Below are positions 1 through 64,000 of a stretch of 64,000 nt of DNA, in pieces; the first letter of the stretch is position 1, and every line of letters starts with the position of its first letter. This stretch comes from Dyella sp. AtDHG13. Lineage in GTDB: Bacteria; Pseudomonadota; Gammaproteobacteria; Xanthomonadales; Rhodanobacteraceae. The notes under the pieces were generated by a model that saw only the letters and a list, made by a program, of their open reading frames with translations, did not search any database and was not told where the DNA came from. Location: contig NZ_QICJ01000009.1 in NCBI RefSeq assembly GCF_003201105.1, positions 62,001 through 126,000 on the forward strand, given 5' to 3'. Both the position numbers and the translations under genes were made by a program.

Positions 1-98
1 ACGCCGCGAGGCGACGCGCAGCCCTTGGCGCCCAGCCCGGCACGCCGACGCCAGACCTGAGATAATGGTCGATTGCCCTTCCGCGCGCGGCACCTCTC

Positions 99-1478
99 AT
101 GCACATCGGCATCGACTTCGGCACCAGCTACTCGGCGGCCGCCGCCATCATCGACGGCGAACTCACCCTGGTCCGCTTCGGCGAGGCCGAGCAGTTCCGC
201 ACGGCCGTGTACTTTCCGGAACTGGTGCCCGATCCCAACGACTTCGAACTCACGCCGGAACTCGAAGCCCAGCTGGAGGCGCACATGCGCTCGGCGCGCA
301 CCGAACTGCGCCGCCAGCAGGCGGCCGGCATGGCGGCATCGCGCTCGGACGAGGAACTGCGCCGCGATGCCCTGCGCGTGGTGCGCCGGCAGTGGATGGA
401 GGAACAGGCGCGCGCGGCGACCAGCACCGTCGCCAGCTTCCAGCATGCGCTGTTCGGCGAGGAAGCGGTAGAGGGCTACCTGGAAAGCGGCGGCGGCAAC
501 CTGATCGAATCGCCCAAGTCCATGTTCGGCTACCGGCTGGATCCGCAGGTGCGCAAGGTGATCGTGCATATCGCCACGCACATCCTCGAGCACATCCGCC
601 TCACCGCCAGCCGCCAGTTCGGCGAGCCGGTGCGCGGCGCGGTGATCGGGCGTCCGGTGGAATTCCGCAGTTCCATGGGCGCGGCCGGTTCGGAGCAGGC
701 CATCGAGATCCTGCGCGAAGCCGCGGCCGCCGCGGGCTTCGACGCCGTGAGCTTCCTGGAAGAACCCGCCGCCGCGGCCATGCACTATCACAAGAGCCTG
801 GACGACCGGCAGCACGCGCTGATCGTGGACATCGGCGGTGGCACCACCGACGTGACGCATGCGGAACTGGGCGGCGACGCGCATCCGCTGATTGCCCGCA
901 ACTGGGGCCTGCCCAAGGGCGGCACCGACCTTGACGTGGGCGTGAGCCTGCACAGCTTCATGCCGCTGCTGGGCAAGGACATCGTGCGCGTGCCGCAGCA
1001 TCAGTTCGTGGAAGCGGCGAGCGTGCACAACCTGCCCAAGCAGCGCGAATTCCGCAAACAGAATTACCGGCCGGTGGCCGCGCCCTACGGCCCGCGCCTG
1101 CGCGCCCTGCAGGAACTGGGCGCCACCACGCGACTCAACCAGGTCGCAGAACGCACCAAGATCACACTGAGCAGTACCGCGGAACATCGCGCCGCGCTGG
1201 ACTTCATCGAGCCCGGCCTGGGCGTGGACGCCACGCGCGAGGATCTGGACATCGCCATCGAGCCCTTCCTCGCACAACTCGAGCGCACGCTCACCACCGT
1301 GCGCGGCGACCTCGCCTCCCTGCCCGCCAGCGTGTTCCTCACCGGCGGCACCTCGCGCTCACCCCAGGTGAAGGCGCGCGTGCAGGCATGCTTCCCGGAA
1401 ATCCCGCTGGTGCACGGCGATCCGTCGCTGGGCGTGGTGTCGGGCTTGGCGGTGGCGGCGAGCGAGGTCGTCTCCTAG
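99..1478 (+). CDS. Hsp70-family chaperone, YegD-like
   Basis: A 459-residue member of the Hsp70/actin ATPase superfamily. It begins at once with the phosphate-1 loop (DFGTSYSAA, residues 6-14). The phosphate-2 loop VDIGGGTTDVT is near residue 248 and an adenosine-type motif FLTGGTSRSPQVK near residue 410. It is far shorter than DnaK (about 640 residues) and lacks the long substrate-binding domain, which matches the YegD group of DnaK-like proteins. YegD proteins are presumed cytosolic ATPases whose clients are poorly known. It is a single gene followed by a convergent gene. A GATAAT sequence about 35 bases upstream could be a -10 box, but no clear -35 is visible. Family assignment is strong; the precise role is unknown. 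Confidence 0.92.
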   Translation: MHIGIDFGTSYSAAAAIIDGELTLVRFGEAEQFRTAVYFPELVPDPNDFELTPELEAQLEAHMRSARTELRRQQAAGMAASRSDEELRRDALRVVRRQWMEEQARAATSTVASFQHALFGEEAVEGYLESGGGNLIESPKSMFGYRLDPQVRKVIVHIATHILEHIRLTASRQFGEPVRGAVIGRPVEFRSSMGAAGSEQAIEILREAAAAAGFDAVSFLEEPAAAAMHYHKSLDDRQHALIVDIGGGTTDVTHAELGGDAHPLIARNWGLPKGGTDLDVGVSLHSFMPLLGKDIVRVPQHQFVEAASVHNLPKQREFRKQNYRPVAAPYGPRLRALQELGATTRLNQVAERTKITLSSTAEHRAALDFIEPGLGVDATREDLDIAIEPFLAQLERTLTTVRGDLASLPASVFLTGGTSRSPQVKARVQACFPEIPLVHGDPSLGVVSGLAVAASEVVS

Positions 1479-1556
1479 ATCTTCGGCCAAGCCGCGAACT
1501 TCGCCTGAGCAGGAACGGACAAGGCCACGGCTAGCCTTGCCCGTCCGCTTTCCTGT

Positions 1557-2693
1557 CTACGCCGCGCTCGCCTTGCGCAACGGCGTGACGTTGGGCGCGT
1601 CGCCCTTGCCTTCGAGATCCGCATGCGCGGAGATGAAGCTGGGCCGCGCCTCCATGACGGCCAGCGCGCGCCGCACGTTGGCGTATTTCGCGAGCAAGGC
1701 CGGGCCTTCCGGCATCTTCGACAAGGTGTGCAGCAACGGCGCGGCGAAGTAGTCCGCGATGCATGGCGCGTTGCCCACCAGGTAGTCGCGCGGGCCGTAG
1801 CCCGCATCGAGCGTTGCCAGCACGCGATCGATATCGGGCAAGGCGGCGTCGATGATGGCGCGGTTCGGTTGGCCGTCCGCGCCGGACGGGAACAAGTACT
1901 GCAGCACGCAGCGCTTGACGATGGCGTCGTAGCCGTAGTCGTTCAACACGCTGTACCACTGCTCCGCGCGCGCGCGGGAGGTGACGCCGCTGGTGGGAAA
2001 CAGCGCGGTCCCCTCGAAGGCTTCGTCGATGTAGCGCAGGATGGCCCGTGTCTCGTAGAACTCCAGCGGTCCGTCGTACATGGCGGGAATGCGACCGAAC
2101 GGATGAATGGCGTCAGCCTCGGGCTTGTGCGGCGCGACCGGCTTGAGCGCATAGGCCACGCCCTTTTCCGCCAACGCAATGCGCACGGCACGCGTATAGG
2201 GGCTGATGGGGCTGCCGACCACCACGACGTTGCCCGCGGTGCCGGCCGGGTCGAGGTAATCCACCAGGCGATTGAAAACGGACGTCCAACCCTGGTGGTG
2301 ATCGTCGCGCACCGCGGCATCGGGGAAGCCGGTGTGGCGCATGTGCAGCTGCGTGCCGCCGTCCTTCTCGCTGAGCGTGACTTCGATGAGCGTGGTGCGC
2401 GCTGCCGCATCGCCCTCGCCGTCCCAGGCCCAGGTATAGGCAAGGAACGATGGGCGATCGACCGCCTGATAGACGCCGCCCGAACCATGCACCACGCCGT
2501 CCCTGGTCACCATGGTGATGCGATAGCGCCCGCCGACGCGCGCATCGGAGCTCACATCGCCCACGCGCAGGCCGCGCGGGCAATGCCAGGCGGCCATGGC
2601 GGCCTCGTCGGTAAGGGCTTCGAACACCTTCTCGCGCGGCGCGCGGATGAAGCGGGTCATTTCCAGTTCGAACGTTGCGGCTTGGGTGGTCAT
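1557..2693 (-). CDS. SRPBCC (AHSA1-like) - glutathione S-transferase fusion protein
   Basis: A 378-residue two-domain protein. Residues 1 to about 140 are an SRPBCC/AHSA1-type ligand-binding fold (TRFIRAPREKVFEALTD, later HHQGWTSVFNRLVDYL). From about residue 146 a complete GST follows (SPISPYTRAVRIALAEKG, then the alpha-helical C-terminal domain). The reading frame runs unbroken through the junction. The start is set by GAGG nine bases upstream and by an ATGA overlap with the stop of the ArsR gene, so the two are translationally coupled. AHSA1 genes are often in operons with ArsR regulators, but the fused GST is unusual. It may bind and conjugate a hydrophobic or electrophilic compound, which is inference only. 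The C-terminal glutathione-site chemistry was not verified. Confidence 0.9.
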   Translation of the reverse strand: MTTQAATFELEMTRFIRAPREKVFEALTDEAAMAAWHCPRGLRVGDVSSDARVGGRYRITMVTRDGVVHGSGGVYQAVDRPSFLAYTWAWDGEGDAAARTTLIEVTLSEKDGGTQLHMRHTGFPDAAVRDDHHQGWTSVFNRLVDYLDPAGTAGNVVVVGSPISPYTRAVRIALAEKGVAYALKPVAPHKPEADAIHPFGRIPAMYDGPLEFYETRAILRYIDEAFEGTALFPTSGVTSRARAEQWYSVLNDYGYDAIVKRCVLQYLFPSGADGQPNRAIIDAALPDIDRVLATLDAGYGPRDYLVGNAPCIADYFAAPLLHTLSKMPEGPALLAKYANVRRALAVMEARPSFISAHADLEGKGDAPNVTPLRKASAA

Positions 2694-3073
2694 GGCTTTT
2701 TCCTCGGTGCACGTGGCGCGCCGTGGCCAGGTGGCTTGGACTCGGCGCGATGGGTTCGTTCGACAAACTCGACCAGGCGATCCAGGTTGCCTTCCCAATG
2801 ACGGCGATACGCCTCCAGCCAATCGTGCGCATCGTGCATGGGTTCCGCCCGCAGGCGGCAAATACGCCAGCGGGCATCCACTTCCCGCGCTATCAGTCCC
2901 GCGCTTTCCAGTACCCGCAGGTGTTTGGAGATGGCCGGCGCGGACATGTCGAATGGCTCACCCAGCTCACCGACCGTGGCCTCGCCCTTGGCCAGGCGGG
3001 TCAGGATGGCGCGGCGCGTCGGGTCGGCCAGCGCGGCAAAGGTGATGGACAGCGAGTCGTCGGTTTGGGCCAT
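2690..3073 (-). CDS. ArsR-family winged-helix transcriptional regulator
   Basis: A 127-residue regulator. The winged-helix domain has the typical ArsR opening ALADPTRRAILTRLAKGEATVGEL and recognition helix MSAPAISKHLRVLESAGLI. The metal-binding CxC box of true ArsR/SmtB sensors is absent, as in the ArsR subgroup that partners SRPBCC proteins. Its stop overlaps the start of the SRPBCC-GST gene (ATGA). A perfect palindrome lies eight bases upstream of its start, which suggests that it represses its own operon. The tail (residues 107-127) is basic and proline-rich. An upstream in-frame ATG at about 3091 lies inside the palindrome, so the 3073 start is preferred. Confidence 0.92.
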   Translation of the reverse strand: MAQTDDSLSITFAALADPTRRAILTRLAKGEATVGELGEPFDMSAPAISKHLRVLESAGLIAREVDARWRICRLRAEPMHDAHDWLEAYRRHWEGNLDRLVEFVERTHRAESKPPGHGAPRAPRKKP

Positions 3074-3080
3074 GCGATCA

Positions 3081-3098
3081 ATTAACCACATGGTTAAT
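3081..3098. promoter_or_regulatory. Palindromic operator of the ArsR/SRPBCC-GST operon
   Basis: ATTAACCA-CA-TGGTTAAT is a perfect 8+8 base inverted repeat with a two-base spacer, located 8 bases upstream of the ArsR start codon. It is strikingly AT-rich in a GC-rich region. Palindromes of this TTAACCA/TGGTTAA shape are typical of operators bound by ArsR-type regulators that partner AHSA1 proteins. Occupancy would block transcription of the downstream two-gene operon. The sequence is seen directly; binding is inferred. Confidence 0.75.
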
Positions 3099-3141
3099 CG
3101 ACAATCAAGTGCCCATGCGTCGCGACTTTGTGAAGGCAAAC

Positions 3142-4254
3142 TCAGGGAATGGCGTGATGCAGGTGGTGCATGGGCTCGCTGCCAAAGCGCAGCAGCCATT
3201 CGAAATCGCGCGCCACCGCCGCGTTGCTGAAGTGCTCCATCACGTGCACGCGCGCCGCTACGCCCATGCGGCGGAACACGGCGGGGTCGCACATGGCCAG
3301 GATCGCGTCGCGCCACGCGTTGATGTTGCCCGGTTCCAGCAGATGCCCTGTCACGCCATCCTCCAGCGTTTCGGGCACGCCACCGATGCGGCTGCCCAGC
3401 ACCGGCACGCCGCAGGCCTGCGCCTCGATCGCCACGCGCCCGAAGGTTTCCAGCTCCACCGACGGAAATGCCAGGAACGAAAACGCGCCGTAGTAGCGCG
3501 ACGTATCGTTGCGCCAACCGGTGAAGTGATGACGGCCCGCTGCGCCGCCCTGCTCCGCCATCGCATGCACCACGTGTTCCTCCGGGCCGTTGCCGACCCA
3601 CAGCATGTGCAGGCGCGGCTCCACGGCCATGGCGGCGTTCGCCGCCTGCATCAGCTGCGTGACGCCTTTGCCACCGTGCATGCGGCCCGCAAAACCCAGG
3701 ACGATGGCGTCGTCGGGTATGCCGAACTCGCGGCGCACCTGCATGCTGCGGCTCAGGTCCGGACGGAATTCGTGGATATCCACCGGGTTGTAGGAAATAT
3801 GCACGCGATCGGGCGGCACGCCCCAGTGGAGATACGCATCGCGCGCAAACTCCGACACGGCGATGAAACGCTGCGCGAGCCGCGGTATGCCGTATTCCGA
3901 CAACCGGCTCATGCGCGGATTGCGATGACGGAACAACGCCACCGGCGTGCCCGTCAGGCGACCGCAGGCAATCAGCGGCCAGTATTCCTTGCCGAAATTG
4001 CCGACCAGCCAGTCCGGCGAAAAGCGGCGGATGCGCTGCAACACCGTGCCATAGCCACGCAGGTCGAACGCATTGCGGAACGTGCCGGGAAATACGGGCA
4101 CGCGTGCCGCCGACATGCCTTCGCCGATCAGTCCCTGGCGCGACACGATGCTCTCCACCCGATGTCCCGCCTGCGACAGCGCGCGCGCGAGCGCCACGAA
4201 ATGCGTGGCCGCGCCGGTGTTCTCGGGATTGGTGCCAACGAAGAGCAGCTTCAT
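3142..4254 (-). CDS. GT4-family glycosyltransferase
   Basis: A 370-residue GT-B fold glycosyltransferase. It has the N-terminal Rossmann start MKLLFVGTNPENTGAATHFV, the second-domain opening VLGFAGRMHGGKGV (residues 185-198) and the retaining EX7E motif E269-x7-E277 followed by GVPVLGS. It would transfer a sugar from a nucleotide-sugar donor to a cell-surface glycan or lipid acceptor in the cytoplasm. Its ATG overlaps the stop of the polysaccharide deacetylase gene (ATGA), so the two form an operon, probably for modification of an LPS core or exopolysaccharide. Donor and acceptor cannot be read from sequence. The longer in-frame extension upstream is shadow sequence inside the deacetylase gene. 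Confidence 0.9.
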   Translation of the reverse strand: MKLLFVGTNPENTGAATHFVALARALSQAGHRVESIVSRQGLIGEGMSAARVPVFPGTFRNAFDLRGYGTVLQRIRRFSPDWLVGNFGKEYWPLIACGRLTGTPVALFRHRNPRMSRLSEYGIPRLAQRFIAVSEFARDAYLHWGVPPDRVHISYNPVDIHEFRPDLSRSMQVRREFGIPDDAIVLGFAGRMHGGKGVTQLMQAANAAMAVEPRLHMLWVGNGPEEHVVHAMAEQGGAAGRHHFTGWRNDTSRYYGAFSFLAFPSVELETFGRVAIEAQACGVPVLGSRIGGVPETLEDGVTGHLLEPGNINAWRDAILAMCDPAVFRRMGVAARVHVMEHFSNAAVARDFEWLLRFGSEPMHHLHHAIP

Positions 4255-4976
4255 GCGCGCTTGTCCTCGTAGCGGGTAAGCACCTTGGCCGCCACTTGCG
4301 GCAGCAGGTGATGACGCGCGACCTGGATGCGCGGCAGGCGCCACAGATCGGCGGACGCTCCAGACTCCGCGCGACCGCGGTCGGTCGTCGTCGCGGCGGC
4401 ATAACCTGCTTCGCGCGTGGCATGCACCGCGCGCTCGTCGTAATCCCCGTACGGGTAACAGAACTGCGTGACGGGAATGCCGAGGCGATCTTCCAGTTCC
4501 GCCTTGCAGCCGTGGATCTCCTCGCGCTGCTGCTGGTCACTGCACTGGCTGAGCCGCACGTGCGTGCGCGAGTGCGCGCCGACCTCCATGCCGCCCGCAT
4601 GCCATGCGCGAAGTTGCTCCGCCGACATCAGTGGCTTGCGCACGCCGAGCTTGGCGTCATCCCAGGCGTTGTACTGGCCGAGGTAGCCGCTCACCGCGTA
4701 ACAGGTGGCGGTGAAACCGTAGCGGCGCAGCGTATCCATCGCCCATTCGAGATTGTCGACATAACCGTCGTCGAGCGTGATGACGGCCACCTTGCCACTC
4801 CGCTCGCCCCGCAGATAAGGCATCGCGTCGGACATCGACACGCCGCGATAGCCGAGCGTCCGCAGCAAGGCCAGCTGCCGCGCAAACGCGCCCGGCGATA
4901 CGTACAGGCTGCGATACACCGTGATGCCTTCAGGCACGTCGGCGATGTTGTGGTACATCAGGATGGGTATCTTCAC
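4251..4976 (-). CDS. Polysaccharide deacetylase family protein (CE4/NodB-type)
   Basis: A 241-residue protein with the NodB-homology motifs: the catalytic Asp pair in TLDDGY (D69-D70) and the metal-binding HSRTH (H135, H139), plus YPYGDYD near residue 175. CE4 enzymes remove N- or O-acyl groups from polysaccharides using a divalent metal. No export signal is visible, so it may act on a lipid-linked intermediate on the cytoplasmic side, like sugar deacetylases paired with glycosyltransferases. It is first in a two-gene operon with the GT4 gene downstream (four-base overlap). The upstream 271 bases separate it from a divergent small-protein gene. Confidence 0.9.
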   Translation of the reverse strand: MKIPILMYHNIADVPEGITVYRSLYVSPGAFARQLALLRTLGYRGVSMSDAMPYLRGERSGKVAVITLDDGYVDNLEWAMDTLRRYGFTATCYAVSGYLGQYNAWDDAKLGVRKPLMSAEQLRAWHAGGMEVGAHSRTHVRLSQCSDQQQREEIHGCKAELEDRLGIPVTQFCYPYGDYDERAVHATREAGYAAATTTDRGRAESGASADLWRLPRIQVARHHLLPQVAAKVLTRYEDKRA

Positions 4977-5086
4977 GAGACTCTCGGCGGATCAGCGGGG
5001 ACACAGTGCGTCGCGTCCTTCCGTGTTACTCCCCGATAGCTGCAGCAACCTTTCGCTTGCTTGCGCGAACTTGTCGCCTCGTGTGA

Positions 5087-5108
5087 TGACGGTGATGTCA
5101 TACCGTCA
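5087..5108. promoter_or_regulatory. Inverted repeat in divergent promoter region
   Basis: TGACGGT-N8-ACCGTCA is a perfect seven-base inverted repeat about 110 bases upstream of the deacetylase start and 140 bases upstream of the small membrane-protein start. The geometry suits a dimeric regulator. No neighbouring regulator can be assigned to it, and a chance origin is not excluded. Confidence 0.35.
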
Positions 5109-5247
5109 CGGCCATCTACGTGAACATGGACTGACGCGGAACTTTCTCTCGCGTCGCCCGCGCGAAGGATCTCTTTACGCGATCTATACGGCATGCCGAA
5201 AGAAACGGCATCGCTTCTTTACGAAGGCACCGCCGACAATTTCCGTC

Positions 5248-5478
5248 ATGAAGACTTCCACGCATGCATTCCGCAGCATTCGATGGCGAACTGCCGGCAT
5301 GTTTCTATCAGCGCTGCTGTTCGCCCTGTCCATCGCCGAACTGCTGCTTCGCTCCGGCGAGGATGCCGCGCTGTGGCGCGGCCTCGCCCTGTCGTCGCTG
5401 TATCTGCTGATGTGCCTCAGCCAACGGCGCCTGTTCGCACCCGCGCGCTCGCATGCATACCGACGTCGCCTGGAGTAA
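5248..5478 (+). CDS. Small membrane protein of unknown function
   Basis: A 76-residue protein. A basic amino end (KTSTHAFRSIRWRT) is followed by a hydrophobic segment at about residues 17-35 (GMFLSALLFALSIAELLL), a second segment at about 43-57 (LWRGLALSSLYLLMCL) and a basic tail ending RRRLE. This is the layout of a two-helix inner-membrane protein. No family is recognised. No good ribosome-binding site precedes the chosen ATG, so the start, and even the existence of the gene, is less certain than for its neighbours. The GC bias at third codon positions fits coding sequence. Confidence 0.45.
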   Translation: MKTSTHAFRSIRWRTAGMFLSALLFALSIAELLLRSGEDAALWRGLALSSLYLLMCLSQRRLFAPARSHAYRRRLE

Positions 5479-5566
5479 GAACTCGCGTTGTCATCGGATC
5501 GCGCATCCCCGCGTTTTTCATTCGGGAACCATGGCGCGCACCTGCAGTCATAGGTAGTCGCGTGAG

Positions 5567-5654
5567 ATCAGGAAGGCTTGCAGCCGGGTAGCCGCAGGTC
5601 GGGTGTGCGGGCAGCAACTATGCACCTGCGGCACCGGTTGCAAACCTTCCTGAT
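5567..5654. repeat. Long imperfect inverted repeat (REP/hairpin element)
   Basis: Arms 5567-5599 and 5624-5654 are complementary along about 31 positions: ATCAGGAAGG...TTGCA...CCGG...GCCGCAGGT, with two substitutions and a two-base bulge. They enclose a 24-base loop. The element lies between a plus-strand small gene and the minus-strand GST gene, ten bases from the GST stop. It could be a bidirectional terminator, a REP/REPIN-type repeat, or a structured RNA. No U-tract is present on either strand, so classic intrinsic termination is unlikely. Confidence 0.7.
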
Positions 5655-5664
5655 TTCGACGCCA

Positions 5665-6333
5665 TCAGCCCAAGGCGTAGTGACCGCCGCGCTCCAGCGC
5701 GCGCTTGTAGGCGGGGCGCTGCTGGATCCGCTTCACGAACGCAGCGATGTTTGGCAACTTGTCGGCGATGCCGCTGCGCGCCATCGCGGCCTCCATGGGA
5801 AAGCTCATCTGGATGTCGGCGGCACTGAATTCACTGCCGACGAACCAGCCGGTTGCCGCCAGCTCCTTGTCCACGTAGCGCAGATGCAGCGCCAGCTGCG
5901 GATCGACAAAGGTCGCCTGCAACTTGTTGGCGATCTGCCGCGCGATGGGCCTGGCAAAGAACGGCATCGGCGCGCTGGCGATGCGCGAGGCCACCAGCTT
6001 GAGCAGCAGCGACGGCATCGCCGAGCCTTCCGCGTAATGCAGCCAGTACGTGAAGCGCAACCGCTCGGGCATACCGGGCAACGGCGCAAGCCGTCCCGCG
6101 TCGTAATGATCCACCAGGTATTCGATGATGGCACCCGACTCAGCCACCACCTGGCCGTCATCCTCGATCACCGGCGACTTGCCCAGCGGATGAATGGCCC
6201 GCAATTCCGGCGGCGCCAGCATGGTGCACGGATCACGCTGGTATTTGCGGATCTCGTACGGAACCTGCAGCTCTTCCAGCAGCCAGAGCACGCGCTGGGA
6301 ACGGGAGTTGTTGAGGTGGTGGACAGTGACCAT
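5665..6333 (-). CDS. Glutathione S-transferase family protein
   Basis: A 222-residue single-chain GST. The N-terminal thioredoxin-like domain starts VHHLNNSRSQRVLWLLEEL and contains the glutathione-contacting IHPLGKSPVIEDDG and VVAESGAIIEYL motifs (residues 48-75). The helical C-terminal domain carries the GSEFSAADIQMSFP signature near residue 170. The length and motifs match cytosolic bacterial GSTs that detoxify electrophiles or act as reductive dehalogenase-like enzymes. The substrate is unknown. It stands alone, with repeats on both sides. Confidence 0.92.
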   Translation of the reverse strand: MVTVHHLNNSRSQRVLWLLEELQVPYEIRKYQRDPCTMLAPPELRAIHPLGKSPVIEDDGQVVAESGAIIEYLVDHYDAGRLAPLPGMPERLRFTYWLHYAEGSAMPSLLLKLVASRIASAPMPFFARPIARQIANKLQATFVDPQLALHLRYVDKELAATGWFVGSEFSAADIQMSFPMEAAMARSGIADKLPNIAAFVKRIQQRPAYKRALERGGHYALG

Positions 6334-6540
6334 GGAGCGCGCCGGCGGAGTGGATGGGGGAGGCTAGCATGGGGTGGCGACAGGTGTTGTGCGGGGAGGC
6401 GGAAGCTTGCTGCACCGCTCGTTCTTTGGGCTGTCATCCCGGCGAGCCCCGCAAAAGGGGCAAGGGCCGGAGGCGTTTTTCGGCAGCAGGAGGGCTGGTC
6501 ATCCAGTTTCGTCACCGATCGGCTGTCACCTCTTGCGCTG

Positions 6541-6640
6541 CCGCGATCGGGCCGCCTACGCGGCGGGCGTTTCGATCGTCTGCCGACGCTCGAGTCACTT
6601 TTCTTTTGCTGGCCCAAAAGAAAAGTAACCCAAAGAAAAT
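6541..6640 (+). repeat. Composite intergenic repeat, copy A
   Basis: Shares, in order, GCCGCCTACGCGGCGGGCGT, a CTGCCG block, GTCACTTTTCTTT, a GCCCAAA core and AAAAGTAACCCAAAGAAA with the inverted copy at 7353-7455. The 3' part is itself a hairpin (ACTTTTCTTTT / AAAAGAAAAGT). It is not coding. Copies of this kind recur between genes in related high-GC gammaproteobacteria, to my general knowledge. Confidence 0.7.
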
Positions 6641-6976
6641 GGCCTTCAGAGCCAACGCCCGCAGCATTCCGTAGGGATAAGCCCGAACGCTCGAGGTGCG
6701 TTGTGGCTTGGCAACCTTCGCCGCTACACAGCAGGTAGTTTGGAGCGCTTCGCAACGCGCCGTGGCGGTGAGGGCTTAAAGCAGCTCGCGCTACGCTTCC
6801 CGACCGCTAAGGCTAGGTAAAGGGGACGCTACGCTTCCCGACCGTTTTGGAGAACTCGCCGCCTTGCGGCACGCCATCCCCGTAGCGCGCTGCTCAACTT
6901 CCTCAGCAGGTTCCAACACGGCACCTCACTCCTGCCTTTGGAGCCAATTTAAATTTCGCGCATGTGCACATTTTTC

Positions 6977-7076
6977 CTCACCGTCATCCCCGCGAAAGCG
7001 GGGATCCAGCGACTTTACGCGCTGCGAGAAGGCTTAAAGACACTGGATCCCCGCTTTCGCGGGGATGACGGTGAGG
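6977..7076. repeat. Inverted pair of REP-like units
   Basis: Arms 6977-7010 and 7042-7076 are near-perfect reverse complements. Each is itself a short palindrome: CGTCATCCCCGCG / CGCGGGGATGACG around an AAAG or CTTT centre, ending GATCCAG. A 31-base spacer separates them. This is the arrangement of REP doublets (REPINs) mobilised by RAYT-type transposases. None is encoded in this window. Confidence 0.8.
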
Positions 7077-7352
7077 GAACAGGTGTTATCTCGGAGATTT
7101 TGAACAGCCTCCAAGGCAGGCGCTCCGCGCCTGCCGCGACGCGAGGTGCCGCGCAGCGGCACGAGCCGTCAGCTCTCGCTCTTGATCTTCCGGGTCCCCG
7201 TATGAGGCGGCGGACGGGTGGAGGAATAGCCCGAAGGGTGGCCGGCAGGGATGCCGGCCAGTTTGGCGTCAGGGCAGGATGCCCTGTCGACAAACCCCGC
7301 AACCCGTCCGCGTACCTATCGGGCGTCAGCCCGATAGGCGCCGATTCCGGGG

Positions 7353-7455
7353 GGCCCTTTCTTTGGGTTACTTTTCTTTGGGCAAGCAAAGAAAAGTGAC
7401 CCGGCCTCCGGCAGGAGGGCGGAACGCCCGCCGCGTAGGCGGCCAGGTCGCGGGA
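7353..7455 (-). repeat. Composite intergenic repeat, copy B (inverted)
   Basis: Reverse-strand copy of the 6541-6640 repeat. It is read on the minus strand from GACCTGGCCGCCTACGCGGC through GTCACTTTTCTTTGC to AAAAGTAACCCAAAGAAA. The flanking bases (7140-7350) hold further low-complexity inverted blocks, including the hairpin at 7315-7338, and probably belong to a larger repeat. Confidence 0.7.
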
Positions 7456-7504
7456 ACGCTCGAAGATGCCCATCACCGCCTCGCGACAACCCAACGCAAA
7501 GTCA

Positions 7505-7533
7505 CTGGATCCCGGCCTACGCCGGGATGACGG
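7505..7533. repeat. Single REP-like unit
   Basis: CTGGATCCCGGCCTACGCCGGGATGACGG-type unit, a diverged single copy of the family seen in pairs at 6977, 11837 and 37089. The internal palindrome is ATCCCGGC / GCCGGGAT. Confidence 0.7.
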
Positions 7534-7577
7534 CTAAAGGATGAAACCGTGGGGCGAGCACCCGCCCCTCACTCCAA

Positions 7578-7600
7578 CCCTCTCCCCGAAGGGGAGAGGG
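7578..7600. terminator. Hairpin CCCTCTCCCC-GAA-GGGGAGAGGG
   Basis: A ten-base perfect stem with a three-base loop, 28 bases downstream of the RNA-ligase-like gene stop (minus strand). The same hairpin family occurs twice at 40929 and 41098. It may terminate transcription or be a dispersed repeat. No U-tract follows. Confidence 0.45.
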
Positions 7601-7628
7601 AGTTGGACTGGGACACCTCAGTTGCACC

Positions 7629-8228
7629 TCAGGCCGCGGCGCGCAAAGGCCAACGCTTGACGACATCGTGCTGATGCTTCCCCACATGACTACGGATAAG
7701 CACGAACTCATCCACATGCCAGTCGATAGGCTCGCCGGAACTCTCCGGCACCTCCACGTCCCGCGCGTAATACAAGGTCACATGGGGCGCCAATGCGCTG
7801 CTGTCCCAACCAAACCCATGCCTGAAAAGCGCCTTGCCAATAGCGTCCTTCAAGTTCTGCACGTGCGCACTCGTGGACTCATCGCTGCGAAGAACAAGGC
7901 AGGACTGGTCAAAGCCGCCCGTGAACCGGTCGAAGCCATCGAGGCGCAGCCCAAACGTGGAAGCGACCACGTCGTCGCCCGCACGCTTGAGCGACTCCTC
8001 GAACGGCGCCCGCAGTCGCTTCAAGGTCTTCGGCGTGCAGATCGTCAGATGCAGCCGATGGTCCTCCACGGGCGAAGGCCGCGCCGATTGCACGGCACGA
8101 ACGGCGTGAGCGCGCCGTTCGCCGATCTGCTGCAAGGCATGCCCTTCCGGCATTAGCGCGAAGAAATACGCACACCCCGGCTCCATCCCTTCGCCGCCCG
8201 ACCATCCAAACAGATCACCGCCTGCCAT
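7629..8228 (-). CDS. thpR: 2'-5' RNA ligase / cyclic phosphodiesterase family protein (2H superfamily)
   Basis: A 199-residue 2H phosphoesterase. The two signature H-x-T motifs are HLT (H60) and HVT (H149), spaced as in ThpR/LigT proteins. The ribosome-binding site GAGG lies six bases before the ATG. ThpR-type enzymes interconvert 2'-5' linked or 2',3'-cyclic phosphate RNA ends; the physiological role is unsettled. The gene starts 12 bases after the IcmF stop on the same strand, so the two are probably cotranscribed, though no functional link is known. The family call is solid. The symbol is given on motif grounds. Confidence 0.85.
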   Translation of the reverse strand: MAGGDLFGWSGGEGMEPGCAYFFALMPEGHALQQIGERRAHAVRAVQSARPSPVEDHRLHLTICTPKTLKRLRAPFEESLKRAGDDVVASTFGLRLDGFDRFTGGFDQSCLVLRSDESTSAHVQNLKDAIGKALFRHGFGWDSSALAPHVTLYYARDVEVPESSGEPIDWHVDEFVLIRSHVGKHQHDVVKRWPLRAAA

Positions 8229-8240
8229 AACCCACCTCGC

Positions 8241-11200
8241 TTACATATTGCGGCGATACTCGCCGCCCACGTCATAAAGCGCGTGGCTGATCTGGCCCAG
8301 CGAGTTGTATTTCACCGCTTCCATCAACTGTTCGAACACGTTCTGGCGATCGCGCGCCGTGTTCTGCAGGGTCTTCAGGCTGTCCGGCGCCAGGCCGTTG
8401 CGGGCCTTGCCGAAGGCCAGCACGTTGTCGATCTGCTGGCCCTTCTCGCTTTCGGTGGAGCGGATGAGTTCGATCTCGGTGGCGATCTCGCCGCCGTGGT
8501 CCTTGGGCAGGAAGGTGTTCACGCCGATCAGCGGGAGGCTGCCGTCGTGCTTCTTCTGCTCGTAGTACATCGATTCTTCCTGGATCTTGCCGCGCTGGTA
8601 CATCGTGTCCATCGCGCCGAGCACGCCGCCACGCTCGCTGATCGCCTCGAACTCCTTGTACACGGCCTCTTCGACGATGTCGGTGAGCGCATCGACGATA
8701 TGGCTGCCCTGCCAGGGATTCTCGTTAAAGTTGAGGCCCAGCTCCTTGTTGATGATCATCTGGATCGCCACCGCACGACGCACGCTTTCCTCGGTGGGCG
8801 TGGTGATGGCCTCGTCGTAGGCGTTGGTATGCAGGCTGTTGCAGTTGTCGAACAGCGCGTACAAGGCCTGCAGCGTGGTGCGGATGTCGTTGAACTGGAT
8901 TTCCTGCGCGTGCAGCGAACGGCCGGAGGTCTGGATGTGGTACTTCATCATCTGGCTCCGCGCGCTGGCGCCGTAGCGCTCGCGCATGGCGCGCGCCCAG
9001 ATGCGGCGGGCCACGCGGCCGATCACGGTGTATTCCGGATCCATGCCGTTGGAGAAGAAGAACGACAGGTTCGGCGCGAAGTCGTCGATCCGCATGCCGC
9101 GCGCGAGGTAGTACTCCACGATGGTGAAGCCGTTGCTGAGCGTAAAGGCCAGCTGGCTGATCGGGTTCGCGCCCGCCTCGGCGATGTGGTAGCCGGAGAT
9201 GGACACCGAATAGAAGTTGCGCACCTTGTGGTCGACGAAGTACTGCTGGATGTCGCCCATCATGCGCAGCGCGAACTCGGTGGAGAAGATGCAGGTGTTC
9301 TGCGCCTGGTCTTCCTTCAGGATGTCCGCCTGCACCGTGCCGCGCACCGTCTGCAAGGTGTCTTCCTTGATGCGCGCATAGGTTTCGGCATCCACCAGTT
9401 GGTCGCCGGTGACGCCGAGCAGGCCCAGGCCCAGACCTTCGTTGCCCTTGGGCAACTCGCCCGAATACTGCGGGCGGCCATGCGGGAACATCGCGGCGAT
9501 CTTCTTCTCCGCCGCGGCCCAGCGTGCCGGATCTTGCTTCAGGTACTTCTCGACGTTCTGGTCGATCGCGGTGTTCATGAACATCGCGAGGATGATTGGC
9601 GCGGGACCGTTGATGGTCATCGACACGGAGCTGGTCGGCGCGCTGAGGTCGAAGCCGGAGTACAGCTTCTTCATGTCGTCCAGCGTGGCGATGTTGACGC
9701 CGGAATTGCCGATCTTGCCGTAGATGTCCGGGCGCGGCGCGGGGTCTTCACCGTACAGCGTCACCGAGTCGAACGCGGTGGACAGGCGCGTGGCCGCGCC
9801 GCCCTGGCTGAGATAATGGAAGCGGCGATTGGTGCGCTCGGGCGTGCCCTCGCCCGCGAACATGCGGGTGGGATCCTCGCCGGTGCGGCGGTATGGATAC
9901 ACGCCGCCGGTGTACGGGTAATGGCCGGGCAGGTTCTCGCGCATCAGGAAGCGCAGCAGGTCGCCCCAGTCCTTGGTCTTGGGCGGCGCCACCTTCGGTA
10001 TCTTCTGGTGGCTGAGCGATTCGCGGTAGTTCTCCACGCGGATCACCTTGTCGCGCACCTTGTACTCGTTGACCTCCTCGGTCACCGACTTGTAGCGCTT
10101 GGGCCAGTCGTGCAGCAGATGGATCGCTTCGTGGCTGAGCTCCTTGATGGCCGCGTTGTAGCGCTGGCGCAAGGTCAGCAGCGTGCGGTCGGCGCCTTCC
10201 TCGTGCAGCGCCTCGGATTCGTAGCGGGCGAGTTCGCGCGGCAGGTGCGCGTCGCCCAGCTCCTTCAGCGATTCGTAGTAGTGCTGCGCCTTGCTGGCGA
10301 ATTCCGCCTCGCGCTCGATCTCCTTGTTGATGCCGCGGCCCTGCTCCGCGATCTCCGCGAGATAGCGCACGCGGCTGCCCGGAATGAGCACGGTGGCGCG
10401 CGGCTCCTTCAGCGTGGTGTCGAGGTTGGGCGACCACTTCTCCGCCGGCAGGCCCAGCTTGTCGCGCAGCAGGCGGCACAGGTTGGTGAACATCCAGGTC
10501 ACGCCCGGATCGTTGAACTGGCTGGCGATGGTGGGATACACCGGCACCTGCTCGTCGGTGAGCGTGAAGGCGGTGCGGTTGCGCTTCCACTGCTTGCGCA
10601 CATCGCGCAGCGCGTCTTCGGCGCCGCGCTTGTCGAACTTGTTGAGCACGACCAGTTCGGCGAAGTCGAGCATGTCGATCTTCTCCAGCTGGCTGGCCGC
10701 GCCGTAGTCGCTGGTCATCACGTAGGTGGGGAAATCCACCAGGTCGACGATCTCCGAATCGCTCTGGCCGATGCCGGCGGTTTCGACGATGACGAGGTCG
10801 TACGGCTGCGCCTTGAGGAAATCGATGCAGTCGCGCAGCACGGCGCTGGTGGCGGCGTGCTGGCGGCGCGTGGCCATGGAGCGCATGTACACGCGATGGC
10901 TGCGCAGGGAGTTCATGCGGATGCGGTCGCCCAGCAGCGCGCCGCCGCTGCGCCGGCGGGTCGGGTCGACGGCGAGCACGGCGATGCGCATCTCCGGGAA
11001 CGCATGCAGGAAGCGCAGCAGCAGTTCGTCCACCACCGACGACTTGCCCGCGCCGCCGGTGCCGGTGACGCCAAGCACCGGCGTCTGCTTGCCGGCCATC
11101 TTCCACTGCTTGCGCAGGTGTTCGAGTTCGGCGTCCGGCAGCTCGCCTTCCTCGATGGCGGAGAGCACGTGGCCCACGGCGATCTCGTTGCCGATGTCGA

Positions 11201-11708
11201 CCATGGGCGTGATGGCGGAGGACTTGTCTTCCTTCGCGCGCTTCACCGCGGCGGCGCGCGTGCGATGCATGACGTCCTCGATCATCTCGGTCAGGCCGAG
11301 CTTCATGCCGTCGTTCGGGTGATAGATGCGCTCGACGCCATAGGCCTGCAGCTCGCGGATCTCTTCCGGCGTGATGGTGCCGCCGCCGCCGCCGAACACA
11401 CGGATGTGCGCGGCGTTGTGCTGCTTGAGCATGTCCACCATGTACTTGAAGTACTCGACGTGGCCGCCCTGGTAGGACGACAGCGCGATGGCGTCGGCGT
11501 CTTCCTGCAGCGCGGCGCGCACCACGTCTTCCACCGAGCGGTTGTGGCCGAGGTGGATCACCTCCGCGCCCTGCGCCTGGATGATGCGACGCATGATGTT
11601 GATGGCCGCGTCGTGGCCGTCGAACAGGCTGGCGGCGGTGACGAAGCGCAAGGGGCGGGTCTCCGCCTGGACGGCGCTGGCGGAAACGTGCTGGGCGGGG
11701 GAACTCAT
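8241..11708 (-). CDS. icmF: Fused isobutyryl-CoA mutase / G-protein chaperone (IcmF)
   Basis: A 1155-residue fusion in the domain order of IcmF. A cobalamin-binding domain comes first (DGHDAA, with B12-ligand H32, and SSYQGGH near residue 78). A MeaB-like P-loop GTPase follows ([12 protein letters not shown] at residues 213-223 and NKFDKRG). The adenosylcobalamin mutase barrel fills the C-terminal half ([29 protein letters not shown]). It interconverts isobutyryl-CoA and n-butyryl-CoA, and some members act on isovaleryl/pivalyl-CoA. The GTPase guards cofactor loading. The single-chain architecture separates it from methylmalonyl-CoA mutase. No cobalamin riboswitch was seen upstream. It likely serves branched-chain carbon metabolism along with the leucine genes further along the window. 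Confidence 0.95.
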
Positions 11709-11836
11709 GGGGACTCCGGGACTGCGGTGCGTCGGACTCCCGATTTTAGAGGATGGTTACGTTTGGAACATGTTGCGGCGCGGTGGTGGCGGGGAAATCA
11801 TGCGCGCTGGACTGTCGGCGGCTAGGGCTTCTCGCC

Positions 11837-11918
11837 CGTCATTCCCGCGAAAGCGGGAATCCAGTGACTTTTCGTGACAACCCAAAGACGCTGGATTCCC
11901 GCCTTCGCGGGAATGACG
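11837..11918. repeat. Inverted pair of REP-like units
   Basis: Units 11837-11864 and 11891-11918 are reverse complements with one mismatch, each built on CGTCATTCCCGCG / CGCGGGAATGACG and ending GAATCCAG. The spacer is 26 bases. The pair lies in the 227-base gap between the IcmF start and the hydrolase stop. It belongs to the same family as those at 6977 and 37089. Confidence 0.8.
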
Positions 11919-11935
11919 AACGGGAAAAGTGGCGA

Positions 11936-12874
11936 CTACGCCAACCCAAACGGCAGATTCGGCGAGGACACCACGCGCTCGCCCACCTGCTCGCCACGCA
12001 GGAAGGCCAGCGACACATCGATCACTTCCGGCGCGTCCAACACCTTGTGATGTCCCAACCCCTGCGTGGTATGCAGCCGCGCGCCGTGCCAGTGGCGGGC
12101 ATAGCGCTCGCCTTCCGCCCACGGTACGTCGTGGTCGTCCATGTCGTGCACGATCAGCGCCGGCTGCCCGAGCGAGGGCAGATGGCGGTGCACCTGCAGA
12201 TCGTGGATGTTGACGCCCGTCATCGCCTGCAGGCGGTCGTGCAGGCGACCGCGCAGGTGCTCGCCCAGGCGCACGAAATGCGTGAAACGCTGGGTGGCGG
12301 CTACCGGGTCGGCCGCCGGCGCAATCAGGATGAGCTTGTGCGCACGCCATGCCTCGCCCTGCGCCAGCGCCGCGGCGGCGCCGCCCAGGGAATGCGCGAT
12401 GGCCAGCGCGGCATCACCGTAATGGCGCCCTACTTCGCGCACGGTCTCGACAAAGTCGGGCATGGTGCAATGCCGTCCCTCGCTCAGGCCGTGGCCCGGC
12501 TGGTCGAATGCGACCAGGGCGTAGCCCATGTCGCGCAAGGCCTTCACCCACGGCAGGTAGCGCAGGCCGAAACTGGACCAGCCGTGCACCAGCAAGACAT
12601 AGGGCTGGCGCGCAGGATCGCCCCAGGTATACGTGGCGATGCGCCGGCCGTGCACGTGCAGCTCGCCGCGCTGCATCTCCGCATCGGGCCGGGCCGCCTG
12701 CGCGCGCGCCCGGCTGCTGGCGAACGGGGTGATGAACAGGCGCAGCGCGCGCTCCACCGCCCGCTTCGGCGCGATGCGGCTGCCCAGCGCGAAACCGGCA
12801 CGCACCGCGCCCAGCGTGATCGGGCCGGGACCGCGGCGATGGGGCTTGGCGACGGTGGCGATGTGACGGTTCAT
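11936..12874 (-). CDS. Alpha/beta hydrolase
   Basis: A 312-residue alpha/beta-hydrolase fold protein. The oxyanion region is LLVHGWSSFG, the nucleophile elbow AHSLGG (GxSxG-like) lies near residue 163, an acid DMDDHD near 244 and the catalytic histidine in GLGHHKVL near 272. An N-terminal stretch of about 60 residues before the fold is basic and Ala-rich without a clear cleavage site. The start codon overlaps the TetR stop (ATGA), so it is the second gene of a regulator-enzyme pair and presumably the regulator's target. The substrate (an ester, lactone or lipid) cannot be inferred. Confidence 0.87.
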   Translation of the reverse strand: MNRHIATVAKPHRRGPGPITLGAVRAGFALGSRIAPKRAVERALRLFITPFASSRARAQAARPDAEMQRGELHVHGRRIATYTWGDPARQPYVLLVHGWSSFGLRYLPWVKALRDMGYALVAFDQPGHGLSEGRHCTMPDFVETVREVGRHYGDAALAIAHSLGGAAAALAQGEAWRAHKLILIAPAADPVAATQRFTHFVRLGEHLRGRLHDRLQAMTGVNIHDLQVHRHLPSLGQPALIVHDMDDHDVPWAEGERYARHWHGARLHTTQGLGHHKVLDAPEVIDVSLAFLRGEQVGERVVSSPNLPFGLA

Positions 12875-13494
12875 GGCGCGGTCCTCCGCTGCGATGGCGG
12901 TTGGTAGCTGGCGAGCAGGCGCTCGAAGGCCGCCAGCGCGTGGCGGCAGGCTTCGTCGAATCCGAACAGGCCCGCGTCGTGATGCAGGCCCAGCATGAGT
13001 GCGTAGATTTCAAAGGCGAGCTGGGAGGGGTCGGTGTCCGCGGCCAGCTCGCCGTTGTCGATGGCGTGACCGATGGCGCGGCACATTTCCTGCCGCCATC
13101 CGGCCTGGCTCCGGATCACACTGTCGCGCAGCGGACCCTCGCGGCCGTCGTACTCGCTGGCGGCGGTGAGCAGCACGCAGCCGCTCTGGTATTCCCGCCC
13201 CCACTCCACCCAGTTGGCGACGATGGCGCGGATGCGGGGCAAGCCGCGCGGCAGCTTCAGCGCAGGCCATTTCACGCGCTGCAGGAAACGCTGCTGGCCA
13301 AGTTCCAGCACCGCTAGTTGCAGGTCCTCGCGGGACCCGAAATGCGCGAACACGCCGCTCTTGGACATGCCCACGTCCTGCGCCAGCGCGCCGATGGACA
13401 GGCCTTCCAGCCCTTCGCGGCGCGCCAGTTCGTAGGCGTGGTCGAGGATGAGTTCGCGCGTGGCGGCGCGCTTGCCGACAGTGACTGCATTCAT
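12871..13494 (-). CDS. TetR-family transcriptional regulator
   Basis: A 207-residue regulator. The N-terminal helix-turn-helix (TRELILDHAYELARREG, then IGALAQDVGMSKSGVFAHFGSRE, residues 12-57) is classic TetR. The C-terminal ligand-binding domain contains a YcdC/TetR_C-like GCVLLTAASEYDGREGPLRD segment. It overlaps the downstream hydrolase by four bases. There is no Shine-Dalgarno sequence before the ATG, and a TATTTT box ends only about eight bases upstream, so the mRNA may be leaderless. An imperfect operator palindrome lies upstream. Confidence 0.92.
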   Translation of the reverse strand: MNAVTVGKRAATRELILDHAYELARREGLEGLSIGALAQDVGMSKSGVFAHFGSREDLQLAVLELGQQRFLQRVKWPALKLPRGLPRIRAIVANWVEWGREYQSGCVLLTAASEYDGREGPLRDSVIRSQAGWRQEMCRAIGHAIDNGELAADTDPSQLAFEIYALMLGLHHDAGLFGFDEACRHALAAFERLLASYQPPSQRRTAP

Positions 13495-13508
13495 AAGGCA
13501 AAAATAGC

Positions 13509-13520
13509 ACGACCGTTCGT
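13509..13520. promoter_or_regulatory. Candidate TetR operator
   Basis: ACGACCGTTCGT is a 12-base near-palindrome (10 of 12 positions symmetric), 15 bases upstream of the TetR gene start. It overlaps the probable promoter (TATTTT on the minus strand at 13502-13507, TTGACG further upstream with a long 22-base spacer). ACCGwTCGT-type sites are common for TetR proteins. Autoregulation is inferred. Confidence 0.5.
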
Positions 13521-13670
13521 TCTTTTACCGTCAAGAAAACTGAACGAAAAGTCGCCGCAAGCCCGCACAAACCTGAACAAGCCCGGCCCCGAGCGTCAAC
13601 ACCGGCGGGAAATGCCCCGTTCCCCGCCATGAAGCCGCACGGTGCGGCTGACTTCGAAGGAGACGACATC

Positions 13671-13997
13671 ATGCTAAGCATCACCCGCAAATTCGCCCTG
13701 CTCGCGGCCCTAGGCATGGCGGCCGCGGGCGCCATGACCTACACGCCGGACGCGTCCGCCCAGGTATCGGTGTCGGTCGGCATTGGCGTCGCCCCACCGC
13801 CGCCGCGCTACGAAGCCGTGCCGCCGCCGCGCCCCGGCTACGTATGGGCGCCGGGCTACTGGCGCTGGGACGGCCATCGCCACGTCTGGATGGGCGGCTA
13901 CTGGGTACGCGCACGCCCGGGCTACGTCTATCACCAGGCGCGCTGGGAACACGCCCGCGACGGCTGGCGCTGGCATGACGGTTATTGGGGCCGCTGA
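13671..13997 (+). CDS. Secreted YXWXGXW-repeat protein
   Basis: A 108-residue exported protein. The signal peptide spans about residues 1-31 (ITRKFALLAALGMAAAGAMT, cleavage near DASAQ). Aromatic repeats follow: GYVWAPGYWRW, HVWMGGYWV and WRWHDGYWG, the YXWXGXW signature of a small periplasmic/envelope family of unknown function. GAAGGAGA nine bases before the ATG fixes the start; an upstream in-frame ATG at 13629 lacks one. A second family member follows at 14227, which suggests a local duplication. Confidence 0.88.
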   Translation: MLSITRKFALLAALGMAAAGAMTYTPDASAQVSVSVGIGVAPPPPRYEAVPPPRPGYVWAPGYWRWDGHRHVWMGGYWVRARPGYVYHQARWEHARDGWRWHDGYWGR

Positions 13998-14226
13998 GGC
14001 CGCAGCTCCTTGCGCCGGGGCGGCAGCGCTGCCACCGCGCAGTAATCGAAGCGCGTCAGTGACCTGGCGCAGAAAGGCCGGGCGTATGGTGCGCCCGGCT
14101 CACGAAATCGGTCGCAAATACTTGCTGCAAAAGAAAAAAACGATCATCCGCAAGAAAGGTAAGCCTCAGCCATACCCGTCATTGTCCGACCACCATCACC
14201 TACTCTTCACAGAGGCACTATCCCCT

Positions 14227-14577
14227 ATGCAGATTCGTCTCGTCGCACTTACCGCCCTCACCCTGATGGCCAGCGGTTGTGTCGTGGAACGGCCCGCGCC
14301 CCGTCCTCGCCCGGTCGTGGTCGAGCAGCCGGTGCAGCGCGAATACGTGGAAGTGGTGGCGCCGCAGCCGCCGCCGACCGTGCTGGTGGAAGAAGAACCG
14401 CCCCGCCGCCCCGGCTACGTCTGGGCCCGCGGCTACTGGCACTGGAACGGCCGCCAGTACGTGGCGGTCCACGGCCATTGGGAACCCGAACGCCCGGGCT
14501 ACCACTACGTGCACCCGCACTACGTGCAGCGCAACGATGGCTGGCACCTCAATGTCGGCGTGTGGGTGCAGGGCTGA
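14227..14577 (+). CDS. YXWXGXW-repeat lipoprotein
   Basis: A 116-residue predicted lipoprotein. Residues 1-19 are MQIRLVALTALTLMASGCV with lipid-attachment Cys at 18 (ASGC). A Pro/Val/Glu-rich spacer (residues 22-60) is followed by GYVWARGYWHWNGRQYVAVHG and related aromatic repeats. It shares the repeat with the gene at 13671 but is membrane-anchored. The spacer may reach across the periplasm. It is followed by a strong intrinsic terminator. Function is unknown; it is presumably an envelope component. Confidence 0.88.
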   Translation: MQIRLVALTALTLMASGCVVERPAPRPRPVVVEQPVQREYVEVVAPQPPPTVLVEEEPPRRPGYVWARGYWHWNGRQYVAVHGHWEPERPGYHYVHPHYVQRNDGWHLNVGVWVQG

Positions 14578-14603
14578 GCGCCTCCCGCCTCGGCACGACA
14601 CCG

Positions 14604-14633
14604 AAAGCCCCGCTCTATGCGGGGCTTTTCTTT
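14604..14633 (+). terminator. Intrinsic terminator after YXWXGXW lipoprotein gene
   Basis: Stem AAAGCCCCGC / GCGGGGCTTT with loop TCTAT, followed by TCTTT. The stem is a perfect ten base pairs. It also abuts the 3' end of the minus-strand AraC gene, so it may work in both directions. Confidence 0.85.
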
Positions 14634-14637
14634 GGCA

Positions 14638-15378
14638 TCACGCGATCAGGTCCGGTTCCGGCAGGCGCCGGCTGCCGCCGGCCGCCGTCACCACCGCGCG
14701 GTAGTCGCGCGGCGTCATGCCCACGGTGGCCTTGAACTGGCGGGCGAACGCACTCTGGTCGGCGAATCCGCAGGCCAGCCCGATCGCCGCCACGCTGTCG
14801 CTGCCGTGCAGGCGGCGCATGGCCTCCTCAATGCGCAGCTTGGTCTGCAACTGCTGCGGCGTCAGCTGGAACACCTTGCGGAAATGACGTTCCAGCTGGG
14901 CCACCGATAGATCCGCCAGCTCCGCCAGCTGCGCCACGCGCACGCCTTCTGCGTAGTGCTCCTGCAGATGGGCCAGCACGCGGCGAAGGCGCGCATAGGT
15001 GGGATGACGGCCGTCCGGACGGCCAAGGTCGCGCGAGATGCCGACGATGCCGCGCACCTCGCCACGCTGGCGCAAGGGACGCTTGCAGGTCAGGCACCAG
15101 CCGGTGGCGCGGTTGGGGAACATGTGCACTTCGAGCTGGTTCTCGATCACCTCGCCGTCCAGCACGCGCTGATCCTGCGTGGCGTAGGAGCCGCCCAGCG
15201 CGGTGGGAAACAGCTCGGTGACGTCGCGCCCGATCACGTCGCTGCGATGCTTGAGCCCCAGCCGCCGCACCAGGGTGAGGTTGGCGTGCGTGTAGCGTCC
15301 CTCGCCGTCCTTCACGAAGAACACGACGTCGGGCACGGCATCGAACAACGCTTCCAGTTCGTCGGCGGAAATCTTCAT
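14638..15378 (-). CDS. PAS domain-containing AraC-family regulator of the hydroxyproline island
   Basis: A 246-residue regulator. It has an N-terminal PAS sensor (about residues 1-115: [26 protein letters not shown]..., [18 protein letters not shown]) and a C-terminal AraC helix-turn-helix pair (about 140-235: [23 protein letters not shown] and [30 protein letters not shown]). It is divergent from the hydroxyproline epimerase gene with 147 bases between them, so it most likely activates that operon in response to hydroxyproline or a catabolite. The PAS ligand is unknown. The domain calls are clear; the regulatory target is inferred from position. Confidence 0.9.
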
Positions 15379-15525
15379 CTCGGTGAAAACCCTCTACCCC
15401 GCACCGGGCCTTGCTGCGACTGCAGCATGGGCCGGCCACGCGAATATGCATTGTGCCGATTTCCGCATCGCTGGATGCCAAGCGTTTCTAGACCGTTCGG
15501 CGCGTGCGGGTTGAGCATAAGCGCC

Positions 15526-16467
15526 ATGCATACCATAGACGTGATCGACTCACACACTGGTGGCGAACCGACCCGCGTCGTGATCGCCGGCTTTCCCGAC
15601 CTGGGCAGCGGCACGCTGATGGAGCAGCGCGAGCGCTTCCGCCGCGACTTCGATAAGTGGCGCAGCGCCATCGCATGCGAGCCGCGCGGCAGCAGCACCG
15701 TCGTCGGCGCGCTGCTGTTGCCGCCGCAGACGGAAGGCGCATGCGCCAGCGTCATCTTCTTCAACAACGTGTCGTACCTGGGCATGTGCGGCCACGGCAC
15801 CATCGGCCTGGTACGCACGCTGCAGCACATGGGCCGCATCGGGCCGGGCCGGCACCGCATCGATACGCCGGTGGGCACCGTCGGCGCCGAACTGCACGGC
15901 GATGGCCGCGTCACCGTCGACAACGTGGAAAGCTATCGCCACGCCGCCAACGTCAGCGTGGACGTGCCCGGCTACGGCACCGTCACCGGCGACATCGCCT
16001 GGGGCGGCAACTGGTTCTTCATCACCAACGACACGCCGCTGCCGGTGGAAATCCAGCACCAGCGCGCGCTCACCGCCTATACCGAAGCCGTGCGCCGCGC
16101 GCTGGAAACCCACGGCATCACCGGCGCGGACGGCGGCGAGATCGATCACGTCGAGGTCAACACGAAGTCGCCGGTCGCCGGACTGGACGGCCGGAACTTC
16201 GTGTTGTGCCCCGGCCTGGCCTACGACCGCTCGCCCTGCGGCACCGGCACCAGCGCCAAGCTGGCCTGCCTCGCCGCGGACGGCAAGCTCGCGCCCGGCG
16301 AAACATGGATGCAGGAGAGCATCCTCGGCAGCGTGTTCGAAGGCCGCTACACGCACGGCGAACGCGGCGTGCGTCCGCAGATCACCGGCACCGCCTTCGT
16401 GGTGGCGCGCAGCACGCTGCTGTTCGACGAAGCGGATGCCTTCACCTGGGGCAGCGGCGCGGAATGA
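15526..16467 (+). CDS. 4-hydroxyproline 2-epimerase
   Basis: A 313-residue member of the proline racemase superfamily. Both catalytic cysteines are present: C88 in MCGHGT and C238 in SPCGTGTSA. This makes it a two-base epimerase (trans-4-hydroxy-L-proline to cis-4-hydroxy-D-proline) rather than a trans-3-hydroxyproline dehydratase, which has Thr at one position. It is first in a nine-gene plus-strand run. Its stop overlaps the FAD oxidoreductase start (ATGA). The product feeds the D-hydroxyproline dehydrogenase encoded next. Substrate preference for hydroxyproline over proline is inferred from the operon. Confidence 0.92.
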
Positions 16468-17573
16468 CGGTCGCTGCCGCCACCTTCGATCTTATCGTCA
16501 TCGGCGCGGGCATCGTCGGCGCCGCATGCGCCGATGCGGCCAGCGCGGAGGGCATGCGCGTGGCCATGATCGAACCCGGCCCGATCGGCGGCGGCGCCAC
16601 GGCGGCGGCGATGGGGCATCTGGTGGCGATGGACGACGACCCCGCCGAACTCGCATTGGCGCGCTATTCGCTGCGCCTGTGGGAATCGTTCGCTGATCTG
16701 AAGGAAGCCGAATTCAGCCGTTGCGGCACCTTGTGGGTCGCGCGCAACGATCACGAACTCGCCGCGGCCAGCCAGCGCATCGCACGCCTCGCTGCCGCCG
16801 GTATCGATGCGCGACCGCTCGATGCAGCCGCCCTCTACGAACGGGAACCCGCGCTGGTGCCGGGACTGGCCGGCGGCATGCTGGTGCCCCGCGAAGCCGT
16901 GGTGTATCCGCCGCGTGTTGCGCAGAACCTGGTGCAACGCGCGCAATCGCGCGGCGCTCGGCTGTACGCCCGACGTGCGCAGGCATTGCAGCGACACGGC
17001 GTTCGGCTGGACGACGACACGCTGCTTTCCGGCCCGGTGCTGGTCGCCACCGGCTGCGCGCTGCCTGCGTTGTTGCCCGCGCTTCCCATGCGCGCGCGCA
17101 AGGGGCATCTGGTCATCACCGACCGTTACCCCGGTTTCATCCGTCACCAACTCCTGGAGCTGGGCTATGCCGACAGCGCCCACGGCGATGCCGACAGCAG
17201 CGTGGCGTTCAATGTGCAGCCGCGTCCGACAGGACAGATCCTGATCGGCTCCTCGCGCGAATTCAGCGCCAACGATGCCGACGTATCGCCGGCCATGGTG
17301 CAACGCATGCTCGAACGCAGCTTCGCCTTCGTGCCTGGCCTGCGGAACCTTCAGGCCCTGCGCGTGTGGACCGGCTTTCGCCCCACCACGCCGGATGGAC
17401 GTCCGTATCTCGGCGCTGTGCCCGGCGCACTCGATCAATGGGTGGCGGCGGGACACGAGGGCCTTGGCGTCACCACCGCGCTGGGCAGCGCGAAGCTGAT
17501 GGTCGACCTGATCCAGGGCCGTGAGCCCGCCATCGATCCCGCGCCGTATGCGCCGTCAAGGATGGCCGCATGA
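16464..17573 (+). CDS. FAD-dependent D-hydroxyproline dehydrogenase, catalytic subunit (DAO family)
   Basis: A 369-residue DAO-fold flavoenzyme. The N-terminal dinucleotide motif [12 protein letters not shown] lies at residues 11-22 and [17 protein letters not shown] near residue 45. The C-terminal [17 protein letters not shown] precedes [18 protein letters not shown]. It would oxidise cis-4-hydroxy-D-proline to 1-pyrroline-4-hydroxy-2-carboxylate. It overlaps both neighbours by four bases. With the next two genes it forms the three-part dehydrogenase known from Pseudomonas hydroxyproline clusters. The trio resembles hydrogen cyanide synthase HcnCAB, so automated names can mislead. There is no other sign of cyanogenesis here. 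Confidence 0.9.
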
Positions 17574-17815
17574 GCGCCCGTATACGGCTCACCGTGAACG
17601 GACATCCCGTGGAGGTGCCCGCGGGCGCCAGCGTCGCCGTGGCGGTGGCCCATGTGACGCTGCGCTTTCGCCGCTCGGTGAGCGACACCCCACGCGCGCC
17701 GCTGTGCGGCATGGGCGTGTGTTTCGAATGCCGCGTGCAGGTGGATGGCGTCGCGCATGTGCGCGCATGCATGACGCCCGCCAGCGAGGGCATGCAGGTG
17801 GTGACCGATGCGTGA
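17570..17815 (+). CDS. (2Fe-2S)-binding small subunit of D-hydroxyproline dehydrogenase
   Basis: An 81-residue ferredoxin-like protein. The cysteines are in CGMGVCFEC and CMTP, giving the four ligands of a plant-type 2Fe-2S cluster in an HcnA-like subunit. It starts in the stop of the FAD subunit gene and overlaps the next gene by eight bases, implying tightly coupled synthesis of the three subunits. It would carry electrons from the flavin subunit to the larger oxidoreductase partner. Confidence 0.9.
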   Translation: MSARIRLTVNGHPVEVPAGASVAVAVAHVTLRFRRSVSDTPRAPLCGMGVCFECRVQVDGVAHVRACMTPASEGMQVVTDA

Positions 17816-19094
17816 CCATTACGACGTGCTCGTGATCGGCGCCGGCCCTGCGGGACTCGCCGCGGCGCAGACGGCGGCCTCGCATGGCGCGCGCGTCGGC
17901 TTGCTCGATGCGCAACCGCGCCCCGGCGGGCAAGTGTGGCGACACGATGTGCAGCATCCGCTGCCACGCGATGCGCGCAACGCCGTGGATGATTTGCACG
18001 GCGTGGACTGGTTGGCGCGCCACAGCGTGGTCGCGACGGAGTCATCCAGTCTCCGTGTGGAAACACCGCAGGGTTCGCGACTGCTTTCCTATGGAGCGCT
18101 GGTGATCGCCACCGGCGCGCGCGAACTGTTGCTGCCCTTCCCCGGCTGGACGCTCCCTGGCGTCACCGGCGCAGGTGGCCTGCAGGCGCTGGCCAAGCAG
18201 GGTTGGCCGGTGGCCGGCCGACGCGTGGTGATCGCTGGCAGCGGCCCGCTGTTGCTGGCCGCGGCGGACACGCTGCGCAAGCATGGCGCGCAGGTGGTCG
18301 GCATCTATGAGCAGGCCAATGCGGGCAACGTGCGATCCTTCGCCGCCCAGCTTCGCCACTGGCCCGCACGCGCATGGCAGGCCGCCGGACTGCGCCTGCG
18401 TCTCGCGGGTATTCCCTATCGTTTCGGTTCATTCGTGCGCAAAGCCCACGGCGATGACTGCGTGCAGCGCGTGGATATCGATACGCCGCATGGCGTGCAA
18501 ACCGTGGCGTGCGATCTGCTCGCTGTGGGCTACGGGCTCGTGCCCAACACCGAACTAGCCGCCCTGCTCGGCTGCGCGCTGGATCACTCGGATATCCATC
18601 CGCGCGTGCAGGTCGACGCGCTGCTGCGCACCAGCGTGGCGAACGTGTATGCCGCCGGCGAATCCTGCGGCATCGCCGGGCTGGCGGTGGCACGCATCGA
18701 AGGCGCGTTGGCGGGCCATAGGGCTGCCGGCCATGTCGATGCCGCGCGCGCGCTGTTGGCACCACGCGACCGCGAGCGCCGCTTCGGCGCGCTGCTCGCA
18801 CGGCATTTCGCGCTCGATTCGCGCCTGCACAAACTTGCCGACGACCTCACCCTGGTCTGCCGCTGCGAAGACGTGCGCATGGGCGAACTCACCGGTTTCA
18901 CCGATGCGCGCGCCGCCAAGCTCGCCACGCGCTGCGGCATGGGCGCGTGCCAGGGCCGCATCTGCGGCACCGCGCTGGCCGAACTGGGGCGCTTTCCACG
19001 CAGCGGTTCCCGCCCACCGATTTTTCCAGCCCGACTGGCCACGCTGGCCGGGCTTTCTCCTCTTTCTTCTGACGACGCACAACGAGGTAGCTGA
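17808..19094 (+). CDS. FAD/NAD(P)-binding oxidoreductase subunit with BFD-like 2Fe-2S domain (D-hydroxyproline dehydrogenase)
   Basis: A 428-residue pyridine-nucleotide-disulfide-type flavoprotein. The first dinucleotide motif is VLVIGAGPAGLAAAQ (residues 7-21), the second VVIAGSGPLLLAAAD near residue 142, and a C-terminal BFD-like iron-sulfur domain follows (CRCEDV near residue 349, then CGMGACQGRICG with two further Cys). It is HcnB-like and completes the three-subunit D-hydroxyproline dehydrogenase together with the two preceding genes. The electron acceptor is probably the respiratory chain, which is inference from the HcnABC/LhpBEF analogy. Confidence 0.88.
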   Translation: MRDHYDVLVIGAGPAGLAAAQTAASHGARVGLLDAQPRPGGQVWRHDVQHPLPRDARNAVDDLHGVDWLARHSVVATESSSLRVETPQGSRLLSYGALVIATGARELLLPFPGWTLPGVTGAGGLQALAKQGWPVAGRRVVIAGSGPLLLAAADTLRKHGAQVVGIYEQANAGNVRSFAAQLRHWPARAWQAAGLRLRLAGIPYRFGSFVRKAHGDDCVQRVDIDTPHGVQTVACDLLAVGYGLVPNTELAALLGCALDHSDIHPRVQVDALLRTSVANVYAAGESCGIAGLAVARIEGALAGHRAAGHVDAARALLAPRDRERRFGALLARHFALDSRLHKLADDLTLVCRCEDVRMGELTGFTDARAAKLATRCGMGACQGRICGTALAELGRFPRSGSRPPIFPARLATLAGLSPLSSDDAQRGS

Positions 19095-19096
19095 TC

Positions 19097-20002
19097 ATGA
19101 GCAACGCATCCATCTGGCACGGCGTGATTCCCGCCATCACCACGCCATTCACCGCCGACGGACAGGTCGATCACGACTTCCTCGCCAGGCACGCGCGCAT
19201 GCTGATCGACAGCGGCTGCAAGGGCATCGTGCCGCTCGGCTCGCTGGGCGAGGCTGCCACGCTGACGTTCGATGAAAAACTGGACATCATCCGCACGCTG
19301 GTGAAGGCGCTCGATGGCCGCGCGCCGGTCATTCCGGGCATCGCCGCGCTGTCCACCGACGAGGCCGTGCGCCTCGCCCGCCAGGCCAAGGCGCTGGGCG
19401 CGTCAGGCCTGATGGTGCTGCCGCCGTATGTCTACTCCACCGACTGGCGCGAGATGGGCGCGCACCTGCGCGCGGTGATCGCCGCGACCGACCTGCCCTG
19501 CATGCTCTACAACAACCCGATTGCCTACAAGACGGATTTCTCGCCCGAGCAGATCGCCGAGCTGGCGCATGAATTCCCGAACGTGCAGGCGGTGAAGGAG
19601 TCCTCCGGCGACGTGCGCCGCTTCGCCGCGCTGCGCGCCTTGCTGGGCAACCGCCTGGAACTGCTGGTGGGCATGGACGACGCCATTGTCGAAGGCGTGG
19701 CCATGGGCGCGCGCGGCTGGATCGCCGGCCTGGTCAACGCCTACCCGAAGGAGTCCGTGAAGCTGTTCGAGCTGGCGCGCGATGGCGGCGCCGACGCGGC
19801 GGCCGAACTCTATGCCTGGTTCCTGCCGCTGCTGCGCCTGGATACCGTGCCCAAGTTCGTGCAGCTCATCAAACTGGTGCAGGAGAAGGTCGGCATGGGT
19901 AGCGAGCGCGTGCGCGCGCCACGACTGGTGATGCACGGCGCCGAACGCGACGCCGCGATGCGCGTGATCGACCACGCCATTGCCCACCCGCCGGTGCTGT
20001 GA
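19097..20002 (+). CDS. 1-pyrroline-4-hydroxy-2-carboxylate deaminase (DHDPS family)
   Basis: A 301-residue class I aldolase-fold protein of the dihydrodipicolinate synthase superfamily. The Schiff-base lysine is K167 in AVKESSGD and the proton-relay tyrosine is Y138 in MLYNNP. In hydroxyproline clusters this family removes water and ammonia from 1-pyrroline-4-hydroxy-2-carboxylate to give 2-oxoglutarate semialdehyde. It starts two bases after the previous stop and just precedes the semialdehyde dehydrogenase. True lysine-pathway DapA is unlikely given the context. Specificity is inferred from the operon. Confidence 0.9.
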   Translation: MSNASIWHGVIPAITTPFTADGQVDHDFLARHARMLIDSGCKGIVPLGSLGEAATLTFDEKLDIIRTLVKALDGRAPVIPGIAALSTDEAVRLARQAKALGASGLMVLPPYVYSTDWREMGAHLRAVIAATDLPCMLYNNPIAYKTDFSPEQIAELAHEFPNVQAVKESSGDVRRFAALRALLGNRLELLVGMDDAIVEGVAMGARGWIAGLVNAYPKESVKLFELARDGGADAAAELYAWFLPLLRLDTVPKFVQLIKLVQEKVGMGSERVRAPRLVMHGAERDAAMRVIDHAIAHPPVL

Positions 20003-20003
20003 C

Positions 20004-21599
20004 ATGAGCACGCAACCGCTGCTTGTCGACGGCGACTGGCGCTTGCCGCTTCAGCTGCTCGGCGCGTTCCGCGCGGAAAACCCGATGACGGGCGAACCGA
20101 TCGGCCCGGCATACCCGCTCTGCGGCACAGCGGACGTGGAGGCGGCGCTCAGCGCCGCCGCTGCCGCGGCTGAGGCGCTTGCCGCCACGCCGCCCGAACA
20201 CATTGCGGCGTTCCTGGAAGCCTATGCCGCGGGCATCGAGGCAGACGCCGAGGCGCTGGTGGAACTCGCCCACGCGGAAACGGCGCTGCCCAAGCAACCG
20301 CGTCTTGCCGCCGTGGAGCTGCCGCGTACCACCAATCAATTGCGCCTTGCCGCCAAGGCCGTGCGCAGCTACGCGTGGACGCAGCCGGTGATCGACACGG
20401 CCGCCGGCTTGCGCGCGCACCGTGCGCCGCTGTCCAAACCCGTACTGGTGTTCGGGCCGAACAATTTTCCGTTCGCGTTCAACGCCATCGCGGGCAGCGA
20501 TTTCGCCTCGGCCATCGCCGCGCGCAATCCGGTGATCGCCAAGGCGCATCCTTCGCATCCCGCCACCAGCGAGCGCCTCGCACAGATCGCCTTCGCGGCG
20601 CTCAAGCAGACGGGCCTGCCGCCTGCCTCGGTGCAATTGCTCTATCACTTCGACTACGGCGTTGGCGCGCGCCTGGCCGGCGATGCGCGACTCGGCGCCA
20701 TCGGCTTTACGGGCAGCCGCGCGGGCGGACTGGCATTGAAGGCGGCGGCGGATGCGGCCGGCATTCCCGCGTACGTCGAACTGTCCAGCGTCAACCCCGT
20801 ATTCCTGCTGCCGGGTGCGCTGGCCGAACGCGGTGTGGCATTGGCGCAGGAGTTCTTCGCCTCCTGCACGATGGGCAGCGGCCAGTTCTGCACCAATCCC
20901 GGCGTGGTGATCGTGCCGCAGGGTGCGGACGGCGATGCCTTCGTGGTTGCGGCCACCGCGCATTTCGCATCGGCAGCACCCAGCGTGCTCTTCTCGCGCG
21001 GCGTGCTGGAACATCTGCAGAAAGGCGTCGCGACCTTGCGCGATGCCGGCGCCGCCGTGCTTGTCGGCGGCAGCGTCGGCGAACCCGGCTTCCGTTATGC
21101 GCCGACCTTGCTCAGTGTGGACGCCGACACCTTCCTTCGCGCACCGCAAGCCTTGCAGACCGAAGCCTTCGGCCCCGTCAGCCTGTTGGTGCGCGTGCGC
21201 GATGTCGCCCAGATGGCGCAGGTGGCGCAAGTGTTCGAAGGCAATCTCACCGGCACGCTCTACAGCGCCAACGACGGCAGCGACGATGCCGCATGGCCGG
21301 TGGTGGCCCATGCGTTGCGTCCGCGCGTGGGACGCCTGATCGGCAACCGCATGCCCACCGGCGTGGCCGTGAGCGCGGCGATGAACCACGGCGGCCCCTA
21401 CCCCAGCACCGGCCATCCGGGCTTTACCGCGGTGGGCATGCCGGCCGCCATCACGCGCTTCACCGCGTTGCATTGCTACGACCACGTGCCCGAGGAACAG
21501 CTTCCGCACGAACTGCGCGACCGCAACCCCGACGGCATCGCACGCCTGATCGACGGCGTGTGGCGCACGGACGATCTTGAACCCGAGGCGCCCCGATGA
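20004..21599 (+). CDS. 2-oxoglutarate semialdehyde dehydrogenase (NADP-type aldehyde dehydrogenase)
   Basis: A 531-residue aldehyde dehydrogenase. Its catalytic cysteine is in GSGQFCTNPG (near residue 297), the general-base glutamate in YVELSSVNP (near residue 260), and the nucleotide-binding FTGSRAGG is near 235. It would oxidise 2-oxoglutarate semialdehyde to 2-oxoglutarate, the last step in joining hydroxyproline carbon to the TCA cycle. The sequence VELSSVNP and a length above 500 match the KGSADH group found in hydroxyproline and sugar-acid clusters. The ATG at 20004 is chosen because it follows the previous stop by one base; an upstream start would overlap coding sequence. Confidence 0.9.
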   Translation: MSTQPLLVDGDWRLPLQLLGAFRAENPMTGEPIGPAYPLCGTADVEAALSAAAAAAEALAATPPEHIAAFLEAYAAGIEADAEALVELAHAETALPKQPRLAAVELPRTTNQLRLAAKAVRSYAWTQPVIDTAAGLRAHRAPLSKPVLVFGPNNFPFAFNAIAGSDFASAIAARNPVIAKAHPSHPATSERLAQIAFAALKQTGLPPASVQLLYHFDYGVGARLAGDARLGAIGFTGSRAGGLALKAAADAAGIPAYVELSSVNPVFLLPGALAERGVALAQEFFASCTMGSGQFCTNPGVVIVPQGADGDAFVVAATAHFASAAPSVLFSRGVLEHLQKGVATLRDAGAAVLVGGSVGEPGFRYAPTLLSVDADTFLRAPQALQTEAFGPVSLLVRVRDVAQMAQVAQVFEGNLTGTLYSANDGSDDAAWPVVAHALRPRVGRLIGNRMPTGVAVSAAMNHGGPYPSTGHPGFTAVGMPAAITRFTALHCYDHVPEEQLPHELRDRNPDGIARLIDGVWRTDDLEPEAPR

Positions 21600-22804
21600 G
21601 CCTGCAGGGACAGATCGGCGGTCTCGACCCCGCCGAGGCGCGCGCGTCACTGGCACCGTGGCAGCGCACCGCCGCGCCGATCACGGCCGATGAATACCAG
21701 CGAAGGATCGAACGCGCCCGCACGCTGCTGCGCCAGCAAGGCATCGACGCCCTGCTGATCACCGCGGGCACCTCGCTGCGCTACTTCACCGGCGTGCCCT
21801 GGGGCGCCAGCGAACGGCTCGTGGGCATGCTGCTCACCGCGCGTGGCGAGCCCATCGTGGTGTGCCCCGGTTTCGAGGCCGGCTCGCTCAAACCCGTGCT
21901 GCGCATTCCCGCCGACGTGCGCCTGTGGGAGGAACACGAGGATCCCCAGCAACTCGTCGCAGATGCGCTGCGCGAACGCGGCGCCGGCAGCCTCGCGCTC
22001 GATCCCGCCGCGCCCTATGTCGTCGCCGAACGGCTGCGCGCCGCGCTGGGTGGCAAGCCGCTCTGCGATGCCAGCGTCATCGTCGATGGCTGCCGCATGT
22101 GCAAGTCGCCCGCTGAGCTGGCGCTGATGAAGCAGGCCACGGCCATGACCCTGCACGTGCACCGCCTTGCAGCGGGACTTGTGCGCGAAGGCATCAGCCG
22201 CAGCGAGCTCGTGCGCTTCATCGACGAGGCCCACCGTGCACTGGGCGCGGACAACGGTTCCACCTTCTGCATCGTGCAGTTCGGCCAGGCCACGGCTTAT
22301 CCGCATGGCGTTCCCGGCGAGCAGTACCTGCAGCCGGACGAACTGGTGTTGATCGATACCGGCTGCACGGTGCAGGGCTATCACTCCGACATCACGCGCA
22401 CCTACATCTTTGGACGTCCAAATGCGGAACAGACGCGCGTCTGGGAACTGGAACAGGCCGCGCAACAGGCTGCGTTCGACGCCATACGTCCCGGCGTTGC
22501 CTGCGAAGCGGTGGACGCCGCCGCGCGCCGCGTGGTCGAGAAGGCGGGACTGGGGCCGGACTACCGCCTGCCGGGCATCCCGCATCGCACCGGCCATGGC
22601 TGCGGGCTGAGCATCCACGAAACGCCGTACCTGGTGCGCGGCGACCACACGTTGCTGCAACCGGGCATGTGCGCCAGCAACGAACCGATGATCGTGGTGC
22701 CCGACCGTTTCGGCGTGCGACTGGAAGACCATTTCTACGTCACCGAGGAAGGTGCCGAGTGGTTCACGCCGCCCTCGCCCGCCATCGATCAGCCCTTCGC
22801 ATGA
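21596..22804 (+). CDS. Xaa-Pro peptidase family protein (M24)
   Basis: A 402-residue pita-bread metallopeptidase. All five metal ligands can be placed: D254 and D265 (LIDTGCTVQGYHSD), H334 (RTGHGCGLS), E363 (SNEPM) and E377 (LEDHF). The N-terminal creatinase-type domain spans about residues 30-165. Such enzymes cleave Xaa-Pro or Xaa-hydroxyproline dipeptides. It overlaps the aldehyde dehydrogenase stop by four bases (ATGA), so it belongs to the hydroxyproline operon and would release proline or hydroxyproline from collagen- or extensin-derived dipeptides. No signal peptide is present, so it acts in the cytosol. Confidence 0.92.
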   Translation: MSLQGQIGGLDPAEARASLAPWQRTAAPITADEYQRRIERARTLLRQQGIDALLITAGTSLRYFTGVPWGASERLVGMLLTARGEPIVVCPGFEAGSLKPVLRIPADVRLWEEHEDPQQLVADALRERGAGSLALDPAAPYVVAERLRAALGGKPLCDASVIVDGCRMCKSPAELALMKQATAMTLHVHRLAAGLVREGISRSELVRFIDEAHRALGADNGSTFCIVQFGQATAYPHGVPGEQYLQPDELVLIDTGCTVQGYHSDITRTYIFGRPNAEQTRVWELEQAAQQAAFDAIRPGVACEAVDAAARRVVEKAGLGPDYRLPGIPHRTGHGCGLSIHETPYLVRGDHTLLQPGMCASNEPMIVVPDRFGVRLEDHFYVTEEGAEWFTPPSPAIDQPFA

Positions 22805-22836
22805 TCACGACACCCGCCTGCACCTAGGACAGCGAC

Positions 22837-24597
22837 ATGAAGCCTCTTCTCCTCGCCCTTGCCTGCACACTCTGCCTTGCCGCTACCCTACCGGCGCACG
22901 CGGACGACGACGCTACCGCCCGCTTCCATGCGATCTACACGCGCGAGTGGGCCTGGCGCCAGGCGCAGTTCAAGGGCGAGGACGACGAGGACAGCCACGA
23001 CAGCGCGCTGGCCGACCACCTGCCCAAGGTCGACGCCGCCATCCAGGCCGCGCGCGAACGCTACTGGGCCGACGTGCTGAAACAGCTCGACGCGATACCG
23101 GTGAATCAATTGCACGGCGATGATCCGGTCAACTACGCCGTCTATCGCAACCAGATCCAGACGCTGCTCGCCGACCAGCAGTTCCACACCTGGGAGATGC
23201 CGTTCAACAGCGACACGGCGTTCTGGACCAACCTGGGCTTCACCGCGCGCCGCACGCTGCGCACGGCGGACGACTACCGGCACTACATCGCCCAACTGAA
23301 CGATGTTCCGCGCTATTTCGACGAGCAGACCGCCAACATGCGCGCGGGCTTGGCGCGCGGCTTCAGCGTGCCGCGCGTGACGCTGGCGGGGCGCGACCAG
23401 TCCATCGCCGACGTGGCGGACGCCAAGGGCGACGACAACCTGTTCTACACGCCGTTTCGCAAGATGCCGGCGACGATTCCCGCCAGCGAGCAGGCGCAGT
23501 TGCGCCAGCAGGGCCGCGATGCGATCCAGCGCTCGGTGCTGCCGGCCTACGCGAAGCTGCTGGATTTCATGCGCAACACCTACATGAAACAGGCGCGCAC
23601 CACGCTGGCCGCGGAAGCCATGCCGGACGGCAAGGCCTTCTATCAGTCGCAGATCCGCGAGTTCACCACGCTGGACATGACGCCGGACGCGATCCACGAG
23701 TTGGGGCTGAAGGAAGTCGCGCGCATCCACCACGAGATGGACGACACCATCAGGGAGAGCGGCTTCAAGGGCAGCTTCCCGGAGTTCCTGCACTATCTGC
23801 GCACCGATCCGAAGTTCTACCCGAAGACGGCCGACGAGCTGCTCAAGGACGCGGCGTGGATCGCCAAGCGCGTGGACGGCAAGATCGGCAACTATATCGG
23901 TCGCCTGCCGCGGCAGCGCTTCGCCATCGAGCCCGTGCCGGCCGATCTCGCGCCGTTCTACACCGGCGGACGCGGCGGCCCGGGCATCTATCTGGTGAAC
24001 ACCTATGATCTGCCGTCGCGTCCACTGTATTCGCTCACTGCGCTGACGCTGCACGAGTCGGCGCCGGGACATGCGCTGCAGATGCCGCTGGCCGCCGAGC
24101 ATGAAGGGCTGCCCGATTTCCGCCGCTATACCTATATCTCCGCCTACGGCGAAGGCTGGGCGCTCTACTCCGAACGGCTGGGCGTGGAGATGGACATGTA
24201 CGACACGCCATACGACCGCTTCGGCTACCTGAGCTATCAGATGTGGCGCGCCTGTCGCCTGGTGGTGGACACCGGCATCCACCACCAGGGCTGGACGCGC
24301 GAACAGGCGCAAGCCTTCATGCGCGACAACACCGCGCTGAGCGAACACGAGATCGAGACGGAGGTGGATCGCTACATCGCATGGCCCGGCCAGGCGCTGT
24401 CGTATTACCTGGGCGAGCTGGCCATTGTCGATGCGCGCGCCAAGGCGGAGAAGGCGCTGGGAGAGCGCTTCGACCTGCGCGCCTTCCACGACACGGTGCT
24501 CTCGCTGGGTTCGGTGCCATTGCCGGTGCTGCAGCAAGCGGTGGACGCCTTCATTGCCGACGGCGGCAAGTCGCCTTACGCGACGCACGCCAAATAA
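22837..24597 (+). CDS. Secreted DUF885 family protein (putative peptidase)
   Basis: A 586-residue exported protein. The signal peptide spans residues 1 to about 22 (KPLLLALACTLCLAATLPAHA, cleavage before DDD). The mature part is DUF885 throughout, with the metal-site-like LHESAPGHALQ near residue 405 and the downstream SAYGEGWALYSE. DUF885 proteins resemble gluzincin metallopeptidases, and some characterised members act on peptides. It lies 32 bases after the Xaa-Pro peptidase gene, so it may degrade proline-rich peptides in the periplasm before uptake. That role is inferred from context. Confidence 0.88.
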   Translation: MKPLLLALACTLCLAATLPAHADDDATARFHAIYTREWAWRQAQFKGEDDEDSHDSALADHLPKVDAAIQAARERYWADVLKQLDAIPVNQLHGDDPVNYAVYRNQIQTLLADQQFHTWEMPFNSDTAFWTNLGFTARRTLRTADDYRHYIAQLNDVPRYFDEQTANMRAGLARGFSVPRVTLAGRDQSIADVADAKGDDNLFYTPFRKMPATIPASEQAQLRQQGRDAIQRSVLPAYAKLLDFMRNTYMKQARTTLAAEAMPDGKAFYQSQIREFTTLDMTPDAIHELGLKEVARIHHEMDDTIRESGFKGSFPEFLHYLRTDPKFYPKTADELLKDAAWIAKRVDGKIGNYIGRLPRQRFAIEPVPADLAPFYTGGRGGPGIYLVNTYDLPSRPLYSLTALTLHESAPGHALQMPLAAEHEGLPDFRRYTYISAYGEGWALYSERLGVEMDMYDTPYDRFGYLSYQMWRACRLVVDTGIHHQGWTREQAQAFMRDNTALSEHEIETEVDRYIAWPGQALSYYLGELAIVDARAKAEKALGERFDLRAFHDTVLSLGSVPLPVLQQAVDAFIADGGKSPYATHAK

Positions 24598-24669
24598 CCA
24601 GCAGCACAAGACCGGGGCGCCGCACCCGGCGCCCCCATAACCAGAACGCGCCTTGCGGGGGAGATACCG

Positions 24670-26085
24670 ATGAGCCTGATCAACGACATGCTGCGGCGCA
24701 AGCCCGTAGAACTGCTCCAGGGCGATGCAGCGAAAGGCGGCAGCGGCCTGCGCCGCGTGCTTGGCCTCTGGCAGCTCACCGCTATTGGCCTCGGCGGCAT
24801 CATCGGCGTGGGCATCTTCGTGCTCACCGGCACGGTCGCCGCCACGCAGGCAGGTCCGGCGGTGCTGCTGTCCTTCATCATCGCCGGCATCGCCAGTGCC
24901 GCGGCCGCGCTGTGCTATGCAGAGTTCGCGGGGCTCATCCCGGTTTCCGGCAGCGCCTATACCTATGGCTATGCCGTGCTCGGCGAGTTCGCGGGCTGGA
25001 TCATCGGCTGGGACCTGCTGCTGGAATACGCGCTGATCGCCGCGGTGGTCGCCGTCGGCTGGTCGGGCTACATGCAGGCCCTGCTCGATGCGGCAGGCAT
25101 TCCGCTGCCACTGTGGGCGCGCGGCGCCTGGGGCAGCGCGCCGGACTGCGTGGTGAACCTGCCCGCCATCGTCATTTCGATGCTGATCACCGCGCTGCTC
25201 GCCGTGCGCATGGAATGGGGCGCGCGCTTCAACACGCTGATCGTCGCGATCAAGATCGCCGGCGCGGCCTTGATCGTCATCGCCGGCGCCGCCTACGTGA
25301 AGCCGGAACGCTGGCATCCCTTCATGCCGTTCGGCATGCATGGCGTGGTGACCGGCGCGGCGGTGGTGTTCTTCGCGGTATTCGGCTACGACATGCTCAC
25401 CACCGCGGCGGAGGAATCGCGCAACCCGCAGCGCGACCTGCCGCGCGCCGTGCTACTGTCGCTGGGCATCGCGATGATCCTCTACATCGCCATCTGCCTG
25501 GTGCTTACCGGCATCGTGCCGTACACCACGCTCGACAACGCCGCGCCGGTGGCGAATGCGTTCATCCGCATCGGCCTGCCGTGGGCGATGGTGGTGATCT
25601 CGCTGGCCTCGGTCTGCGGCATCACCAGCGTGATCTTCGCCAACCTGCTGGCCGGCGCACGCATCGGTTTCAGCCTCGGCCGCGACGGCCTGCTGCCGGG
25701 CTGGTTCGCCGCCGTGCATCCACGCTGGCGCACACCGCACCGCTCCACCCTGCTGCTCGGCGGCGTGACCACGGTGGCGGCCGGCCTGTTTCCGCTCGAC
25801 GAGCTGGCCAAGCTGGTGAACATCGGCGTGCTCGGCGCCTTCATCGTCATCTGCACGGCGGTGGCCGTGCTGCGCTGGCGGCAGCCGGATCTGCATCGCC
25901 CCTTCCGCACGCCTCTGGTGCCGCTGGTGCCGCTGATCGGCGTGGGTTTCTCGTGCTGGCTGATCTGGGGCCTGCCGTGGATCACCTATGTGCGCTTCGG
26001 TATCTGGCTGCTGCTCGGTTGCGTGCTGTACGCCAGCTATGGCCGCCGCAACAGCCGGCTCGCCGTCATGGACAAAACACCATAG
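24670..26085 (+). CDS. APC-superfamily amino acid permease
   Basis: A 471-residue inner-membrane transporter with 12 or more hydrophobic segments. It opens with the APC signature GLGGIIGVGIFVLTGTVAATQAGPAV (TM1) and has FFAVFGYDMLTTAAEESRNPQRDLP (TM6 region), matching cationic-amino-acid-transporter-like YfnA/CAT permeases. GGGGGAG lies eight bases before the ATG. It closes the hydroxyproline run and is followed by a perfect terminator, so it is the likely uptake system for proline, hydroxyproline or small peptides' residues. The substrate is not determinable from sequence. Confidence 0.9.
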   Translation: MSLINDMLRRKPVELLQGDAAKGGSGLRRVLGLWQLTAIGLGGIIGVGIFVLTGTVAATQAGPAVLLSFIIAGIASAAAALCYAEFAGLIPVSGSAYTYGYAVLGEFAGWIIGWDLLLEYALIAAVVAVGWSGYMQALLDAAGIPLPLWARGAWGSAPDCVVNLPAIVISMLITALLAVRMEWGARFNTLIVAIKIAGAALIVIAGAAYVKPERWHPFMPFGMHGVVTGAAVVFFAVFGYDMLTTAAEESRNPQRDLPRAVLLSLGIAMILYIAICLVLTGIVPYTTLDNAAPVANAFIRIGLPWAMVVISLASVCGITSVIFANLLAGARIGFSLGRDGLLPGWFAAVHPRWRTPHRSTLLLGGVTTVAAGLFPLDELAKLVNIGVLGAFIVICTAVAVLRWRQPDLHRPFRTPLVPLVPLIGVGFSCWLIWGLPWITYVRFGIWLLLGCVLYASYGRRNSRLAVMDKTP

Positions 26086-26118
26086 TCAGTACCCTCGGCA
26101 CAGACTATGGTGTTTTGG
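26074..26118. terminator. Bidirectional intrinsic terminator at the permease 3' end
   Basis: AAAACACCATAGTC (26074-26087) and GACTATGGTGTTTT (26103-26116) form a perfect 14-base stem whose left arm contains the permease stop codon. Its A/T-rich ends give a U-tract on both strands, so it serves the convergent SDR gene as well. Confidence 0.88.
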
Positions 26119-26171
26119 ATTGGCCGTCGCTTCAGCGTCGGGAAGCAGCGCTTCGTCAAGGCGCCGAAAAA

Positions 26172-26966
26172 TCAGATCGGCGTATCAGCCACACCGCCGT
26201 CTGCGCGCAACGCCGCACCGGTGGTGCCCGAAGACAACGGTGAGCAGGTGTAGAGCACCAGGTTGGCGACTTCCTGGGCCGTCTGGAACCGCTTGGTGAT
26301 GGATGAGGGACGTAGGGTCTTGAGCACTTCGGTGCCCACCTCTTCCAAGTTCTTGCCCGTGCGCTCGGTTTCCGCCTTCAGCATGGCCTCGACACCTTCG
26401 CTCAAGGTGGGACCGGGCAGCACCGCGTTCACGGTCACGCCGGTGCCGGCCATGCGCTTGGCCAATCCGCGCGACAAGCCCAGCACGGCCGTCTTGGTGG
26501 TGGCGTAGTGGAGCATGTCCGGTGGCGTGCTGATACCGCATTCCGAATCGATGAAGACGACACGCCCCCAGTTTCGCTCGCGCATGGCGGGTAGGTAGGC
26601 ACGCGATAGCCGGACGCCAGACATGACATTGACGGCCCAGTAACGGTTCCAGGTGTCGTCGCTGACATCGAAGAAGTCGACTGTCTCGAAGATGGCGGCG
26701 TTGTTCACCAGGATGTCACACCGGGGAACCTCCGCAACGAGGTGAGCACAGCCCTCTGCGGAAGCCAGGTCCGCCGCCACGCCGCGCACCGTGGCGCCGG
26801 GGTGCGCAGCGTGGAGCTTGGTCACGGCGGCGTCGACCCTGGTCTCGTCGCGGTCATTGATGACGACCTCTGCGCCCTCTGCCAATAGCGAGCCGGCAAT
26901 GGCCATGCCGATCCCCTGAGCCGCACCGGTCACGACAGCGATCTTTCCGTTCAAATTGAATTGCAT
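26172..26966 (-). CDS. SDR family NAD(P)-dependent oxidoreductase
   Basis: A 264-residue classical short-chain dehydrogenase. The cofactor motif TGAAQGIG is at residues 14-21 and NNAA near 88. The catalytic set is Ser in VVFIDSECG, Tyr in MLHYATTK and Lys four residues later (near 155-159). A C-terminal GGVADTPI ends the fold. AGAAGGA precedes the ATG. It is the third minus-strand gene of a set divergent from a LysR regulator and is separated from the hydrolase upstream by 179 bases, so cotranscription is uncertain. The substrate is unknown. Confidence 0.9.
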   Translation of the reverse strand: MQFNLNGKIAVVTGAAQGIGMAIAGSLLAEGAEVVINDRDETRVDAAVTKLHAAHPGATVRGVAADLASAEGCAHLVAEVPRCDILVNNAAIFETVDFFDVSDDTWNRYWAVNVMSGVRLSRAYLPAMRERNWGRVVFIDSECGISTPPDMLHYATTKTAVLGLSRGLAKRMAGTGVTVNAVLPGPTLSEGVEAMLKAETERTGKNLEEVGTEVLKTLRPSSITKRFQTAQEVANLVLYTCSPLSSGTTGAALRADGGVADTPI

Positions 26967-27145
26967 GGTGCATTCCTTCTGATGCCGTTGCGGAACGGTT
27001 ATTCAGCCCGCAGCAGCGTAAATGTTGATGCCGGTTGGCCCATCCGACAGATTCCACAAGGGCTCGCTCCGCTTGTCCCGGGATCGATGGCGTAACAACG
27101 CACACCGATCTCGTGAACGTGCAGATAGGTTTGCTGCCACTCGTC

Positions 27146-28087
27146 TCACAGCCCCAGGTGCTGTTTGTAGAAAGGCACCAGTTGGGACAATGCCTGGCCG
27201 GTAGCATCAGGCTGGTCGTAGAGATCGTAATGACTGGCACCCGGCACGATCTGGATCGACTTCTGCGTTGAGCGGGCGCGACGATACAGTTCCAGGCCAT
27301 CCGCGTAGGAACCGAAGGCACCCGGCACGCCGCCGAAGACCACGTGCAGCGGCTGCGTCAGCAGCTTTTCGGCCAGATGGAAAGCATCCCACCCCAGTGC
27401 AGCCCCGGTGCTGGTGAGGCGCAGCTTGTTGGGCGAGCCGGGCTGCTGGCCGCGCGGCGTCAGGTAGTAGTCGATGGCGTTGATCATGTCCACGTCGTTG
27501 ACGCCAGCCTTCTCGCGTTCGGCCTGATTGGCGAAGGGGATATAACCCACGATCAAGGGAGTGGCGCCGCGCGCTTCAGCCGTGCGTTGCTTGCCGATCG
27601 CCTCTAGCGTTTTCAGCGCTGCATCGGGCGACATATCACCGTCGCGCATCATGCGGCCGTAGTTGGTGGCAACCACGGTGCCCACCGCTTTAATGCGCTT
27701 TTCGGTCATGGCCACATTGGCGGCATAGGCCCCGCCGCCGCACACGCCAAGTACACCGATCTTGTCTTCATCCACGTAAGGCAGCGTGACCAAGTAGTCC
27801 ACGGCGCAACGGAAGTCCTCCACGCGCATGCCGGGATCTTCGCTGTACTTCGGCTCGCCGCCGCTCACTCCCTGCGTAGAGGCGTCGAAGGCCAGTGTGA
27901 TGAAGCCTTCCTTGGTCAACGCTTCACCGTAGATGCTGCCCGACGTTTGCTCCTTGCAACTGCTGATGGGGTGGGCGCAGATGATGGCTGCGTATTTCTT
28001 GGCCGGATCGAACCCTTCGGGCAGGCGCAATGTGGCAGCCACGTCCCAACTGCGGTTCTTGAAAGTGACGGATTGCTTTTGGCTCAT
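27146..28087 (-). CDS. Alpha/beta hydrolase, dienelactone-hydrolase-like with Cys nucleophile
   Basis: A 313-residue alpha/beta-hydrolase. The nucleophile elbow reads GVCGGGAY near residue 118, with Cys where most hydrolases have Ser, as in dienelactone hydrolase. The catalytic His is in GASHYDLYDQP near 288. AAGGAG lies six bases before the ATG. It is a paralogue of the next gene upstream: both begin TFKN..WDVA..LRLP..FDP and share MRVEDF/V, LPYVD.DKIGVLG.C.GG and NYG.M. This family includes YcjY-like proteins of unknown substrate. The 27-base gap to the upstream paralogue points to an operon under the LysR regulator at 29141. Confidence 0.88.
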   Translation of the reverse strand: MSQKQSVTFKNRSWDVAATLRLPEGFDPAKKYAAIICAHPISSCKEQTSGSIYGEALTKEGFITLAFDASTQGVSGGEPKYSEDPGMRVEDFRCAVDYLVTLPYVDEDKIGVLGVCGGGAYAANVAMTEKRIKAVGTVVATNYGRMMRDGDMSPDAALKTLEAIGKQRTAEARGATPLIVGYIPFANQAEREKAGVNDVDMINAIDYYLTPRGQQPGSPNKLRLTSTGAALGWDAFHLAEKLLTQPLHVVFGGVPGAFGSYADGLELYRRARSTQKSIQIVPGASHYDLYDQPDATGQALSQLVPFYKQHLGL

Positions 28088-28114
28088 GAGATGCTCCTTT
28101 GGGAGTGCCTGTAC

Positions 28115-29026
28115 TTACAGGTGGGTCTTGAAGAACGGCGCCAACTTGCCCACGGCGGCTTCCACCATCGCGGGCTGGTCGTACATGGCCATGTGGGTGC
28201 CGCCTTCGACGACCAGCAGATCCTTGTTTTTGCTGGCAGCACGGCGAAACAGGTCCTCGCTCATCCAGCGCGTGCCGGCCATGCTGCCGGCGATGATCTG
28301 CACCGGCTGGGTCAGGAACAGTTCGACGTTGTTGAAGGCGTCGTAGGTCACCAGTTGCGCCAGGCTGCGCGTGGTCAGCTTGCCGGGGGCATTGCGGTGT
28401 TGGGCTCGCGGTGTGCGGTAGTAGTCGTAGGCCTCGGCGAAGTCGGGATGGATCTTGGCCGCGTTCTCGCGATCGTCGGGCACCGTGGGCAGGTACTGCG
28501 TGGGCTCGCCATTGGCTTCCGCGGAACGGGCCGCGGCTGCCAAGTCGCGCAGGGCCAGGCAATCCTGCGGCTTGGCGGTATTGTCCCAACCGTGCCGGTA
28601 CATCTGGCCATAGTTCACGGCGCTTACCGTGCCCAGCGCCTTGATGCGGCTATCGATCACGGTGGCGTTGGTCGCATAGCCACCGCCCGCGCAAATACCC
28701 AGCACGCCGATGCGCTCCTTGTCCACATAGGGCAAGGTGCTCAGGTAGTCGATGGCGGCGCTCACGTCCTCCACGCGCATGTTGGGGTTTTCCAGATGGC
28801 GCGGCTCGCCCGTGCTGTCGCCCTGGAAAGTGGCGTCATAGGCCAGCGTGACGAAGCCCTGTGCGGCCAGCTTTTCCGCATACAGGCCGCCGGTTTGCTC
28901 CTTCACGCCGCCTGCGGGATGCACGCAGACGATGGCCGCGTATTGGCGGCTCGGATCGAAATCCGCGGGCAGGCGCAAAATACCTGCCACGTCCCACACG
29001 TAGTTCTTGAATGTCACAGCTTCCAT
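28115..29026 (-). CDS. Alpha/beta hydrolase, dienelactone-hydrolase-like (paralogue)
   Basis: A 303-residue alpha/beta-hydrolase. The start at 29026 is chosen because AGGAGG sits nine bases upstream and the amino-terminal MEAVTFKNYVWDVAGILRLP aligns with the neighbouring paralogue. The nucleophile elbow is GICAGGGY, again with Cys in place of Ser. The terminal histidine is in GGTHMAMYDQP near residue 276. It is the first gene of the operon, 114 bases from the divergent LysR gene. The two paralogues may act on related cyclic esters or serve as subunits; the function is unknown. Confidence 0.88.
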   Translation of the reverse strand: MEAVTFKNYVWDVAGILRLPADFDPSRQYAAIVCVHPAGGVKEQTGGLYAEKLAAQGFVTLAYDATFQGDSTGEPRHLENPNMRVEDVSAAIDYLSTLPYVDKERIGVLGICAGGGYATNATVIDSRIKALGTVSAVNYGQMYRHGWDNTAKPQDCLALRDLAAAARSAEANGEPTQYLPTVPDDRENAAKIHPDFAEAYDYYRTPRAQHRNAPGKLTTRSLAQLVTYDAFNNVELFLTQPVQIIAGSMAGTRWMSEDLFRRAASKNKDLLVVEGGTHMAMYDQPAMVEAAVGKLAPFFKTHL

Positions 29027-29123
29027 CGCGGCCTCCTGATTTCCCGGCATCCATCGATGCCACCGGGAGATACGGTAAGCCTTGGCCACCATGCTGATAA
29101 TCCGCCAAAATACGAACCTCATC

Positions 29124-29138
29124 ATAAGCTGGTCTTAT
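29124..29138. promoter_or_regulatory. Candidate LysR-type binding site
   Basis: ATAAG-CTGGT-CTTAT is a perfect five-base inverted repeat that satisfies the T-N11-A rule for LysR-type regulators. It lies in the 114-base divergent promoter region, two bases upstream of the LysR start codon. That position fits autorepression better than activation of the divergent operon. Confidence 0.55.
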
Positions 29139-29140
29139 CA

Positions 29141-30040
29141 ATGAACGGGCATCAGCTCAAAGACCTGGTGGCATTCCTGACCGTCGCAGAAGAAGCCAGC
29201 TTCACGCGAGCGGCCGCCAAGCTCGGCGTCTCGCAATCTGCTCTGAGCCAGACCATCCGAGGACTGGAAGCACGACTGGGCCTGCGCCTGCTTTCGCGCA
29301 CCACGCGCAGCGTGTCGTTGACGCCGGCTGGCGAGCGGCTGCTGGGGTTCATCGGCCCGGCGATGGGCCAGATCGATGCGGGCCTGGAGGAGATCACCGA
29401 ACTGCGCGACAAGCCCGCGGGCACCATCCGCCTCAACGCCGACGAATACGCGATGCACAACGTGCTGCAGCCGGCCCTCACCCGCTTCCTGCCGCAATAT
29501 CCGGACATCCGGGTCGAGCTCACCATCGACTACGGACTTACCGACATCGTCAGCGGCCGCTATGACGCAGGCGTTCGTCGCGGTGGTCTGGTGGCCAAGG
29601 ACATGATCGCCGTACAGATCAGCTCGGCGCATCCGATGGCGGTCGTCGGATCGCCGGCCTACTTTGCCAAACGCCAGGTGCCGAAGCACCCGCGCGACCT
29701 GACTGAACACACCTGCATCAATCTCCGCCTGCCGACCCACGGTGAATACTTCGCCTGGGTGTTTACAAAAGCTGGCCGGGAGCAGCGCGTCAAAGTGGAT
29801 GGTCAGTTCATCAGCAACAGCATCGCCTCAGCACGGGATGCCGCACTGAATGGGCTTGGCTTGGCCTATCTGCCGCTGGCCTACATGCAGGCACACCTGG
29901 TCGCGGGGCAATTGGTTGAGGTGCTTTCAAGCTGGCGCAAGACCTTCGAGCCTTACCATCTCTATTACCCGAGCCGCAGACACCCCTCGCCCGCCTTCTC
30001 ATTGCTGGTCGACGCCTTGCGCTACACAGGACAGGCATGA
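29141..30040 (+). CDS. LysR-family transcriptional regulator
   Basis: A 299-residue LysR protein. The winged helix-turn-helix occupies residues 1-62 (LVAFLTVAEEASFTRAAAKLGVSQSALSQTIRGLEARLGLRLLSRTTRSVSLT). The substrate-binding domain begins near residue 90 (GTIRLNADEYAM). It resembles LysR proteins encoded beside oxidoreductases and dienelactone-hydrolase-like enzymes. It is divergent from the two-hydrolase operon and presumably controls it. The start has no strong ribosome-binding site and sits almost on the candidate operator, which suggests a very short leader. Confidence 0.92.
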   Translation: MNGHQLKDLVAFLTVAEEASFTRAAAKLGVSQSALSQTIRGLEARLGLRLLSRTTRSVSLTPAGERLLGFIGPAMGQIDAGLEEITELRDKPAGTIRLNADEYAMHNVLQPALTRFLPQYPDIRVELTIDYGLTDIVSGRYDAGVRRGGLVAKDMIAVQISSAHPMAVVGSPAYFAKRQVPKHPRDLTEHTCINLRLPTHGEYFAWVFTKAGREQRVKVDGQFISNSIASARDAALNGLGLAYLPLAYMQAHLVAGQLVEVLSSWRKTFEPYHLYYPSRRHPSPAFSLLVDALRYTGQA

Positions 30041-30596
30041 GGCACACGGAGACCATGGCCGGCGATTTCAAAGGTGTCCTCTACTTGTAAAAGCAGTTCC
30101 ATGGTGCTCTTGCGCTCCCCTACTCGCCGAAATGCAATGTCCGCCGTAGGTCGGAAGCGGGCCTTTCCAGGATATGGCCCCAAGCCCCTCCCCCCCTATG
30201 GTCAGCCCCGTGGGTGTTCAGTGGTTGCCCGAAATGGTGCTCAGTCCGGCCGGAATTCCCACACGGATGAGCCGACGTGTTGCGCCTGACTCAGAAGCAG
30301 CGTGCGCGCCGATGGCTCAAGACACTCATAAACCATGACGTCTTAGAAGGCGCGAACCTTGAAGTCCCATCCAGTCGCGCGCTGACGCAACGCGTGCTGT
30401 CATCAGTTGTCATGTCCATCGTTTCATTCGCACGCATGCACGCCGTAGGCGAAATGCGCCGGACACAAAACTGTGCGGAATTCCGCATGCGATTTCCGCA
30501 AATGACACAAGACGCTTCCTCCATGTGACGGCAGGATGAAATACAGCGCGGTGGATCGCCGCCGCACGAGATGCTCAGACTGGTCGGGGAGGACAC
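30041..30596. other. 556-base intergenic region before the GH127 gene
   Basis: No convincing gene is visible. Local base composition is lower in GC than its surroundings from about 30340 to 30530. The distal part carries a 14-base palindrome and a TTCCGCA direct repeat (30474-30503), which probably mark the promoter-operator of the GH127/TonB-receptor operon. Short open frames here have no recognisable product. Confidence 0.6.
30474..30503. promoter_or_regulatory. Palindrome and direct repeat upstream of GH127 gene
   Basis: TGCGGAATTCCGCA (30474-30487) is a perfect 14-base palindrome. Its right half TTCCGCA is repeated directly at 30497-30503. The site is about 95 bases upstream of the GH127 start, inside an AT-richer patch, which suits an operator or activator site. 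No regulator gene is adjacent. Confidence 0.5.
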
Positions 30597-32558
30597 ATGC
30601 CTGAACGCGTCGACCACCGCAGACGCTTCCTGAAGCGCGCAGCGACGACGCTCGCCTCGCTGGCGGTGCTGCCCAAGGCGATGGCGCTTGCACCCGATGT
30701 CGCCGACACGGCCACACCCGCGAGCGCCAGCCTTGCCACGGCCGTGCAGGATAAGCCGGTACGCCGCGTACAGCCCTTCGATCTGCGCCAGGTGCGCCTG
30801 CTCGACAGCGAATTCTCCCGCGCCGCGGCCATCAACCAGCGCTACCTGCACACGCTGCCGGTCGATCGGCTGGCCCATGCGTTCCGCGTGCAGGCGGGCA
30901 TCGCCTCCACCGCGCAACCGCTCGGTGGCTGGGAAAAACCCGACTGCGAACTGCGCGGCCACTTTGCTGGCGGCCACTATCTCTCCGCGGTGGCCCTGGC
31001 CTATGCCAGCACCGGCGACACGGAGCTGAAGCAGCGCGGCGATCAACTGGTGGCCGCGCTGGCGGCCTGCCAGCAGCCGAATGGATACCTGAGCGCGTTT
31101 CCTGAGAGCTTCTTCGACCGGCTGAGCAGCGGCCAGAAGGTGTGGGCGCCGTTCTATACGATTCACAAGATTCTCGCCGGCATGCTCGACATGCACGAGT
31201 ACGCCGGCAATGCGCAGGCGCTGCAGGTCGCCGTGGGTATCGGCAACTGGACGGTGCGCTGGCTCAACGGTTTTTCCGATGCGCAGATGGCGCACATCCT
31301 CAAGACCGAATACGGCGGCATGAACGACGGCCTGTATCAGCTCTACGCCATCACCGGCAACGAGCGTTACCTGGATGCCGCCCATCGGTTCGACCAGGCA
31401 TCGCTGTTCGATCCGCTGGCCGGCCATCGCGATGAGCTGCAAGGCCTGCACAGCAATACGCAGATACCCAAGATCCTGGGCGCGGCGCGCCGCTACGAGT
31501 TGACGGGCGAGCCGCGCTACCGGCGCATCGCGGAGTTCTTCTGGGAAACGGTCACGCGCCAACGCACCTACGCCACGGGCGGTTCGAGCAACGACGAGTT
31601 CTGGAACACGCCGCCCGGCGACCTCAAGGGTCAACTTGGCCTCTACAGCGCTGAGTGCTGCGTGGCCTACAACCTGATGAAGCTGACGCGCCACGTCTAT
31701 GCGTGGAATGGCGACCCTCGCGCTTTCGACTACTACGAGCGCACGCTCTACAACGCGCGGCTGGGCACGCAGGACGGCGACGGCATGAAGCTTTACTACT
31801 ACCCGCTGCAGCCGGGCGCCGCGAAGTTCTACAACTCGCCCACGGATTCGTTCTGGTGTTGCACCGGCACGGGCGCCGAAGAGTTCGCGCGCTTCAACGA
31901 CAACATCTACTTCCACGACGGCGACGATCTTTACGTCAATCTGTTCATCCCCTCGGAACTGCATTGGCCGGAACGCAAGCTGCGCTTGCGCCAGGAAACC
32001 GCCTTCCCTCGCGAAGCCCTTACGCGGTTGCGGCTGACGCTCGCCGAGCCGGCCACGTTCGCGCTGAATCTTCGCGTGCCTGGCTGGATCGGCCATGGCG
32101 CGCGCGTACGCATCAACGGCCAGCCGCTGGATGTGCTTGCCTCGCCCGGAAGCTATCTGACGCTTCAGCGTTCATGGCACGACGGCGACCAGATCGAGCT
32201 GGAGCTGCCCATGCAGCTGGATACCGTCTCGCTACCCGGCGACGACCATCTGCAGGCGGCGCTCTACGGTCCGCTGGTGCTGGCGGCGCGTCTGGGCGAC
32301 AAGGGCCTGACCCACGACATGCAGTACTGCGGCTACGACGCGGCGCCCAAGCCCGAGCCCAAGCCATGGCCGGCGCCACGTGTCACCGCAGGTGATGCGG
32401 AGAAAGCGCCCTGGCTGAAGGTGCTGTCCGTGCAGGATCTTCGCTTCGAGGCACAGACGCGCGACGGCAAGCTGGCCGTCGTTCCGCTCAATCAGGTGCA
32501 TGGCGAACGCTACGCCGTGTACTGGCAGCAGGAAACCGGCGCACTCGGCAACGGCTGA
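30597..32558 (+). CDS. GH127-family (DUF1680) beta-L-arabinofuranosidase-type glycoside hydrolase
   Basis: A 653-residue exported enzyme. A Tat-type signal opens it (HRRRFLKRAATTLASLAVLP). The catalytic (alpha/alpha)6 barrel follows, with E353-C-C355 (YSAECCVAYN) and C421-C422 (FWCCTGTGAEE), matching the Glu-x-Cys and Cys-Cys zinc/nucleophile set of HypBA1. E334 is a candidate acid/base. GH127 enzymes remove beta-L-arabinofuranose from hydroxyproline-linked arabinan of plant extensins and from other glycans. It precedes a TonB-dependent receptor by 171 bases, forming a small utilisation locus. Tat export agrees with periplasmic metal-enzyme assembly. Confidence 0.92.
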   Translation: MPERVDHRRRFLKRAATTLASLAVLPKAMALAPDVADTATPASASLATAVQDKPVRRVQPFDLRQVRLLDSEFSRAAAINQRYLHTLPVDRLAHAFRVQAGIASTAQPLGGWEKPDCELRGHFAGGHYLSAVALAYASTGDTELKQRGDQLVAALAACQQPNGYLSAFPESFFDRLSSGQKVWAPFYTIHKILAGMLDMHEYAGNAQALQVAVGIGNWTVRWLNGFSDAQMAHILKTEYGGMNDGLYQLYAITGNERYLDAAHRFDQASLFDPLAGHRDELQGLHSNTQIPKILGAARRYELTGEPRYRRIAEFFWETVTRQRTYATGGSSNDEFWNTPPGDLKGQLGLYSAECCVAYNLMKLTRHVYAWNGDPRAFDYYERTLYNARLGTQDGDGMKLYYYPLQPGAAKFYNSPTDSFWCCTGTGAEEFARFNDNIYFHDGDDLYVNLFIPSELHWPERKLRLRQETAFPREALTRLRLTLAEPATFALNLRVPGWIGHGARVRINGQPLDVLASPGSYLTLQRSWHDGDQIELELPMQLDTVSLPGDDHLQAALYGPLVLAARLGDKGLTHDMQYCGYDAAPKPEPKPWPAPRVTAGDAEKAPWLKVLSVQDLRFEAQTRDGKLAVVPLNQVHGERYAVYWQQETGALGNG

Positions 32559-32729
32559 GAACGTCAACCTGCCCGTCGCCACCACGGCGGGCGATCACGG
32601 AGTGCACGGCGCTCGCGCTGTCGCGCTTCAACGGCAGAACGATCCGGTTGGGCGCATGCCCGGCCTGGCGGCGTGTTGCCTGCCGAAATGGCTCCTTACC
32701 CGAAGTCGACCTGTCACGCGAGGAATCCC

Positions 32730-35621
32730 ATGCATCCCACGTACGACCCGCCGTCTGCATTTCGATTCACACCGCTCGCCCTGGCCTTGATGACGCCGTT
32801 CGCGCTCATGGCGGCCTTGCTGCCTTCCACCGTTTTCGCCCAGCAAGCTGCGCCGGCCACCGACAGCGCATCTGCCAGCACGGACAAGGCCAAGACACTC
32901 GAAAGCGTGACGGTCACCGGCTCGCGCATCCGCCGCGTGGACGTGGAAACCGCGAACCCGGTGGTGACGGTCGACCGTTCGCAGATCGCCGCCAGCGGCA
33001 AGGCCACGCTGGGCGACGTGGTGCAGGAACTGCCATCGATCGCGGGCAATGCCACCAATGCCAATACCAACAACGGCGGCGGCACCGGCGCGGCCACGAT
33101 CTCGCTGCGCGGCATGGGCGACAAGCGCACGCTGATCCTCGTCAATGGCGTGCGCCTGGCCTACAACGACGTCAACAGCATCCCGGCGAACATGATCGAC
33201 CGCGTGGAAGTGCTGAGCGACGGCGCCTCGGCCATCTATGGCTCCGACGCCATCGGCGGCGTTGTGAACTTCATCCTCCGGGACAAGTTCAACGGCGTGC
33301 AGTTCTCCGGCGATTTCGGCGAGAGCAGCCACGGCGATGGCTTCCGCCGCAACTTCTCCCTTACCGCCGGCCATACCGGCGAGCGCGGCAGCATCGTGGC
33401 CGGCATCGACCACCAGAGCCTGGACGCGGTATCAGCCAGCGCCCGCGCGTTTTCGCGCGACGCGCTCAATCTCACCGACGGGAAGGTGATCGTGAGCGGA
33501 TCGTCCGCCACGCCGTCGGGCTCCATCACCCTGCCCCGCGCGGTGGCCGGCCAGATCGGCTGCGGCTCGCGCGTGTCGCTCAACCCCGGCGTCAGCGGCG
33601 CCACCACGCTCAACGACTATCACTGCTACAGCAACGCGGACACCTACAATTACCAGGGCGACAACATCCTGCAGACGCCGCAGGAGCGCAACAGCCTGTT
33701 CCTGATTGGCAAGTACAAGCTGACGGACGCCGTGGAGTCGTATGCCAACTTCTACTACACCAAGACCCAGTCCGATTCGCAGATCGCGCCGGTGCCGGTG
33801 TTCGCCAACGGCGACAACTTCGTGGTGTCCGCGCAGAACTACTACAACCCGTTCGGCGTGAACTTCGGCACTGACCGCGTCACCGGCGACAGCTACGGCG
33901 ACTTCAACACGCGCTTCACCACGCTGGGCTACCGACGCTACGAATACAAGACCTACAACATGCAGTTCACGCCGGGGCTGCGCGGCAGCTTTGGCGACAG
34001 CTCCTGGCAGTGGGACGCCAATCTCAACTACGGCAAGGTGCGGCAGAAATCCGTCAACTACGGCTTTCTCGACTATGCGCAGCTTCAGCAGGGATTGGGC
34101 CCGTCGTATCTCGATGCCTCGACCGGCAAGGTGACCTGCGGCACGCCCGGCAACCCCATCGCCAACTGCACGCCGATCAATATCTTCAACGTCAACGACC
34201 CCACCACCATCGCTGCATTGCGCGACATCCAGCGCAACCCGACGGCCACCAACGACTACATCGTCAAGCAATTCGAAGCGAACGCGAACGGCAACCTGTT
34301 CAGTCTCCCCGCCGGCGAGGTGAGCCTTGCCACGGGTGTCTCCTATCGCAAGGAAAGCACCTCCACCAGGACCGATCCGCTGGCGGTTGGCGACGCCAAT
34401 GGCCTTTGCGGCATCGTGGAGTTCTGTACCACGGTGTTGTCGGGCAGCTTCAACGTGAAGGAAGCCTATGCGGAAGCCTTGTTCCCCTTGCTTGCGGACC
34501 AGCCCTGGGCGCAGGCGCTGAACATCACCGTGGGCTCGCGCTATTCCGACTACAGCACCGCCGGCAGCAACACCAGCAGCAAGGTGGCGCTGGAATGGCG
34601 GCCGATCCAGAACCTGCTGCTGCGTGGCACGGTGTCCCAGGTGTTCCGCGCGCCGAACATCAACGAACTGTATTCGGGCATCGCCAACGACTCGCCCACG
34701 GTCAACGACCCCTGCAACTTCTACACGGGCGGGCATGCGCAGGCTTGCGCCAACGTGCCCACCGATGGCAGCTACCAGCAGGCCAACCCGCAGATCTCCG
34801 CCAAGACGTCCGGCGCCGTGCCGGCCGGCTATCAACTCAAGCCCGAGCAGGGCAAGTCGTTCGACTTCGGCGTGGTGTACGACCCGCAGTGGCTGCCGGG
34901 CCTGTCGATGAGCGCGGACGTGTGGCGCATCAACCTCAACGACACCATCACGGCGATCTCGGCGCAGACGGTGCTCAACCAGTGCTACGCCAACGCATCC
35001 AGCCCGTTCTGCAGCTTCATCCACCGCTTCGATACCGGCAACATCAACTACGTGGCCGAGCCCACGGTGAACCTGGGCGCGCTATCCACCAAGGGCGTGG
35101 ACGGCACGCTGGCCTATCGCTTCGACGAAACGCGCTTGGGCCGCTTCAATGCGCGCCTGGACTGGACCTACGTGGCGCGCTACGACGTCAATCCCGATCC
35201 GGCGGACCCCACCGCGGTCACCATCCACAACGCCGGCAAGTACACCTATGCCTATGGCAACTTCCCCCGCTGGCGCGGCCTGGCCACGCTGAACTGGACG
35301 CGCGGCCCGTGGAGCGCGAGCTGGCGCATCCGTTACATCGGCCGCACGCAGGTGGGCAGCGCCGACGCGCAGCAGCAGCTGTCGGCGGATCTCTCGCTGC
35401 CGGCGGTGGTGCGCAAGGTGGGCGCGTATGCCTACCACAACGTCCAGGCCGGCTATGACTTCGCGCCGTGGCACACGCGGCTGGACTTGGGCATCGACAA
35501 CCTGACCGACAAGCAGCCGCCCCTGCTCTACCAGAACAACGTGACGAACTCGAACACCGACGTCGCCACCTACGACGTGATGGGCCGGTACTACTGGCTT
35601 CGCGCGACGGTGACGTTCTGA
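32730..35621 (+). CDS. TonB-dependent receptor
   Basis: A 963-residue outer-membrane transporter. The signal peptide runs to about residue 37 (LLPSTVFA|QQ). The TonB box region is LESVTVTGSRIRR (near 55), the plug domain about 60-190 (ATISLRGMGDKRTLILVNGVR, VLSDGASAIYGSDAIGGVVNF), and the 22-strand barrel ends in an aromatic residue (LRATVTF). No STN domain is present, so there is no sigma/anti-sigma signalling. GAGG eight bases before the ATG supports this start over an in-frame ATG at 32673. It lies downstream of the GH127 gene and likely imports arabinose-containing oligosaccharides. Confidence 0.93.
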   Translation: MHPTYDPPSAFRFTPLALALMTPFALMAALLPSTVFAQQAAPATDSASASTDKAKTLESVTVTGSRIRRVDVETANPVVTVDRSQIAASGKATLGDVVQELPSIAGNATNANTNNGGGTGAATISLRGMGDKRTLILVNGVRLAYNDVNSIPANMIDRVEVLSDGASAIYGSDAIGGVVNFILRDKFNGVQFSGDFGESSHGDGFRRNFSLTAGHTGERGSIVAGIDHQSLDAVSASARAFSRDALNLTDGKVIVSGSSATPSGSITLPRAVAGQIGCGSRVSLNPGVSGATTLNDYHCYSNADTYNYQGDNILQTPQERNSLFLIGKYKLTDAVESYANFYYTKTQSDSQIAPVPVFANGDNFVVSAQNYYNPFGVNFGTDRVTGDSYGDFNTRFTTLGYRRYEYKTYNMQFTPGLRGSFGDSSWQWDANLNYGKVRQKSVNYGFLDYAQLQQGLGPSYLDASTGKVTCGTPGNPIANCTPINIFNVNDPTTIAALRDIQRNPTATNDYIVKQFEANANGNLFSLPAGEVSLATGVSYRKESTSTRTDPLAVGDANGLCGIVEFCTTVLSGSFNVKEAYAEALFPLLADQPWAQALNITVGSRYSDYSTAGSNTSSKVALEWRPIQNLLLRGTVSQVFRAPNINELYSGIANDSPTVNDPCNFYTGGHAQACANVPTDGSYQQANPQISAKTSGAVPAGYQLKPEQGKSFDFGVVYDPQWLPGLSMSADVWRINLNDTITAISAQTVLNQCYANASSPFCSFIHRFDTGNINYVAEPTVNLGALSTKGVDGTLAYRFDETRLGRFNARLDWTYVARYDVNPDPADPTAVTIHNAGKYTYAYGNFPRWRGLATLNWTRGPWSASWRIRYIGRTQVGSADAQQQLSADLSLPAVVRKVGAYAYHNVQAGYDFAPWHTRLDLGIDNLTDKQPPLLYQNNVTNSNTDVATYDVMGRYYWLRATVTF

Positions 35622-35729
35622 CCAGCCGGCGTGCGGAGGCGAGCAAAAAACCTCCGTACGCCAGCCACTTGCGGCATCGCAACAACCCTCCGCCCGGGGA
35701 CGTACTAGACTATCGGACTAAATTCACCG

Positions 35730-35753
35730 CCCCGACCACTGGTCGGGGTTTTG
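35730..35753 (+). terminator. Intrinsic terminator after the TonB-receptor gene
   Basis: CCCCGACC-ACT-GGTCGGGG followed by TTTT gives a perfect eight-base stem with a three-base loop. It lies 108 bases past the receptor stop and 112 bases before leucine dehydrogenase. It could also act as an attenuator for the latter if a promoter lies further upstream. Confidence 0.8.
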
Positions 35754-35864
35754 ACTTTAAGGCCGTTGTTAGTAACCCGGCGGGGCCGCACTGGATCGAC
35801 CCCCGCCTCCATTCCTGCGGATGCCCGTCCCCACAGCACCGCCAAACGTGGAGTCTCCGTTCCA

Positions 35865-36968
35865 ATGATTTTCGAAACCATCGCCAAAACGGGTCACGAA
35901 GAAGTCGTGTTCTGCCACAACCAGGACGCCGGCCTGAAGGCCATCATCGCGATCCACAACACGGTGCTGGGCCCCGCGCTCGGCGGCCTGCGCATGTGGC
36001 CGTACAAGAGCGAGCAGGACGCGGTGAACGACGTGCTGCGCCTGTCGCGCGGCATGACCTACAAGAACGCCGTGGCCGGCCTGAACCTGGGCGGTGGCAA
36101 GGCCGTGATCATCGGCGATCCGAGCAAGGACAAGTCCGAGGCGCTGTTCCGCGCGTTCGGCCGCTTCGTCAACTCGCTCAACGGCCGCTACATCACGGCC
36201 GAGGACGTCGGCATCGACGTCAACGACATGGAATACGTTTTCCGTGAAACCGAATACGTCACCGGCGTGCACCAGGTGCACGGCGGCTCGGGCGACCCGT
36301 CGCCGTTCACCGCTTTCGGCACCCTGCAGGGCCTGATGGCCGCGCTGCAGTTCAAGCACGGCAACGAAGACGTGGGCAAGTACACCTACGCCGTGCAGGG
36401 CTGCGGCCACGTGGGCAGCGAGTTCATCAAGCTGCTGCGCGAACAGGGCGCCAAGGTGTTCGTCACCGACATCAACAAGGACGCCGTGCAGCGCTGCGTG
36501 GACGAACTGGGCTGCGAAGCCGTGGGCCTGGACGAGATCTACGACGTCGACGCCGACGTGTACTCGCCCTGCGCGCTGGGCGGCACGCTCAACGAGCAGA
36601 CCATCGACCGCATCAAGGCCAAGATCATCTGCGGCGCGGCCAACAACCAGCTGGCCACCGACGCCATCGGCGACGAACTGCAGCGCCGCGGCGTGCTGTA
36701 TGCGCCGGACTATGCGGTGAACGCGGGCGGCGTGATGAACGTGTCGCTGGAAATCGACGGCTACAACCGCGAGCGCGCCATGCGCATGATGCGCACGATC
36801 TACTACAACCTGGGCCGCATCTTCGAAATCTCCAAGACCCAGGGCGTGCCGACCTACAAGGCCGCCGACCGCCTGGCCGAGGAGCGCATCGACGCCATCG
36901 GCAAGATCAAGCTGCCGAGCATGGGCAACCATGGTCCGCGCTTTGCTGGTCGCATGCGCGGTCAGTGA
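35865..36968 (+). CDS. ldh: Leucine dehydrogenase (Glu/Leu/Phe/Val dehydrogenase family)
   Basis: A 367-residue amino acid dehydrogenase. The substrate-binding lysines are in GMTYKNAVAGLNLGGGKAVI (K68 and K80) and the catalytic Asp is in EDVGIDVNDM (near 115). The NAD-binding GCGHVGSEF is near residue 178. The length and the GPALGGLRMWPY opening match leucine dehydrogenases rather than the longer glutamate enzymes. It oxidatively deaminates leucine, isoleucine and valine to 2-oxo acids, the entry step to the branched-chain acyl-CoA pathway whose later enzymes are encoded at 39.7 and 49.2 kb. It is preceded and followed by intrinsic terminators, so it is monocistronic. Confidence 0.93.
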   Translation: MIFETIAKTGHEEVVFCHNQDAGLKAIIAIHNTVLGPALGGLRMWPYKSEQDAVNDVLRLSRGMTYKNAVAGLNLGGGKAVIIGDPSKDKSEALFRAFGRFVNSLNGRYITAEDVGIDVNDMEYVFRETEYVTGVHQVHGGSGDPSPFTAFGTLQGLMAALQFKHGNEDVGKYTYAVQGCGHVGSEFIKLLREQGAKVFVTDINKDAVQRCVDELGCEAVGLDEIYDVDADVYSPCALGGTLNEQTIDRIKAKIICGAANNQLATDAIGDELQRRGVLYAPDYAVNAGGVMNVSLEIDGYNRERAMRMMRTIYYNLGRIFEISKTQGVPTYKAADRLAEERIDAIGKIKLPSMGNHGPRFAGRMRGQ

Positions 36969-36993
36969 TTGGTGGGGTTGTTGTGTTGATGGG

Positions 36994-37022
36994 ACGCCGG
37001 CCTTGTGCCGGCGTTTTCTTTT
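36994..37022 (+). terminator. Intrinsic terminator of leucine dehydrogenase gene
   Basis: ACGCCGGC-CTTGT-GCCGGCGT followed by TTTCTTTT. The eight-base stem is perfect and lies 25 bases past the stop codon. Confidence 0.88.
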
Positions 37023-37088
37023 AGGTGTTCGGGTGGGATTGGAAACAACCACGGCGAAGAGGGGCTTGCCTCGCTACTTCAAAAGTGC

Positions 37089-37284
37089 CGTCATTCCTGC
37101 GAAGGCAGGAATCCAGTGACTTTGCACCCGGTTGTCGCGTGATGGTGATTGCTTCTTCATACGCTTCCGCGACCTGGCCGCCTACGCGGCCGACCCGGTC
37201 GCGGAAATGCAAAGACGTACCGACCAGACTCCACGCGACAACCGAACGTAAAGTCACTGGATCCCTGCCTTCGCAGGGATGACG
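37089..37284. repeat. Inverted REP-like pair enclosing a hairpin
   Basis: Units 37089-37116 (CGTCATTCCTGCG...) and 37257-37284 (...CGCAGGGATGACG) are reverse complements with a few differences. Between them 37165-37206 forms a palindrome, TTCCGCGACC...GGTCGCGGAA, enclosing GGCCGC-CTA-CGCGGCC. This inner block contains GACCTGGCCGCCTACGCGGC, which also occurs in the composite repeat at 7353-7455, so two repeat families are nested here. Confidence 0.78.
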
Positions 37285-37464
37285 GCTAAAGAATGCAGCG
37301 GCGAGGTGAAATTGGGTCTCCTCCTGATCTTTGGCCCAAACGAAAGATGAAGAAAGCACCGGTGCACCACTCGCACCTCGCATGACCTTCCCCAAAATCC
37401 CCGCCACACCCCATCCCCAAGCATCAACCAAAACAAAACAACCGCGCCATCGTATGCTGCGCGC

Positions 37465-39615
37465 ATGCTCAACACCCTCACCCACCGCTGGCGCCGCCTC
37501 CGCGGCTCCGACCGCTACGCCGAATGCCTGCGCGTGCTGCTCGCACTGGGCGGCGCCGTGGCCTGGTGCTTCGGCACGGGGCGCGTGGAAGAAGTCGTGT
37601 CGATCCTGCTTGGCGTCATCGCCTGCGCGCTGGCCGAAACGGAAGATTACTGGCGCAATCGCCTCACGACGCTGCTGTTGACCCTGGCCTGCTTCGCCAT
37701 CTCCGCCTTCGCGGTGCAATGGCTGTTTCCCTATCCCGTGCTGTTCGCCATCGGGTTGCCGCTGTCGACCTTCGCGCTGGTGATGCTGGGTGCGGCGAGC
37801 GAGCGTTACGCCACCGTGGCCGGCGCCACGTTGCTGCTGGCGGTCTACACCATGATCGGCGCCGATCAGGCCAGTAGCGGTGCCTGGTGGTATCAGCCCG
37901 CGCTGCTGCTCGGCGGAGCGGCGTGGTACGGCGTGCTGTCGCTGTTGTGGAGCGTGCTGTCGCCGCAGCTGGCGGTGCGGCTGTCGCTGGCGCGGCTGTT
38001 CGATGCCCTGGCGGGATACCTGGAAGGCAAGGCGGCGTTGTTCACGCCGGTTCATGGCGTCGATCGCGAGGCGATGCAGTGGTCGCTCGCCATGCAGAAC
38101 GAGCGCGTGGTCGAGGCGCTCAACGATACACGTTTGGTGCTGGTCGACCGCATCGGCGTGCGGCGGCCGCGCGGCGCGACGGCGGAACGGCTGCAGATGT
38201 ATTTCCTCGCGCAGGACATCCACGAGCGCATCAGCTCGGCGCACTATCCCTACGATGCCTTGGCCGAATCGCTGTTCCATAGCGACGTGCTGTTCCGCTG
38301 CGAGCATCTGTTGCGGCTGGAAGCGGACACCTGCCGCGAACGCGCCAACGCGCTGCGGCTGCGCACTGCACCTGCCGCCAATGCGGGCAGCGAAGCCTCG
38401 GTGCAGGATCTGCAAGCCGCGCTGGCAGCCTTGCGTGATCAACCACATCCGCCTGCGGCACATCTGCTGCGCGCGCTGGAGGCGCTGGTCCGCAATCTCA
38501 CCGCCATCCAGCAACGCTTGGCGGGCGACGCGTCGGACGAACTGCCCCGGAGCAAACCCGAACGCCTGCTGCAGAATCCGGCGCCGCAGACGCTGGGCGA
38601 AGCGTGGGAGCGCATCCGCATGCAGCTTACGCCGCGCTCGTTCCGTTTTCGCCATGCGCTGCGCCTTTCGCTTGCGCTGCTGGTGGGCTACGCCGTGCTG
38701 CATGCGGTGCATCCCAGGCACGGCTACTGGATCCTGCTGACCACTTTGCTGGTTTGCCAGCCCAGCTATGGCGCCACGCGCCGGCGCCTGGTGCAGCGCG
38801 TGGCCGGCACGATGGTCGGCCTCGTGCTCGGGTGGGCCACGCTGCAGCTGGCGCCGTTCGGCACATGGCAGTTGCTGCTGATCGTGCTGTCCGGCGTGGC
38901 GTTCTTCGCCGCGCGCCTTCGCCGCTACACCACGGCTACGGCTGCCATCACGCTGTTCGTGGTGCTCTGCTTCAATCAGGTGGGCAGTGGTTATGACGCC
39001 ATGTGGCCGCGCCTGCTCGACACGCTGATCGGCGCCGCCATCGCGGCGCTGGCCATGCGCTTGATCTTGCCGGACTGGCAGGGGCGCCGTTTCGACGACG
39101 TGCTGGCCGACACGGTGCGCAGCGATGCGCGCTATCTCGAGCGGATCATCCAGCAGTACGCCAGTGGACGCCGCGACGATCTCGACTACCGCATCGCCCG
39201 GCGCGATGCGCACAACGCGAATGCCGCCCTGAGCGCGGTGCTCGCCAACATGCTGCGCGAACCGGGGCAGCACCAGCGCGGGACGGAAACGCTGCTGCGT
39301 TTTCTCGCCGCGGCGCATACGCTGCTGGGACAGCTCTCCGCGCTGGGCGTGAACCGCGTCGCGATGGCTTCGCCTGCGGCGCGCGATGCCGTGGCGAACG
39401 CTGGCAAGATCGCCGTCGACGCGCTGGCCCAGTTGGGGGACGCCCTGGCGAACCGCCTTGCCGCCCAGGATGAAACCGACGGCGCGGCATTGCTGCAGCC
39501 GCTGGCGACCCACGCGGACGACGAAACGGCGCGGCTGGTGCTGGGCCAGCTGATGCAGATCCTCGTGCAGCGCGACCGGCTCGCCGCGCTCGCCCGTACG
39601 CTGAATCCCGGCTGA
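37465..39615 (+). CDS. FUSC/YccS-family inner-membrane protein
   Basis: A 716-residue membrane protein in two similar halves. An N-terminal cluster of about five or six hydrophobic segments (residues 20-175) is followed by a soluble coiled region (about 190-390). A second cluster (about 410-540: FRFRHALRLSLALLVGYAVLHAV, YWILLTTLLVCQPSYGATRRRLVQRVAGT) carries the FUSC signature and is followed by a helical tail. The architecture matches YccS/YhfK, related to aromatic-acid efflux AaeB. A transport role is plausible, but the substrate is unknown. It stands alone between repeats and the isovaleryl-CoA dehydrogenase gene. Confidence 0.88.
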   Translation: MLNTLTHRWRRLRGSDRYAECLRVLLALGGAVAWCFGTGRVEEVVSILLGVIACALAETEDYWRNRLTTLLLTLACFAISAFAVQWLFPYPVLFAIGLPLSTFALVMLGAASERYATVAGATLLLAVYTMIGADQASSGAWWYQPALLLGGAAWYGVLSLLWSVLSPQLAVRLSLARLFDALAGYLEGKAALFTPVHGVDREAMQWSLAMQNERVVEALNDTRLVLVDRIGVRRPRGATAERLQMYFLAQDIHERISSAHYPYDALAESLFHSDVLFRCEHLLRLEADTCRERANALRLRTAPAANAGSEASVQDLQAALAALRDQPHPPAAHLLRALEALVRNLTAIQQRLAGDASDELPRSKPERLLQNPAPQTLGEAWERIRMQLTPRSFRFRHALRLSLALLVGYAVLHAVHPRHGYWILLTTLLVCQPSYGATRRRLVQRVAGTMVGLVLGWATLQLAPFGTWQLLLIVLSGVAFFAARLRRYTTATAAITLFVVLCFNQVGSGYDAMWPRLLDTLIGAAIAALAMRLILPDWQGRRFDDVLADTVRSDARYLERIIQQYASGRRDDLDYRIARRDAHNANAALSAVLANMLREPGQHQRGTETLLRFLAAAHTLLGQLSALGVNRVAMASPAARDAVANAGKIAVDALAQLGDALANRLAAQDETDGAALLQPLATHADDETARLVLGQLMQILVQRDRLAALARTLNPG

Positions 39616-39734
39616 GACCTTGTTTCCAAGCGGAAAAGCGCGCCGCGCGGCAGCGACGGTTGTGCGTCGCGCAACGGCTTGTCACGGGCGGCGCGTTACC
39701 ATGAAGGCCTTCTGCAATTCCGGAGTCCGTAGGC

Positions 39735-40892
39735 ATGCGTCCGTTTCCGCTGGGTGAAGAGATCGATCTGCTGCGCGAAAGCGTGCACGCGTTTTCGGAA
39801 AAGGAGATCGCGCCCCGCGCTGACCACATCGACCGCGAGAACCTGTTTCCCGCCGACCTGTGGCGCAAGTTCGGCGACATGGGCCTGCTCGGCATCACCA
39901 TCCCGGAGGAATACGGCGGCAGCGGCATGGGTTTCCTCGCCCACATGGTGGCGATGGAAGAAATCTCCCGCGCGTCCGGCTCGGTCGGTCTTTCCTATGG
40001 CGCGCATTCCAATCTGTGCGTGCAGAACATCTTCCACAACGGCAACGAAGCGCAGCGGCGCAAGTACATCCCCAAGCTGTGCTCGGGCGAATACGTGGGC
40101 GCGCTGGCGATGAGCGAACCGGGCGCCGGCTCCGACGTGGTCGGCTCGATGAGCTGCAAGGCGGAGAAGAAGGGCGACGTGTGGGTCGCCAATGGCTCCA
40201 AGATGTGGATCACCAACGGCCCCGACGCCGACGTGCTGCTGGTGTACATGCGCACCGCGCCGCGTCCCGCCGGCAGCCGCTGCATGACGGCCTTCATCGT
40301 CGAAAAGGGCATGAAGGGTTTCAGCACCGCGCAGAAGCTCGACAAGCTCGGCATGCGCGGCTCCAACACCTGCGAACTGGTGTTCGAGGATTGCGAGATT
40401 CCCGAGGAAAACATCGTCGGCGAGGTGAACGAAGGCGTGCGCGTGCTGATGAGCGGCCTGGATACCGAACGCCTGGTGCTGTCGGGCGGGCCCATCGGCC
40501 TGATGCAGGCGGCGCTCGACATCTCCCTGCCCTACGTGCGCGAGCGCAAGCAGTTCAACGCGCCCATCGGCACGTTCGGGGTGATGCAGGCGAAGATCGC
40601 CGACATGTACACCGCGCTGCAGAGTTCGCGTGGCTTTGCGTACATGGTGGCGCAGCAGTTCGACAGCAACGTGAAGTCGCGCATCGACCCCGCGGCCTGC
40701 CTGCTCAATGCCTCGCAGAATGCGGTGAAGGTGGCGCTGGAAGCCATCCAGACGCTGGGCGGCAACGGCTACATCAACGAATTCCCGGCGGGCCGCCTGC
40801 TTCGCGATGCGAAGCTTTACGAGATTGGCGCAGGCACGAATGAAATCCGCCGCATGTTGATTGGGCGGGAGTTGTTCCACGGGAAGGCGTGA
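39735..40892 (+). CDS. Isovaleryl-CoA dehydrogenase
   Basis: A 385-residue FAD acyl-CoA dehydrogenase. The catalytic glutamate is E245 in [18 protein letters not shown], in the helix position special to isovaleryl-CoA dehydrogenase rather than the C-terminal loop used by straight-chain enzymes. Other signatures are [11 protein letters not shown] (near 126), WITNG and [40 protein letters not shown]. It converts isovaleryl-CoA to 3-methylcrotonyl-CoA in leucine breakdown. The next enzyme (carboxylase beta subunit) is 8 kb away at 49204, with two autotransporter genes in between. It is followed by an inverted-repeat element. Confidence 0.93.
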
Positions 40893-40928
40893 CGATTACC
40901 TGCGTTGATGTGCGACGCGCGCATCACT

Positions 40929-41120
40929 CCCTCTCCCCTTCGGGGAGAGGGTTGGGGTGAGGGGTCAACTTGGCCTCACCGTTGGTAAGTACCACCATCC
41001 CGACATAGATCAGACAAACGCGGAGCGCGTGGAGCACCCGCACCGCGGGATACGGCCAGGAATGAAATGGTGAGGCCAAGTTGGCCCCTCACCCCGGCCC
41101 TCTCCCCAAAGGGGAGAGGG
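40929..41120. repeat. 192-base inverted-repeat element with CCCTCTCCCC hairpins
   Basis: Arms 40929-40980 and 41068-41120 are reverse complements over about 52 bases. Each contains the hairpin CCCTCTCCCC/GGGGAGAGGG, then GTGAGGGG..AACTTGGCCTCACC or its complement. An 87-base unique core separates them. The element fills the gap between two convergent genes and could act as a two-way terminator. The layout is MITE-like, but no flanking target duplication was identified. Confidence 0.75.
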
Positions 41121-41148
41121 AGAAGGCCAAAAGGCAAACGTCGCGCCC

Positions 41149-44055
41149 TCAGAAACTCAACCGATAGTTGAGCGTGCCCATCATTCCCTGGCTGTTCTGC
41201 CCAACGTACTGATCCATCCCGAACTGCACGCTCGACCGCGCCGACATCGTCCAGTCCAGCGACAATCCCACCTGCCCTTCGTAGCGCGACAAGCCCACGC
41301 CGCCGACCGGCGCCCATTGATCCACGCCGGTGAAGCTCGCGTCGAACACATCGCCATGCATGGCGAACGCCTGTTGCCATTGCGCGCGGCCTTGCAGACT
41401 CAGGCTGCGGCCATGGGCGAACGACCAGCTGTGGCCCACGCGCACGCCGACGCCGGCCTGCCAGCGCTCCACGTTCTGCGTGCCGGCCTTCAGGCCGAAA
41501 CCGTAGCCGCCCAGTTCGTTGAAGCCATCGCGCTGGATGTGCGCGTACTGCATGTTGGCGTACGGGGTGAAGTCCAGGCCGCCGAGCGTGGCGTGATAGC
41601 CGCTTTCGCCATAGGCCACGGTGTACCGGCCATTGGTGTCGCTGGCCACGCCGGCGAGGTCGCTGCCCAGCTCGATATGGCGGCGCATGTTTTCCCGGTA
41701 GGTGCCGTAGCCCAGGCGGCCCATGGTGTACCAGTCGTCGTGCATGACGCCGCCGTAAAGCATGCCTTCGACGGCGTTGCTCGTGCCCTGGTCCGCGTAT
41801 TCGGCGAGGCGGCCCAGCCCCTGGCTCTGGCTCACGGCGAAACCGAGCACGCCGTTGGCGCCGAGCTTGCGATCCTGGCCGGCCATCCAGCCGCTGAGGT
41901 CGTAGCCGACATCGCCGTAGCCGCTGCGGCTCATGCTGCCGTGGTAGCCCAGCGTCTGCGCCCAGCCGCCGGTGGTGCGCGTGTTGGCCAGCCCGTCGAA
42001 GTGATCGGACAACGCGCGCGTGCCGGCATCGATGGCTTCGAAGGTCATCGCGGTGCTGGCGGCGTGCAGCTGGCCGGACAGGCTCTCCAGTGAACGCTGC
42101 AGCGCGGCCGTCGTCTGGGTCTGCTGCAGGTTGGCCGCGCCTTCGATAAAGCCCGTGGGCACCGGGCCGCCGCCGGTAGTCGCGCCGCCCTGCGCGAGCT
42201 GCTCGTTGATCGCGCCGAAGGCGTTGTCCACGCGCTGCGCGGCGCCGAACGACGCCGGCGTGTAGCTCATGCCGGTCACGGCGCTCGCCTGCACCTGGGT
42301 GACGTTCAACCACGCGCTGGTGCTGTCGTAGTTGAGCGAGGCGGAGAGCAATACGCCCTGCGCCACGTCGAGCCCGGTGAAGGTGCCGCTCAGGCCGCCT
42401 TTCGCGGTAAGCACATTGGTGTGCGCGTTGGCGACGTAGCCCTGCATCGCGCCGATGACGTAGAGGTTGCCGCCGACGAGCACGGCCTTGCCGTCGACGT
42501 TGAGCGAACGACCCAGTTCGACGGCAAGCCGCCCGATCTGTCCATCGGTCTGGGAGAAGCCCTGGTAGTAGCTGCCGTTGACGTGCACGTCGCCGCCCGC
42601 GACGACCAGGGTGCCGAGGTTCTGCACGTCCGCGCCGAAGCTGTGCGCGCCCGTCATCACGGCATCGACGTTGTCGAGGTAAAGCGCGCCGGCCAGCGAC
42701 GGCGCCGCCAGCGCGCCATGCACCACGTGCGTGTCGCCCTGGTAGCTCGGTGCCTGCGTGAGCGTGAGCGTGCCGGTGCCGTCCTTGGTCAGGCCGCCGT
42801 TGCCGCTGATGGCGTTGCCCCAGGTGGAGTTGGTGTTGAGTGTGACGCTGAAGGTGCCCCAGTCGAAACGGCCCGGGCCCTTGACCGCCTTGCCGACGTC
42901 GAGCATGCCGTAGCCGAATACCGGATCGACGCCCGGCGCGCCCAAGTCGTCGGCCGTGCCGAGCAGGGTCTGGCGCACCTGGTCGTTGGTGAAATACGGA
43001 AAGGCCTGCCACACCAGCGCGGCGGCGCCGGAAACCTGGGGCGCCGCCAGCGACGTGCCGCCGACGATCCAGTAGGTGGCGTTGTTGGCGGTGTCGTCCT
43101 TGCCGCTGACGATCACCTCGCCCGGCGCGGCGAGGCAGTAGTTCATGGCGACGCCGCACTGATTGGAATAGCTCGACAGCTGCGTGGGGTTGTTGCTGTT
43201 CACCGCCACCACGGCCAGCCAGCCCTTTTCCAGATCCTGCGCGCCGGGCACGCTGGGCAGGGCCGCCGTGGTGCTGGGGTTGGCCTGCGAGTCGTTGCCC
43301 GCCGCGAACACGACCAAGCCGCCCCAGGTGTTGATGTAATTGCTGTAGGCGTCGTGGAAGGCCTTGGTGGTGGCCGTGTCGCTGGTATCCCAGGTAATGC
43401 CGCCCCAGGAATTGTTCATGACCTTGGCGCCGGCCTTGATCAGGTCGGCGTTGACGTAACCGAGGAACTGCCCGGTGGACGCCGTGACCTTGGCCGGCGG
43501 CGCGCTGCCGTTGTCGTCGCCTGCGTTGTCCGACAGGATGCGCGCCGACACCAGCGACGCGCCGGGCGCCACGCCACCGGCGAACTTGCCGAAGGCGCTG
43601 CCAGCTGCGATCTCGGACACCCAGGTGCCGTGGCCGATCACGTCGTCGACGGCAAGGTTGTTGGTGGCGGGGTCGATGTAGGCCAGCTCCTTGGTGACCT
43701 TGCCCGCCAGCGCCGGGTGGTTGCGCATGATGCCGGTATCGACCACGCCGATAGTCACGCCCGTACCGGTAAAGCCGGCCTGCTGGGCGGCCTTGGCGTT
43801 GGTCAGCGAGAGCTGCGCGTCGACCGGCGGCGTCGGCGGTGGATTGGTCGGCGGAGCCGGCGGCGGTGTCGTCGGTGGCGTGCTGCCACCGCCCTGCCCG
43901 GGCGTCGGAGGCTGATACCCCGGCGTGGGTGGCGTGTAAGGCGCGGCCGGCTTGACGTTGCCGTTGCCACCACCACCGCAGGCGCTCAAACCCAGCGCCA
44001 TGCCCACCAGCACAGACAACTGGCGGAAGCGAAGTCCGCCCAGACCACTATCCAT
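41149..44055 (-). CDS. NalP-like lipoprotein subtilase autotransporter (copy 1)
   Basis: A 968-residue type V secretion protein. The lipoprotein signal ends at C26 (ALGLSAC). A Gly/Pro-rich linker follows (27-80), then an S8 subtilase with triad D106 (VVDTG), H142 (GHGTW) and S335 (GTSLAAP) and oxyanion N254 (AAGND). A beta-helical repeat passenger (about 400-680: GNGGLTKDGTGTLTLTQAPSYQGDTHVVHGAL) leads to a C-terminal 12-strand autotransporter barrel ending NYRLSF. Lipidated subtilase autotransporters (NalP, SphB1) mature other surface proteins. The start at 44055 has GGGGA upstream. It is the downstream one of two tandem paralogues. Confidence 0.93.
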   Translation of the reverse strand: MDSGLGGLRFRQLSVLVGMALGLSACGGGGNGNVKPAAPYTPPTPGYQPPTPGQGGGSTPPTTPPPAPPTNPPPTPPVDAQLSLTNAKAAQQAGFTGTGVTIGVVDTGIMRNHPALAGKVTKELAYIDPATNNLAVDDVIGHGTWVSEIAAGSAFGKFAGGVAPGASLVSARILSDNAGDDNGSAPPAKVTASTGQFLGYVNADLIKAGAKVMNNSWGGITWDTSDTATTKAFHDAYSNYINTWGGLVVFAAGNDSQANPSTTAALPSVPGAQDLEKGWLAVVAVNSNNPTQLSSYSNQCGVAMNYCLAAPGEVIVSGKDDTANNATYWIVGGTSLAAPQVSGAAALVWQAFPYFTNDQVRQTLLGTADDLGAPGVDPVFGYGMLDVGKAVKGPGRFDWGTFSVTLNTNSTWGNAISGNGGLTKDGTGTLTLTQAPSYQGDTHVVHGALAAPSLAGALYLDNVDAVMTGAHSFGADVQNLGTLVVAGGDVHVNGSYYQGFSQTDGQIGRLAVELGRSLNVDGKAVLVGGNLYVIGAMQGYVANAHTNVLTAKGGLSGTFTGLDVAQGVLLSASLNYDSTSAWLNVTQVQASAVTGMSYTPASFGAAQRVDNAFGAINEQLAQGGATTGGGPVPTGFIEGAANLQQTQTTAALQRSLESLSGQLHAASTAMTFEAIDAGTRALSDHFDGLANTRTTGGWAQTLGYHGSMSRSGYGDVGYDLSGWMAGQDRKLGANGVLGFAVSQSQGLGRLAEYADQGTSNAVEGMLYGGVMHDDWYTMGRLGYGTYRENMRRHIELGSDLAGVASDTNGRYTVAYGESGYHATLGGLDFTPYANMQYAHIQRDGFNELGGYGFGLKAGTQNVERWQAGVGVRVGHSWSFAHGRSLSLQGRAQWQQAFAMHGDVFDASFTGVDQWAPVGGVGLSRYEGQVGLSLDWTMSARSSVQFGMDQYVGQNSQGMMGTLNYRLSF

Positions 44056-44238
44056 AGTTTCCCCTGCGCCCCTCATGGGGCATCCCATGCTTCCCTAGCG
44101 CGGCGGCCCGCGACTGGACTCCGCCAGCACTTCCTTTCGGAATCATCGCACAAGATTGCGGGAAAAATGTCGGCCTGATTCGCGAGGCAAACGCGCCGCG
44201 GGCGGGCCGTGACCCCGTCGCTACTGCCGAACGAAGCC

Positions 44239-47064
44239 TCAGAACGAAAGACGGTAGGCCAGGGTATCCATCTTGCCGTGCTCGTGCTGGGCCACGTACT
44301 GGTCCATGCCCAGCGACAGGCTGGAACGCTTGTTGATGCTCCAGTCCAGGTTCACGCCGGCATCGCCGCCATACCGCGACAGGCCGATGCCGCCCACGGG
44401 CGCCCACTGGTTGAGTACCGCGAAGCTGGCGTCGAGCACGTCGCCGCGCATGCTGAAGGCCCGCTGCCACAGCAGGTGCGCCTGCAGGCTGAAACGGCCG
44501 CCGCCCGACAGCGCCCAGCCGCGTCCCGCGCGCAAACCTGCACCGGCCTGCCAGCGTTCGATGTCCTGGCTTCCCGCCTTCAGCCCGAAGCCGTCGCCGC
44601 CGAGTTCGTTGAATCCATCGGTACGGATGTTGGCGTACTGCAGGTTCAAGTACGGGGTGACGTTCACGCCGCCCCACTGCATGCGGTAGCCGCTTTCGCC
44701 GTAGGCCACGTCATAGGTTCCGTTGGTGTTGCTGGCGACGCTTTCGACGTCGCTGCCCAGCTCGATGTGGCGGCGCATGTCTTCGCGATACGTGCCCATG
44801 CCGAGCCGCCCCATCGCATACCACTGGTTCTGCACGATGCCGCCGTAGAGCGTGCCTTCGACCGCGCGACTGCGTCCCTGGTCGGCGAATTCGTCCAGAC
44901 GTCCAAGATCTTGGCTCTGGCTCACGGCGAAACCCATCACGCCATTGATGCCGAGGCGGCGATCCTGGCCGACCATCCAGCCGCTCAGGTCGTAGCCCAC
45001 GTCGCTGTAGCCGCTGTGATTGAGGCTGCCGTAGCTGCCCAGGGTGCGGGTCCAGCCGCCGGTGGCGTACACGTCGCCCAGCTGGTCGAAGCGCTGGGAC
45101 AAGGCACGCGTGCCGGCGTCCATCGCATCGAAGGTCATCGCGGCACTCGCGGCGAGCAACTGGCCCGACAGCGAACTCAACGACTGCTGCAAGGCAGCGG
45201 TCGTCGCCGTCTGCTGCAGGTTGGCCGCACCCTGGATGAAGGAGGTCGGCAACGGACCGCCGGTGACTGTCGTGCCCGAATTCACCTGCGCGTTGATCTG
45301 GCTGAAGGCGCCATCGATGCGCTGCGCCGCGCCGAACGACGCCGGCGTGTAGGTCATGCCGGTGACGGCGGACGCCTGCACCTGGCTCACGTTCAACCAC
45401 GCCTCCGTGGCGTTGTAGTTGAGCGAAGCCGTGAGCAGCACGCCGGTCGCGGCGTTCAGTGCGGAGAACGTACCCGAGAGGCCACCGTTCGCCGTCAGCA
45501 CGTCCGTATGCGCATTCGCCTGATAACCCTGGTTGATGCCGGTGATGTACAGGTCGCCACCGGACAGCGTGGCGGTGCCGTTCACCCGCAGCGACGACCC
45601 CAGCGATACCGCCAGGCGTCCCGCGCCCTGCTGGAGGTAATTGCCGCCCACCGTGACGTTGGAGCTGCCCACGGCGAGCACGCCGGCATTGGTCACCGAG
45701 CCACCGACGGATGGTGTTCCACTCAGCACGCCCTGCGCACCGATGCTGACGCTCGACGCCAGCGATGCGGCCACCAGCATGCCGCCCTGCACCTGGGTCA
45801 AGCCGGTATAGCTGGACGGCTGCGTGAGGGTGAGCGTGCCGGTGCCCTGCTTGATCAGGCCGCCCGCGCCGGAAATCGGATTGTTCCAGCTCGAGCTGCC
45901 GCTGAAGTTCACCGTGACGTCGCCCCAGTTGAACTGCGCGGGGCCATTCACGGCCTTGCCCACGTCCAGCTCGCCGTAGCCGTAGGTGGCGTTCGGCTGC
46001 GAGCCGCCGAGCGGATCGGCCGTGCCCAGCAGGGTCTGCCGCACCAGGTCGTTGCTGAAGTACGGATAGGCCTGCCACACCAGGGCCGCCGCACCGGACA
46101 CCTGCGGCGCCGCCAGCGAAGTGCCTTCGACGATCCAGTACGATTCGTTGCTGGTGCTGGTGTCGCTCTTGCCGCTCACGATCACGTCGCCCGGCGCCGC
46201 CAGGCAGTAGTTCATCGCGATGCCGCACTTGTTGGAATAGCTGTCCAACTGCGTCGGGTTGTTGCTGTTGATCGCCACCACCGTCAGCCAGCCCTTCTGC
46301 AGATCGGGCGCCAGGCTCGGCAGGGCCGCGATCGTGCTCGGGTTGGCCTGCGAATCGTTACCCGCGGCGAACACCACCAGGCCGCCCCAGCTGTTGATGA
46401 AGGGGCTGTAGGCGTTGTCGAAGGCCTGCGTGGTCGCGGTGTCGGTCGCGCTCCAGCTGATGCCACCCCAGGAGTTGTTCATCACCTTCACGCCGTTGGC
46501 GATCAGGTCCGCATTGACCTGCTCGAGCGGCACGGCGTCGGAGCCCGTCACCGGCGATGCTGGCGTGGTGCCGTTATCGTCCGGCGCGTTGTCGTCGATG
46601 ATGCGCGCCGACACGATGCTCGCGCCCGTGGCGATGCCGCCGGCGAACTGTCCGAACGGCTTGCCCGCCGCGATCTCCGCCACATAGGTGCCGTGGCCAT
46701 TGACGTCATCGATCTTCAGGTTATTGGTGCTGGGATCGACGTAGGTCAGTTCCCTGATCACGCGCCCGGCCAGCGCGGGATGCGTGGACATCACGCCGGT
46801 GTCGACGACGCCGATGGTGACGCCCGCGCCGGTGTAGCCGGCGTTGTGCGCGGCATAGGTGTTGGTCAGGCCCAGCTGCGCATCGATGGGCGGCTGCGGC
46901 ACCGAGGATGACGGCGGCGGGGCCGGCGGTGGCGCCGGCGGCGGTGTCGAAGCGGTGGGCCGGGTGTTGCCACCGCCGCCACCACCGCACGCGGCCAGCC
47001 CCAGCGCCAGCCACACCAGCACCGCTCCCCGGCGGTAGCGCAACCCGTGCATCACCGTAGTCAT
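44239..47064 (-). CDS. NalP-like lipoprotein subtilase autotransporter (copy 2)
   Basis: A 941-residue paralogue of the preceding gene with the same architecture. The lipid Cys is C26 (LGLAAC), the Pro-rich linker is shorter, the subtilase triad is D88, H124 and S316 with oxyanion N235, and the same beta-helix-type passenger and C-terminal barrel (DTLAYRLSF) follow. The proteins agree closely in the protease core (MNNSWGGI, SYSNkCGiAMNYCLAAPG, LAAPQVSGAAALVWQA.PYF) and barrel. They diverge most in the linker, a loop around residues 160-180 and parts of the passenger. The two genes are 183 bases apart on the same strand. Longer in-frame upstream sequence lacks a ribosome-binding site, so 47064 is preferred; an ATG 12 bases further in is possible. 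Confidence 0.92.
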   Translation of the reverse strand: MTTVMHGLRYRRGAVLVWLALGLAACGGGGGGNTRPTASTPPPAPPPAPPPSSSVPQPPIDAQLGLTNTYAAHNAGYTGAGVTIGVVDTGVMSTHPALAGRVIRELTYVDPSTNNLKIDDVNGHGTYVAEIAAGKPFGQFAGGIATGASIVSARIIDDNAPDDNGTTPASPVTGSDAVPLEQVNADLIANGVKVMNNSWGGISWSATDTATTQAFDNAYSPFINSWGGLVVFAAGNDSQANPSTIAALPSLAPDLQKGWLTVVAINSNNPTQLDSYSNKCGIAMNYCLAAPGDVIVSGKSDTSTSNESYWIVEGTSLAAPQVSGAAALVWQAYPYFSNDLVRQTLLGTADPLGGSQPNATYGYGELDVGKAVNGPAQFNWGDVTVNFSGSSSWNNPISGAGGLIKQGTGTLTLTQPSSYTGLTQVQGGMLVAASLASSVSIGAQGVLSGTPSVGGSVTNAGVLAVGSSNVTVGGNYLQQGAGRLAVSLGSSLRVNGTATLSGGDLYITGINQGYQANAHTDVLTANGGLSGTFSALNAATGVLLTASLNYNATEAWLNVSQVQASAVTGMTYTPASFGAAQRIDGAFSQINAQVNSGTTVTGGPLPTSFIQGAANLQQTATTAALQQSLSSLSGQLLAASAAMTFDAMDAGTRALSQRFDQLGDVYATGGWTRTLGSYGSLNHSGYSDVGYDLSGWMVGQDRRLGINGVMGFAVSQSQDLGRLDEFADQGRSRAVEGTLYGGIVQNQWYAMGRLGMGTYREDMRRHIELGSDVESVASNTNGTYDVAYGESGYRMQWGGVNVTPYLNLQYANIRTDGFNELGGDGFGLKAGSQDIERWQAGAGLRAGRGWALSGGGRFSLQAHLLWQRAFSMRGDVLDASFAVLNQWAPVGGIGLSRYGGDAGVNLDWSINKRSSLSLGMDQYVAQHEHGKMDTLAYRLSF

Positions 47065-47283
47065 AAAGGCCCCCGCCCCGTGTGTACCCCATGAAGGCCG
47101 ATGAACCGGCCCCTTAAAAACGTGCCCAGCGACACCATATTTGCACAACGAAATCGCAACTAAATACCGCGAGAATCCCGTAGCCATCGCAAATGCGGCC
47201 GGTTTGCCCCGGTCAACGACGGGCTGCGATAATCGACAGACTCAACCGGGGCATTGCCCCATCAAGTACTTGCGGAGATCTCC

Positions 47284-48465
47284 ATGTCGGACGTCAGCGT
47301 TGTCATCGCCGGTGCCAAGCGCACTGCCATTGGCTCCTTCCTCGGCCAGTTCACCGGCGTACCCACCCCCACGCTGGGTGCCACCGCCATTCGCGCCGCC
47401 CTGGAGCAGTCCGGCCTGGCTCCCGCCGATGTCAGCGAAGTCATCATGGGTTGCGTGCTGCCGGCCAACCTCGGCCAGGCCCCCGCCCGCCAGGCCTCGC
47501 TCGGCGCCGGCCTGCCGCCCGCCGCCGGCTGCACCACCGTCAACAAGGTGTGCGGTTCGGGCATGAAGGCCATCATGCTGGGCCATGACCTGATCAAGGC
47601 CGGCTCGGCCGCGGTGGTGGTGGCAGGCGGCATGGAGTCGATGACCAACGCGCCGCACATGGTCAATGCGCGCACGGGAATCCGCTACGGCGACGGCACG
47701 CTGGTCGACCACATGGCGTGGGACGGCCTGACCAACCCGTACGACGGCAAGGCCATGGGCGTGTTCGGCGAGCAGTGCGCCGACAAGTACCACTTCACCC
47801 GCGAGGAGCAGGACAAGTTCTCCACCGAATCGGTCGAGCGCGCCAAGGCCGCGCAGGCATCCGGCGCCTTCGCCGACGAAATCGTTCCCGTCACCGTGGC
47901 CAGCCGCAAGGGCGAGGTCAAGGTGGATACCGACGAGCAGCCGGGCCGCTCGGACGTCAGCAAGATCCCGACGCTGAAGCCGGCCTTCCGCAAGGAGAAC
48001 GGCACCATCACCGCCGCCAGCTCCTCCAGCATTTCCGACGGCGCCGCCGCCGTGGTGCTGCTGTCGGCGGACGACGCCAAGGCCCGTGGCCTTAAGCCCC
48101 TCGCCCGCATCGTTGCCCACGCCACCCATTCGCAGGAACCGGAATGGTTCACCACCGCACCTGTGGGCGCCCTGCACAAGGTGCTGGAAAAGGCCGGCTG
48201 GAAGACCAGCGACGTGGACCTGTTCGAGGTCAACGAAGCCTTCGCCGTGGTCGCCATGGCCGCCATGCGCGAGCTGGACATCCCGCGCGACAAGATCAAC
48301 GTCAACGGCGGCGCCTGCGCCCTGGGCCATCCCATCGGCGCCAGCGGTGCCCGCCTGGTGGTCACGCTGCTCAACGCACTGAAGACCCGTGGCCTCAAGC
48401 GCGGCGTGGCGTCGCTGTGCATCGGCGGCGGCGAAGCCACTGCCGTCGCGGTGGAACTGCTGTAA
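47284..48465 (+). CDS. Acetyl-CoA C-acetyltransferase (thiolase)
   Basis: A 393-residue thiolase with the complete catalytic set: nucleophile C90 (NKVCGSGMKA), H349 (ALGHPIGASGAR) and C379 (SLCIGGGEA). The length and motifs match biosynthetic/degradative acetoacetyl-CoA thiolases. It would cleave acetoacetyl-CoA, an end product of leucine breakdown, or condense acetyl-CoA. GGAGAT seven bases before the ATG at 47284 sets the start. It reads divergently from the autotransporter pair. Confidence 0.93.
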   Translation: MSDVSVVIAGAKRTAIGSFLGQFTGVPTPTLGATAIRAALEQSGLAPADVSEVIMGCVLPANLGQAPARQASLGAGLPPAAGCTTVNKVCGSGMKAIMLGHDLIKAGSAAVVVAGGMESMTNAPHMVNARTGIRYGDGTLVDHMAWDGLTNPYDGKAMGVFGEQCADKYHFTREEQDKFSTESVERAKAAQASGAFADEIVPVTVASRKGEVKVDTDEQPGRSDVSKIPTLKPAFRKENGTITAASSSSISDGAAAVVLLSADDAKARGLKPLARIVAHATHSQEPEWFTTAPVGALHKVLEKAGWKTSDVDLFEVNEAFAVVAMAAMRELDIPRDKINVNGGACALGHPIGASGARLVVTLLNALKTRGLKRGVASLCIGGGEATAVAVELL

Positions 48466-48476
48466 GGTGGCACGAC

Positions 48477-48500
48477 CGGCGGCCGGCCATCCGGCCGCCG
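48477..48500 (+). terminator. Hairpin after thiolase gene
   Basis: CGGCGGCCGG-CCAT-CCGGCCGCCG forms a perfect ten-base GC stem 12 bases past the thiolase stop. No U-run follows, so it may be an RNA-stabilising 3' structure rather than an intrinsic terminator. Confidence 0.45.
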
Positions 48501-48614
48501 ATGAAAGCGGGGTTAACCCGTTTTCGCCGCTTTACATAAATAGGTGGCGCAATTTCCGCGAAAGCGCTATTAATACGCCCGCCAAACGGCATTCCACGGC
48601 AAAGGAGATTCAAC

Positions 48615-48887
48615 ATGAAGTTCACGCGTACCCTTCTCGCCTCTGCGCTCGTCGCGCTGCTGGCGGCTTGCAGCAACGGCGCGCAGGATTCCGCGCAGGA
48701 CGCTCAGAAGTCGGCTGACCAGACTCAGCAGGCTGCTGATCAGGCCCAGAAGGCTGCTGCTGCTCCGGCAGAGCAGGCTCCGGCCGCTGCCCCGGCCTCG
48801 ACCGCTGCCGCTCCGGCCGAACAGCCGGCGCCGACCCCGGCTTCGACCGCTGCTGCTCCGGCTGCTGCCTCGACCGCTGGTCACTAA
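48615..48887 (+). CDS. Small Ala/Gln/Pro-rich lipoprotein
   Basis: A 90-residue predicted lipoprotein. The signal KFTRTLLASALVALLAAC gives lipidated C19. Residues 24-50 are an Ala/Gln/Asp heptad-like stretch (QDSAQDAQKSADQTQQAADQ) that could form a helix, followed by Ala-Pro-Ser-Thr repeats (APAEQAPAAAP, ASTAAAPAEQPAP). The codons of the repeats are nearly identical, a sign of slippage-driven expansion. AAAGGAG is seven bases before the ATG and TATTAAT about 40 bases upstream may be the -10. No family is recognised beyond general resemblance to small entericidin/Lpp-like envelope lipoproteins. Confidence 0.8.
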   Translation: MKFTRTLLASALVALLAACSNGAQDSAQDAQKSADQTQQAADQAQKAAAAPAEQAPAAAPASTAAAPAEQPAPTPASTAAAPAAASTAGH

Positions 48888-48907
48888 GTACACTCGTGTA
48901 CTTCAAG

Positions 48908-48937
48908 AAACCGGCCGCCATTGGCGGCCGGTTTTTT
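48908..48937 (+). terminator. Intrinsic terminator, first unit of tandem array
   Basis: AAACCGGCCGCC-ATT-GGCGGCCGGTTT followed by TTTT. It is a perfect 12-base stem with a three-base loop, 20 bases past the lipoprotein stop, and the strongest and least degenerate member of the array that follows. Confidence 0.9.
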
Positions 48938-49097
48938 TGTGCCTATGAAAAAGCCGGGGCCGCCATCGGTGGCTGGTTTTTTTGTACCTATGAAAAACCG
49001 AGGCCGCCATTGGCGGCTTTTTTTGTACCTATGAAAAGCCGACGGCCATTGAGGCCGTTTTTTTTTGCCGTTTGAAAAGCCAGCGCCCACCATTTTT
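48908..49097 (+). repeat. Tandem array of terminator-like hairpin units
   Basis: Four or five head-to-tail copies of a unit reading roughly CCTATGAAAA-GCC-G-GGCCGCC-ATT-GGCGGC-T7-GTA. The CCTATG anchor recurs at 48942, 48987 and 49028 and a decayed one at about 49068, giving steps of 45, 41 and 40 bases. Stems decay along the array: 12 perfect pairs, then interrupted, six (GCCGCC/GGCGGC), five (CGGCC/GGCCG), and none in the last (GCGCCCACCATTTTTT). All keep the T-run on the plus strand. This reads as local duplication of a terminator. Confidence 0.8.
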
Positions 49098-49203
49098 TCG
49101 CGTCTAGGCCAAGCCCGCCCCATCGCCATGCTGCGACGCCGATTTAGCCCTGCGGCAGGGGCCGCTATCATCCGGGGCTCCCCACGAACGGCAGCCGTAG
49201 CCC

Positions 49204-50811
<1,608 letters not shown>

Positions 50812-50835
50812 CACGGGCGAATGGTGGCGCGTCGC

Positions 50836-52692
50836 CTAGCCTAGCGTCGTGGCGGTGCCGATGGGCGCGCCTTCCGTGCGATGCATGTCCAGCACGATGA
50901 TCTCGTTGTGGCCCTTGCGCAGCCACGTGGCCGGGCAATACAGGCGATGCTGGGGACCGATGCGCCAGTAGCGCCCCAGCAGTTGCCCGTTGACCCACAC
51001 GTAGCCCTTGTCCCACGCGCGCATGTCCAGATAGCAGTCGCCGGTTGCTTCCAGCGCGAAGCCGGCGCGGAAGAACAGCCCCGCCCGCGTCGGCGCGCCG
51101 CTGAGCGGCTTGAGGCCCTCCAGCCAGGCCGTTTCCAGCGGCAGGCTGTAGGCGTCCCATCCGCCCAGCGTTTGGCCGTCCAGACGGATGGCGCCGAGGA
51201 TGCCCTTGCGGTCGACCATCGCCTGGCCGTAGCCGATGTGCCCGAAGCTGTCGACCAGGATGTCGAGCGTGGCCTCATCCGATTCCGGCAGCGATAGTGG
51301 CCCCAGCGGTTGCAGCCCTGGCTTTTGCACGCGCGACAGATAACCGACGTAGCGACCACCATGGAACACCGTGGCGTAATCACGCACGTCGCCAACGTCG
51401 AGGCTGCCACTGCCGGTAGCCGCACGGCGATAGAGCACCATGCCGTGATCCTGCGCGAACAGCAGCTCATTGGCCTGCGGCCGCTCGACACGCTTGGGCG
51501 CCGGCAGGTTGTCCCACAGCGATGCCCAGGGTTCTGCCTGCAATGCCGGCAGAGAAATCACCGGCGGCGCCGGCGGCGGCTCAGGCAAGGTGGCATGCAG
51601 GTGCGCCGCGATCATGTCGCGGAAGCGGTGATATTCGGCGGTGGCGCCGCCCTGCTCGTTGATCGGTGCGCCGTAGTCGTAACTGGTGATCACCGGCTCG
51701 AACTGGCTGTAGTCGCCGTTGGCATTGGCGCCCGCGCCAAAACCGAAGTTGGTGCCGCCGTGGACCACGTAGAGATTGAACGAGCGCCCTTGCGCCAGCA
51801 GCGTGCGCAGCGTATCGGCGAACTCGCCGCGCTGGAACGCCGCGTCGCCCCAGTGCGTCAGCCAACCGGGATAACCCTCGCCCATCCATACCGGCGCTTC
51901 GCCGGCAATAAGTTGCGCTGCATTGAAGTCGGTATCGCCATCGAGACCAAGCGCCGCGCCCGGCAGATAGGTCTTTTCCTTCCGTATCTGCCCGAGGCCG
52001 TCGGAAATCGAAAAGGGGCCGTCGATGCCGCGCTCCTGCCACATCGCGCGAAGCTGCTCCAGATAGCCCAGGTCGCTGCCGAACGAGGCGTACTCATTCT
52101 CGACCTGCACCATCAGGATGGGACCGCCGCGCGAGGCCATCAGCGGAGCGATGCGCGGCGCGATGGCGTCGAGATAGCGGCTCACCGCCTGAATGTAGCG
52201 CGCATCGTGGCGGTCGCGCACGCGGATGTCCGGCGTGCGCAGCAGATACGGCGGCAGGCCGCCGAAATCCCACTCGCCGCAGATGTAGGGGCCCGGCCGC
52301 AGATACACCCACATGCCGTTCTGCGCGCAGCACTCGATGAAGCGCACGAAGTCGCGGTTGCCGCTGTGGAAATCGAACACGCCCGGCTGCGGTTCCAGCG
52401 CGTTCCACATCAGGTAGATCGCGATGGTATTCAGGCCCATCGCCTTGGCCATGCGGATGCGATGTTCCCAGTGTTCGGCCGGAATACGGATGGGGTGCAT
52501 CTCGCCGCTGCGGATCTGGAACGGTTGGCCGTCCAGAAGAAAATGTTGGCGCGACAGCGCGAACCGGTGCGGACGTCCATCCGGCTTGGGCTCGACGGCC
52601 GGCGTCGTGGGGACCGCTGCCGCGGACGCCTGCGATCCCCACGCAAGCAACGGCGTCAGTGCGGTGAGGCGAAGGAAATCCCGACGCTGCAT
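50836..52692 (-). CDS. GH35 beta-galactosidase
   Basis: A 618-residue exported glycosidase. The amino end MQRRDFLRLTALTPLLAWGSQASA is a Tat-type signal. The GH35 TIM barrel carries the acid/base E200 (QVENEYASFG) and nucleophile E272 (MGEGYPGWL), with GPYICGEWDFGGLP near 135. A C-terminal jelly-roll region (about 520-610: DMRAWDKGYVWVNGQLLGRYW) completes the family architecture. It hydrolyses terminal beta-galactose. It is the last gene of a minus-strand locus with a GH-D enzyme, a TonB receptor and sugar kinases, and converges on the carboxylase gene with 24 bases between them. Confidence 0.93.
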   Translation of the reverse strand: MQRRDFLRLTALTPLLAWGSQASAAAVPTTPAVEPKPDGRPHRFALSRQHFLLDGQPFQIRSGEMHPIRIPAEHWEHRIRMAKAMGLNTIAIYLMWNALEPQPGVFDFHSGNRDFVRFIECCAQNGMWVYLRPGPYICGEWDFGGLPPYLLRTPDIRVRDRHDARYIQAVSRYLDAIAPRIAPLMASRGGPILMVQVENEYASFGSDLGYLEQLRAMWQERGIDGPFSISDGLGQIRKEKTYLPGAALGLDGDTDFNAAQLIAGEAPVWMGEGYPGWLTHWGDAAFQRGEFADTLRTLLAQGRSFNLYVVHGGTNFGFGAGANANGDYSQFEPVITSYDYGAPINEQGGATAEYHRFRDMIAAHLHATLPEPPPAPPVISLPALQAEPWASLWDNLPAPKRVERPQANELLFAQDHGMVLYRRAATGSGSLDVGDVRDYATVFHGGRYVGYLSRVQKPGLQPLGPLSLPESDEATLDILVDSFGHIGYGQAMVDRKGILGAIRLDGQTLGGWDAYSLPLETAWLEGLKPLSGAPTRAGLFFRAGFALEATGDCYLDMRAWDKGYVWVNGQLLGRYWRIGPQHRLYCPATWLRKGHNEIIVLDMHRTEGAPIGTATTLG

Positions 52693-52763
52693 GCGTCACT
52701 CCGATAGCGGCGATCTTGCCATCCTGCCATGCCTCCCGGCGGAGGCAAGGCAGGATACGGCGA

Positions 52764-54788
52764 TCATTGCGGCGTCAGCTCCAGCGTGAGCACCTGGAAC
52801 GGCGCCAGCGTCACGGTCGAGGGCTGATCCGCATCCAGCGGCATGGCGGGCTTGCCCGCATCCTCCGCCCACGGGCTTTTCGCTACGAAACGGCGGACGG
52901 CGCCGGGCGGAAGTTCCAGCTGGCGCGACAGGTCGATCACCGCCAGCTGCGGCTTCGCGTCGGGATTGCGCAACGTGATGATGGCCTTCTTCGGCGTCCA
53001 GGAGGCCCAACCGTAGACATCCAGACGGCCGGGATCGCCACCGATCCAGTGCGTGTCCCGCAGCACGTCCGCATTGCCGCGGGACCAGCGCGCCGCTTCG
53101 GCCAGCACGTCCCAGTCCTGCGTGGTGAGCAGGTCGGGCGTGATGTACATCTCCTGCAGTTGCGTGCCCGTACCGAAGTACGAGCGCACTTCGTTGGCGA
53201 AATCGTGGCCGGGGTCGGCGTTGAGGCGGCGGTTCTCCTTCGCGTAGATGATGCCGTGGAGCATCAGCGAGTTGAGCGGATACAGCGGGCCCTTCTCCAC
53301 GATGTTGTGGTAGGTCTCGCGGTCGCGGTAGGTGATCCAGCGTTCGCGTTTCGTGCCCACGCCGGCCAGGTCGTCGTCTTCACCGTCGCGCCAGATGGAA
53401 TCGGCGTAGCGCAGCCAGAACGGCGAGGCCATGGTGCCGGTGGTGAGGTTGATATAGAGATCCGGCTTGGCCACGCGCAGGTCGTCGATCAGCTGGATCG
53501 CCGCGTCGAAATCGCTGCTGAAGCGGCTGCCCGGAAACACCTTGTCCGCATTGCCGGTGCCATCGAACTTGAACTGGTTGATGCCGTCGTTCTTCACCAG
53601 ATCCATCACGGCGTCGTGGAAGCGCTGGTAATACTTGGGCCCGGAAAGCGCCAGGCCGCCGTCGATGATCTCGTAGCCGGCAGCTTGCCCGTTCTTCACG
53701 CGCTCCTCCTTGGGCTTGCCGTAGCCGCCCCACGGTGACAGCCACATGCCGGGCGCCGCGCCGTACTTGGCCGCGGCGTCGCGCAGCGGCAGGAAGCCGT
53801 GCGGAAAGTCCTTGCTGAAATGCCAGCTGCCGCTGCGGTCGTCCCAGCCGTCATCGAACAGATAGGAATCGAGCGTGACGCCGCGCTTGACCTTCAGCTC
53901 CTCGCCGAAGGTGTGGATGCGGTCCAGCGCCTGCGCCTCGGTGTACGGCGTGAAGTAACCGATGTCGTACCACGAGTTGTAATGCAGGAAGGTGCGGTAG
54001 GGGTGCGCACGCTCACGTTCCACATAGGCGAGGAAATCGCGGCGCAATTGATTGTCGTGGGTGATGCCGGCCACGGCCGAGTACGTGATCGACTGCCCCT
54101 TGGGCAGCGGCAGGCCGCGGTCGATCCAGAGCTTGACCTGCTTGCGGTAGGTTTCACTGGACGACAGCGGATGTTCGAAACCGAAGTAGTCATGCCCCGC
54201 CACCACTGGCGAACCCGGCACCGTGCCCACCACCTGCGCGTCGGTGACTTGCGTGCGCAGCAGGCTCACCTTGCTGATGTTCTCGTCCTGCTTGAGTGCG
54301 GTGATCGTCACTACGGCGCGCAGATAATCGGAGCCCTCGCGCTGCACCCACTGCCAGTCGATGCGGAAGCGGCCGTCCGCATCGCCGAAGCTGGCCGCCA
54401 CGGCCTCGCCCGGCACGCGCTCGGCCAGGCGCGAGGCCTTGGGATTGGCCTTCAGGTGGACGGCCTTGGGCGATGAAAGCAGCTTGAGCTGCCCCATGCC
54501 CAGCTGGGTGCCGTCCGCCATGCTCAGTTCCACCGGCGCGCTCACCGGCATGTCCTGGTGGTTGGGCAAGTCTTCCAGCACCAGGTTGGATAACGTGCCG
54601 TCGCTGATCTTCCAGCGGGCGACGATGCTGTCGTTGCCGAACTGGTAGCCGTCGCCCTGCTTCGAAAAGACTGCGTCATGCCCGCCCGCCAGCGCGCTCG
54701 ATGCGCTGGCCACGAACATGCACGCCAGCCACGCCTGCCCTGCCTTCTTCGTCCGCCGCCGCATGCGGCGTTCCACTGCTGCTGTCAT
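52764..54788 (-). CDS. GH-D clan glycosidase (alpha-galactosidase-type), secreted
   Basis: A 674-residue exported enzyme. The signal peptide covers about residues 1-34 (WLACMFVASASSALAGG). An N-terminal beta-sandwich (about 40-240) is followed by a TIM barrel with the clan motif LFDDGWDD (D312-D313) and a probable nucleophile D409 in FKFDGTG, as in GH27/GH36. WRDGEDDD further on is a candidate acid/base region, and a small C-terminal sandwich follows. Proteins like this are sometimes named 'enterotoxin' in databases, a label the catalytic motifs do not support. The likely substrate is a terminal alpha-galactoside or alpha-N-acetylgalactosaminide, given the AgaS-type pathway beside it. Confidence 0.82.
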   Translation of the reverse strand: MTAAVERRMRRRTKKAGQAWLACMFVASASSALAGGHDAVFSKQGDGYQFGNDSIVARWKISDGTLSNLVLEDLPNHQDMPVSAPVELSMADGTQLGMGQLKLLSSPKAVHLKANPKASRLAERVPGEAVAASFGDADGRFRIDWQWVQREGSDYLRAVVTITALKQDENISKVSLLRTQVTDAQVVGTVPGSPVVAGHDYFGFEHPLSSSETYRKQVKLWIDRGLPLPKGQSITYSAVAGITHDNQLRRDFLAYVERERAHPYRTFLHYNSWYDIGYFTPYTEAQALDRIHTFGEELKVKRGVTLDSYLFDDGWDDRSGSWHFSKDFPHGFLPLRDAAAKYGAAPGMWLSPWGGYGKPKEERVKNGQAAGYEIIDGGLALSGPKYYQRFHDAVMDLVKNDGINQFKFDGTGNADKVFPGSRFSSDFDAAIQLIDDLRVAKPDLYINLTTGTMASPFWLRYADSIWRDGEDDDLAGVGTKRERWITYRDRETYHNIVEKGPLYPLNSLMLHGIIYAKENRRLNADPGHDFANEVRSYFGTGTQLQEMYITPDLLTTQDWDVLAEAARWSRGNADVLRDTHWIGGDPGRLDVYGWASWTPKKAIITLRNPDAKPQLAVIDLSRQLELPPGAVRRFVAKSPWAEDAGKPAMPLDADQPSTVTLAPFQVLTLELTPQ

Positions 54789-54879
54789 CTTGATACCTCG
54801 GATTCATGCCGGACGAGGATGCCTCATCCAGCCACAAGGCCGCGGCAAGCACCGCGGCCCGCGCTTGGGTCAGGTCCGC

Positions 54880-57800
54880 TCAAAACTTCTGCTGGTAACG
54901 GATATACACGAAACGGCCGATGTCATAGGAGGCGTTGTAGTCGTTGTAGCTGTCCGTGCCGGCATTGAAGCCGCCGCCATAGATGTACGGACCCACCTTG
55001 TTGAACACGTTGTTGACGCCCAGCGAGAAGGTGCCCTTCCACGGGGCGTTCCAGTGCACCTGCACGTCGTTGAAGGTGACCGACGGAAACTGCGTGAGCG
55101 GCGTGACGCCGATGCCCGGCGCGTAGTAGTTCGGCAGGCTGCATTCGAACACCGTGGTGGTGGTCGGCGGCGGATAGGCGCAATAGCCCTTGATCGGCGA
55201 GAAGTAGCGCAACGTCCAGTTGGCGCCGAAGTCGTGCCAGTCCCATGCCAGGGTGAAGTTGCCGCGCAGTCGCCATACCGCGCCGTCCAGGTTGCCGTAC
55301 GCGGTGCCCGCGGTGTACTGCACTGGCGCGCCCACCGTCGGCTGCACGTTGTTGGTCGCGATATACGTGCCCTGCACGCCGAGCTTGAACTTGCCGAAGC
55401 TGAATTCGGGCAAGGCGTAGTTGAAGCCGAAATCCCAGCCGCGCTCCTTCAACCAGCCGGCGTTCACTTCCAGGTTCATCAGGTTGATGATCTGGCCGGC
55501 CAGCGGACCATTGCCGCCCTGGCGCTGGAATTGCGAACAGGCCGAGGTGATGCCGAACTGGTAGCAGTCGGCCAGCACCTGGTTGTTGCTGATGCCGGTG
55601 ATGAGGTTGCGGATGTTGTAGCTCCACCAGTCCACCGTAGCGTTGAAACCCGGCAGCCACGAGGGGCTGTAGACGATGCCGATGTCGCCGTTGTAACCCG
55701 TTTCCGGCTTGAGGTTGGGGTTGCCGCCGTTGTAGCTGTTGGTGACGCCCGCGGCGCCGGGGCCGGTGACCGGCGTACCGGTGGCGTCGGTCTGGCGGAA
55801 GTTGGCCGGCACGCCCGCGATGCCGCCGAAGCCGGAGGCGCAACGCGCCGCCACCACGGGGCTGTTGCCGTACTCGCTCGGTCCGTACACGGCATCGCAC
55901 GGGTCGGTGAAGCCGCCGGCGAGGTACAGGCCCTGGTACAGGTCGTTGATGGTCGGCGCGCGGAAGTTAGTGCTGTAGCTGGCGCGCACCATCAGATCGT
56001 CGATGGGCTTCCACGCCAGCTTGAACGAGCTGTTCCGCGTGCTGCCGAAGTTGCTGTATTTGGACCAGCGCGTGGCGAGATCCAGCGACAGGCTCTGCGC
56101 GCCGGGCAGGTCCTTGAGCAGCGGCACGTAGGCTTCGACATAGCCCTCGTTGAGGCTGAAGCGGCCGGAGTTGGGCTGCACCGAGTAGTCGCTGGAGTAG
56201 CCCGCCGTGGCGAACGGATCGGTCGCGTCGAAGCCCGATTCGCTGCGGTGCTGCACGCCCGCCGCCACGGTGAGGTTGCCCGCCGGCAGCGTCAGCACGT
56301 CGCCGCTGATGTCGGCCACGGCGGCCTTTTCGTCATAACCCGCGCGCTCGACATTGTTGATCGCAATGTAGTTGAGCATCTGCGGAGTGATCGTGCCCAG
56401 CGGATTGAGCGGAACGCAGCCGGCGATGACGTTGCCCGGCGTGCCGCAATGGACCACGCCGTCGCTGCCCATGAACGACGGACCCAGCGCCTGCGTCGCG
56501 GCGATCAGGTTGTACTGGCCGGGGCGGATGTCCACGTCGCGGATCTTGCTGTCGTAGTAGTAGGCGTCCCAGGTGAACTGATGCTCGGCGATGCTGAAGT
56601 CGCCGTCGAAGCCGACGCTGTAGCGGTAGTTCTTCGACGTGTTGTCGTTGGAATACAGCTTGTTCGGGAACAGCCGCTCGAACGACACGTCCTGCGGCGT
56701 CTGCCCGGGCGCGTTGTACGGGTTGTAATAGCTCTGCGAGGAAAGCAGCAGCGGAAACTGCGGCAGGTCCGGCGGGTTGCTCGACTGCCCGGTGTAGAGA
56801 TAGCTCGGGCCACCGGCGCCGCCATTCCAGCTCTGGTTGTAGCCCAGGTCGACGTGCGCGGTGATGTGGTCGGTGAGCTTGAAGTGATCGGACAGGTATA
56901 GGTTCTTCGTGCGGTTCGGGCTGAGCGTGGTGCTGAGGCCGCTGTAGTTGTATTTCCACGAACCCGCATTGGCCAGGCTAGTGATGTTGCCGTTGGGCGC
57001 ATAGACGCGCGGCGTACGGTACGACCAGTCGGCGATGTTCGACGGGTTGCCGCCGGGGTTCAGGGTCAGCACGTGGCTGCCGGTCGCTGGGTCGGCATTG
57101 GGTGCATTGAGGATCAGGCCGCTGTCGGGCGGCAGCGAACTGAGCCCGAAGTACGGGTAGTGATTGGTCTGCGGATACGCCGACCACGGACGGTCGCTGC
57201 CCCACACCGAGCCCTGGTACTGGTCCGACGCGCTGACGATGATCGAATTGCGCTCGCCGCTATGCCCGGCGGTGACGCTGAACTGCGCCTGCGCACCATC
57301 GTTGTGCGGCATGTACTGGCCCAGGTAGCTGTCGATCTGCACGCCATTGAAGTTCTTGAGCGTGACGATGTTGATCACGCCGGCGATGGCATCGGAACCG
57401 TAGATCGCGGAAGCGCCGCTGCCGAGGATGTCGATGTGGTCGACGATGGCGGCGGGAATCACGCTGATGTCGGTATAGCCGCCGTGCACCGCGCCGATGC
57501 GCTGGCCGTCGACCAGCACCAGCGTGCGTTGCGCGCCCAGGCCGCGCAGATCGATGAAGGTGCCGCCCTGGTTCACGCCCAGCGAGCCGGCGTCGGCGCG
57601 GCTGAGGTCAGGCGTGGCCGCCGCAGGGATGTTCTGCAGCAACTGGCCGACCGTGGCGAAGCCCTGGCGCTGGATGTCGTCGCGCGTGATGGTGATGGTC
57701 GGCAGCGCCGTTTCCAGGTCCACGCCGCGGATATTGGTGCCGGTGACGTTCACCGCCTGCATCTGCTTGGCGTTCTTCTCCGAAGGCGCCGGGCTGGCCG

Positions 57801-57996
57801 GCTGGCCGGCATCCTGCGTGACCGGCGGCGTGGATGATGGCGATGTCTGTGACGATGCCTGCGCCAGCGCGGACCCCGCGAATGCCATGGCGCCCGCGAC
57901 GCCGGCCACGCGCATCGCCATCGCCAGCGCATTGATGGCCGGCATGCCGCACGGGCGGCAACCGTTTCCGGAACGACCTCTCTTGTGCTGCTTCAC
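54880..57996 (-). CDS. TonB-dependent receptor of the galactoside/galactosamine locus
   Basis: A 1038-residue outer-membrane transporter, read from a GTG start with GGGGAGAG seven bases upstream. A later ATG (residue 18) is the alternative. The signal peptide ends near AGSALA|QA. The TonB box is QMQAVNVTGTNIRG, the plug contains FIDLRGLGAQRTLVLVDGQRIG and ILGSGASAIYGSDAIAGVINIV, and the barrel ends in IRYQQKF. No STN domain is present. It lies between the kinases upstream and the glycosidases downstream on the same strand, so it probably imports the oligosaccharide they degrade. Confidence 0.92.
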   Translation of the reverse strand: MKQHKRGRSGNGCRPCGMPAINALAMAMRVAGVAGAMAFAGSALAQASSQTSPSSTPPVTQDAGQPASPAPSEKNAKQMQAVNVTGTNIRGVDLETALPTITITRDDIQRQGFATVGQLLQNIPAAATPDLSRADAGSLGVNQGGTFIDLRGLGAQRTLVLVDGQRIGAVHGGYTDISVIPAAIVDHIDILGSGASAIYGSDAIAGVINIVTLKNFNGVQIDSYLGQYMPHNDGAQAQFSVTAGHSGERNSIIVSASDQYQGSVWGSDRPWSAYPQTNHYPYFGLSSLPPDSGLILNAPNADPATGSHVLTLNPGGNPSNIADWSYRTPRVYAPNGNITSLANAGSWKYNYSGLSTTLSPNRTKNLYLSDHFKLTDHITAHVDLGYNQSWNGGAGGPSYLYTGQSSNPPDLPQFPLLLSSQSYYNPYNAPGQTPQDVSFERLFPNKLYSNDNTSKNYRYSVGFDGDFSIAEHQFTWDAYYYDSKIRDVDIRPGQYNLIAATQALGPSFMGSDGVVHCGTPGNVIAGCVPLNPLGTITPQMLNYIAINNVERAGYDEKAAVADISGDVLTLPAGNLTVAAGVQHRSESGFDATDPFATAGYSSDYSVQPNSGRFSLNEGYVEAYVPLLKDLPGAQSLSLDLATRWSKYSNFGSTRNSSFKLAWKPIDDLMVRASYSTNFRAPTINDLYQGLYLAGGFTDPCDAVYGPSEYGNSPVVAARCASGFGGIAGVPANFRQTDATGTPVTGPGAAGVTNSYNGGNPNLKPETGYNGDIGIVYSPSWLPGFNATVDWWSYNIRNLITGISNNQVLADCYQFGITSACSQFQRQGGNGPLAGQIINLMNLEVNAGWLKERGWDFGFNYALPEFSFGKFKLGVQGTYIATNNVQPTVGAPVQYTAGTAYGNLDGAVWRLRGNFTLAWDWHDFGANWTLRYFSPIKGYCAYPPPTTTTVFECSLPNYYAPGIGVTPLTQFPSVTFNDVQVHWNAPWKGTFSLGVNNVFNKVGPYIYGGGFNAGTDSYNDYNASYDIGRFVYIRYQQKF

Positions 57997-58161
57997 GTTC
58001 TCTCTCCCCGCGTTCGAAACCGACGCACTGCGTGAACCGCTCGAACTCCCCGTCCGCACAGTCGCCAATGGATGCCCATGAAGCCCCCGCCCCATGGATC
58101 GGTGTGAACAACCACGCTCCCTTCGCACGGGCCGCGCCAGGGCGCGGCTCGCGTGATGCCT

Positions 58162-59100
58162 TCATGCCGGCGTCGCGATGCTCTCCACGCGCACGTCGGC
58201 GAGCAGCGCATCCACCACGCGCCGCTCCACGAAACCGGTTTCATCGTTCATCGCATTGGCCGCGCCACAGGCCACCGCCAGGCGCAGCGACTCGCCGAAG
58301 GCCAGGCCACGCCGGTGCGCCACGGCCAGGCCGGCGAGAAAGCAATCGCCCGAGCCCACTGCGTTCATGCTCCGCCTTGGCGGTATCGATGCGTGCCACA
58401 CCCGTTCGCCATCGAGCCCCAAAGCACCCTGTTCGCCCAGCGTGACGACCGGCCGCACAACGCCGCGCGCGTACAGATCGCGCAACAGCGCTTCGGCTTG
58501 CGGTAACGAATCCACCGCCCGACCGGTCAGTTGCTCCGCTTCGTCGCGGTTGGGCTTGATGACGCAAGGACACGCATCCACCACCTGCCGCAACGCATCG
58601 CCGCTGGCATCGACCAGGCAGGCCAGCCCCACGCTGCTGGCCTGACGCACGATGCGCGCATACGCATCGCTTTCAAAACCGCGCGGCAGGCTGCCGGTGA
58701 GCACCAGCATGTCGCTGTTGTCGAGCGCACGCTCCAGCGTGCGGAGCAGTTGATCGCGCGTGGCGGCGCCGAGCAGTGGGCCGGGGTCGAGCACCTCGGT
58801 CATGCGGCCGTCGCGTTCGCGCAAGGCCAGGCATTGGCGCAGGCTGTCATTGATCTCCACGCCGTGGAACAGCACGCCACGCTCGCTCATGCGTCGCGCG
58901 ATGACATTGCGGTGCGTTGCGTCGATCAGGCCAACGAGTTGCACCGGCTCGCCCAGCGCGGCGATGGTCTGCGCCACGTGCACGCCCTTGCCGCCGGGAT
59001 AGCTCTGCACCGAGCTGGCGCGCTGCACGACGCCAGGTTGCAGCGCATCGAGCGTCACCAACCGGTCGATCGCCGTGTTGAAGCCGCCCACGGTGATCAC
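58162..59100 (-). CDS. 1-phosphofructokinase-family hexose kinase (LacC/FruK-like), probable tagatose-6-phosphate kinase
   Basis: A 312-residue PfkB-family kinase of the 1-PFK subgroup: N-terminal GGFNTAIDRLV, the sugar-phosphate-binding PGGKGVHVAQTIAALG (residues 36-51) and the anion-hole/catalytic MNAVGSGDCFLAGLA near 250. This subgroup phosphorylates fructose-1-phosphate or tagatose-6-phosphate. Paired with an AgaS-type isomerase and a class I aldolase, tagatose-6-phosphate is the better substrate guess. It starts with GTG overlapping the stop of the upstream kinase (GTGA), which shows translational coupling. Confidence 0.88.
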   Translation of the reverse strand: MITVGGFNTAIDRLVTLDALQPGVVQRASSVQSYPGGKGVHVAQTIAALGEPVQLVGLIDATHRNVIARRMSERGVLFHGVEINDSLRQCLALRERDGRMTEVLDPGPLLGAATRDQLLRTLERALDNSDMLVLTGSLPRGFESDAYARIVRQASSVGLACLVDASGDALRQVVDACPCVIKPNRDEAEQLTGRAVDSLPQAEALLRDLYARGVVRPVVTLGEQGALGLDGERVWHASIPPRRSMNAVGSGDCFLAGLAVAHRRGLAFGESLRLAVACGAANAMNDETGFVERRVVDALLADVRVESIATPA

Positions 59101-60023
59101 GCCGCCGCCTCCAGCAGCGCGCGTACGTCCGCCTCACTGCCCTGGCAGGCGGTGCCGCCGATGCCCCGCGTGGAAAGCGAACCGCAGGCGCTGCCCCAGC
59201 GCAGGCAATCGCGCAGCGGCATGCCGCGCCGCCATGCGTGCAGAAAGCCGGCGTCGAAGGAATCGCCGGCGCCCGTGCTGTCGAGCACGTCCACGGCGTG
59301 GGCCGCCACGGCAAGCGGCGTTCCGTCGTCCTGCAATGCAATGCAGCCGTCGCCGCCGAGCTTGACCACGCTCAGCGTGTGTCCGTTGCGCAAGGCATGC
59401 AGCGCTGCATATGGCGTGGATTCGCCGCTGATCGCGCAAGCCTCGCGCTCGTTCGGCAGGAACACGTCCACCAGCGGCAGCAGCGCCAGCAGTTCCCTGC
59501 CCCAGCGCTGATGCGGATCGAAGCCAGGATCGAGCGACACGGTAAGCCCTGCGCGACGCGCGCGCTCGAACAGTTCGCGCAGCCCCGGGCGCAGCAGGTC
59601 CTGCAGGTAGTACGACGACACATGCAGATGGCCGCAGCCGGCCAACCGCTCGTCGGTGATCATGTCCTGACGCAAGGCACCGATGGCGCCGGCGCAGGTC
59701 ACCAGCGCGCGATCCTGCCGCGACGACAAGGCCACGGTGATGCCGGTCTGCAGCGAGGCATCGCGCCGCACGCCGGATACATCGATGCGCGCCTCGCGCA
59801 TCGCATCGACGCAGTAGTCGCCCCAGCCGTCGATGCCGGTGACACCCACGAAGGCGACGGGATGGCTCAGGCGCGCCAGGCCCATCGCGCAGATCATCGA
59901 CGAGCTGCCGGGCCCCTGGCGAAAGCCGGAGGCGAGCACCTCGCCGCCGAACTCCGGCAGGCGCTCGCAACCGGTGAGCACCAGGTCGACGTTGATCTCG
60001 CCGGCGATCAGCAGCGGTTTCAC
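59097..60023 (-). CDS. PfkB/ribokinase-family sugar kinase
   Basis: A 308-residue ribokinase-like kinase. The amino end KPLLIAGEINVDLVL, the ligand-binding QGPGSSSMICAMGLARL and the catalytic DSTGAGDSFDAGFLHAW (Asp near 265) define the family. It differs from the neighbouring LacC-like kinase and may phosphorylate the free sugar entering the pathway (galactosamine, N-acetylgalactosamine or another hexose). In known GalNAc loci a separate kinase makes the 6-phosphate for AgaS. The GTG start overlaps the AgaS-like stop by four bases, and its own stop overlaps the next kinase. Specificity is unknown. Confidence 0.87.
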   Translation of the reverse strand: MKPLLIAGEINVDLVLTGCERLPEFGGEVLASGFRQGPGSSSMICAMGLARLSHPVAFVGVTGIDGWGDYCVDAMREARIDVSGVRRDASLQTGITVALSSRQDRALVTCAGAIGALRQDMITDERLAGCGHLHVSSYYLQDLLRPGLRELFERARRAGLTVSLDPGFDPHQRWGRELLALLPLVDVFLPNEREACAISGESTPYAALHALRNGHTLSVVKLGGDGCIALQDDGTPLAVAAHAVDVLDSTGAGDSFDAGFLHAWRRGMPLRDCLRWGSACGSLSTRGIGGTACQGSEADVRALLEAAA

Positions 60024-61228
60024 GCGCCGCCCTCCGCGCCGTGGATGGCGAACGCCTGCACCACGCGCGTGAGCACGCCCTGTGATGGCGCATCCGGTTG
60101 CTGGCCCAGGGACAGGCAACGGAACAGGGCAAGCAGCTGGCCGGCGACCACATGCACCATCGCCTGCTGCGCTTCGTCCAGTTGCGAAAGCCCGGGCAGT
60201 TCGACGGCGACATCGCCGGGCCCGATCACGTCCGCCGGAATGGCCTCGCCCACCACGATGCGCACACCGCCCAGTTTCTTGCGCGCGATTTCGCGCAGCA
60301 GATCCAGTTCGTAGGCGCGCACGGCCGGCGCGCCGGAGAGGAAGGCGATGACCGGGCATGGGCGATCCAGCCAGGACATCGGCCCGTGGCGCAGGCCCAG
60401 ATAGGTTTCGCACATGGCGCTGACCGCGCCGCCGGACATCTCCAGCATCTTCAGCGCCGCTTCGCGCGCGGCGCCGAACGCCGCGCCGCTGCCGAGATAC
60501 AGCGCGGCGTCGAAATCGGCGGCGCCCTCGCGCGCCAAGGCGTCGCCATATCGTTCGAACAACATGGTGGCGATATTCGCGGCGAGATCCGCCACGCCGG
60601 CGTCCACCTGCGTTGCATGGGCATGCAGCAGGCCGCTGCCGCCCAGCACGAGATTGGTGAAGCTGCTGGTCATCACCAGGCTGCGGTCGTTGGTGCGCGG
60701 CGACAGCTGCAGCACGCGCACGCGCGGCTCGCTGCGGTAGCGCGTGGCCAGTTGGCCCTGCACGTTGCAGGTCACCACCAGATGCCGGTAGTCCGGCTCC
60801 GCTTCCAGCACCTGGTCCACCACGCTGGCGCTTTCCGGGCTGTCGCCCGAGCGCGCGATCGACACCAGCAGGCCGCGCCCCCGGGGCAGCGTGCCGCGGC
60901 GATGCGTGAGCAAGGTGCCCGCGGCAATCGCCTGGGCGGGGATGCCCAGCCCTTCCTGCAGCACCGGCGCCAGGCACTCGCCCACGTAGACGGAGCTACC
61001 CGAGCCGGTCAGCGCGATGTGCCGCGGCTCGGCCGCGAGCAGCCCACCCAGCATCGCCCGCGTCGCGGGGTCGGCGAGCCGCGAGGCCGTGTCACGCCAC
61101 GTATCGGGCTGCTGAAGGATCTCGCGCAGGGTGTCGGCGTAGCCCAGCCGTGCCTGCTCGGCGGGCGAGGCGGCTTTCAGCGAGTCCAGCGTCGGAACAG
61201 TCACGGAGGGTTTGACAGGCATGGGCAT
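60020..61228 (-). CDS. agaS: SIS-domain sugar isomerase/deaminase, AgaS-like
   Basis: A 402-residue double-SIS protein. The first SIS domain has TGSGSSVYVGECLAP (residues 74-88) and ARSGDSPESASVVDQ. TSSFTNLVLGGS follows, and the second domain has YLGSGAAFGAAREAALKMLEMSGG and ETYLGLRHGPMSW. This matches AgaS, the galactosamine-6-phosphate deaminase/isomerase giving tagatose-6-phosphate. It heads a six-gene minus-strand operon (two kinases, TonB receptor, GH-D, GH35). ATG 61228 and ATG 61222 are both possible starts. The divergent aldolase promoter carries GAAAC repeats 20-40 bases away. Confidence 0.88.
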   Translation of the reverse strand: MPMPVKPSVTVPTLDSLKAASPAEQARLGYADTLREILQQPDTWRDTASRLADPATRAMLGGLLAAEPRHIALTGSGSSVYVGECLAPVLQEGLGIPAQAIAAGTLLTHRRGTLPRGRGLLVSIARSGDSPESASVVDQVLEAEPDYRHLVVTCNVQGQLATRYRSEPRVRVLQLSPRTNDRSLVMTSSFTNLVLGGSGLLHAHATQVDAGVADLAANIATMLFERYGDALAREGAADFDAALYLGSGAAFGAAREAALKMLEMSGGAVSAMCETYLGLRHGPMSWLDRPCPVIAFLSGAPAVRAYELDLLREIARKKLGGVRIVVGEAIPADVIGPGDVAVELPGLSQLDEAQQAMVHVVAGQLLALFRCLSLGQQPDAPSQGVLTRVVQAFAIHGAEGGA

Positions 61229-61233
61229 CTGAT

Positions 61234-61265
61234 GAAATATGATGTGAAACGAAACAACACGAAAC
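61234..61265. promoter_or_regulatory. GAAAC repeats: candidate DeoR/AgaR-type operator
   Basis: In the 58-base gap between the divergent AgaS-like and aldolase genes, GAAAC occurs at 61246, 61251 and 61261, with a GAAAT at 61234. Read on the minus strand this is GTTTCGTGTTGTTTCGTTTC. Repeated TTTC/GAAA half-sites are the hallmark of DeoR-family operators such as AgaR and GlpR sites. The DeoR gene at 63547 is the probable regulator. Both divergent operons would be controlled together. Confidence 0.68.
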
Positions 61266-61286
61266 CTCAATCACAAGGTATTCGAA

Positions 61287-62204
61287 ATGAAACGCAAGTT
61301 GCAAGCGCCGTCGTTCTCCTCCACCAAGCTGGCCTCGCTGGCGCTTTCGCACGGCAAGCGCACGCGCCTGTGGCGCCTGCTGTACGGCAGCGGCCCGCGC
61401 AACGGCAGCCTGCTGGTGCTGCCGCTGGACCAGGGGCTGGAGCACGGCCCCACCGATTTCTTTCCCCACCCGCCGGCCGTCGATCCGGGCTATCAGTTCG
61501 AGCTCGCCGAGGCTGGCGGCTTTTCCGCCATCGCGCTGGGCATTGGCCTGGCCGAGAAGTACATGACGGAGTACTGCGGCCGCGTGCCGCTGATCCTCAA
61601 GCTCAACGGCAAGACCAACATCCCCAGCGACGCGGAGGCGACCTCGCCGCTGTTCGCCTCGGTGGAGGACGCCGTGCGCCTGGGCGCCGACGCGGTGGGC
61701 TACACCATGTACGTCGGCTCGCCGCGCCAGCACGACGAGTTCCGCCAGTTCGAGAAGGTGCGTCAGGACTGCGAGCGCTTCGGCATGCCGCTGGTGCTGT
61801 GGTCGTACCCGCGCGGCAGCGCGGTCAACGCCAAGGGCGGCACCAACACGCTCTATGCGCAGGACTACGCCGCGCGCGTGGCGCTGGAGCTGGGCGCGGA
61901 CATCGTGAAGCTGCACGAGCCCAACGACAGCGTGGCCAACGTGCCCGCGCCCTACGACAAGCTGCAGGAAGACGCCGCCGCGCGCTGCGCGCGCGTGGTG
62001 CGTTCGGCCGGCCGCACCATGGTGCTGTTCTCCGGCGGCGAGAAGAACGACGATGACGCGGCCGTGCTGCGCAAGGTGGAGTTCTACATGCAGAGCGGCG
62101 CCAGCGGCGTGATGTTCGGCCGCAACATGTGGTTGCGCCCGTTCGACCAGGCGGTGTCGCTCACCCGCCAGGTGCACGACATCATGGCGCGCTATCCGGG
62201 CTGA
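61287..62204 (+). CDS. Class I fructose-/tagatose-bisphosphate aldolase (DhnA/FbaB family)
   Basis: A 305-residue DhnA-type class I aldolase. It has LPLDQGLEHGPTDFF near residue 45, KLNGKTNIPSD near 100, the probable Schiff-base strand ALELGADIVKLHEP (Lys near 211) and a phosphate-binding LFSGGEKNDD/SGASGVMFGRNMW end. It would split tagatose-1,6-bisphosphate or fructose-1,6-bisphosphate to dihydroxyacetone phosphate and glyceraldehyde-3-phosphate, the last step of the route encoded divergently. It is separated by only 58 bases from the AgaS-like gene. Substrate choice is inferred from context. Confidence 0.88.
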   Translation: MKRKLQAPSFSSTKLASLALSHGKRTRLWRLLYGSGPRNGSLLVLPLDQGLEHGPTDFFPHPPAVDPGYQFELAEAGGFSAIALGIGLAEKYMTEYCGRVPLILKLNGKTNIPSDAEATSPLFASVEDAVRLGADAVGYTMYVGSPRQHDEFRQFEKVRQDCERFGMPLVLWSYPRGSAVNAKGGTNTLYAQDYAARVALELGADIVKLHEPNDSVANVPAPYDKLQEDAAARCARVVRSAGRTMVLFSGGEKNDDDAAVLRKVEFYMQSGASGVMFGRNMWLRPFDQAVSLTRQVHDIMARYPG

Positions 62205-62218
62205 TCGGGACACACACG

Positions 62219-63475
62219 ATGCGTGACGCGAACCCTCGCGCCCGGCGGCGATTCGACCCGGCTCACCGCCACTTGCTCACCGCGACCCGCACGGGCTGCG
62301 GCTGCTGCGCGCCGCCGATGCTGGGCGGCGGCAGCGGCAAGAACCCGCTGCAGACCGCGGCGAAACCGCAAGGCGAGGAGCTGCGCCTCACCGACTTCCA
62401 GCCGCGCAGCATGCTGCACGTGCCGGTGACGCGGGTGGAAAAGCCCGCGTTTCCGGTGATCGACGTGCACACGCACCTGAGCTGGATGAGCGAAACGCGC
62501 AACGGCGTGTCGCTGGGCGAGGCGATGACCTACTTCGCCGATCCCGCCGAGCTGGTGGCGCTGATGGACCGCAAGGGCATCCGCGCCATGGTCAACCTCA
62601 CCGGCGGCACCGGCAAAGGGCTGGAGGAAACCATCGCGCGTTTCGATGCGGCGGCGCCCGGCCGGTTCCGCACGATGACGGAACCCTCGTTCGCGCTGTT
62701 TACCCAAACGGACTACCCACGCCTGCAGGCCGAGGCCATCGAGCATGCGCACCGCATCGGCGCGGCAGGGCTGAAGCTGCTGAAGACGCTGGGACTCTAC
62801 CTGCGCGAGGGCATCGACCAGGGCGAACTGGTCGGCGTGGACGATGCGCGCTTCGATCCCATGTGGGAAACCTGCGCATCGCTCAAGATGCCGGTGTTCA
62901 TCCACACCTCCGATCCGGAAGCGTTCTTCCTTCCCGGCGACAGCGCCAACGAACGCTACGAGGAACTGGCCAGGCATCCGGACTGGTCGTTCTACGGCCC
63001 GGAATACCCCAGCCATCGCGACCTGCTGGCCGCGCGCGACCGCGTGATCGCGCGCCACCCGAACACCACCTTCGTGCTGATGCACGTGGGCAACCAGGCC
63101 GAAGACCTGGCCGCCATCGCCGACTGCATGGACCGCCACCCCAACGTGCAGGTGGACATCAGCGCGCGCATCAGCGAACTCGGCCGCCAGCCGCGCATGG
63201 CGCGGCGTTTCTTCGAGCGCTACCAGGACCGCATCCTGTTCGGCACCGACGCCGTGCCGCCGCCCTACGGCAACGACGTGCCGCAGCAGTTGCTGGGCGA
63301 CGAGCTCTACGAGATCTACTACCGCTTTCTGGAGACAGAAGACGAGTACTTCGATTACGCTCCTTCCGCCGTACCGCCGCAGGGGCGTTGGTCCATCTAC
63401 GGCGTGGGCCTGCCGCGGGAGATCCTGCGCAAGCTTTATCACGACAACGCGGCGCGACTGCTGGGCATGCCCTGA
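62219..63475 (+). CDS. Amidohydrolase-2 family metal-dependent hydrolase
   Basis: A 418-residue TIM-barrel hydrolase (PF04909 type). The metal motif is DVHTHLSW (H84, H86). Later ligands are probably FIHTSD (near 245), LMHVG (near 305) and the Asp of LFGTDAVPP (near 342). Residues 1-60 are unusual: RARRRF is followed by a Cys-rich GCGCCAPPMLGGG without a hydrophobic core. It may be an atypical Tat/lipoprotein leader, or the true start may lie downstream, although no good alternative ATG with a ribosome-binding site is seen. It lies 15 bases after the aldolase gene. Its role in the sugar locus is unknown; it is not a NagA/AgaA-type deacetylase by motif. Confidence 0.8.
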   Translation: MRDANPRARRRFDPAHRHLLTATRTGCGCCAPPMLGGGSGKNPLQTAAKPQGEELRLTDFQPRSMLHVPVTRVEKPAFPVIDVHTHLSWMSETRNGVSLGEAMTYFADPAELVALMDRKGIRAMVNLTGGTGKGLEETIARFDAAAPGRFRTMTEPSFALFTQTDYPRLQAEAIEHAHRIGAAGLKLLKTLGLYLREGIDQGELVGVDDARFDPMWETCASLKMPVFIHTSDPEAFFLPGDSANERYEELARHPDWSFYGPEYPSHRDLLAARDRVIARHPNTTFVLMHVGNQAEDLAAIADCMDRHPNVQVDISARISELGRQPRMARRFFERYQDRILFGTDAVPPPYGNDVPQQLLGDELYEIYYRFLETEDEYFDYAPSAVPPQGRWSIYGVGLPREILRKLYHDNAARLLGMP

Positions 63476-63546
63476 TTCACGCCGGTGGCAGGATGCCTAG
63501 TCCGCGCCACGCCGCCGGACCGGGCCAGCCCACCAGGAAAGGAACC

Positions 63547-64000
63547 ATGACGACACGACGCAAGGCCGCCCCGCCCCCGCCGAAACTGCTGGTGGAAGAA
63601 CGCCGGCGCCGCATCGTGGAGCGGGTGAACGAAAAGGGCCGCGCCACCGTCGACGAACTGGTGGCCCTGTTCGACATCTCGGCGGTGACCATCCGCGCCG
63701 ACCTGGAAGCGCTCGACCGCGCCGGCGCCATCAGCCGCTCGCACGGCGGCGCGCTGCCGGCCACCACGACGCAGCTGGACACGCCGCTCAACATCAAGGA
63801 AACCCGCCACCACGCGCAGAAGCTGCGCATCGGCCAGGCGGCGGCGCAGCTGATCGAGGACGGCGATACGGTCATACTCGACTCCGGCTCCACCACGGTG
63901 GAAATCGCGCGGCAGATCCGCCAGCGCAAGTGGACGTCGCTCACGGTGATCACCAACGCGCTGAACATCGCGATGGAGCTGTCGGCCACGCAGGGCGTGC
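63547..64000 (+). CDS. DeoR-family transcriptional regulator (partial, runs off the window end)
   Basis: The first 151 residues of a DeoR regulator with no stop codon before the window end. The helix-turn-helix (LLVEERRRRIVERVNEKGRATVDELVALFDISAVTIRADLEALDRAGAISRSHGGAL, about residues 14-70) is complete. The effector-binding sugar-phosphate domain begins (LIEDGDTVILDSGSTTVEIARQI). GGAAAGGAACC precedes the ATG. Divergent operons with GAAAC repeats lie just upstream, so it likely represses them in the absence of a sugar phosphate, in the manner of AgaR. Confidence 0.93.
   Translation, partial: MTTRRKAAPPPPKLLVEERRRRIVERVNEKGRATVDELVALFDISAVTIRADLEALDRAGAISRSHGGALPATTTQLDTPLNIKETRHHAQKLRIGQAAAQLIEDGDTVILDSGSTTVEIARQIRQRKWTSLTVITNALNIAMELSATQGV

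Follow-up and report, generated by a model that had tools for sequence, protein, structure and literature searches.

The kinase AgaK of the Shewanella aga loci is of the ROK type, and the aga/gam loci of Escherichia coli use a class II KbaY/KbaZ aldolase; the Shewanella aga pathway was reportedly studied by Leyn et al. in 2012. The Flavonifractor pair FpGalNAcDeAc and FpGalNase is said to act on blood-group A glycan, unlike the route proposed below for Dyella, with GalNAc reportedly being deacetylated by a CE18 enzyme before galactosamine is cleaved by a GH36 enzyme. The Dyella locus described here lies in the window, the whole 64,000-nucleotide stretch of DNA that was analysed. According to the available parts of the sources, the E. 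coli aga/gam regulon shares with it the deaminase/isomerase AgaS (PMC3668189) and a DeoR-family regulator (PMC4694137), but differs in its PTS import and AgaA deacetylase (PMC3668189). The Shewanella aga loci (Omp-Aga/AgaP/AgaK/AgaA-II/AgaS), as far as the available text describes them, likewise combine an outer-membrane receptor, a kinase and AgaS without a PTS, whereas their AgaK and AgaA-II deacetylase are represented in Dyella by a PfkB kinase (PfkB2) and an Amidohydro_2 protein (AMH2) (PMC2996990). The missing PTS and the TonB receptor, which the initial annotation had regarded as novelties, were therefore already on record. The Dyella locus also differs from the Shewanella loci in having a class I DhnA-type aldolase (ALD) and no GatZ/AgaZ. 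The Bacteroides thetaiotaomicron PUL BT4240-50 similarly encodes a GH109 alpha-GalNAcase, a beta-galactosidase and a GalNAc kinase, but this kinase belongs to the APH family and acts at O1, unlike PfkB2, and the available text of that paper nowhere uses the term AgaS (PMC11992087). AMH2 resembles the GlcNAc1A deacetylase OngB, whose amidohydrolase-superfamily barrel is a carbohydrate de-N-acetylase beyond the five CE families; however, OngB is D-aminoacylase-like and its substrate is an oxidised amino sugar, whereas AMH2 belongs to the PF04909 branch (PMC12017989, available part). The same part of that source states that the only CE18 enzyme characterised deacetylates GalNAc (PMC12017989).

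Gene content and layout

The locus (Table 1) is real and conserved. The initial annotation had placed an AgaS-like isomerase, two PfkB kinases, a TonB receptor, a GH-D glycosidase and a GH35 enzyme in one minus-strand operon, with a class I aldolase, an amidohydrolase and a DeoR regulator divergent from it. The minus-strand genes were recovered, and the three divergent genes all lie on the plus strand, but the GH-D label (here GHx) had no Pfam match. By ORF coordinates, AgaS, PfkB2 and PfkB1 overlap by 4 bp at each junction; a single operon is not proven, because the TonB receptor starts about 165 nt beyond PfkB1. The absence of PTS and AgaA-type deacetylase genes from the locus was confirmed: the ORFs read at 46000-64000 and those of the 17.9 kb after the window gave no recognisable PTS gene, and a linked NagA/AgaA deacetylase occurs in 0/57 Lysobacterales-type AMH2 loci (among the 80 best of 413 matches). 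The search beyond 64000 for permease or deacetylase genes, suggested at the same time, recognised neither among the larger ORFs of those 17.9 kb by reading, and the gene following DeoR reads as an Hsp70/HscC-like chaperone.

Table 1. Features of the Dyella locus, in window positions
Feature	Coordinates	Strand	Assignment
GH35 beta-galactosidase-type glycosidase	50836..52692	-	PF01301, 305 bits; variable locus member
GHx, 674 aa, GH-D-like motifs	52764..54788	-	outside all Pfam families
TonB-dependent receptor	54880..~57996 (start by reading; longest ORF starts 58128)	-	PF07715 + PF00593
PfkB1, 1-PFK/LacC-like hexose-phosphate kinase	58162..59100	-	TIGR03168, 267 bits, above cut-off
PfkB2, ribokinase-like kinase	59097..60023	-	PF00294, 155 bits
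AgaS-like SIS protein	60020..61228 (longest ORF to 61270)	-	TIGR02815, 248 bits; PDB 3c3j
Divergent control region, CGAAAC repeats	61229..61286	.	between AgaS and ALD
ALD, DhnA-type class I aldolase	61287..62204	+	PF01791
AMH2, Amidohydro_2 metal hydrolase	62219..63475	+	PF04909, 114.5 bits
DeoR-family regulator, AgaR-like by context	~63544..64000, on to about 64353	+	PF08220 + PF00455 (part inside window)

Enzyme families

The AgaS-like protein is a clear homologue of its family, with a score below the subfamily cut-off of 529 bits, and its closest PDB entry matches at E=5e-50. PfkB1 falls within the TIGR03168 hexose-kinase subfamily but scores 150 bits against the LacC model, below the cut-off of 410, and ALD aligns with the Thermoproteus FBP aldolase 1ojx (E=9e-50). 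The families of PfkB1 and ALD suit a tagatose-6-phosphate kinase and a tagatose-1,6-bisphosphate aldolase, the roles proposed for them here, with substrates that cannot be read from sequence. PfkB2 gave ribokinase-, IolC- and tagatose-kinase-like matches, every one below cut-off, and its closest solved relatives, named ribokinase or sugar kinase, do not settle its substrate; it is proposed to be a galactosamine/GalNAc 6-kinase in place of the ROK kinase AgaK. FrlB/FrlD-type systems also pair a SIS gene with a PfkB gene, and PfkB2 weakly matches fructoselysine 6-kinase (61 bits, cut-off 247), as would suit a fructosamine/Amadori-type pathway with PfkB2 as fructosamine kinase and the SIS protein as deglycase. 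However, the SIS protein matched four NCBIfam models, with the AgaS family at the top and no FrlB model among them, and such a pathway, which would have no use for glycosidases, PfkB1 or a bisphosphate aldolase, is scarcely credible.

AMH2 is a member of Amidohydro_2 (cut-off 26.4 bits), with HxH, H, H and D invariant across 15 sequences. It had no NCBIfam match at E 0.001, hence none to a CE9 NagA-type profile, and a profile search of solved structures returned nothing at the same threshold; a single-sequence structure search gave weak matches to Amidohydrolase 2 and 2,3-dihydroxybenzoate decarboxylase chains (E about 0.008). The characterised PF04909 enzymes are, to our knowledge, lactonases, decarboxylases and hydratases, not amidases. 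The N-terminus of the Dyella protein (CxCCAPP) shows no evident signal peptide and contains no hydrophobic stretch, and a lipoprotein or secreted form was set aside.

GHx matched no Pfam or NCBIfam profile, including those of GH27, GH31 and GH36. One weak PDB match, to the alpha-galactosidase 6lcj (E=0.015 over 48 residues), was obtained; a single-sequence search gave antifreeze-protein matches only (E 0.1-0.3), and comparison with a GH27-like protein from a related locus (L047) yielded nothing useful. GHx is proposed as an uncatalogued glycosidase releasing alpha-linked GalNAc or galactosamine. It is present in 43 of the 57 Lysobacterales-type AMH2 loci, GH109 occupies its position in two loci (Lysobacter L114 and Tahibacter L121), and GH35 is linked in 7/57, all among the best 80 of 413 matches; in some Acidobacteriota GHx adjoins AgaS or AMH2. 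The TonB receptor changes fast, with 38-64% identity where found among relatives.

Conservation and enzyme exchange

The 57 Lysobacterales-type AMH2 loci (L060-L115 and L121), which belong to the 80 best of 413 matches, were grouped by their titles and include three MAGs labelled only Proteobacteria; some are short contigs, and their genes were called with a simple caller and tblastn. AMH2 is a core member of this locus: AgaS accompanies it in all 57, PfkB2 and DeoR in 56 each, ALD in 52 and PfkB1 in 50, and a ROK kinase in none. In a survey of 81 genomes of relatives, which overlaps with these loci and is not independent of them, AgaS was found in 26, and AMH2 adjoins it in 22 (the window and 21 of 25 fetched loci). 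The 21 fetched loci carry AMH2 together with PfkB2, and the other four carry ROK, NagA and GatZ without PfkB2; PfkB1 was not found in three GatZ loci, one of which ends at GatZ. Each of the four AgaS genomes without AMH2 has two nagA genes, one of them beside agaS, whereas each of the 22 AMH2 genomes has exactly one above cut-off, away from agaS; in the host this gene lies in a separate nag cluster on another contig.

AMH2 and a linked NagA thus never occur together among the relatives, and they are exchanged within one genus. In the Dyella-genus genome G018, the segment AgaS-GatZ-NagA-ROK-MFS is flanked by a DeoR gene and an HscC-like chaperone gene whose products are 90% and 83% identical to those neighbouring the window locus, and after it come GH20, GHx (66% identical) and GH35 (75% identical). 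Since G018 keeps GHx and GH35 beside the NagA set, the two enzyme sets seem to act on the same sugar. This exchange also argues against a pathway for galactose or galactosides without an amino sugar, in which AgaS would isomerise galactose-6-phosphate ahead of the tagatose-6-phosphate steps. Such a pathway could account for GH35, for GH27 in one AMH2 locus (among the best 80 of 413 matches) and for the LacC-like PfkB1; however, it has no need of AMH2 or PfkB2, and GH109, GH20 and GH123 proteins, together with NagB in four loci, are linked in relatives, making it very unlikely.

The deacetylase missing from the locus has most likely been replaced by AMH2, which may be an unrecognised sugar deacetylase. 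Alternatively, the same GalNAc/galactosamine pathway might depend on the housekeeping NagA for GalNAc-6-phosphate, while AMH2 does something else, for example trimming a different acyl substituent, or a lactone, from that glycan. A deacetylase gene within the locus is in principle dispensable, because the genome holds a separate nagA and, according to the available part of the source, AgaA is replaceable by NagA in E. coli (PMC3668189), and every one of the 22 AMH2 genomes has such a gene. In Acidobacteriota, 12 fetched AgaS regions contain PfkB2 in nine and AMH2 in only four (one just 32% identical), with NagA and ROK in none, so that the NagA exchange was not seen there. Among the best 80 of 413 matches, 23 AMH2 loci fall outside the Lysobacterales-type group; 15 of them have no AgaS within the sequence covered, and many of their AMH2s carry TAT-like signals as judged by eye, features of acidobacterial AMH2 that also suit a different role. 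Against this alternative stand the mutual exclusion described above and the acidobacterial operon L162 (GH109 α-GalNAcase, DeoR, PfkB1, AMH2, a sodium symporter, a class II aldolase and PfkB2, with AgaS divergent), in which AMH2 is the sole candidate for deacetylation and which L159 and L161 resemble. In addition, the AgaS-positive acidobacterial genome G141, which may be incomplete, has an unlinked AMH2 and, at E 1e-20, nothing matching NagA. Across 149 genomes from the phylum to which L136 belongs, AMH2 exceeds 300 bits, a limit set once the scores had been seen to jump from 267 to 309 bits, in 8 of 13 AgaS genomes versus 3 of 136 others; five AgaS genomes have no AMH2 at this limit, and AMH2 and AgaS are unlinked in four of the eight with both. 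Fisher values for such counts take no account of shared ancestry. We consider reliance on the housekeeping NagA unlikely.

Proposed pathway and regulation

The locus very probably encodes a route from GalNAc/galactosamine to tagatose-6-phosphate, and we estimate a probability of about 60% for a GalNAc-glycan locus with PfkB2 as kinase, AMH2 as deacetylase, PfkB1 and ALD in the lower steps and GHx releasing α-GalNAc. The activities, substrates, locations and step order that follow are predicted from gene families, conservation, linkage and exchange. Glycan fragments would pass the outer membrane through the TonB receptor, GHx and GH35 would free alpha-linked GalNAc ends and beta-galactose outside the inner membrane, and the amino sugar would enter through an unlinked permease. 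AMH2, as a new type of GalNAc or GalNAc-6-phosphate deacetylase, would remove the acetyl group, and PfkB2 would phosphorylate the amino sugar at C6 before or after this step; the apparent export of some related AMH2s speaks slightly for deacetylation as the earlier of the two. AgaS would then convert galactosamine-6-phosphate to tagatose-6-phosphate and ammonia, PfkB1 would form tagatose-1,6-bisphosphate, and ALD would cleave it to triose phosphates. It is also conceivable, though doubtful, that GHx founds a new glycoside hydrolase family feeding this variant pathway by releasing GalNAc or galactosamine from alpha linkages, with fungal galactosaminogalactan as a possible source.

The initial annotation had outlined a complete path from glycan to triose phosphates through tagatose-6-phosphate. 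Its galactosamine/tagatose-6-phosphate reading is well supported by the GH109, GH20 and GH123 linkage and by the NagA, ROK and GatZ genes beside GHx and GH35 in G018, but the path cannot yet be called complete, as no inner-membrane sugar transporter was seen in or beside the locus. Within the host genome, the protein most similar to the permease found in the classical locus of G018 (72% identical) is encoded in the separate nag cluster, and a sugar MFS from L161 found matches of 29-33% only. The amidohydrolase that it listed with an unknown role is present, and that role is now read as most likely the missing deacetylation.

Dyella-related soil bacteria thus very probably possess a GalNAc cluster with non-textbook enzymes at several steps, as far as can be judged from their genes. 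If so, the cluster points to functions for GHx and AMH2, which are blank or generic in profile libraries, and to the substrate of one PfkB kinase; AMH2 would represent a new carbohydrate de-N-acetylase family beyond CE4, 9, 11, 14 and 18 (as listed in the available part of PMC12017989); and the rule that takes agaA as the marker of GalNAc users (PMC5583593) would miss these bacteria and need correction. It would also suggest soil bacteria with a GalNAc economy of their own, separate from gut mucin degraders.

The DeoR protein would repress the locus through the CGAAAC-type repeats. The motif CGAAA[G/C], picked after the regions had been inspected, occurs at least once, on either strand, in 50 of the 52 homologous 100-bp regions preceding ALD, versus 10% of random 100-bp stretches. 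AgaR sites are of the CTTTC type.

Gene content and control region

The locus very probably encodes a variant of the known GalNAc/galactosamine pathway, and we put the probability that it serves this pathway at about 0.87. The gene list of the initial annotation was borne out by reading frames and profiles (see table). AgaS, PfkB2 and PfkB1 show 4-bp overlaps between neighbours in the ORF coordinates, and the DeoR gene runs beyond the end of the window, which spans C9:62001-126000 in a 5.1-Mb host genome of 32 contigs. Neither a sugar permease nor a sugar deacetylase was recognised by reading the 17.9 kb beyond the window, where the first gene after DeoR encodes an Hsp70/HscC-like chaperone. 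ALD can be aligned at E=9e-50 with 1ojx, a class I FBP aldolase from Thermoproteus. GHx, which belongs to no Pfam family, has a single PDB profile match, the α-galactosidase 6lcj (E=0.015, covering the DDGW stretch).

Features of the locus and its flank in window coordinates
Feature	Position	Strand	Basis
ORF, ~980 aa	41149-44088	minus	by reading
ORF, ~980 aa, autotransporter-subtilase look	44239-47187	minus	by reading
Thiolase + acyl-CoA carboxyltransferase	47254-50811
Whole locus	50836-64000
GH35		minus	reading frames + profiles
GHx (glycosidase, no Pfam family)		minus	reading frames + profiles
TonB receptor		minus	reading frames + profiles
PfkB1 (PfkB kinase)		minus	reading frames + profiles
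PfkB2 (PfkB kinase)		minus	reading frames + profiles
AgaS (deaminase/isomerase-like SIS protein)		minus	reading frames + profiles
ALD (DhnA-type class I aldolase)		plus	reading frames + profiles
AMH2 (Amidohydro_2 protein)		plus	reading frames + profiles
CxCCAPP-like motif near AMH2 start	about 62300-62330
DeoR regulator		plus	reading frames + profiles

The 58-bp divergent region carries CGAAAC repeats. When both strands are considered, CGAAA[G/C] occurs one or more times in 50 of 52 homologous 100-bp regions, versus 10% of random 100-bp stretches. Leyn and colleagues reportedly described a CTTTC-type AgaR site in 2012, and the repeats would fit as a candidate site of this type. The thiolase and carboxyltransferase genes adjoin the locus, with homologues nearby in some relatives (e.g. 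L051).

Exchange of enzyme sets among relatives

AgaS was found in 26 of 81 genomes (the window's and 80 relatives), and its surroundings were compared in the other 25. AMH2 adjoins AgaS in 21 of these and in the window (22/26). Where present, ALD (83-97%), AMH2 (71-96%) and GHx (65-87%) resemble the window proteins closely, the TonB receptor at only 38-59% identity. All 21 AMH2-bearing loci contain PfkB2 and none contains the ROK kinase or NagA deacetylase, whereas the four AgaS loci without AMH2 (L049, L057, L058, L059) all contain ROK, NagA and GatZ, and none PfkB2. An AMH2-alignment scan of 84,980 species, one genome each, yielded 413 matching relatives; among the best 80 of these, 57 loci (L060-L115 and L121) form a Lysobacterales-type group, going by their titles, and the other 23 were treated apart. 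These 57 loci harbor, by tblastn at E 1e-12, AgaS (57), PfkB2 (56), DeoR (56), ALD (52), PfkB1 (50), GHx (43), GatZ (3) and GH109 (2), with ROK and NagA each in 0/57.

In G018, a genome of the same genus, AgaS shares 59% identity with the window protein and is accompanied by GatZ, NagA, ROK and an MFS permease. One flank encodes DeoR and the HscC-like chaperone (90% and 83% identical to the window-locus neighbours), and the opposite flank GH20, GHx (66%), GH35 (75%) and, by reading, a TonB-type receptor. Most simply, the two enzyme sets would draw on one sugar, which the classical set marks as GalNAc. In three intermediate loci (L066, L077, L097), GatZ accompanies AMH2, PfkB2 and AgaS; neither PfkB1 nor ALD was found in these loci, the L097 contig ending at GatZ. 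The enzymes thus seem to form two swappable modules, {PfkB2, AMH2} for {ROK, NagA} and {PfkB1, ALD} for {GatZ}. PfkB2 is quite probably the amino-sugar kinase. PMC5583593 takes agaA as the mark of GalNAc use, and in PMC12118421 the deacetylases are AgaA and NagA, with AgaK as the non-PTS kinase. In an open-literature search that did not extend to the central proteobacterial work of Leyn et al. (2012), no account was recognised of GalNAc loci with a PfkB kinase for amino sugars or with a deacetylase of the Amidohydro_2 family, so any priority would be provisional.

AMH2 as the predicted deacetylase

Alternatively, a housekeeping NagA, rather than AMH2, could deacetylate the sugar: exactly one nagA above cut-off, distant from agaS, occurs in each of the 22 AMH2 genomes, and PMC3668189 gives an E. 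coli precedent for NagA in this role. The four AgaS genomes without AMH2 differ from these 22 in having two nagA each, one adjoining agaS (Fisher p = 7e-5, kinship ignored).

In Acidobacteriota, to which L136 belongs, AgaS occurs at E 1e-50 in 13 of 149 genomes, and AMH2 exceeds 300 bits in 8 of these 13 versus 3 of the 136 others (Fisher 4e-8, threshold set post hoc). Of the eight genomes with both genes, four (G081, G187, G197, G245) have them near each other, and nagA is near agaS in 0/13. The AgaS regions of 12 genomes (G081 left out) include PfkB2 (9), GatZ (6) and AMH2 (4, one just 32% identical), with ROK and NagA each in 0/12. In the clearest case, L162, GH109, DeoR, PfkB1, AMH2, a sodium-solute symporter, a class II bisphosphate aldolase and PfkB2 are densely packed with a divergent AgaS in the same tight cluster; the two kinases, AgaS and the aldolase being accounted for, AMH2 is left for deacetylation. 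L159 and L161 carry AgaS, PfkB2, AMH2, GatZ and a sugar MFS transporter, plus GH109 or GHx with GH35, and L171 has GHx, GH109, GH20, GatZ and AMH2 without AgaS. However, the NagA exchange was seen only among the relatives, AMH2 and NagA are both missing from 8 of the 12 acidobacterial AgaS regions, and 15 of the 23 loci outside the Lysobacterales-type group (among the best 80 of 413) showed no AgaS within the stretch compared, all of which count against AMH2 as the deacetylase. In L133, AMH2 is flanked by dipeptidase-like and CBM9-like proteins (by reading), and L137 has neighbours identical in kind. On balance, AMH2 is reasonably likely to be the deacetylase.

An HxH motif, two more His and one Asp, a set typical of metal amidohydrolases, are invariant across 15 divergent AMH2s that share 46-75% identity with the window protein. 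By eye, an RR-type TAT-like signal opens most acidobacterial AMH2s of the ~60%-identical class, and none was seen in L159, L161, L162, L169, L171 or the Lysobacterales-type class. As an exported deacetylase would need to act ahead of phosphorylation, the signal slightly favours a deacetylation-first order, but the family may also be mixed in function. The CxCCAPP-like motif is conserved across the majority of Lysobacterales-type AMH2s. It did not turn up in the remaining AMH2 loci read, many of which have the TAT-like signal instead; AMH2 may have changed compartment. Acidobacterial AMH2 genes (L119, L129, L131, L136, L139) are often near DUF5107+TPR proteins, and in many loci near 760-aa BNR/sortilin-repeat proteins.

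Linked glycosidases and deaminases

In Lysobacter L114 and Tahibacter L121, the gene directly downstream of PfkB1 encodes a GH109 protein (PF21252, 272 and 276 bits), occupying the position held by GHx in other loci. α-GalNAcase activity was measured for the GH109 member BT4243 (PMC11992087). GHx is more likely than not an α-GalNAc-releasing enzyme. GH123-type proteins are linked to AMH2 in L139 and, with a weak match of 28 bits, in L136, and GH20-type proteins in L136 and L171. Of the 23 AMH2 loci outside the Lysobacterales-type group (among the best 80 of 413), 4 have a linked NagB-type deaminase, another amino-sugar-phosphate deaminase. In L127, an AgaS remnant (3412-3700) lies ~6 kb from AMH2 with a NagB-type deaminase on the same contig, as if one deaminase stood in place of the other. 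In several loci (e.g. L044:14908-16401; 6/57 by tblastn), GHx is followed by a protein of 497 aa that seems to carry a signal. The L042 homologue of this protein has no Pfam match, and by eye the protein gives a GH79-like impression.
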